Positions 1-30,056 of a stretch of 30,056 nucleotides of DNA are shown here, piece after piece (positions within the stretch are counted from its first letter, which is position 1; each line of letters starts with the position of its first letter). The notes beneath the pieces are model-generated. The model was given only the letters and a program-made list of their open reading frames with translations. It ran no database searches and was not told the origin of the DNA. A program made the position numbers and the translations under genes. The stretch comes from a virus: positions 1-30,056 of the IMG/VR virus record IMGVR_UViG_3300009605_000084. One strand, given 5' to 3'.

Positions 1-176
1 CCGTTCATCCTGCATTTGTGTATGTTGTGATCTATAAAGAACACCGCAAACACTGCCAGAAGATAACAGGCCACCACCACAAACAAAGGAGCGCCCCAGA
101 GCGCGCCAAAGTAGGGGACGAGGTGACAGAGTAAAAGAGCCATAATTACAGAAAATACTCGTTTTCTTTTGCTCAT
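1..176 (-). CDS. Small two-helix membrane protein, C-terminus cut by window edge
   Basis: Read on the minus strand from an ATG at 176, this frame is open to the window edge (58 codons seen). It starts MSKRKR, a positively charged N-terminus. Two hydrophobic stretches follow, about residues 7-27 and 29-48, separated by a short GALWGAP turn, then a polar tail (DHNIHKCRMN). That is the look of a small two-pass inner-membrane protein with a cytoplasmic basic N-terminus. The ATG overlaps the TGA of the preceding 51-aa gene (ATGA), and GGGAG lies 8 nt upstream, so the start is well supported. Small membrane proteins of this kind in phages include holins, spanin-like proteins and superinfection-exclusion proteins. 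Nothing here decides between them, and no lysin is in view. Function unknown. Confidence 0.72.
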   Translation of the reverse strand, partial: MSKRKRVFSVIMALLLCHLVPYFGALWGAPLFVVVACYLLAVFAVFFIDHNIHKCRMN

Positions 177-328
177 TTCTTCAGCTCCCGAAGCCGTTTT
201 AGCTCCTTCTTTGATTCTCCGCGCCTCGCCTCTGCTCTGGCGATCTTCTGCGGTGTTGTTCGTTTGTCGTGTGCTTCCTTACGCTCCAAAGCCTCCGCCC
301 GGCGTTCTTCTATGCGTCCTTTTCTCAT
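173..328 (-). CDS. 51-aa highly charged helical protein
   Basis: A minus-strand gene of 51 codons beginning MRKGRIEERR and ending LKRLRELKK. A longer frame runs upstream to 391, but I chose the ATG at 328 because it overlaps the stop of the 60-aa gene (ATGA) and has AAGAAAGGG six bases upstream. The product is almost entirely Arg, Lys, Glu and Ala and should form one long charged helix, possibly a coiled coil. No family is recognised. Its C-terminal stop overlaps the start of the membrane protein gene, so the three genes are probably translated as a coupled set. It could be a small DNA- or RNA-binding protein; this is inference from composition only. Confidence 0.6.
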   Translation of the reverse strand: MRKGRIEERRAEALERKEAHDKRTTPQKIARAEARRGESKKELKRLRELKK

Positions 329-507
329 TTGATACCCTTTCTTTTGTAGAGCCGGGACAACTTCGCCCGGTTCTTCGTTGTTAGTCTCCACTCCTTGAAG
401 AATATCTTCATACCGTTAGACAGGTAAAACCCCTGTTTATTTCCTCTTACAATGGGTTTGTCTATCATGTCAATGAAGCTCTCCAAGAAGTCATTAATAA
501 ATAACAT
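325..507 (-). CDS. 60-aa protein, first well-supported gene of the leftward cassette
   Basis: The frame is open much further upstream (to 789), but the real start is almost certainly the ATG at 507: a full AAGGAGG sits five bases before it. The 60-aa product begins MLFINDFLESFIDMIDKPI and ends SRLYKRKGIK, with an amphipathic N-terminal helix and a Lys/Arg-rich C-terminal half. No known family is recognised. It reads away from the terminase genes and is followed by two genes through ATGA overlaps, so it belongs to a separate, probably early, transcription unit. Function unknown. Confidence 0.68.
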   Translation of the reverse strand: MLFINDFLESFIDMIDKPIVRGNKQGFYLSNGMKIFFKEWRLTTKNRAKLSRLYKRKGIK

Positions 508-623
508 TAATACCTCCTTCGCTGTTGGTGTATTCCTTCGGGGATTGGGCCAGGTATAGCCGTATTTGATAGACTCTTTCCGTGGGTGTGTAGCTCTCGG
601 CGTGGTTTCTGGCTCGAATCCAT
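507..623 (-). CDS. Possible 38-aa leader ORF ahead of the leftward cassette
   Basis: A minus-strand ATG at 623 opens a 38-codon frame (MDSSQKPRRELHTHGKSL and onward, ending QQRRRY). Its TAA stop overlaps the ATG of the 60-aa gene as TAATG, the same junction type used repeatedly in the rightward operon. No convincing Shine-Dalgarno precedes it, and the sequence matches no family. The coupled junction is the only argument in favour. It may be a leader peptide or chance. Confidence 0.25.
   Translation of the reverse strand: MDSSQKPRRELHTHGKSLSNTAIPGPIPEGIHQQRRRY
513..519 (-). promoter_or_regulatory. Strong Shine-Dalgarno deciding the 60-aa start
   Basis: Minus strand reads AAGGAGG, a perfect anti-16S match, five bases before the ATG at 507. 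It is the reason for rejecting the longer upstream frame. Confidence 0.8.
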
Positions 624-710
624 AAAAAGAATGTAAAACCGCCACCATTAACACACTATAAATATATGCACAGCCACAAGACCACAAAACACCACCAAAA
701 ACAGTACCAG

Positions 711-803
711 GAACGCGCCGCGGGCCACTGGCCACGCGCACCAGATCAAGCGCGGGGGGGAGTGGGCGCGGTCGGCCGATCCAGCGCAACAGGTCCGCGC
801 CCG
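711..803. other. GC-rich island
   Basis: Bases 721-800 are 61/80 G+C by my count (about 76%), in a genome that is near 40%. It contains a run of seven G at 754-760 and a short dyad GGCCA-C-TGGCC at 723-733. No supported gene lies in it. It may be a foreign patch, a structural element or a protein-binding region. Confidence 0.6.
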
Positions 804-844
804 ATCCTCTGAAAAAAAGCTAATGTTTTTGCGTTAGTGTCCAT

Positions 845-886
845 ATTTACGGAAGATTTAGGCCGGATTTACGGAAAAATGGCCGG
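845..886. repeat. Pair of ~20-22 bp direct repeats
   Basis: ATTTACGGAA occurs at 845-854 and 867-876. Each copy is followed by an A/T-rich spacer and GGCCGG (861-866 and 881-886). The two units lie head to tail without a gap, 22 and 20 bp long. Two adjacent copies of a bipartite sequence suggest a tandem protein-binding site. Confidence 0.6.
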
Positions 887-930
887 TTTGAGGCACTGAA
901 AAAGCGTTTTTTCTGCTCAACGAAACCGGC
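882..930. repeat. Nested inverted repeat, possible structured RNA or terminator
   Basis: GCCGGTTT (882-889) is the exact reverse complement of AAACCGGC (923-930). Inside the loop, GAAAAA (898-903) pairs with TTTTTC (908-913) around GCGT. The outer arm begins in the second direct repeat. The A-tract/T-tract inner stem could act as a weak bidirectional terminator protecting the two diverging units, or the whole may fold as a small RNA. No promoter was identified for the latter. Confidence 0.45.
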
Positions 931-1009
931 AGATCGGCTTCCGTTTTGCACCCCCCGGCCCGGACTGAAGTAAGCTCCCATAGATTTTACGAACTATTTT
1001 TGGGCAAAG

Positions 1010-1086
1010 AGGGAATACATTGGGAATAGGTTGGGAATACATTAGGTATACTTTGGGAATATACTGGGAATACTTTGGGAATACTT
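1010..1086 (+). repeat. Seven tandem 11-bp iterons
   Basis: The 77 bases divide exactly into seven 11-bp units with no spacer, at 1010, 1021, 1032, 1043, 1054, 1065 and 1076. The consensus is TGGGAATACWT. Units 6 and 7 are identical. Unit 4 (TAGGTATACTT) is the most diverged, and units 1, 2 and 5 differ from consensus by one to three bases. An 11-bp period is close to one helical turn, so a protein bound to each unit would line up on one face of the DNA. Iterons of this kind are known at replication origins, partition sites and terminase recognition sites. Confidence 0.85.
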
Positions 1087-1177
1087 TTAAGGGTTATGGT
1101 AAGCCTTTGTTCTTCTATTAATAAACCCTTAACGGAAGCCTTTCATAAAGGGTTAAGGGAATGGTTAGTGAAAGGCT
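1087..1177. repeat. Overlapping inverted and direct repeats downstream of the iterons
   Basis: TTAAGGGTT (1087-1095) is the exact complement of AACCCTTAA (1124-1132). The AACCCTT part of that arm can alternatively pair with AAGGGTT at 1148-1154. AGCCTTTC (1137-1144) pairs with GAAAGGCT (1170-1177), and its AAGCCTTT is also present as a direct copy at 1101-1108. The middle arm therefore has two possible partners, which would allow alternative folds in RNA or single-stranded DNA. Confidence 0.65.
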
Positions 1178-1180
1178 CCC

Positions 1181-1204
1181 TATATGTATATGTATATGTA
1201 TATG
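1181..1204. repeat. (TATATG)4 microsatellite, AT-rich
   Basis: Four perfect head-to-tail copies of TATATG. In origin architecture an easily melted AT-rich tract next to iterons is typical. Equally, copy-number change by slippage would alter spacing between the iterons and the promoter. Confidence 0.75.
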
Positions 1205-1226
1205 CTATAAGTATGGTGTAAGTAAA

Positions 1227-1240
1227 GCGCGTGTACGCGC
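1227..1240. promoter_or_regulatory. 14-bp GC palindrome, operator-like
   Basis: GCGCGT-GT-ACGCGC: two perfect 6-bp half-sites around a 2-bp centre, standing out in an AT-rich stretch. The 2-nt centre is too small for a stable hairpin loop, so a dimeric protein site is the better reading. It lies just upstream of the probable rightward promoter, where a repressor or activator would act. Confidence 0.5.
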
Positions 1241-1248
1241 GAGAAACT

Positions 1249-1279
1249 TTGAAACATTTATAAAATTATTTTGTACATT
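1249..1279 (+). promoter_or_regulatory. Possible promoter for the rightward operon
   Basis: TTGAAA at 1249-1254 could serve as a -35 box, but the matching -10 window (around 1272-1279) is weak. TATAAAAT at 1259-1266 is a better -10 but lacks a good -35. Either choice puts transcription start within a few tens of bases of the GTG at 1285, giving a very short leader with no Shine-Dalgarno. Tentative. Confidence 0.3.
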
Positions 1280-1284
1280 AAAAA

Positions 1285-2088
1285 GTGGAAGTTCAATGCC
1301 GCAATAGAGTTTTTGATGTATTTGAATCTTCAGAAGCTGACGAACTCGGGATAAAATACAGCTCTGATTGGCGCAACGCATCCAAAGGCGATTGGGTATT
1401 GACCGCTGATGAAAAGGTTTTACAAGTATTAGGTAGGCGGAAATATGACACTGGAAGAAAAAAGGAAATCTATTTAATCAGAACCGGATATGGTGAAATC
1501 CCCACTTACAAAAAATCTCTCATTGCTTACGAACGGCCCGATTATGAGTGGGACATCAGATACAAAAAGGGTCTGGTCAGGAATGTCAAGCCCACTGCTT
1601 TACAGGGTGCTTTCATTCAACAGCTTATGGACAACTGTGAACCTGACGAGCGAGGCGTGTGGAAGATTCCAGACGTTATTGATGCCTATATGTCTGTATA
1701 TTGCGACAACAATCCGTCAAGCTCACTTCGCCGGGCTTTGGCAATACTTCGAAAGGATAGTGTAAAAGAAGTTATGGCAGGAAAAATGAAAGAACGCTTG
1801 GAATCTGTTGGTATTGATGACGAGTATGTAGCAAAAAAGTACAAAAATTTTATTGAGGACAGTGATGCACCAGCCAGTACACGCCTACAGGCGTTGAATA
1901 GGGTGAGTGACATCATGGGTCATGTTGAAAAGAAGGAAAATACAACTGAACAGACTGTCTTTATGCTGTCTGATGGAGATAAGAAACTGCTGGCACAGCA
2001 CAAACGGCAACTTCCGGATAAAGAATTAGTGGATATTATTACAAATGGCTCAAGTGGAACAAAGACAAAGAACATCAATTCAGCTTAA
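1285..2088 (+). CDS. terS: Terminase small subunit
   Basis: The 267-aa product is the probable DNA-recognition subunit of the packaging motor. Residues about 104-157 (TALQGAF, then a helix with SSSLRRALAIL) look like the helix-turn-helix DNA-binding part. Residues 176-212 (GIDDEYVAKKYKNFIED, then TRLQALNRVSDIMG) match the pattern seen in terminase small subunits of the Terminase_2-like group. The N-terminal ~95 residues are an extra, probably beta-rich part that I do not recognise. It lies directly before the large subunit and portal. The start is GTG, forced by an in-frame TAA at 1279-1281, and there is no Shine-Dalgarno. Family assignment is by motif recognition plus position; the fold was not tested. 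Confidence 0.8.
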   Translation: MEVQCRNRVFDVFESSEADELGIKYSSDWRNASKGDWVLTADEKVLQVLGRRKYDTGRKKEIYLIRTGYGEIPTYKKSLIAYERPDYEWDIRYKKGLVRNVKPTALQGAFIQQLMDNCEPDERGVWKIPDVIDAYMSVYCDNNPSSSLRRALAILRKDSVKEVMAGKMKERLESVGIDDEYVAKKYKNFIEDSDAPASTRLQALNRVSDIMGHVEKKENTTEQTVFMLSDGDKKLLAQHKRQLPDKELVDIITNGSSGTKTKNINSA

Positions 2089-2254
2089 AGAGGACATTGA
2101 GAATATTAGTGTTGGATTTATCTGTATTGAAGGTAAAACATACGATATTTCACCTGCAATTACAGCCTGTATCATTGATATGCTGAATGAAATTGATGAA
2201 CTTGAAAAATTATTGTATAATTTAAAGTATTCTGATAATGCTGCACGATCCTGA
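2045..2254 (+). CDS. 69-aa protein between the terminase subunits
   Basis: An ATG at 2045, inside the last 44 bases of the small terminase gene, opens a 69-codon frame whose end overlaps the large terminase start by 17 bases. The product has a short Gln/Glu-rich N-terminus, a probable beta segment (VGFICIEGKTYDI) and a C-terminal Leu-rich helix (MLNEIDELEKLLYNL). No family is recognised. The ribosome binding site is weak (GTGGAT about 11 nt upstream), so translation may depend on coupling. It could be a small packaging accessory protein. Position and tight overlaps make it likely to be real. Confidence 0.65.
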   Translation: MAQVEQRQRTSIQLKEDIENISVGFICIEGKTYDISPAITACIIDMLNEIDELEKLLYNLKYSDNAARS

Positions 2255-3857
2255 TCGCAAAAAAATACTGCAGAGAATGTATCTCGATCCCTTTTTCTTC
2301 TCTGAAGTGCTTTTTGGTGATAAAAATAATGTCATGCACTACCACATGAGGTGCAAATCACCACAATTTCATAGAGAAATATTCGATGAACTCCTGCACT
2401 TGAAGCAGGGCGACAAAATGGCGGTGGTCGCGCCCCGTGGACACGCTAAAACTACCCTTGTTTCGTTTATTTACCCACTTCACCAGATGCTTTTCGGTGA
2501 AGAACGCTTTATTCTTTTAGTATCCGAGTCGGAAACGCAGTCTAAATACCTTCTGGAAGCTATTGGCAACGAAATTGAATATAATAAAAAATTGCATGAA
2601 TATTTTGGCAATAGAATGGGCGAAACTTGGGGAAAAGAAGAAAAAGAGGTCATAACTGGCTTCGATGAGCATGGAAAACCTACCGGAATGTGTAAAATAC
2701 TGATTCGCGGGACAGGCCAGAAAGTTAGAGGTTTGAAATATGGGCCGTATAGGCCTACATTAACCATAGTTGACGATGGCGAAGGTGAATCAAATACGAT
2801 GACGGAACTGTCAAGGGATAAATTTACGCGCTGGTTTAATGCAGCGGTTATTCCCGGTTCTACAGACGCTAAATTGTGTTTTATTGGAACTATTGTTGAC
2901 GATAATTCGTATTTAAACCGAATTGCGGGGCGTAGATCATATAGCAAGGCCGGAGAGCGAATCATAAAAGGTTGGAAAACAAGATTCTATCAGGCAATCC
3001 CACAAAATGTGGGCGCAGGAATATTCACCGCCTCTGGTAAAGAGTATCGAAAGAATAAACAAGTTCAAGTATTATGGAAGGAACACAGACCGTATAAGTG
3101 GCTAAAAGCCGAAAAAGACAGGTTAGCCTCCGAAGGCCATGTATCTTATTTTTATCAGGAATATCAGAATATTCCTATGGACGATTCGTTTCGTGTATTT
3201 AAAGAAAAGGATATTCAGTACTGGGAAGGCTATTATACCTTCGATAACGGTCAGTCTTATGTTACGAAAATATCTGATAAAGGCGAGGAAAGAGTTCCTG
3301 TTAACACTTTTATGGGCGTTGACCCAGCTTCCTCGGAAAATAAAAAAGCTGACTACACTGTGATTATGACGATTGCAGTCGATCCGGAATTTAATATCTA
3401 TGTGATTGACTACTTTCGCGGACAGGTATCACCTATGGACGGCGCAGATCGTATCTTCGCCATGTCTGATATTTATAATCCACGGGCTATCAAGATCGAA
3501 GAAACAGGCCATGTGATGCTGGCGGACTATATCCAGCGGCGCAGTAAGGAATCAGGACGGTTTTTGAATGTCAATCCAAAACAGGCAATCAAGAATAAGT
3601 TCTATCGCATCAAACAGATGCAGCCGTACTTTGCCTCGAAAGCTGTCTTTGTTAAAGAAACGCACTATGAACTGATTGATGAACTGCTGCAGTTCAAGGA
3701 AGTTGGCTCGTTTAAAAAAGATACACTGGACGCACTGCGCTGGGCATTGGATGATGTGTGGAAACCGCATTTGCAGTTCAAGGACAATGTATGGGTCGAA
3801 CCGGATACAAGCAAAATAAAGGCTGATTGGGAAACCGGTCAGGTAATATATAACTGA
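2238..3857 (+). CDS. terL: Terminase large subunit (packaging ATPase and nuclease)
   Basis: A 539-aa two-domain motor protein that pumps DNA into the prohead and cuts it. The ATPase half shows a Walker A at residues 65-73 (APRGHAKTT), a Walker B at 175-182 (LTIVDDGE) and a likely coupling motif at CFIGTIVDD (214-222). The nuclease half shows an RNase H-like acidic set: D362 in MGVDPASS, E421/E422 in IKIEETG, and D495/D498 in KKDTLDALRW. Length is normal for the family. The start at 2238 overlaps the 69-aa gene and lacks a clear Shine-Dalgarno; M14 is an alternative, but the DPDRKK start is typical. The stop overlaps the portal start as TGATG. Confidence 0.95.
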   Translation: MLHDPDRKKILQRMYLDPFFFSEVLFGDKNNVMHYHMRCKSPQFHREIFDELLHLKQGDKMAVVAPRGHAKTTLVSFIYPLHQMLFGEERFILLVSESETQSKYLLEAIGNEIEYNKKLHEYFGNRMGETWGKEEKEVITGFDEHGKPTGMCKILIRGTGQKVRGLKYGPYRPTLTIVDDGEGESNTMTELSRDKFTRWFNAAVIPGSTDAKLCFIGTIVDDNSYLNRIAGRRSYSKAGERIIKGWKTRFYQAIPQNVGAGIFTASGKEYRKNKQVQVLWKEHRPYKWLKAEKDRLASEGHVSYFYQEYQNIPMDDSFRVFKEKDIQYWEGYYTFDNGQSYVTKISDKGEERVPVNTFMGVDPASSENKKADYTVIMTIAVDPEFNIYVIDYFRGQVSPMDGADRIFAMSDIYNPRAIKIEETGHVMLADYIQRRSKESGRFLNVNPKQAIKNKFYRIKQMQPYFASKAVFVKETHYELIDELLQFKEVGSFKKDTLDALRWALDDVWKPHLQFKDNVWVEPDTSKIKADWETGQVIYN

Positions 3858-5869
3858 TGGCAATAAGCATAAAAAAACTTGATCTTCCAAAAATTGATCA
3901 CACCGAAGTGTGGCATGATTATAAACTGTTCCAATCATCAGGCGAGGAATGGCGCTATCAGATGGCTGAAGATGAGGATTTTTATCTTGGCAACCAGCTG
4001 ACAGAATCACAAAAAGAATATCTTGAATCCGTAGGACAGCCTCCGGAAGCGAATAACAAGATCAGACCGGCTGTGGAAACAGTGCTTGCCAATATTGCCG
4101 CCGCATCTCCGGAATGGGATGTGCGTCCTATCGGTAAGACGGATAACGATATGGCCTTTGTCTGCAATCAGATGCTCGATTGGATATGGCGGGAATCGCA
4201 GGGAGATGTGCAGTTCCGTAAAGCCTGTAAAGATTTTATTGTTAAAGGTCTTGCTTATTTTTATGTGTTTCCCGATTGGAATGTCGATGGCGGTCTGGGC
4301 GGAGTCAGGGTGCGCAGGCTATCACCGGAATCCGTCTTTGTCGATCCCAATGCAATGCTGTCTGATTTTTCAGACGCATCTTCAATGATATTTTCCGATC
4401 TGCATACCAAGAAAGCACTGAAGGCCGTCTTTCCGCAGTATGAAAAAGAAATTGAAGAAGCAAGAGAGGATTACGAAGTCAATGAGCAGGGTTCCGGTAA
4501 ATATTCAAGAGATCAGGTGTGGACAAGGGATGATGTGGGTAAAGATCATCAGGCAATGGTGCGCAAGTATGTACGCTTCAGCAAGGTCAATGTGCCGATG
4601 GTATTGATTACCGATGTGAATACCGGCAAATCACAGAAACTGACCCGCGAAGGCTATAAGGAAATGGCCAAGGACGAACGCTATGGTACGCTGGTAAAAG
4701 AAAATGTTATTATGGAAGAACTGGTTTATGAAAAACATATTCGGGAAGTGGCCCTGTTTGGCGATCAGCTGATGTACGATGAAGTCCTTCCAATTACAGA
4801 ATATCCGATCATACCGGCCTGCAATGAACATACCTCTACACCGTATCCGTCTGGCGATGTACGTCATTCAAAATCACCACAACGGATGCTCAACAGGACG
4901 GAAGCGCTGTTAATATCACATACCAGCGCAACAACAAATTTTAAATTGCTTTACGAGGACGGTGCGATTGATCCGGGTGAAGTTAACAAGTGGCACATTC
5001 CAAATGCGTTAATTCGGGTTAATCCGGGTGCTTTGAGAGAGCAGAAGATTAAAGAGTTCGCGCCGCCCTCCGTAAGCAGTCAGCTATATACAGAAAAACA
5101 ACGCTACGAACTGGACATTGAGCAGGTCTTTGGAGCATATAAATACCTGCAGGGATCAGCATCGGATGCACCGGGATCGGTGGGTGAGGCGCAGATCGTT
5201 GATGAGGCAGTGGCAAGAAAACAGAACTGGAAAATCCTGCCAATATATGATATGATCACCCGGGCGGCATGGGTGGCACAGGAATGGATGCCTTCTGTCT
5301 ATAATACACAAAGAGTTCTACGGGTGGTAAATCCTGATGGTGAAGCAAAAGAATTAATGCTGAATGAACCGGTGATTGACGATAAGACCGGTGCAGTAAT
5401 GCGGATGTATGATATGCAGTCTGCAAAAGTTGATGTAAAAGTTGTGATCGGCAGCACAAGGGCGAAATCACCAGCCGCCGATCTACAGCGGGACTTGACG
5501 CTGTTAAATGCCGGTATATATGATCGCACACAGGTGATTATGAATATGCAGGGCGATATGGATAAAGCGTCCCTGATTGCCAGACATAGTGAAATTCAGC
5601 AACTACGCGGTGCTGTTGAACAGATGGAAGGACAGCTGAAACAGCTGGAGGGTGATATGCAAACCCGCGAAAGAGAAATTTTCCACGCCAATATGAGGGC
5701 GGAAATTGCCGAAGCTACCAAGCCAGTGCAACAGGCTTTGAGCAATGTTAAGGCGAACGCAAAACTTGAAGAAGCGAGACAGCGAGATGCCTCGAAAAAG
5801 GTAAAAGAGGGTGCATCTTCTGGTCTAAATATGATTAACTCTGAAACAGCGGCTCCAGCTATTGGATAA
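3857..5869 (+). CDS. Portal protein
   Basis: A 670-aa protein in the portal position, coupled to the large terminase by a 1-nt overlap. Portal rings form the DNA channel at one capsid vertex and dock the terminase. The N-terminal part (YLGNQLTESQ, then NNKIRPAVETVLANIAAASP, residues 67-86, then WDVRPIG) and the order of motifs are typical of P22-type portals (the SPESVFVDPNA motif near residue 158 is where such proteins place a wing strand). Residues about 577-660 are a long Gln/Glu/Lys-rich coiled coil, which would correspond to the barrel of P22-like portals. The P22-like label rests on pattern, not alignment. Confidence 0.88.
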   Translation: MAISIKKLDLPKIDHTEVWHDYKLFQSSGEEWRYQMAEDEDFYLGNQLTESQKEYLESVGQPPEANNKIRPAVETVLANIAAASPEWDVRPIGKTDNDMAFVCNQMLDWIWRESQGDVQFRKACKDFIVKGLAYFYVFPDWNVDGGLGGVRVRRLSPESVFVDPNAMLSDFSDASSMIFSDLHTKKALKAVFPQYEKEIEEAREDYEVNEQGSGKYSRDQVWTRDDVGKDHQAMVRKYVRFSKVNVPMVLITDVNTGKSQKLTREGYKEMAKDERYGTLVKENVIMEELVYEKHIREVALFGDQLMYDEVLPITEYPIIPACNEHTSTPYPSGDVRHSKSPQRMLNRTEALLISHTSATTNFKLLYEDGAIDPGEVNKWHIPNALIRVNPGALREQKIKEFAPPSVSSQLYTEKQRYELDIEQVFGAYKYLQGSASDAPGSVGEAQIVDEAVARKQNWKILPIYDMITRAAWVAQEWMPSVYNTQRVLRVVNPDGEAKELMLNEPVIDDKTGAVMRMYDMQSAKVDVKVVIGSTRAKSPAADLQRDLTLLNAGIYDRTQVIMNMQGDMDKASLIARHSEIQQLRGAVEQMEGQLKQLEGDMQTREREIFHANMRAEIAEATKPVQQALSNVKANAKLEEARQRDASKKVKEGASSGLNMINSETAAPAIG

Positions 5870-5880
5870 CCGCACAAAAA

Positions 5881-5886
5881 AAGGAG
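5881..5886 (+). promoter_or_regulatory. Strong Shine-Dalgarno of the scaffold gene
   Basis: AAGGAG follows an A-tract and sits six bases before the ATG at 5893. It is one of few strong sites in the train, consistent with high expression of the scaffold and capsid pair. Confidence 0.7.
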
Positions 5887-5892
5887 CATCTA

Positions 5893-6801
5893 ATGGCTAA
5901 TTCAGAAGCACAGGTAGCAGAACCGACAGCTGGAGATAACCCAACTGGCGACTTTATGATGGACACATTGAATGAGTTCAACAAAGGAACCGATGGCTCT
6001 CCTGATGAAAATCAGGCTGATGGTAATGTTACTGCTGAAGAAAGTGCTGACCAACAGCAACAGATGACTGCGCAGGAGCAGGAGAACTGGCTAATTGACA
6101 ACAAATTTCGGGATGACCCGGAAGGTCGTGGTAAATTGGCTGACTCCTACAAGAAACTGCAAAGTGAGAAGGATCGTATCACAAACGAATTAGGGGATAA
6201 GGACGGCAGATACAAGCAATTGGATCAGCTGGACACATTCCTGCATGAAAATCCGGAAATTGTGACGAAACTTCGCGATGAGATAAGTAATGTAAGTCAA
6301 GGAACCAAGCCACCGGAGAAACCTGAAGATTTTGATCCTTACGAGGAGAATGTCGAAGGTTCTTCTTCACAGAAGTACCGTCAGGCTTATGACCAGTACC
6401 TTGTTCGCTTGGGCGCGGAAGAAGCCAAGAAAGAACTTGCCGGCTTTCGGCAGGAACTCTCGGCTAAAGAAGCAGTCCAGGCTGAAGAAGATGTACTGCG
6501 TAATCTTGGGCTTTCAAATACTGATATTAAGGAATTCAGGGATTTTATTAACGATCCCAATATTGTTACTCCTGAAAATCTTGTCAATATCTGGCGCTTT
6601 ATGAGTGAGCAGAGAAGAGAGAAAACTGTACCGGATGAACTGTCCAATTCACAATCCACTGGCTCTGGAGGTCGAACGAGCCTTGCGAGTGTTAGCGGAG
6701 TTACACCTTCTCCGTTGAAATCGTCAACAAAGGAAGCAAATGAATTTATGGACGGCATAATGCAGTTTTCTAATAATTACACCCCTGACAAAAGGAAATA
6801 A
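5893..6801 (+). CDS. Capsid scaffold protein
   Basis: A 302-aa acidic, Gln/Glu/Asp-rich protein directly before the major capsid gene, the usual place of the scaffold that templates prohead assembly and is later removed. The first ~70 residues are low-complexity and acidic, followed by helical coiled-coil-like segments (LADSYKKLQSEKDRI, then AEEAKKELAGFRQELSAKEA). A Ser/Thr/Gly linker near residues 250-275 precedes a short C-terminal helix and basic end (YTPDKRK). A small basic C-terminal end is where known scaffolds contact the coat protein. No protease motif is visible, so it appears to be scaffold alone. Assigned by composition and position. Confidence 0.78.
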   Translation: MANSEAQVAEPTAGDNPTGDFMMDTLNEFNKGTDGSPDENQADGNVTAEESADQQQQMTAQEQENWLIDNKFRDDPEGRGKLADSYKKLQSEKDRITNELGDKDGRYKQLDQLDTFLHENPEIVTKLRDEISNVSQGTKPPEKPEDFDPYEENVEGSSSQKYRQAYDQYLVRLGAEEAKKELAGFRQELSAKEAVQAEEDVLRNLGLSNTDIKEFRDFINDPNIVTPENLVNIWRFMSEQRREKTVPDELSNSQSTGSGGRTSLASVSGVTPSPLKSSTKEANEFMDGIMQFSNNYTPDKRK

Positions 6802-6803
6802 TA

Positions 6804-8339
6804 ATGGCTACTACTTATGGTACTGGTACAGCGTTGCAATTCAGCGATGACTCGCAGCGACAGGTACTGGAACTTGGAAGTAAAATTCACTATTACAATC
6901 CCGATGTAACACCGATTCTTTCAATCTTCGGAATGAAAAGCATGGTAACTCCCGTCCCTATTTTTGAGTGGATGGAAGATGAGTACATGATTAAGCGCGG
7001 TATCAAACAAGATGTGTATGATACTGGCGCTGATTCCGCGACTACTGCTATATCTGATACAGCATATGAAACAACTCAAGGCGCTAACAACGGCGCATCT
7101 ATCATTAATTTTGATAGACAGGCGCAGATGGAAGGCCTTGAAGCTGGCGCTGTGTATTCGGTTTCTTTTACAGAAACTTCAGGTACTACGGCAACACTGC
7201 CTTCAAATAACACTCATGTTTTGTGTGTAGCTGTTGGTCAAAATGTTGACTGTTCTACCACGAATCACAAAGCTGCTCAATTCGTTGGCTGTCATACAGG
7301 TACTGTTGGCAGTGATTCTGTTTGGTATATTGAAGCTAATGCTGATGGTGTTGACCTGTTTACAGGCGACTCCGATGCTTGGATCAATCTAACGTATGTT
7401 AACAATGCTGGCAGATTTTATGATGCCGGTACTGCGACTGCTTATTATGGTCATAACATATCACCGACAGGCGCTAATAGCGGTTTTGGACTTCATAACC
7501 TTGCGGATGCAGATTACTTCATCCAAGAGAATGGAGTATCTGGAATTGCTGAAGGTGCTGCGGTTGGTGTAGAAACGCGGAAAAAAGTTCGCAGACTAAA
7601 GAACTGTACACAGATATTCCGTGAACCCTACACTATTACCGGCACTGCTGATGCTTCAAAGCATTATGGCGGATCGGAACTGTCACGGCTACAGGCTCGG
7701 AAACTGGCGAAGATCAAGGTTGATTGCGAATATGCTCTTGTCTCTAATGGCGACTATTCGCTCGATGCTACCAGTGAAAATCCAAAACGAACCTTCGCAG
7801 GTTTCGGTATTGGAGGCTCTGCTGGCGCAGGATTTATCAAGACCAATGATGGTCGCGGTAACTCAAGTCTGCAGCTTAACTATTCGTCCGGAACGATGGA
7901 TAGCTTGGATAGTGTATGCGAATACATCTTCCACGACATGGTTGATGGTTCAATGCGCAAATCAGTGTTTGCATCAAATAAGTGGCTGAAGAAACTCGCC
8001 TCATTGGTTCGTATGGGTTCCAGTGCTGGCACTGGAGCGTTATCGTTCTATGATCTTGGCGATTCTTCACAGGCTGCGGGTATTCGTGTGCGCCGATTCG
8101 TTGGCGCAGTTGGTGAATTAGACTTTGTTCCTCACCCCCTCTTGAATGGTGCTTTGGAAGATTATGCTCTTGTGATTGACCCGGCGAACTTTAATGTTCG
8201 TCCGTTGGCAAGTCGTGATATGCAACTTCGCAGAGACATCGTTAAAGACGGACGTGATGGAAGAACTGATGAATGGATGATGGAGTTCGGCCCGGAAGTA
8301 CGGAACGAACAGACTCACGCTATTATGAAGTTAGTCTAA
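6804..8339 (+). CDS. Major capsid protein
   Basis: A 511-aa protein two bases after the scaffold stop, with AAAGGAAA upstream. It forms the icosahedral shell. Sequence signs of a HK97-fold coat protein of the DUF5309/SU10-like type are the early VPIFEWMEDEY segment (about residues 51-61), the central FREPYTITGTADAS and RLQARKLAKIKVDCEYAL helix, RKSVFASNKWLKKL, and the end with EDYALVIDPANFNVRP and a charged DGRDGRTDEWMMEFG segment. An Ala/Gly/Thr-rich stretch at about residues 105-240 looks like an inserted surface domain. The coat call is firm from context; the subfamily is my recognition only. Confidence 0.88.
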   Translation: MATTYGTGTALQFSDDSQRQVLELGSKIHYYNPDVTPILSIFGMKSMVTPVPIFEWMEDEYMIKRGIKQDVYDTGADSATTAISDTAYETTQGANNGASIINFDRQAQMEGLEAGAVYSVSFTETSGTTATLPSNNTHVLCVAVGQNVDCSTTNHKAAQFVGCHTGTVGSDSVWYIEANADGVDLFTGDSDAWINLTYVNNAGRFYDAGTATAYYGHNISPTGANSGFGLHNLADADYFIQENGVSGIAEGAAVGVETRKKVRRLKNCTQIFREPYTITGTADASKHYGGSELSRLQARKLAKIKVDCEYALVSNGDYSLDATSENPKRTFAGFGIGGSAGAGFIKTNDGRGNSSLQLNYSSGTMDSLDSVCEYIFHDMVDGSMRKSVFASNKWLKKLASLVRMGSSAGTGALSFYDLGDSSQAAGIRVRRFVGAVGELDFVPHPLLNGALEDYALVIDPANFNVRPLASRDMQLRRDIVKDGRDGRTDEWMMEFGPEVRNEQTHAIMKLV

Positions 8340-8362
8340 TTGCTTTTTAGTTAAACTGTTTG

Positions 8363-8382
8363 GGGGACGGTTTTCCGTCCCC
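8363..8382 (+). terminator. Stem-loop after the capsid gene (attenuator or RNA stabiliser)
   Basis: GGGGACGG (8363-8370), loop TTTT, CCGTCCCC (8375-8382): a perfect 8-bp GC-rich stem. It is followed by TGAACAACAAAG with no T-tract, and the genes continue in the same direction. It is therefore more likely a partial terminator or a 3' stabiliser of capsid mRNA than a full stop. Confidence 0.55.
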
Positions 8383-8405
8383 TGAACAACAAAGAAGGAA
8401 AAGAT

Positions 8406-8504
8406 ATGCCTAAAGTTGGCGGAAAAAAATATGCTTACACCAAAAAAGGTAAAGCAGCCGCAAAACGCGCAAGAAAGCGTTTGCGTAAAAAGAAAAAGAA
8501 ATAA
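8406..8504 (+). CDS. 32-aa Lys/Arg-rich miniprotein
   Basis: A complete small gene between the capsid hairpin and the connector. AGAAGGAA lies seven bases before the ATG. The product is MPKVGGKKYAYTKKGKAAAK followed by RARKRLRKKKKK, over half Lys plus Arg. Such a peptide should bind nucleic acid, or the acidic inside of a capsid. The stop overlaps the next start as TAATG. Candidates are an internal capsid DNA-condensing peptide or a cement peptide. No family is recognised, but similar tiny basic genes beside coat genes are known in phages. Confidence 0.7.
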   Translation: MPKVGGKKYAYTKKGKAAAKRARKRLRKKKKK

Positions 8505-8620
8505 TGGCTGATACAACATACGGAACTGGAGCAACCGGTTTTTCTGACGGACAGCCAAGGATTGTCAGTTCATTACAGCGCATGAAAAAGAAACGCAAGA
8601 AAAGAAAAAAGAAACAATGA
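8504..8620 (+). CDS. 38-aa miniprotein with capsid-like N-terminus and basic tail
   Basis: Thirty-eight codons coupled to both neighbours (TAATG before, ATGA after). The N-terminal half, MADTTYGTGATGFSDGQPR, resembles the first residues of the major capsid protein (MATTYGTGTALQFSDDSQRQ): both have TTYGTG, then F-S-D and Q-R/Q-P-R. The C-terminal half is RMKKKRKKRKKKQ. The codons differ between the two genes, so this is not a recent copy. The capsid N-terminal arm commonly contacts neighbouring subunits or scaffold, so a mimic with a basic tail could dock in the shell and hold DNA. That role is inference. Confidence 0.7.
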   Translation: MADTTYGTGATGFSDGQPRIVSSLQRMKKKRKKRKKKQ

Positions 8621-9513
8621 GATACAGAGAAGCATACGAATTGATTGATGCCGCAGTTGGTAAGTCAGAGATCGGCTATCCGGTTACGGAAACGCTAAAA
8701 GCGATGTTTTTTGATCAGGAAGTGGAGAATGTTGGATTGCGTTTGGTGAAAAAATCAATCCGTGTAAGTTTTTCAGTTTCGGGGAAAGAGTATGTATTGA
8801 CCGATGAAAAGCGGTCTAACAAGATTTATAAAGTTGAACTGGAAGATAGTACCGGGTCAACAAGAGCAGTGCCTTATATTGACGATAGTGTTATGTATTT
8901 TAGCACGGATGAGGATACGATCTCAAATATTGGCTATACATTGAGAACGGATGCAACATCAGGAAGCCTTACAGCAGGAACAAGAGCCAATCCATGCTCG
9001 ATCACATCTGCATCGCACGGACTTGACTCCGGTGATTATGTAATATTCAGTGAAGTGGTTGGCCTTGATCTAACTGCAACAAGCGTAAATGCGCTTAATG
9101 GTAAAAGGCTTGCAGTTACAGTAACGGATGCAAATACTTTCACTGTAGCAGTAGATACCAGTTCAGGTTATGGCGCTAATGGAACAGCTGGAAAATGGCA
9201 GGAGGATACATTAAAAATTGTCTTTAACAAAACCCCATCTTCAGACAGTTCTAATGTCAGGGTTTTTTATTATGCAAGACCGGAGCCGAAAGCTGATAAT
9301 ACCAGCCGGATTGATTTGCCTGCACAGCTCATACCTGCAGCAATACACCGAGCCGTTGCGCAAATTGTTAATCTTGACGGAAATTTACAATTAGGATCAG
9401 GGCATCGTGGATTGGCAAAGGCGCTGGAAGATGAATATATGGGTACAGACAGGGCAAGAGAAGCGATGCCCGATCTTGTCCCGCAACCACTACAAGATTT
9501 TGTTAGTAAATAA
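8617..9513 (+). CDS. Head-tail connector (adaptor-like) with FCCH-type insert
   Basis: A 298-aa protein. The first ~100 residues (REAYELIDAAVG, ETLKAMFFDQEVENV) and the last ~80 (IDLPAQLIPAAIHRAVAQIV, GLAKALEDEYMG) look like one helical adaptor fold of the kind that sits under the portal. Between them, residues about 125-194 form a beta module with the pattern seen in FCCH-like domains of phage virion proteins: SITSASHGLDSGD, then ALNGKRLAVTVTDANTFTV, then GYGANGTAGKW. The same module type recurs in the 1050-aa protein downstream. The start overlaps the miniprotein stop (ATGA). Connector assignment rests on position and shape. Confidence 0.65.
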   Translation: MRYREAYELIDAAVGKSEIGYPVTETLKAMFFDQEVENVGLRLVKKSIRVSFSVSGKEYVLTDEKRSNKIYKVELEDSTGSTRAVPYIDDSVMYFSTDEDTISNIGYTLRTDATSGSLTAGTRANPCSITSASHGLDSGDYVIFSEVVGLDLTATSVNALNGKRLAVTVTDANTFTVAVDTSSGYGANGTAGKWQEDTLKIVFNKTPSSDSSNVRVFYYARPEPKADNTSRIDLPAQLIPAAIHRAVAQIVNLDGNLQLGSGHRGLAKALEDEYMGTDRAREAMPDLVPQPLQDFVSK

Positions 9514-9528
9514 TAATAGGAGAAAATA

Positions 9529-10041
9529 ATGGCAAACTTAAATAAACCAACATTTGCAGTGTCAGTAACACCTGCTGTACTTGTCGAGGAAACCGATAAC
9601 GCAGTTCCTGCCCATACTGTTATACATGAAAGTGTACGAAAATCTTTAGGTGGGAGCGGTGAAGTAACAGGAGATGATTCCATATTAGATGATACGAATA
9701 ATGATGGAAGCACCAATGGCAGTTGGAATGAAGGAGTTAATACTGCTGTAACATCAAATGGCTCTATTATAGCTTTTGATACTTCTACAGATTTACTTTT
9801 TATTAAACATACAGGGCTTCTATTTGGAACTACAGATGCATCTTCGGCATCACACACTGTAAAGGTGGCAATTGATGGTTCTGCTACTTCAGGAGTAACT
9901 GGCGATGGTGTAATAATAGCTGAACTTAAAAATGGAGAAGCTATTGTTCTGCCAAGACCAGGGATAGCAGGTGCATATATATTCGTTACTGGTTCCGGAA
10001 GCAATCATGTTGGAGTAGAAACTTTAATAGTAGGAACGTAA
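9529..10041 (+). CDS. 170-aa beta-rich virion protein, paralog A
   Basis: Starts with AGGAGA eight bases upstream after a 15-bp gap. The N-terminus carries SVRKSLGGSGEVTG. The C-terminal ~90 residues run through DLLFIKHTG, HTVKVAIDGS, ELKNGEAIVLP and HVGVETLIVG. The same order of elements (a strand ending K-x-T/S-G, a V/I-rich strand with D/E-G-G/S, a G-E/S-A/V turn, a closing strand) recurs in the 127-aa and 183-aa proteins after the fibrous gene. These look like small beta-sandwich head-decoration, tail or fibre-associated proteins. Family not recognised. Confidence 0.6.
   Translation: MANLNKPTFAVSVTPAVLVEETDNAVPAHTVIHESVRKSLGGSGEVTGDDSILDDTNNDGSTNGSWNEGVNTAVTSNGSIIAFDTSTDLLFIKHTGLLFGTTDASSASHTVKVAIDGSATSGVTGDGVIIAELKNGEAIVLPRPGIAGAYIFVTGSGSNHVGVETLIVGT
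9649..9669 (+). repeat. 21-bp exact repeat, copy 1
   Basis: These 21 bases, beginning GGTGGGAGCGGTGAAG, occur again at 15031-15051 in a different gene, in the same reading frame, encoding GGSGEVT both times. Confidence 0.8.
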
Positions 10042-12645
10042 ATGGCTGATTTTCAGACGAGAGTCGAGGATTTGATTGGATCAGTTGGCGACACCCAGCT
10101 GATCACCGACAGTTTAACAGATGCAGCGGCTGAAATAATTACACAGCTGCCGAAAGAATGTCTGTGGGTGGTTACAGCAAATAGCGGTGATGTAACATCC
10201 AATGGCTATACCCTTGAAAATTGTGTTGTGATGAATGTTGTGAGGGAAAATGGAACTGGCGGTGAATATGAAGCCTGTAAAGAGGTTCCCATGTCTTTTG
10301 ATCGCAGAGCGCAGGATGTGAACAGTATGTGGTATCCATCCACTTCGGAACCGGTGTTCTTGATTAAAAATGCAAAAGTGTATGTATATCCAACTCCGGG
10401 ATCAGACCCAAACGCATTTCAGGTTGATTATGTTAAAAACCCAGCTGTGGCTTTTGGTGATACTGCAATAACAGCGTTTCCGGATGAATATGAATATCTT
10501 GTGGTTATTGGCGGTACGGTAAAGTGCCTGCAAAGATTGATGAACGCTAATATTGTATCTGTATCAGCGACAGTCCCATCAGCACCTTCTCTTGCCCCTG
10601 TATCATATTCAAGCCAATCTCTTACTTTAACTGATTTAACAGTAACAGCGGTTCCTCCTGATGTGCCTACTGCCCCGGCATTTAGTTCACCGGGAGTCGC
10701 ATCTTCTTCTATTTCTTTTAGTACAACTGCACCAGTATATACTGCACCAACATCAGCAATATCTCTTGTGGCTTTTAGTTCTTACACAAGTGGTCTATCT
10801 GAATCTGATCCGGGCGTACTATCAATATCATCTGTAAGTCCAGCCGTTCCGGCTGAACCAGTAATAAGTTCACCCGGTGTTGGTTCATCAACAATATCAT
10901 TCACTACCCCTGCGCCTTTATACGTCAGTCCAGCTGACCCCGGAGTGTTTTCAATTTCTGCGGTAGCGCCAGCACCACCGGCAAGCCCAACAATATCGTA
11001 TGGTACCGCTTCAGTAGGTGATGCAGTATCTTCCGCTCAAGATTCGATAATTTCGGCACAAGATGCTGTATCAGGTGCGGTAGATTCTATAACAGGCGCT
11101 GTTGATGGATATACTGGTGAAACAGACACAGCAATGAGTGGTTTTGCTTCAGGGTCAACTGATTCTGCTTATACAAAACCAATAATTACTGATAACGCAG
11201 GTGCAGCTGGAAGCCTTACCGCCTTACTTTCAGCAGGCGTTCCCGGCGATGAAACTGATCAGCTTCAGTTTGATACATGGTGGGAAATACTTTCAGATTA
11301 TATTGAAGATGATGAAGATGTTGAACTCGCACAAGCCCAAATGCAGAAGATCAGGACATATATTGATGCGTTTCAGGCAGAGGTGCAAAGTGCGTCAGCT
11401 CTTATGCAGTCAACGATTGAAGATGCAAGACAATCAACGCAGGCTTCTATAGCAACACACCAAGCAGATACAAGTATAAAGAGCGCTGGTATGAGTAGTT
11501 TAACAAGCGCTCAAGTAGCAAAGATGCAACAATCTACTTCTGCTTCAATAGCCAAGATGCGGGAATCAACAGGCGCTTCGGTATCTAAAATGCAACAATC
11601 TACTGCTGCCGCCACATCAAAAATGCAACTGTCCACACAAGCATCTATTGAGAAAATGCGTCAATCAACCAGTGTTAATATTCAGAACGCCGCCAAGACA
11701 CTTGAAGCGCTTGTGCAAGACTACACACAGGAAATTAGTAAATATCGTGCTGATGTTGACAGATTCCAAGCTGAAGTACAAAAAGGAGTACAGGAATATC
11801 AACAAAAACTGGCACATTATCAGTTACTTCAGCAAGATTCATTGCAGGAGTTTAACAAGCAAAATGCTATTTATCAGGCTGAACTGCAAAAGGCGATCCA
11901 ACAGGCTCAAATAAACGCGAATGAGCTTATCAAGGAAGGTGACTTAACACAGCAAGCTGCTATACAGGATTATGTACAAACATTAAACCGGTTTTCAGAA
12001 GATGTTAGCAGACATCAGGCTGATGTAAACAAAGAAGTTCAGGCCTATCAGCAAAATGTAGCTAAATATCAAGCTGAATTAAATGTTGCTTCTCAAAATT
12101 GGGCGGGTGAACAGGTGCAGGAGATACAACAGTATCAAGCGCACCAGCAAGACTCATTACAGGAATTTAATGAGGATAATGCCTTATATCAGGCCGAGCT
12201 ACAAAAAGCTATTCAGCAAGCGCAGATAAATGCTAATGAATATATTAAAGAAGGTGATTTGACCTTACAGGCGGCGATACAGGATTATGTTTATACGCTG
12301 AACCGCTATTCGGAAGAAGTGAAAGAGTATCAGGCGGAAGTCAACAAAGAGGTTCAAGAGAAACAGACCAATGATAATGCAAATTTGAGTAAATATCAAA
12401 ATGATATTCAAAATGAAGTACAGCAATCGCAGGCTGCGTTGAATGATAATAATAATCAACTGGCTAAATATACTGCGGAATTACAGTCTTATCAGGCTGA
12501 AGTAGCCAAGGAGATACAGGAAAACACCTTAAAGTTCCAGCAGTATCAGCGTCAGTATGATCAATTAAGGGCTGAATACGAACGAGGATTAAAGGTTCTG
12601 CCGATGCGCTTTGTTCAATATCAGGAACGGGTGGCTCAAAGCTAA
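10042..12645 (+). CDS. 867-aa fibrous virion protein: adaptor-like head, Pro/Ser repeats, coiled coil
   Basis: Residues 1-170 look like a folded adaptor-type domain (SLTDAAAEIITQLPKE at the start, FPDEYEYLVVIGGTVKCLQ at the end). Residues about 172-330 are Pro/Ser/Ala-rich with a repeated block around SSPGV-x-SS-x-ISF-x-T. Residues 487-552 are six 11-residue repeats with the core S-x-x-KM-x-x-ST. The rest is a very Gln-rich coiled coil with a 105-residue tandem duplication (blocks at residues 597 and 702). The gene follows directly on the previous stop (TAAATG). An elongated tail or head fibre anchored to the portal or connector is the likely role. The N-terminal assignment is tentative. Confidence 0.65.
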   Translation: MADFQTRVEDLIGSVGDTQLITDSLTDAAAEIITQLPKECLWVVTANSGDVTSNGYTLENCVVMNVVRENGTGGEYEACKEVPMSFDRRAQDVNSMWYPSTSEPVFLIKNAKVYVYPTPGSDPNAFQVDYVKNPAVAFGDTAITAFPDEYEYLVVIGGTVKCLQRLMNANIVSVSATVPSAPSLAPVSYSSQSLTLTDLTVTAVPPDVPTAPAFSSPGVASSSISFSTTAPVYTAPTSAISLVAFSSYTSGLSESDPGVLSISSVSPAVPAEPVISSPGVGSSTISFTTPAPLYVSPADPGVFSISAVAPAPPASPTISYGTASVGDAVSSAQDSIISAQDAVSGAVDSITGAVDGYTGETDTAMSGFASGSTDSAYTKPIITDNAGAAGSLTALLSAGVPGDETDQLQFDTWWEILSDYIEDDEDVELAQAQMQKIRTYIDAFQAEVQSASALMQSTIEDARQSTQASIATHQADTSIKSAGMSSLTSAQVAKMQQSTSASIAKMRESTGASVSKMQQSTAAATSKMQLSTQASIEKMRQSTSVNIQNAAKTLEALVQDYTQEISKYRADVDRFQAEVQKGVQEYQQKLAHYQLLQQDSLQEFNKQNAIYQAELQKAIQQAQINANELIKEGDLTQQAAIQDYVQTLNRFSEDVSRHQADVNKEVQAYQQNVAKYQAELNVASQNWAGEQVQEIQQYQAHQQDSLQEFNEDNALYQAELQKAIQQAQINANEYIKEGDLTLQAAIQDYVYTLNRYSEEVKEYQAEVNKEVQEKQTNDNANLSKYQNDIQNEVQQSQAALNDNNNQLAKYTAELQSYQAEVAKEIQENTLKFQQYQRQYDQLRAEYERGLKVLPMRFVQYQERVAQS
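11500..11697 (+). repeat. Six tandem 33-bp (11-residue) repeats
   Basis: Units begin at 11500, 11533, 11566, 11599, 11632 and 11665. Typical units are STSASIAKMRE, STGASVSKMQQ and STQASIEKMRQ; the last, STSVNIQNAAK, has decayed. An 11-residue period is the hendecad, which gives a straight or slightly right-handed coiled coil. Confidence 0.85.
11830..12006 (+). repeat. 105-residue tandem duplication, unit 1 core
   Basis: A 59-residue core starting QQDSLQEFN and running through KAIQQAQINANE and IKEGDLT. It recurs 315 bp later with 51 of 59 residues identical by my alignment, although many codons differ. Confidence 0.85.
12145..12321 (+). repeat. 105-residue tandem duplication, unit 2 core
   Basis: Second copy of the QQDSLQEFN core. 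Changes are mostly conservative (F to Y, D to E, I to L), suggesting selection on the protein after an old duplication. Confidence 0.85.
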
Positions 12646-13028
12646 TGGCAACGAATGATGTTACTGTAACATTTAGAAACTTTTGTGTACCACAGGAAAA
12701 GGACTCTACAGGCGCAAGATGGTACCTTGACAGCGATTGCGGACGTAAACTGTCAGGTAGTGCCGTGTTGGCTGGAGAAATGGGCAATACGGTCAATTTT
12801 GTTGATTCTACAACAAGTTTACCAGTAGACCTTCAGGCCGGGTTTGATTTTTTTTATTTAAAATGTATATCAGGCGATGATATAAAACTGTCGCTTGACG
12901 GTGGCAGTAATTATTTGGTTTCTTTATCCTCTGGTGAGGCGTTTGCATCTTATGTAGACAGTTCGGCGGCAGATATTAAGTTCGATAGCACCGGCTCTTC
13001 AAAAGCACAATATTTAACGATAACATAA
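12645..13028 (+). CDS. 127-aa beta-rich virion protein, paralog B
   Basis: Coupled to the fibrous gene by TAATG, with no Shine-Dalgarno in the preceding bases. Its core (FDFFYLKCISGDDIKLSLDGG, beginning at about residue 67) is followed by SLSSGEAFASYV and a closing strand. This has the same layout as paralogs A (9529) and C (13028). It has only three Cys, and no signal peptide. Probably a small structural beta-sandwich attached to the tail or head. Function not known. Confidence 0.6.
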   Translation: MATNDVTVTFRNFCVPQEKDSTGARWYLDSDCGRKLSGSAVLAGEMGNTVNFVDSTTSLPVDLQAGFDFFYLKCISGDDIKLSLDGGSNYLVSLSSGEAFASYVDSSAADIKFDSTGSSKAQYLTIT

Positions 13029-13579
13029 TGGCTAACGACAGAAAAATACAATTTGCTACACAGGTGATCCCAAAGATTGAGGCCCAACAAGCGGCAACTA
13101 CTGGTAGTCTTGAAGAATATGATATTTCCAAAGCTGCCTATCAATATAACAAAACACATACAAGCGTTAATAAAACTCTTGGTGGAAATGGATATATTGA
13201 TGTGAACAGTACCCAATGGGGAGATGCTTGGACTTCTATGGCGGGGATTCATCAAGAATGGGAAGATTTTGATGAGGTTTGGAATACTACGGCTTCGGAT
13301 TGGGACACAGGAAGTGGTGATGTTGCTATTTCCAGTGCAGTCGTTCAGTTGTCAAGCGATTCCAGTACAATGGCTTTTTGCTATATTAAAAATACCGGCA
13401 GTAATGCTGTTAAAATAACGCTGGAGTATGGTGCTGGATCACCAACATATCCTTTTAAACTGCCAGCCGCAGGAAGCGTTCAATTTAAGGGTTATAGTAC
13501 AAATCTTGCGATAAACAAGATTGGAGTTGTCAGGGTGTCCTCTGACTCAACAATTGAATATGTAATTGCGAAGGCCTGA
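13028..13579 (+). CDS. 183-aa beta-rich virion protein, paralog C
   Basis: TAATG-coupled to paralog B, with no Shine-Dalgarno. The N-terminal half has HTSVNKTLGGNGYIDV, which parallels SVRKSLGGSGEV of paralog A. The C-terminal half reads MAFCYIKNTGSNAVKITLEYG, then KLPAAGSVQFKG and a final strand, matching the layout of A and B. It may be the full version of a two-part protein of which B keeps only the second part. The family is not recognised. A role as a tail or fibre accessory is inferred from position before the hub gene. Confidence 0.6.
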   Translation: MANDRKIQFATQVIPKIEAQQAATTGSLEEYDISKAAYQYNKTHTSVNKTLGGNGYIDVNSTQWGDAWTSMAGIHQEWEDFDEVWNTTASDWDTGSGDVAISSAVVQLSSDSSTMAFCYIKNTGSNAVKITLEYGAGSPTYPFKLPAAGSVQFKGYSTNLAINKIGVVRVSSDSTIEYVIAKA

Positions 13580-13581
13580 TT

Positions 13582-16500
13582 ATGCCAAAACAAACAAAGG
13601 TTATACGGGATTTTTCAGGAGGTTTAAATACTTTTGGTAATCCGCGAGAAATACAGGATAATGAACTTGTTGTTCTTGATAATTTTTCTGTAGGGTCACA
13701 AGGTTCGTTGAAAACTTGCGGAATTGGTATTGCCGTAACTGCTGATGAACTCGATCCGTATCCGACAGCCCTTGCCGCCAACCAGCGCCCTGGACATAAT
13801 CTTTTTTCTTTCTCTACAGACAGACATTATAACGGCAATCAGTTTCACACTACTTATATAGAGGGGGAGCATTGGGTTGCATCGGCTGATCATCAAGGTT
13901 CAAATCAAGTTAATATGTTTGGTCGTTATAATGGTGGTTATGAGATAATAAGCAATATAACAGCTGCTTCTGATGGAGTTGTGACCTGCTCTTCACACGC
14001 ATTAACATCATCAAGTTATGTACGATTCACTGATATTGTTGGAGATATGGGTACTGCTTTATTGAATAATACAATCCATAAAATAAAATCATCCGCTGAC
14101 GCAACGCATTTTACAATTGAAGAGGACACATCTGGTAAAACATATTCATCCGCTGGTGCGGCAAAAGGCGGTCAGCCGGGATGGATACACGCCAACGATG
14201 AGCCGGACCCGGCAGATGATGTTGCCGCAATGATTGATTATGCCTATGTAGACGGTGCTTTAAGAACTTCAAGCAGTAACTTTTTCTATTCCGGACATAC
14301 AAATAAATGGTGGGGATATATTGACAGATCATTATTTATTAACACAAGCGCGACAGATAGTGTAGCCGCCGAATGGTATTCGGAAGAGGCCGAGATCGGT
14401 GGGCCTACTGTTGCGACATTTAAAGATGGTGAAACGATTGGAGCGACTCCTGCTAATACAGATGCTTACGATCCAGCCTTGGATGCTGCATCAGCCGGCA
14501 CTGACACGCATTATCGAGATGAAACGGATATGGATAATGACCTTGCTGACAATCCGACACTAACGTCAATAGAAGCAACTATTCTTGTTACTGCATTAGG
14601 AGCTGACGAAACCTATACAGGATTAACGCTTAAAGTTGGTATTTCAGATGATAATGGTTCGACTTATTATGGATCACTCAATCACACTTGGACTATAACC
14701 GGTCGTGGTAGCTCGACAAGGAATGTTTCATGGAGCGGGAGCTGGGCAGTAAGTAATGAAGATCATGGTATATTATCAACGCTTACATATCCAGCATCTG
14801 GTGTTGATTCCGGTGTTTCGATTGAAGTAACAGAAATAAAGTTAATGACATCAACTGGAACGTGGACAGATCACTCCTTAACAGGTAACGAAGTTCATGT
14901 AGGCGTAGTAGATGCAAGTTTAGCAGGGTCAACTGGCTGGGATACAGATTGGGAGATCGGTGTCAGCCTGCTGTATGATGAAAACAATAAACAGGAAAGT
15001 CTTATATCTTTATGTACAAACGAAACTATTGGTGGGAGCGGTGAAGTAACATTTGCATCCGGATATGCGCCGGATATAGCAGTATTTATTAATTATGACA
15101 ACGATCATGCTACAGCGGCAAACAACTGGCGGAAGCGTGTTACAGGATGCCGGGTTTATATGCGCGAGATTCAATCAGCGGCAAGCAGTGATAAGTCAGA
15201 ATGGTTCCCGCAGGTGGATTGCGATTTTGTCAAGGGGGAGGTAACTGCTATTGAAAGCGGTCATACGCAAACGGCCCATTATGATACAAGCGGTACCCAG
15301 CACGTCTTTTATTTATCTAAAGCATATTTAATCAGGCCGCATAAGAGGTCTACATACGAGATTGAAAGTGGTGTTCCGGAAGATGAAGAAGTCACAATGG
15401 TCAGGTATAAGACATCCGCAGTTGCAAACAGAAGGCTCTATGTTGGCAATATACTGGTAAGTTACCCGGACGGAAGAGAAGTTCGCATGGGTGATACAAT
15501 GATAAAATCAGTGGTGAATAAATTTGATCTATTGCCGATAAGCCAGAAGATTGATGTAGTTGTTCAGGATGGCGATGATATTATCAGGATTATTGAATAC
15601 GCGGATCGCATACTGCAATTCAAGAAAAGAACCCTCTATATTGTGAATATATCACAGGATTCTGAATATTTAGAGGGTGCTTACGAAGGTAAGGGTGTTC
15701 CTGTGAAATCGGCGGTTACAAAAACAGATTACGGCATTGCTTGGGTAAACCGGCATGGCTGTTATCTGTATAACGGCAGAACAATTATTGATCTACTGGT
15801 GAATAAAAATGGTGATCGTATGATTGGTTCGAGGGAGTGGCGTGGTTTTATCAATGAAGTTGTTGACACTCCATGTAGTCTTGGTTATAGCCAATCAGGC
15901 AAGGTTCTCGTGGTAGACGGAAATTCTGATGAGGGAACATATAATAACGCTTATGTATATGATTTTAAAACAGGGGCATGGAGATTTCAGACCCTTATGT
16001 TGCCAGATACATACGCTTCGGGATCATCACATGGAAGAAGTAATATGGTTCAGCGGTGGGATGGAGAAATGATGTATTGTTCTTACGGAACTTTCTATAT
16101 TTTCAAGGATGAGGGAACGCGACAGGCCAGCGGACACATTACTACAAAAGATTTTCAGTTGGCGCCCCCAGGAAAGAAAGTAAAGCTGTATAATGTTTAT
16201 ATTACCTATAAAACCACAGATCAGGTTAGCAGCGCTGTTACAAGAGTACGATATGCCACAGATGGTAATAAGCAGTTCGCTCAATTTAATACAATTTACA
16301 AAGATGCGTCAACCGTCACTGTACTTGCTTCAACTTTTAAATATTTGAAGAATGTAGGAACTGTTGTTGAAACGAACGAAGGTTCTGGTATCTCTGCCGA
16401 TGCTACAACAGATACTTTTACACTTGACAATACTTATGAATTGAATGTTGGTGACTATATTATCATCGAGGACGAAGCTGAAATAATGAAGGTTTTGGAA

Positions 16501-16734
16501 ATAAAATCAGCTACCGAAATAAAGGTACAAAGAGGAGCGCTTGATACAACAATAGAAGCGGCAAGTGACAATAAAGACGTAAGCAGATTGTGTTCAGATC
16601 AGGCCCGGTTCGAGATTACAGCACCGGTGAAATGCAGTAGTGTACAGCTTGATATAATACCCGGTGTTACCACTTACATGGAAATTGAAGAAATAATATT
16701 TGAATACAGACCATTATTTAAGGAATCAACATAA
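13582..16734 (+). CDS. 1050-aa tail hub / DNA-stabilisation-type protein
   Basis: The N-terminus VIRDFSGGLNTFGNPREI (residues 8-25) followed by DNELVVLDNF and SLKTCG is the signature start of the P22 gp10-like/T7 gp12-like tail-hub proteins that close the head-tail channel. Further along, TDYGIAWVNRHGCYLYNG (about residues 714-731) is the recurring strand of the propeller-like part. Insertions include an FCCH-like beta module at about residues 125-193, an Ig- or jelly-roll-like stretch at about 275-420, and a late beta module near 910-1000 (TDTFTLDNTYELNVGDYII). Length exceeds the usual 500-800 residues because of these inserts. It starts two bases after the previous stop. Confidence 0.75.
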   Translation: MPKQTKVIRDFSGGLNTFGNPREIQDNELVVLDNFSVGSQGSLKTCGIGIAVTADELDPYPTALAANQRPGHNLFSFSTDRHYNGNQFHTTYIEGEHWVASADHQGSNQVNMFGRYNGGYEIISNITAASDGVVTCSSHALTSSSYVRFTDIVGDMGTALLNNTIHKIKSSADATHFTIEEDTSGKTYSSAGAAKGGQPGWIHANDEPDPADDVAAMIDYAYVDGALRTSSSNFFYSGHTNKWWGYIDRSLFINTSATDSVAAEWYSEEAEIGGPTVATFKDGETIGATPANTDAYDPALDAASAGTDTHYRDETDMDNDLADNPTLTSIEATILVTALGADETYTGLTLKVGISDDNGSTYYGSLNHTWTITGRGSSTRNVSWSGSWAVSNEDHGILSTLTYPASGVDSGVSIEVTEIKLMTSTGTWTDHSLTGNEVHVGVVDASLAGSTGWDTDWEIGVSLLYDENNKQESLISLCTNETIGGSGEVTFASGYAPDIAVFINYDNDHATAANNWRKRVTGCRVYMREIQSAASSDKSEWFPQVDCDFVKGEVTAIESGHTQTAHYDTSGTQHVFYLSKAYLIRPHKRSTYEIESGVPEDEEVTMVRYKTSAVANRRLYVGNILVSYPDGREVRMGDTMIKSVVNKFDLLPISQKIDVVVQDGDDIIRIIEYADRILQFKKRTLYIVNISQDSEYLEGAYEGKGVPVKSAVTKTDYGIAWVNRHGCYLYNGRTIIDLLVNKNGDRMIGSREWRGFINEVVDTPCSLGYSQSGKVLVVDGNSDEGTYNNAYVYDFKTGAWRFQTLMLPDTYASGSSHGRSNMVQRWDGEMMYCSYGTFYIFKDEGTRQASGHITTKDFQLAPPGKKVKLYNVYITYKTTDQVSSAVTRVRYATDGNKQFAQFNTIYKDASTVTVLASTFKYLKNVGTVVETNEGSGISADATTDTFTLDNTYELNVGDYIIIEDEAEIMKVLEIKSATEIKVQRGALDTTIEAASDNKDVSRLCSDQARFEITAPVKCSSVQLDIIPGVTTYMEIEEIIFEYRPLFKEST
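15031..15051 (+). repeat. 21-bp exact repeat, copy 2
   Basis: Identical to 9649-9669, in frame in the tail-hub gene (residues 484-490, GGSGEVT). The flanking sequences differ. Confidence 0.8.
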
Positions 16735-17219
16735 TGCCCGGACAGGAATACAACGGATTTGATCCAGCGAACCCTGAAGATCAGGGTGATCTGTACAGGG
16801 ATTTTAGCAGTCTTAAAAACGCAACGCAGAAGAAGATCAGTGTTAATCACGGCTATCCGAATGTAGCAGAAATGGCTGAAGGAGAAATATCATTGCGTTA
16901 TGTCCCCGGACAGGGAATGTTTATGTTTGTAAGATTTAGGAATAAGTTATATAATACAAGGATGGCAGAAGAGGGTCGTACTGGTATTGCAAAATTGACT
17001 GATAGTACAAGTGGTACAGTTAGCGAAACATTAACTATCACAAAACTGACAGACAGTACAGGCGGGTCAGCATCGGACACATTAGCGGATGCTGGTGTTG
17101 GATTGACTGTTGCTAAAGTCGAAAATTGGGTCGCTTCTTTAGCGGCGAAGATAAATGGTATTATAAATGAAGTTTCATCTTTATCATCTAAAACTAATGA
17201 AGTAATAGGAAAATTATAA
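16734..17219 (+). CDS. 161-aa phage structural protein
   Basis: TAATG-coupled at both ends. The N-terminal ~80 residues include GEISLRYVPGQGMFMFVRFR and NKLYNTRM, a small beta module often seen in phage virion proteins that describe fibre or hub attachment. Then comes an imperfect internal repeat of KLTDST-x-G-x-x-S-x-TL (about residues 82 and 99), and a final helix VAKVENWVASLAAKINGII of the coiled-coil trimer type. AGGAAA precedes the next gene. Likely a small hub or fibre adaptor; the family name is not known to me. Confidence 0.6.
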   Translation: MPGQEYNGFDPANPEDQGDLYRDFSSLKNATQKKISVNHGYPNVAEMAEGEISLRYVPGQGMFMFVRFRNKLYNTRMAEEGRTGIAKLTDSTSGTVSETLTITKLTDSTGGSASDTLADAGVGLTVAKVENWVASLAAKINGIINEVSSLSSKTNEVIGKL

Positions 17220-18499
17220 TGGCAAACGGACAGACACAAGCACCACAATACCCAGCACCAATTGCACCAAGTTTTCAATCCTTCGCTCAACGCCAGCGGA
17301 TGGCGATTGATGATGCGATAGCTGCGCAGGAAGCACAGGAAGAACGAGTTGGTGGCGTGGCAAAGGCTGGTGCGAAAGCAGGATTTGAATATGATAAGAT
17401 GTTGCGCGGATATATGGAAGCGAAGTATGCGAATCCCAACCTTACTTTTTGGGAATATGCCACCAAGCCTTCTGTTGGAGGCGCATTTCAAGCTGAAGGG
17501 CGTAGAAAGATTGCAGCGCATATTAGTGCAGGCGGGGATATAAAGGATATTCCCGGGATGTCTTTTGGCGAAAGACAGAAAGCTGGAATAAGAGGTATTC
17601 TTGGTGCAGACAAGCCTGAACCATCTGTCCAATCAGTTGCTGATAAAACAATAGAACCTGTAAGCGATAAACCACCTTTGGGCAAAAGAATTTTTGGTAA
17701 ACATTACGACCGAGAGGCGCAGAATATTGCACCTAAAGTAAGGAAATCCTTTTTAGAAGGAGAGTTTTACGATAAAGAGGCGCAAGACCTCGCTGGAAAA
17801 GTAAGAAAATCAATGGGGAAGGATAAAAAACCTGCTGTAGAAGCGGTAGTGCCGGATGTAGTTCCTCCGGTTGTGAAGGATGTAGTGCCGGATGTAACGG
17901 ATGTAGTGCCGGATGTGCAACCTGATGATCTTGGAGCTTTAGACCCTGCTAAATTATTGAGCAAATCACCTGAAGCAACAAAAACAACAGAACAATCATT
18001 GGGTACAATTGCAAAACTTATGGATAAGCCTGATGCCGCCGCTGCTCTTATAAAAACAGAACCATCTGTAATTGAAAGAACTGCGAAAGGGGTAGATATA
18101 ACAGGAGGTCAATATTCTAAAGTACCAGAGATTACAAAGCCTGCGGTTGATGTTGATCCGGTAGCTGTGTGGGGTGAACCAGCTAAAGGTGGATTAAAAG
18201 AAACATTAGGTAAGGCCGGAAAAGTTGGTAAAGGTTTGGGCTATGGTGTATCTGCTGTTTCTGGAGTGCAAAGATTGGCAAAAGGAGAAACTGGTGAAGA
18301 AAGATTAGGCGGTGCAGTACAGGCAGCTGGTGGTGTTGCTGGATTGGTTGCAATGACTAATTTCTGGAACCCGGTTGGCTGGGCTGCGGCGATACCGGCA
18401 GCTTTAAGTATTGGTGGTGGTCTTATGGGTGGTGGTGGTAATGATGCTCTTTCTAAAACACCGCTTGGAAGATACAGAAGAAGGGTTGGAATAGGATAA
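17219..18499 (+). CDS. 426-aa probable internal/ejected virion protein
   Basis: The N-terminal 60 residues are Gln/Ala-rich and helical. Residues 162-177 and 183-198 are a 21-residue tandem duplication (HYDREAQNIAPKVRKS against FYDKEAQDLAGKVRKS). Residues about 209-237 carry repeated VVPDV units. The C-terminus (about residues 363-407) is Gly/Ala-rich and hydrophobic (VAMTNFWNPVGWAAAIPAAL, then LSIGGGLMGGGG) before a basic end. A hydrophobic glycine-rich tail on an otherwise soluble virion protein fits a protein that inserts in the cell envelope during DNA ejection. No homolog is recognised. Confidence 0.6.
   Translation: MANGQTQAPQYPAPIAPSFQSFAQRQRMAIDDAIAAQEAQEERVGGVAKAGAKAGFEYDKMLRGYMEAKYANPNLTFWEYATKPSVGGAFQAEGRRKIAAHISAGGDIKDIPGMSFGERQKAGIRGILGADKPEPSVQSVADKTIEPVSDKPPLGKRIFGKHYDREAQNIAPKVRKSFLEGEFYDKEAQDLAGKVRKSMGKDKKPAVEAVVPDVVPPVVKDVVPDVTDVVPDVQPDDLGALDPAKLLSKSPEATKTTEQSLGTIAKLMDKPDAAAALIKTEPSVIERTAKGVDITGGQYSKVPEITKPAVDVDPVAVWGEPAKGGLKETLGKAGKVGKGLGYGVSAVSGVQRLAKGETGEERLGGAVQAAGGVAGLVAMTNFWNPVGWAAAIPAALSIGGGLMGGGGNDALSKTPLGRYRRRVGIG
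17846..17916 (+). repeat. Three near-identical 15-bp repeats encoding VVPDV
   Basis: GTAGTGCCGGATGTA at 17846-17860 and 17882-17896, and the same minus its last base at 17903-17916. Near-identity at DNA level, unlike the older protein repeats of this genome, points to recent slippage or duplication. Confidence 0.8.
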
Positions 18500-18870
18500 T
18501 GCCATTTACCACAAAAAGAACTGAACATGAACTTCCTAAAAAGGTATTTGACAACTTTCCTCGTTATCTGGAAAAATCAAAAGATAGTAAAGATGAGTAT
18601 TTGCAATCAAAGGAAGCTAATTATTTATATTCGCCAGCATACAATAATTGCTGGGCTGATTTTGATGTGTACGATGATATTTTGTGGATAAGATCGGCGT
18701 TCAGTAAAAATTACACCGAAACAAAAGAGGCGTGGGAGGAATTGAAAGAAATTGCAAGAAATATGAAATGTAAAAAGATACAATTTTCAACAAGAAGAAA
18801 TGGAAAAATGTGGGAAAGGCTGTTTGATGATATGAAAGTTGTACAATGGAAAATTGAGGTAGAGTTATGA
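18499..18870 (+). CDS. 123-aa protein with GNAT-like features
   Basis: A small protein coupled by TAATG before and ATGA after. The pattern ADFDVYDDILWIRSAF (about residues 53-68), a helix with WEELKEIARNMKCKKIQFST (79-98), then RRNGKMWERLF, resembles small GNAT-like acetyltransferase proteins found in phage structural operons. The usual acetyl-CoA pyrophosphate loop (R/Q-x-x-G-x-G/A) is not visible, so enzymatic activity is doubtful. It may be a catalytically dead GNAT-fold assembly factor. The fold is inferred from pattern only. Confidence 0.5.
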   Translation: MPFTTKRTEHELPKKVFDNFPRYLEKSKDSKDEYLQSKEANYLYSPAYNNCWADFDVYDDILWIRSAFSKNYTETKEAWEELKEIARNMKCKKIQFSTRRNGKMWERLFDDMKVVQWKIEVEL

Positions 18871-19496
18871 GTAAGGCAAAATGGCATCCGGCAACTGGTG
18901 AATTTGGAATTTTCGGAGATTTAGAGGAGGGCAGTGTTGAATCGCGAGCTGCAGAGGCACAAGCAGGGAGAGGACTTCAAGCATTAGAAGAATATAGAGG
19001 AGGTGTTGAGGAAAGAAGGGGAGCTATATCCGATTATTATAGTGGACAGAAAGAAATACAGGAACAGGAATATGGATTAAAGCGTGAAGGCGTTGGGCTA
19101 CAGCAGGAAAGGCTTGGTTTGGCAAGAGAACAGCTTGGAGGACAGCAATCACAGGCTTTATCACAATTTTTAGGGGATGCTTACAGTTTTCGCAGTCAGT
19201 CTGATGTGCAGAGGGCAACAGGCGGTTTGGCTTTTAGCGGTGGTCAGGAAAGAGGTGTGGAGCGCAAACGGGCTACAATGTCCGATATGATGCGCAGTAG
19301 AGAAGAACAATTTGGTTTACAACAACAGGGATTGGATATATCAGGTAAGGAACTTGGTTTGCAGATGGAAGGAATTGACCTTTCACAAGCAAAAGAATAT
19401 GCAGATTTAATGAAGTCACGAGGCATAGAGATGGCTGGCATAGAAGATTTACTGTATCAATTAGAAACAGAACAGATTTCATACGAGGGAGTATAA
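18867..19496 (+). CDS. 209-aa helical hairpin protein, probable internal virion protein
   Basis: A Gln/Glu/Arg-rich helical protein. Residues 70-92 show Gly exactly every seven positions (G70, G77, G84, G91), most followed by Leu. A second Gly-Leu rich arm lies at 150-170 (G150, G155, G160, G164, G169). Between them is a TGGLAFSGG turn (118-126) followed by a basic stretch RGVERKRA. Two helical arms around a Gly-rich turn suggest a hairpin or oligomeric tube, such as occurs in short-tailed phage ejection proteins. The start overlaps the previous stop (ATGA). No family named. Confidence 0.6.
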   Translation: MSKAKWHPATGEFGIFGDLEEGSVESRAAEAQAGRGLQALEEYRGGVEERRGAISDYYSGQKEIQEQEYGLKREGVGLQQERLGLAREQLGGQQSQALSQFLGDAYSFRSQSDVQRATGGLAFSGGQERGVERKRATMSDMMRSREEQFGLQQQGLDISGKELGLQMEGIDLSQAKEYADLMKSRGIEMAGIEDLLYQLETEQISYEGV

Positions 19497-20482
19497 TGGC
19501 ACGATCATACGGATCATATTTTAGACAGAGAGATTTAGATAAGCCCTACAGAGGGGCGGAGATTGTACTTGGATTTTTAGGCGATATGATGGCGGCTAAA
19601 AACAAGCAGGCTCTTGGTTATGAAGCACTGGCTCGTGAACAGGAAAAAGAAAAAGCACTGAAAGAATACCGAACACAGACGCTTGCATCAAAAACAATTT
19701 CAGTTAAACCGGGTGAACAAGTATTACAATACTCTCCAGAATCAGAAGGATATGAAACAATTGCTGGGGCGGCTGGTGAAGCGCCTAATTGGGGGAAAAC
19801 TTATGGAGATGAATTTTTTAATAGATATTTGAAAGGCCAAGTTGCATACGAGGATGCGGATAATGATGGTGTGCCTGATAAAACTTATGTTGGGCCAAAG
19901 GCTGAACAATGGCGTGAATATCAAGCGGCAATGAATAAAGGTGAAGAAGGATATGAAGATATGCATCCTGATTTAGTTGAAAAACGACATAGACAATACA
20001 AGGGTGATGATCCGGCTAAACATAAGGAAGCACTTGATTTTTTAAATGATCAATATGCTTATGAGAGAAAATATCAACAGTATAAATCTTTTGAAAAAGT
20101 TACTGGTGACGATGATGCGCGTCAGCTTTTGGCAACTTATGAAAAGGGATACCAGCCTAAAAAACTTTCTGTTCAGGATAGAACCAGTATTGAATTGCAG
20201 ATTAATAGAAGGGAAGATTTAATAGCAATGCTTGATAAGCGTAAAGAGCGCAGAACCTTTAAACTGCCAGAGGTAAGTTATCTTTCTCCTGCAGGTTCTT
20301 TTGGTGACGAAGGTTTGGAGATTTCAAGTAGAACTGAAGAAATAGTTCCTTTAACTGCCGCAGAAATAGCCAAATATGATGCAGAAGTAGATAGAATAGA
20401 GAAATGGCTGACTGATAAGGGCATAGAATATTCCCAGTTTGATTATGTTGATCCTGAATTAAAAGCCCCTTGGGTTAAATAA
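19496..20482 (+). CDS. 328-aa protein with a calcium-loop-like motif
   Basis: Starts TAATG-coupled with GAGGGAG nearby. The N-terminal 60 residues (YRGAEIVLGFLGDMMAAKNK, then a charged helix) resemble other virion proteins of this block. Residues 120-128 read DADNDGVPD, the spacing of an EF-hand- or thrombospondin-type calcium loop. The rest is charged and helical with many Tyr and Lys. It is followed immediately by the giant gene, so it is likely packaged or ejected with it. No family recognised. Confidence 0.6.
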   Translation: MARSYGSYFRQRDLDKPYRGAEIVLGFLGDMMAAKNKQALGYEALAREQEKEKALKEYRTQTLASKTISVKPGEQVLQYSPESEGYETIAGAAGEAPNWGKTYGDEFFNRYLKGQVAYEDADNDGVPDKTYVGPKAEQWREYQAAMNKGEEGYEDMHPDLVEKRHRQYKGDDPAKHKEALDFLNDQYAYERKYQQYKSFEKVTGDDDARQLLATYEKGYQPKKLSVQDRTSIELQINRREDLIAMLDKRKERRTFKLPEVSYLSPAGSFGDEGLEISSRTEEIVPLTAAEIAKYDAEVDRIEKWLTDKGIEYSQFDYVDPELKAPWVK

Positions 20483-23400
20483 TGCCTTCCGATCTCAAGT
20501 GGCTTTATGATACAGCCGCTGATGCTAATCTTAATGTTGGTGGTTATAATGATTTTTTGGAAGCAATGGATGACGACAGCAGTCGTCAATGGCTGTATGA
20601 TACATTAACAAAACAAGGTGCAAATCTTGGCGATTATGCTGAATATAATGAAAAGTTTCCTGTAGTTAATGGCGACTATGAGGGAGCTGGCCCTCCTGAA
20701 CCTGAAGCATTTGATTCTTCAAGCGCTGAATATGATTATCAGACAGCTGTCGTACACGGATTGGATAAAGACGCTGCTACCGGTGAATGGCCCAGCCGTG
20801 AACCGACAACAGGCAGAATATTAAAAGGCTCTGATCATCCTACTTTTAATGAAACGATTGATGCTGAAAAAGCATTAGGAAATATAGTTTATACAAATCC
20901 GGATGATGGATTAATTTATTCCCATCCAAAAGATAGCGTAGAAGTCAGCGCTGAAAATGTCCTATCAAGCGAAATACAAGTACCTGACTCCTCCAAACTA
21001 AAAATAGAACAGGCCGGTGTCGGTGATATTAACACCGGAAAAAAAGATATTCACTCCACCGATTACGGGATACCGCAAATCAATGACACCACATGGAATG
21101 ATATATTTAAAAATGAGTATGGAAAAGATTTGCCTGATTCATTACCGGAAGAACAGATAAAATTTGCGGTAGATAGAATATTATTAAATAAAGAAGGGGA
21201 TAGTCCTAATGGTATAAAGAATTGGGCTGCATATAATAACGGTTCCTGGGTACAGTTTAAAGACTATACGAATGAACGGTATGTCGCTGAACTTGGTGCT
21301 GATCCAAAACATCTTGAATTGATTGACACCCTTGCCGGGCCGGAGGCAACAACAATAAAAGCGGTGTTTGCCGCTGAATCAAAATTTGATTCTTCCGCTG
21401 TTAAAGTCAATTATATGCCGAGTAAGGAAGGCGGTATAAACGCTGAAGGTGGTGATGTAGTTGATGAAACCGGTCTTTATGGATTAAAGAAGGTTGATGT
21501 TCAGGGACAGCCGCAATATATATTTACAGAAGCACCGGAGAAGTCGATAACAGACAATATTATTAAACGTGTAGGCGATATGTGGAAGTATCGTGATTTA
21601 TCAGGCCCATCTGAAGAAGTAAAGGGCGCTCGCGCGGTAGAAGATTTAATTAGGCATCAATCTCTTTCTGACAGGGCTGCGAAAATAGCAATATATGATA
21701 ATCCTCGATCACCTGAATTTGAAAAAGAAGTACGCGCTCAAGTCGCGTGGAATACTATGAGTACACCAATGTTATTCACAGGCCCACAGAAAACTGCGCT
21801 TGGTGAGGGGTTCCGGAAGGCCGCTGTAAAAGGAAGATTTGGAATAGGTGAAATTGGAAAGAGTGAGTATGATGCAAAGATGCGCAGGCTGGCGAATCCA
21901 AGAGAGCATTATAAAAGAAAATTAAGAGAGATCGGGTTAGATGTACCTGATGATGATTTTCAGGGGCTTGCATGGTCACAATCCCTTTCGGGGATAGCAT
22001 GGCAGATTTATACAGGTAAGGATGTTGATTTAACATTCTACGATCCCGGCGATCAGGCACAGATTGCCGCTGGGGTATTGAGTATGGGTTTAGATCCGCT
22101 TGCTATGTTAGGTTTTGGTGCTGGTGAAGTTATAGGGCAGGGGGCAGTAAGAATTGCCGGTAAATATACAAGTAATAAATTATTAAAGCTGGGTGTTAGT
22201 GAAGCAGTAGTTAATCGCGGTATAGCTATTGGAAAAGGAAATTATGTTAAAGGTATGGCTGGAATGGGTGGTGCATTGGGTGGTTATGAAGGTCTTGGCA
22301 GTCCATTGCGGCAATTACATGAAAAGGGATTTGTAGATAAAGGGCAAGTGGCTATGGACATACTTGCTCACACTTCTCTTGGTATGATTACAGGCGCTCT
22401 TGGTCAAGGCGGATTATCTTTTGGTAAATTAGTAAGACCTGTAGGCAGGGGCGCGAAACTTATACCAGAAGGCACAAAGTTTGTTGGTGAAGTACTTGGT
22501 TTTGGCGGTGTTTCACCACTGCTGATTGAGGGTAGAAAGCCAGAATGGCCGAATGATTTTATACACGCTGCCGAGTTCTTGATGGGAATGAAACTGGTAG
22601 GTGGGGTTAATGGTGTTTATGGTAAGCCTGCTGTAAGATATGCTAAAGAAGGCATGGCCCGACTGATACATGGTGAATATTTAAGAAACGGTAAAGACTT
22701 CTCTAAAGCACAGGTAACAATAGGCGAGAAAGCGAAATCAGCTATTGAACTTGCGTTAGAAGGCAACATTGCTTGGGAAGGAAATGCACAGCCCGGAGTA
22801 TCAACAGGAGGAAAGGGAGTTGTTTATGGTGAAAAGCCCAATTTATCTGTGGATTCAAGGGGGGTTGCGATCATATACGATCAGTTTGGCAATCGTATAC
22901 CGTACAGACCAGCATTAACTCAAAAAGAATTAGTATTAAATGGTGAAATAGTAAGACCGCTTGTTGGTGACGATGGAAAGCCGGTTGTTGGTGAAGATGG
23001 AAAGCCAAGATTTCAGACAATACAATCTGAATACCATGAAGGTTCTACAGAATCGCGGATGAAGGGTTATAATGAAAAAGGTGAGGAAGTTGATTTAATT
23101 GTTCATTCAAATAAAGATGGAACTGTAACTGATATAGAGATGTCAGCTTTTAATGATAGTAAACCTATATCTGAACAAATGCACCTTTTAGATAGAATGA
23201 GATATGTAGACCGAGCGGAAGTGGCAGATGCAAAACTTAATATAAACACAGATACGAATAGGATCGTTGATATGTTAGGCGGTGGGTTTAAGCCACGGTA
23301 TGGAGCCGAAGGAGAAGGCGGCTTTGTCACAACAGCAATGGGTCGTGGTCAGGTTCCTGAAAAGACAGGCCAGCGGATCGTAGAGGGAGAAAAGGTAATT

Positions 23401-26400
23401 GATGTAGTTGAAGAAATGGTTCCTGTTTATGATAAAAAGGGGAAGCCTAAACTTGATAAAAAAGGAAAACCATTATTAAAAAAAGAACAACGACCAATTA
23501 TGGAGCAACTCCCTGTAATCGAGGCTGTAGCAGAGAAATTGGAACTGCCGCCGCACCTCCGTGGGGATGCTTTACGAGCTTTGCCTAATGATGTATTGGA
23601 TGTAATGTTAAAGAACAAAGAAACTACACCAAAAGAAAAACAGGTTATCCGTGTTGAGCAGGAACGCAGGCGAGGAGTTGAAGCTGGTGAAAAGTTAAAG
23701 GTTGTAGATGTATCAGATATGGTTGCAGAGCGTGGTGAACTGCAAGCAGAACAAAATAAACTTTTTATTGAGCTATATGGAGAAAGAGAAATTCCAGTTA
23801 GGGGGCGGGATGGTAAACAGGTAATTGATGAACGCACAGGTAAACCAAAGGTTAAAGTTATTGGGGAAGGCGAGGTTGGACTGAAAGAAGGCTCACCTGA
23901 ATATGATGCAAAAGAAAAGCAGATTGTTGAGATTGGTGATCGTATGCAATCACTTGATTTGCAAATTGGTAAAAGAACTCTTGAGTTAAGTGGAATAGAA
24001 AAACGCGAACTTCCTAAAGAAGAACCACCTAAAGAAGAACCACCGCCTGAAGCCGCGCCGGATGTAGCGCCTGAAGTACCGCCAGAACCTCCTAAAGCAC
24101 CGAAAAAAGAAAAACCGATTACAGAAAAAGAATTGGATGCTATTGACGAAAAAACACAGATATTGTATAATAAAGAATCTGAACTGGTAAAAGAAATATT
24201 TGGTAAGGATTCCGTTGTGGAAGAGGTTGTTGTTGGTAAAGATATTGGTGAAGATATTATTATTGGTGCTGGTGAGTGGACTCCTCAAAGGTTTAAGGTT
24301 GATCCAGATATTGCAGGCGAATTAACTAAATCACAAAGGAAAAAAGCGCAAAAAATAGTTGATGATCTGAACGCAATCGAAGAAGAAGTGATAAGACGGT
24401 CTGGTGCTGAAGTTGAAGCACCAGCTGAAGTCTCCCCGCCAGCTGAAAAACCTGCGCCTGCCAAACCGGAAAAAGATATTGTTGGATATAGAAGCGAAGA
24501 AGTTTATGGGGAGGGTAAGCGTGATGTAGAAAAAGTGGTGAAGCATGAAGTAGAAGAATTAGGCAATAAACATATTGTAGAAGAATTAATTAAAAAGGGC
24601 GCAATAAAAGACGAATCTGAATTACCAGCATATTTAAAATCATTGAAGGATAGGGGGTACGATGAAGTTTTGTGGTTATCGCCTAAAAGGAAAGATGTTG
24701 TTAAAGAATATGATGTTAGTCCTGAATCTGTAGAAAAAATTGAAATAAAAGAAGGTATTGTTTTATCAGATTTAGGGTCAGAAGGTAAATTAATTGCTTA
24801 TAAGTCTGAAGCACCAGTAGAAAAACCTGCTCCTGAAGCACCAGCAAAAGCGCCTGAACCTAAAAAATGGATTGACATTACCGGTTCAAAAGGAAACAAG
24901 CTGGGTGAGTTTGATAAATTAGAAGAAGGCGGTAAATGGGCTGATTATGGTATAAGAAAAGACAAAAAAGGTGGAAAGTTTATATACAAAGTTGTAGAAA
25001 GGAGAGATGATCAGTATGGTGTGCGTTATCATACAAAAGATGGAGTGCCGTTTGATACTTATGAGAAGGCCTTTGCTGGGCTGGCAGATCGTATAGCAAG
25101 AGAGGGAACAGCCGAATTAGATATGAGCAGGTATACTCCTGAACTACAGCAGGCCATATTAAAGATTGAAGCTACTTTTGATCATCCAGCATTAAGAAGT
25201 GAAGTGGCGGCAGGTACGACTGCGGAACAATATGCAAAAGACGTATCTAAAAAAGATTTACAGGTTCTTTTAGATGCAACAATACATCAGCCTGGACTAA
25301 AAGGATCGAGATATTTAAGTATTGGAAGTTTGAACAAGCCGGTAATTGCAAAGGACTTGCTGACATGGCAGAAACGCGGTAACGCGGCAAGGGAAAAACT
25401 TGGTGAAGCTCCGGTAGAAAAAGCACCTCCTAAAGAATTAGAAAAATCTAAAGGCCATATTGCATTTAAAGGAGAATATGAATATGCCGTGAGTGACAAG
25501 GGTGAGCTTATGAGAGCGCCTATTAATAATCCTGTTATGCCGGATGGCTACCGTGGAGGTATGCGATTTGAAGCGCCAAAACATCTAATCGAAAGCAAAT
25601 TAAAAGAATTAGGGGTAAAAGCACCAGCACCACCAGTAGAAAAACCTCCAATACCAGAGTTGAAGCCGGGTTCTGCGGCGGCAGAGCTTGACTATAAGAT
25701 GTCATTGGCTGGTCTTGATAAAGAAATGTCAATGCTTAAATTAGCGTTTAGCGATATTGTTGATCCAATACCAGCAGATCATAGTGGAAAAAGATGGGGT
25801 AAGGTAGATGATATATATGCCGTATTAACTGCAAATAAAAAAAGGCTTGATGCAATACAAGACCTTGCTGAAAACCGTAAGGCTATGTTTAGCGGTATAA
25901 AGCACAAAATTAGACTGAAACGTGTTTCTGATGATGTCCTTGAAATAAATTTAGCTGATTTATCTGAATTGCCGGGAGCGCGTCCTGTTGGTGAAGTAAA
26001 GCCGCGTAAACTTCTTTCAGATTTAAAGAAAAGGGAGTTGAAGAAAGAAAAAGAAGCACCTCCTGAAGTCAAACCACCAAAGAGAGCGCCGGGTGAAACA
26101 AAGCCGGTGAATCCTGAAGTAGCTGATCTGCAAAAGAAAATATCGAGGTTAGAAGCCGGTGTTGAAGAAAAAGGGAGGAAACAAGCAGAAAAGGTTTATG
26201 GCGAGGACGTTCCTGATGCGATAGCTGAAAAGTTTATATCAGATGCAAAGAAGGTATCAGCTTCTAAAGCCAAGAAGGTTAAAGAAAAGATCAAGATGAT
26301 CGAAGATGCTGAAAAAGGCAAGGTCAGGGAGGATGCGCCAAAGTCTATTCAAGAGCTGGTGGTTGATAAGTCTAAAATTGATGCGAAATTAAAGGCAGAG

Positions 26401-29400
26401 TACGCAAAGGGCGAAAAAGCGGATGCAGTTAAAGTTTCTGAATTATTAGAACAGAAGAATCAATTGAGTGAAGATATAGGGAAAGCGAAGCTCGGAAAGC
26501 CTCGAACTGGCGATCAGGTTACGCTTACTCCAACTAAAAAAGGTGGGAAAAAGGTTGTAAAGAAACCTGTTGATGATCCTGTAATGCGCGGTAAGATCGA
26601 AATGGGGAACATATTTGAAAGTATAAAGGATCAAGTTGGAAATCAAGCTATGTCAGATATGGGGTCAATCTCATTAGCAGAAAGAGCAGAAAGAGCAGGA
26701 GATTTAGATATAGATTGGTCGTTAGTTACCGCACCGGAACACAGTAGGATTGTAAAAAGAAAAAATGGGCAATTTTTAGAGATTGATCTTCCGTTTGTTG
26801 AGGGTACTTATGAAGTCCAGCTTCCAGTTCGTGTTACTATGAATAAAGATGGCAGTATGACAACTGGTGTAAACGAAAATCCGTGGTTTAAGAAATTCAG
26901 TAAAAATGCAGTGGCACAAGCATTTAAAAAACCGGGTAAACCAAGAATAATTAGGGAATCTATCAAGGGCGATCTGGTAACTATTAGAGGTGAAGTATAT
27001 AAATTAGACAGTCCAGCTGGTTATACAGCAGAAAATATTGGTGAATGGTCGGTTCTTCGTAAAGGTGAATATCGTACTGTTGATGACATTTCATTACGGA
27101 AAGCTGCAGATAGAGAGCTTGAACGGATGGGTGCAGAACGTGCTGCAGGCCCGGTAGCGTTCGCACCAGAATTTACTGCTCCAGCGCGTAAAGCGCTTGC
27201 CCAACAGGATCAGAAAGGATTGAATAAGGCGCTTAAAGGCTATCAGAAGCGCTTAAAACAGTATCAAGGATTCAAACAGCCTACAAAAGAAGTGCAGCAC
27301 TCTATGGGCGAATTAAAAGAAGCAATTAAAATTGCGGAGGATTTAATAAAAGTACAAAAAGAAGCAGATCGGCTGGGTGGCACGATAGCTGGTATGGATT
27401 TCATACCCGGAACTACTGCTTTCTTTAATGCCATGCGCCAGTGGAAGCGATCTAAACTACCTCTTTCAGATCGGAAAAAGCTGGATAGTCTTGTAAGGCG
27501 TTCCAATAAACTGCATAACAAATGGGTAGCTGAAGGCCGGGTTGACAGGGAAATGGAAGGCCGCCTTGAAAAATTAAGCGATGAGATTGTGGCGCTGGAG
27601 AGTAAGGTAGCCAATCAAATTCCATCTGAAACAGAGATGGTTAAAATTGATCGGAATATTAAATGGCCTTCAAGAACGCGTGATCTCCGCCGGACACATA
27701 AGAAACAGCGCGATCTTTCGAAGCAGTTGAAGGAAACCGGTGTTGAGAATGTTGATGAGAATTACCGTGATATAAAACTGGAAGTAACAAAAAACCGTAC
27801 AGACTCACAAAAAGATTTTACTCGAGATGAAATAAATATGTACGAAACAATATTAGATGATATGGCTTCAAACGGCGGTTATCTCGATAATATACCAGCA
27901 TATTTAATTGGGAAAGATGTACCTATATACAAAGAATTGGGGCCAAAGGCCGGTTATAGGACTAAACGGTGGGGTAAGCATTTAGAAAGATGGATGTTGA
28001 TGCACAAGTCAATGAATACGGGATTAAAATATATCTTTCCGCATGATTATCAAATTTCACTTATGGGAAAACATGGAAAAGCGCTACACGATTTAAACTC
28101 CAAATTTATAGCAAGGATGCAGCTGATTCAAGGAGATGGTGAAAATACAATAAAAGAAATACAAAAATTGATCAAGAAGAAGAACATGAAAAATTTCGTA
28201 GCGGCAATTGATCCAGAACTCGGTGAATTTATGGATTTTAGGGGTAAGGGTAAGTTTTTAAGCGATCCCAACACAAAAAAAGCGGCACGGTTGTGGAGAG
28301 AATACACAGATCGTCTGCATGACATGAGAAAAAAATATGAAACTTGGGTTACTTACGACATTGCTGGGAAAAAAGTACGAGTACCGGCTGACGATGTATA
28401 TATTGACAATTGGGTACGATGGCAGTTAAGTAAAGATGCACTTAAAGATTTTGCTAAAGAAGGGCCGTTGTTTCAAAAAGAAGTGCAGAGGTTGATAGAT
28501 AAAAGCGGAAAGACGATTAAGGACGCTAAAACAGGCAAGGTCAGGGAAAAAACCCGCGCTGAAAAAGAAATAGAAGCATATCAGATTATTGGTGAATGGT
28601 ATAGATTATCTCCTCATGTTCAATCGCCTGTTCGTTATGGCTCTATGGATACGCCGAGAATGGCTAATCTTTCGCGTGAATTATATGAAAAGGATTTTAC
28701 TGAACTTGCTCCGGGGATCGCTCAACGAGGAGCAAATTTTCTTGCTGCAGCAGAAGTCTATGGACAAGACATGGGTGTTGTAAAAGAAATGGTAGGTCGT
28801 ATAGGTACAGACCCTGCGTTGGGCCGGGGTGCGGCTAAATCAGGTAGGCGAGCCGCTGAATATATGGATACTATTGTTTTGGGGCATGGAGAGAGAAACC
28901 CATTTATGATGGGAATAACAAGAGTGCTTGGAACCGGTTATCTTTCAGGCCCAAGATCATTTACCAACAATATTATGTATTCTAACAATGTTGACCCTGC
29001 CGCTTTTACATGGAGAGCTGCGGTAAGGGGAATGACAGGATTTTTTAAGAGTCCTGAAATAGCTCTGACGGAAGCAAGAAAGGCAGGCCAGCTGGGTGTT
29101 GGCGTTCGTGAAATGGAACAGATGACTTTTGTTAAAGGAGTTCAGAAATATGTTTCTCCGTGGATTTCTTGGTCTGAATTTTTTAATCGGGCAAAAGCAG
29201 TAATGGCAGCAGGCGAAACGGCTGATATTTATTCTAAATATCTTTCAGACAGTATATCACCAGAGATAAAGAGTCGCTTACCGCTTGGCTGGCGCAAAAG
29301 AATGAACGCAAAAACAGCAAGACTCTTTTTTAAGGATTTTGGAAGTTTTTCTGATGCAGAAATAGACAGGTTTATTGAGCGTGGAAGGATGACAGAGGCA

Positions 29401-30056
29401 GAAAAAGACAGGGTTATATCGTTTGCGCCTTCTGTTGCGCAGGGATCAACACACCCATACTTTATGCCGCCAATAATGTCAGGTGATTTAGCTTGGACAG
29501 GCGGATTAAAGAAGATGGCTTACCGGGCCACTGCTGGAATATATAAAGCGGCTATTAAACCTTTGGCTTTGCACGGTGATCCAGCTCCGATGATGAGATG
29601 GATAGCAGGGTCTGCCATTAGTGGTGAGTTGGCATATATGATTAATTGGGGAGGTTTTGGCTGGGAACATCCAGCAGGCGGAAATATTGATGATTTTATA
29701 GAGTGGATAAAGGCTGATGGTATCGAAACGAATGATGCTCGAAAGATTATAGACAGGATAGGGATGAACATGATGAAGGCATCTGGATTTGGTCTTATTA
29801 CTGATTCAATGCAAGGCTACGGAATGGCTCCTATTGTTTACGATGCCTATCTGGGCATTGTTAAGGAGTTGGGTTATTTAAGAACAGGTAAAAAAGAATT
29901 TTTACAGGTTACGGATGATTTACTTACTTCTCATTTAGCTATATGGAGAGATTGGTATCAAGCAAAAATGGCGTGGTTTTCTCCAAGGGCAAAAGAATAT
30001 AGATATTGGAATAATGTACGACAGTATAAATATAGATTTAATGAAGATTTAAAAGG
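20482..30056 (+). CDS. Giant polyvalent virion protein with N-terminal lysozyme-like domains (right end not in window)
   Basis: One frame, TAATG-coupled and without a Shine-Dalgarno, stays open from 20482 to the edge: at least 3191 residues (roughly 350 kDa). Region 1 (residues about 170-260) is lysozyme-like: E176, STDYGIPQIN (192-201), NWAAYNNGSW (247-256). Region 2 (about 287-360) has AAESKFDSSAV with E299 and a degenerate GLYGLKKV (331-338). Residues about 514-750 are Gly/Ala-rich and hydrophobic. From about 1174 on, Pro/Glu/Lys linkers (1174-1216, 1310-1331, 1443-1462, 1641-1657, 1714-1730, 1856-1876) separate small modules. The C-terminal third is helical and resembles phage polyvalent (LPD-type) proteins. 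No RNA polymerase motifs were seen. It likely degrades peptidoglycan and is ejected with DNA. Confidence 0.9.
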   Translation, partial: MPSDLKWLYDTAADANLNVGGYNDFLEAMDDDSSRQWLYDTLTKQGANLGDYAEYNEKFPVVNGDYEGAGPPEPEAFDSSSAEYDYQTAVVHGLDKDAATGEWPSREPTTGRILKGSDHPTFNETIDAEKALGNIVYTNPDDGLIYSHPKDSVEVSAENVLSSEIQVPDSSKLKIEQAGVGDINTGKKDIHSTDYGIPQINDTTWNDIFKNEYGKDLPDSLPEEQIKFAVDRILLNKEGDSPNGIKNWAAYNNGSWVQFKDYTNERYVAELGADPKHLELIDTLAGPEATTIKAVFAAESKFDSSAVKVNYMPSKEGGINAEGGDVVDETGLYGLKKVDVQGQPQYIFTEAPEKSITDNIIKRVGDMWKYRDLSGPSEEVKGARAVEDLIRHQSLSDRAAKIAIYDNPRSPEFEKEVRAQVAWNTMSTPMLFTGPQKTALGEGFRKAAVKGRFGIGEIGKSEYDAKMRRLANPREHYKRKLREIGLDVPDDDFQGLAWSQSLSGIAWQIYTGKDVDLTFYDPGDQAQIAAGVLSMGLDPLAMLGFGAGEVIGQGAVRIAGKYTSNKLLKLGVSEAVVNRGIAIGKGNYVKGMAGMGGALGGYEGLGSPLRQLHEKGFVDKGQVAMDILAHTSLGMITGALGQGGLSFGKLVRPVGRGAKLIPEGTKFVGEVLGFGGVSPLLIEGRKPEWPNDFIHAAEFLMGMKLVGGVNGVYGKPAVRYAKEGMARLIHGEYLRNGKDFSKAQVTIGEKAKSAIELALEGNIAWEGNAQPGVSTGGKGVVYGEKPNLSVDSRGVAIIYDQFGNRIPYRPALTQKELVLNGEIVRPLVGDDGKPVVGEDGKPRFQTIQSEYHEGSTESRMKGYNEKGEEVDLIVHSNKDGTVTDIEMSAFNDSKPISEQMHLLDRMRYVDRAEVADAKLNINTDTNRIVDMLGGGFKPRYGAEGEGGFVTTAMGRGQVPEKTGQRIVEGEKVIDVVEEMVPVYDKKGKPKLDKKGKPLLKKEQRPIMEQLPVIEAVAEKLELPPHLRGDALRALPNDVLDVMLKNKETTPKEKQVIRVEQERRRGVEAGEKLKVVDVSDMVAERGELQAEQNKLFIELYGEREIPVRGRDGKQVIDERTGKPKVKVIGEGEVGLKEGSPEYDAKEKQIVEIGDRMQSLDLQIGKRTLELSGIEKRELPKEEPPKEEPPPEAAPDVAPEVPPEPPKAPKKEKPITEKELDAIDEKTQILYNKESELVKEIFGKDSVVEEVVVGKDIGEDIIIGAGEWTPQRFKVDPDIAGELTKSQRKKAQKIVDDLNAIEEEVIRRSGAEVEAPAEVSPPAEKPAPAKPEKDIVGYRSEEVYGEGKRDVEKVVKHEVEELGNKHIVEELIKKGAIKDESELPAYLKSLKDRGYDEVLWLSPKRKDVVKEYDVSPESVEKIEIKEGIVLSDLGSEGKLIAYKSEAPVEKPAPEAPAKAPEPKKWIDITGSKGNKLGEFDKLEEGGKWADYGIRKDKKGGKFIYKVVERRDDQYGVRYHTKDGVPFDTYEKAFAGLADRIAREGTAELDMSRYTPELQQAILKIEATFDHPALRSEVAAGTTAEQYAKDVSKKDLQVLLDATIHQPGLKGSRYLSIGSLNKPVIAKDLLTWQKRGNAAREKLGEAPVEKAPPKELEKSKGHIAFKGEYEYAVSDKGELMRAPINNPVMPDGYRGGMRFEAPKHLIESKLKELGVKAPAPPVEKPPIPELKPGSAAAELDYKMSLAGLDKEMSMLKLAFSDIVDPIPADHSGKRWGKVDDIYAVLTANKKRLDAIQDLAENRKAMFSGIKHKIRLKRVSDDVLEINLADLSELPGARPVGEVKPRKLLSDLKKRELKKEKEAPPEVKPPKRAPGETKPVNPEVADLQKKISRLEAGVEEKGRKQAEKVYGEDVPDAIAEKFISDAKKVSASKAKKVKEKIKMIEDAEKGKVREDAPKSIQELVVDKSKIDAKLKAEYAKGEKADAVKVSELLEQKNQLSEDIGKAKLGKPRTGDQVTLTPTKKGGKKVVKKPVDDPVMRGKIEMGNIFESIKDQVGNQAMSDMGSISLAERAERAGDLDIDWSLVTAPEHSRIVKRKNGQFLEIDLPFVEGTYEVQLPVRVTMNKDGSMTTGVNENPWFKKFSKNAVAQAFKKPGKPRIIRESIKGDLVTIRGEVYKLDSPAGYTAENIGEWSVLRKGEYRTVDDISLRKAADRELERMGAERAAGPVAFAPEFTAPARKALAQQDQKGLNKALKGYQKRLKQYQGFKQPTKEVQHSMGELKEAIKIAEDLIKVQKEADRLGGTIAGMDFIPGTTAFFNAMRQWKRSKLPLSDRKKLDSLVRRSNKLHNKWVAEGRVDREMEGRLEKLSDEIVALESKVANQIPSETEMVKIDRNIKWPSRTRDLRRTHKKQRDLSKQLKETGVENVDENYRDIKLEVTKNRTDSQKDFTRDEINMYETILDDMASNGGYLDNIPAYLIGKDVPIYKELGPKAGYRTKRWGKHLERWMLMHKSMNTGLKYIFPHDYQISLMGKHGKALHDLNSKFIARMQLIQGDGENTIKEIQKLIKKKNMKNFVAAIDPELGEFMDFRGKGKFLSDPNTKKAARLWREYTDRLHDMRKKYETWVTYDIAGKKVRVPADDVYIDNWVRWQLSKDALKDFAKEGPLFQKEVQRLIDKSGKTIKDAKTGKVREKTRAEKEIEAYQIIGEWYRLSPHVQSPVRYGSMDTPRMANLSRELYEKDFTELAPGIAQRGANFLAAAEVYGQDMGVVKEMVGRIGTDPALGRGAAKSGRRAAEYMDTIVLGHGERNPFMMGITRVLGTGYLSGPRSFTNNIMYSNNVDPAAFTWRAAVRGMTGFFKSPEIALTEARKAGQLGVGVREMEQMTFVKGVQKYVSPWISWSEFFNRAKAVMAAGETADIYSKYLSDSISPEIKSRLPLGWRKRMNAKTARLFFKDFGSFSDAEIDRFIERGRMTEAEKDRVISFAPSVAQGSTHPYFMPPIMSGDLAWTGGLKKMAYRATAGIYKAAIKPLALHGDPAPMMRWIAGSAISGELAYMINWGGFGWEHPAGGNIDDFIEWIKADGIETNDARKIIDRIGMNMMKASGFGLITDSMQGYGMAPIVYDAYLGIVKELGYLRTGKKEFLQVTDDLLTSHLAIWRDWYQAKMAWFSPRAKEYRYWNNVRQYKYRFNEDLK

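Follow-up and report, generated by a model that had tools for sequence, protein, structure and literature searches.

A cysteine-free giant reading frame at the end of an uncultured marine podovirus virion module probably encodes its largest ejection protein

Ejection proteins have been reviewed under the title 'Viral Ejection Proteins: Mosaically Conserved, Conformational Gymnasts' (PMC8954989), and in SU10 the product of the last virion gene, gp24, was shown experimentally to be one (PMC9509320). Some phages encode far larger proteins at the end of the virion module. For example, JC1 gp69, confirmed in the virion by mass spectrometry, carries LT, MTase/helicase, LPD3 and LPD38 domains (PMC9144972). 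In N4-like phages, the virion RNA polymerases (vRNAPs) lack cysteine, which has been explained by their passage through the tail or by the periplasm (PMC2784036, PMC3715699, PMC3915230). More recently, absence of cysteine, size and a helical prediction together led a 2270-aa podophage protein to be called a putative vRNAP, in a study that noted the lack of cysteine in Zobellviridae relatives as well (PMC10747016).

The DNA analyzed here, hereafter the window, is the whole of IMG/VR record IMGVR_UViG_3300009605_000084, a virus fragment of 30,056 bp. It derives from an uncultured marine short-tailed phage with a P22/SU10-type podovirus virion module, and no tRNA or Rfam element was found in it. 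Contigs with a TerL 92% and 83% identical to that of the window were binned in the Candidatus Marinimicrobia MAG UBA7303, a possible host suggested by binning only. The module runs in the order TerL, portal, probable scaffold, capsid, SU10-adaptor-like proteins, a 1050-aa protein, five smaller genes and a giant. The giant is thus the final virion gene, past the tail and adaptor genes, as expected for an ejection protein. The features that bear on this are:

2238..3857, + strand: terminase large subunit, TerL (phrog_38, PF17289)
3857..5869, + strand: P22-type portal (PF16510, E 3.6e-59)
6804..8339, + strand: SU10-type major capsid protein (PF17236, E 8.3e-34)
10042..12645, + strand: SU10-adaptor-like virion protein (PF24175, E 2.5e-9)
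16734..17219, + strand: cysteine-free 161-aa gene, candidate member of the ejection set and the weakest of the four such candidates
17219..18499, + strand: cysteine-free 426-aa gene, candidate ejection protein with a Gly/Ala-rich hydrophobic C-terminus
18867..19496, + strand: cysteine-free 209-aa gene, candidate ejection protein
19496..20482, + strand: cysteine-free 328-aa gene, candidate ejection protein
20482..30054, + strand: probable giant ejection-protein ORF, 3191 codons, open at the contig end, about 155 residues missing

The first-pass annotation had described a frame of at least 3191 codons that starts at a TAATG junction at 20482, reaches the window edge without an in-frame stop and has no competing gene. 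An ORF scan and translation agree: the start codon and the stop of the 19496-20482 gene share one base, and no opposing ORF over the frame exceeds 136 aa. Since the window is the entire record, the stop codon lies off the contig. Of 67 related viral contigs found through their TerL, two carry a collinear, complete giant at the same locus: G004 (IMGVR_UViG_3300032132_000014; 3160 aa, 55% identical) and G005 (3300031972_000819; 2708 aa, 48% identical). A third, G019 (3300017744_000239), holds the N-terminal 1346 residues of a giant. The last residue of the window aligns near residue 3003 of the 3160-aa G004 ORF, and the G005 giant extends a similar distance past the window end. From these alignments, about 155 residues are missing and the full length would be about 3350 aa.

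That such a frame might be an assembly join, a concern raised in the first-pass annotation, or a read-through product is suggested by the gene running off its contig and by an insert at residues 850-940 for which no homologue was detected. Against this, conserved blocks are collinear from N- to C-terminus in contigs assembled from other metagenomes. Over the whole ORF, dN is well below dS relative to both G004 (0.38 and 1.22) and G005 (0.48 and 2.51), and the same holds in every segment with enough codons, a pattern indicating that the frame is under purifying selection. Moreover, no cysteine codon falls in frame, the unmatched inserts included. The reading frame is real, and an artefact is hardly credible.

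Homologues of the giant are few. Further scans of viral contigs returned only the same three, Pfam and NCBIfam gave no match to the whole protein, and PHROGs yielded a single marginal match to a family of unknown function. In a tblastn search of 50,697 phage records, only one 74-residue segment was matched. Nor was sequence homology to named ejection proteins detectable in BLAST, tblastn or profile-level searches of phage records and slices, though many ejection proteins have no homology to one another and class membership does not require it. The size itself, which had been called rare, is less exceptional than claimed: a giant last gene is present in every relative whose contig covers the locus. 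These giants span 1641-3160 aa in related contigs, 1790 aa in Vibrio phage VS-ABTNL-3, 1894 aa in Mel-JY34, 1577 aa in a Desulfofustis phage and 1473 aa in SU10 (gp24), and BcepIL02 gp70 reaches 4667 aa. While the portal and TerL of the window share about 59-92% identity with those of the contigs compared in full, the giants form groups that have no BLAST link or are linked over segments only. The G007 giant, for example, has an N-terminal segment in common with G014 and G018 and a C-terminal half in common with G009 and G012. By these comparisons the giant is mosaic and fast-evolving, in agreement with the review of ejection proteins (PMC8954989); few parts of the virion module, which is conserved elsewhere, change as fast. 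Its own parts are as follows:

20701..20940, + strand: residues 74-153, mobile segment with matches in unrelated phage proteins
21040..21246, + strand: residues 187-255, sub-threshold lysozyme/SLT-fold segment STDYGIPQIN...NWAAYNNG
21349..21399, + strand: residues 290-306, AVFAAESKFDSSAV, SLT-like catalytic-helix motif with an invariant E299
21979..22641, + strand: residues 500-720, moderately hydrophobic stretch rich in Gly/Ala and in GxxxG motifs, a candidate for membrane interaction
23029..26257, + strand: residues 850-1925, mostly variable central region with inserts absent from relatives
27163..30054, + strand: residues 2228-3191, conserved C-terminal core, predicted with low confidence to be mainly helical

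The mobile segment matches a small protein of phage AP013544 (45%, 8e-11) and the crAss-like phage cr111_1 (40%, 9e-5). Downstream of it, the N-terminal slice matches SLT (E 6.4e-4) and C-type lysozyme (E 0.006) below the curated cut-offs (19.7 bits against 21.3 for SLT; 17.3 against 27 for Lys), and the G005 equivalents do likewise, both at E about 0.02. PDB sequence searches returned only weak lysozyme C matches, also at the N-terminus. Residues 187-255 span no more than the latter half of the lysozyme/SLT fold, and none of three glutamates could be placed as the catalytic residue. E175 has lysozyme-like spacing but is unconserved; E164 is conserved, yet lies 28 residues ahead of the STDYG motif, a non-canonical position. 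E299 sits inside a strong SLT catalytic-helix-like motif (IKAVFAAESKFDSSAV) but downstream of GIPQIN, so that the SLT order would need a circular permutation. A circularly permuted SLT profile does fit better than the normal-order profile, and with the permuted model the best domain scores of each of four relatives lie above 99% of shuffled decoys but below the best decoys. Thus, the peptidoglycan cleavage that had been proposed for the N-terminus is weakly supported; the segment may loosen peptidoglycan, or may be a relic of a domain that did.

Beyond the N-terminus, what had been described as a hydrophobic segment corresponds to the Gly/Ala- and GxxxG-rich stretch at about 500-720, where the highest Kyte-Doolittle mean over 19 residues is only 1.49. 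The linkers are there as described: six charged, Pro/Glu/Lys/Ala-rich stretches lie among the variable inserts at residues 1159-1954, five of them and the start of the sixth within the central region, which also contains a conserved block at residues 1460-1640. AlphaFold models of residues 72-850 and 2228-3188, made with 3-4 homologues, reached a mean pLDDT of 36-38, too poor for a fold search.

This anatomy could also belong to a polyvalent effector of the Bcep22 gp75 or P1 DarB kind, injected into the cell, in which swappable central modules counter host defences and the two ends deliver them. The centre is indeed variable and separated by linkers, with inserts unique to each relative, and one central insert resembles a segment of another phage. 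Bcep22-type giants such as JC1 gp69 share the outline, and the syntenic giant of G018 contains an LPD38 domain. However, 320-residue slices of the window giant revealed no enzymatic domain, no HExxH motif is present, no part of the protein qualifies as LPD38, and its C-terminus has no profile match to G018. Polyvalent proteins are defined by at least two disparate recognised domains, mostly enzymatic or LPD, in a single polypeptide (PMC5512222), where the window giant shows one sub-threshold domain only. The conserved parts, predicted to be mainly helical, suit a conduit at least as well as an effector. Of the ejected multi-domain effector in the first-pass annotation, then, the virion-ejected giant is supported, by position, the SU10 precedent and cysteine exclusion, whereas its several activities are not supported. 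We consider a polyvalent effector unlikely; it keeps some probability because the central segments are swappable.

The composition of the protein bears on its route. The window giant has no cysteine in 3191 residues; if cysteine were as common in it as in six upstream virion/packaging genes (27 Cys in 3935 aa), this would have P = 2.9e-10. No TGT or TGC falls in frame, while the other two forward frames of the same region contain 52 and 170 such triplets. All ten giants at the locus, including that of the window and the partial G019, are cysteine-free over 21,948 aa in total, as are four of the five genes preceding the giant (161, 426, 209 and 328 aa). By comparison, there are 3 cysteines in the window portal, 6 in the capsid protein and 10 in the 1050-aa protein.

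The same trait recurs among phages picked by hand for cysteine counts, a selection rather than a census. T7 gp15 and gp16, P22 gp7, gp20 and gp16, SU10 gp20-24 and the 3500-aa N4 gp50 have none, and T7 gp14 has one. Across these four phages, 10,026 aa of documented ejection proteins contain 1 Cys, and 18,294 aa of other virion/packaging proteins contain 120. Cysteine is lacking in 11 of 12 of the former and in 7 of 37 of the latter (Fisher p 1e-5); among proteins of at least 500 aa the contrast is 6 of 6 with 0 of 16. Six divergent N4-like vRNAPs, fetched later as a test, had no cysteine in 20,307 aa. The lambda, P1 and T4 tape measures are cysteine-free as well. Cysteine is present in P1 DarB (9), DdrB (2) and DarA (1) and in T4 Alt (3), proteins that reach the cytoplasm through a long tail. 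The DarB count speaks against an effector reading of the giant, while the lack of cysteine in BcepIL02 gp70 speaks for it. There are exceptions, depleted rather than free: epsilon15 gp14-17 (5 Cys in 2574 aa) and the crAss001 giants (5 in the 4808 aa examined). Scaffold proteins are also often cysteine-free, so the trait alone is unspecific, an associated feature of ejection proteins and not a formal definition.

The best explanation for a total lack of cysteine is selection against disulphides in the oxidising periplasm. We lean towards the view that cysteine exclusion is a general law for phage proteins that have to line or cross the periplasm, whole podophage ejection sets and the tape measures of long-tailed phages among them, and not for head proteins delivered to the cytoplasm by a finished tail. 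Neither the ejection-protein review (PMC8954989) nor either of two recent structural papers mentions cysteine, and the open literature we searched held no report of its exclusion from whole ejection sets and tape measures, though other literature may. If true, such a law would pick out ejection sets without homology, that of the window included; the counts support it as a homology-free marker for phage proteins that pass the periplasm.

Size, position as last module gene, a mainly helical prediction and the lack of cysteine could also describe a vRNAP of the N4 kind, as proposed for the 2270-aa cysteine-free giant of podophage StenR_269 (PMC10747016). Yet the non-polymerase ejection proteins of T7 (gp15 and gp16), P22 and SU10 lack cysteine too, and absence of cysteine alone is therefore no sign of a polymerase, which weakens the published inference for that giant. 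We built a polymerase-domain profile from four vRNAPs and used three held-out vRNAPs as positive controls. The profile found the controls at E 1e-52 to 1e-58, and the window giant was not listed at E <= 10. The N4 polymerase motifs are thus absent, as the first-pass annotation had said, and an N4-type vRNAP was rejected. The only possible version left is an unrecognisably divergent polymerase, and we regard a vRNAP as very improbable.

The ORF probably encodes the largest internal head, or ejection, protein of a podovirus of the P22/SU10 type, with a full length of about 3350 aa. This reading rests on its place as last gene of a P22-portal/SU10-capsid/adaptor module, its lack of cysteine, its sub-threshold lysozyme/SLT N-terminus and dN below dS, and offers a probable function for what was a large orphan in an uncultured podovirus group. 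By analogy, it is most likely a component of a trans-envelope conduit with a possibly peptidoglycan-directed N-terminus. We infer that the giant is packaged in the capsid and ejected. It would exit, at least partly unfolded, by way of portal and tail, either before the DNA or together with it. The smaller ejection proteins of the genes immediately upstream would accompany it across the outer membrane, and it could then refold into a genome conduit that spans the periplasm and contacts the inner membrane, as T7 gp15/gp16 do, while its lysozyme-like segment might loosen the peptidoglycan.

Among known systems, SU10 gp20-gp24 (PMC9509320) share with this locus the P22-type portal, the SU10-type capsid and adaptor, the giant last virion gene in gp24's position and a cysteine-free set; gp24, however, has 1473 aa and no detectable similarity to the window giant, and the SU10 transglycosylase is a separate gene, gp20, whose lysozyme/SLT match has its sub-threshold counterpart in the window giant's N-terminus. 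T7 gp16, like gp15, has no cysteine, and as last and largest internal virion protein it also carries an N-terminal lysozyme-superfamily segment; but its SLT domain is clear (E 1.3e-30) and its length is 1318 aa. Bcep22-type giants (BcepIL02 gp70, cysteine-free; JC1 gp69, 4515 aa) are likewise last virion genes with a variable centre, whereas their clear SLT, recognisable MTase/helicase and LPD38 domains have no counterpart at threshold in the window. N4 gp50 and its relatives match in size, ejection, lack of cysteine and last position in the virion module, but possess a polymerase domain. The StenR_269 and Zobellviridae giants are alike by description (giant, late, mainly helical, cysteine-free, no known domain), although the former was proposed as a vRNAP (PMC10747016). 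The window giant thus adds an unusually large member to a known kind of protein and is not a new type of machine.

Cysteine is almost wholly avoided by ejection proteins and tape measures, as judged from Cys counts across window positions 16734-30054, the related viral contigs and the model phages. Among the hand-picked phages, no such avoidance was found in P1 DarB or T4 Alt, which are head proteins delivered via long tails. Cys avoidance was already known for N4-like vRNAPs (PMC2784036, PMC3715699, PMC3915230) and for the StenR_269/Zobellviridae giants (PMC10747016). The gene set preceding the giant gene (20482-30054, plus strand) is Cys-free except for a single member:

18499-18870: 123-aa gene with 2 Cys

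Two Cys likewise occur in each of its homologues from the related contigs G005 and G019, against 1 in the G008 homologue; the product is predicted not to be ejected.

Within the giant gene itself, segment-wise codon comparison with the collinear giant of G004 gave a pS of 0.37 and a pN of 0.12 at residues 2228-2480 (window 27163-27921), whereas the adjoining C-terminal segments had pS values of 0.67-0.70. No pS drop was seen at these residues against G005, a pattern that suggests recent recombination inside the gene. A second region stands out in the centre of the protein:

24469-24831: central insert, giant residues 1330-1450, with no counterpart in G004 or G005

This insert resembles an unannotated segment of the human-gut phage contig MT835533 (29.6%, E 8e-4), and may be a transferable module.

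Further observations concern the virion genes upstream:

8340-8616: 277-bp gap between capsid and adaptor-like genes, with no ORF of at least 80 aa
8617-9513: virion protein with an E1_FCCH domain match (residues 115-199) and a phage beta-barrel domain match
10042-12645, plus strand: adaptor-like protein, 867 aa
13582-16734: virion protein with an E1_FCCH domain match (residues 130-194)

The E1_FCCH match is common to two different virion proteins. Homologues of the 8617-9513 protein in G014, G015 and G018 (217 aa) lack exactly residues 115-199, so that this stretch looks like a shuttling insert. The length of the adaptor-like protein differs widely between relatives (221 to 892 aa), and its overlapping BLAST matches suggest internal repeats. 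The gap has no Rfam match, and its G004 equivalent spans 842 bp.

Two phage contigs with TerL 92% and 83% identical (L121 and L122) were binned in the Candidatus Marinimicrobia MAG UBA7303, making Candidatus Marinimicrobia a possible host, a lead from binning only.

Finally, the syntenic giant of one relative, G018, carries a recognizable domain:

L097:3117-8693: G018 giant, 1859 aa, with a confident LPD38 domain (E 3.7e-10)

Searches of the window and ten further records gave no LPD38, leaving G018 as the only one with it. This match ties the giant locus to the Bcep22-type giants.
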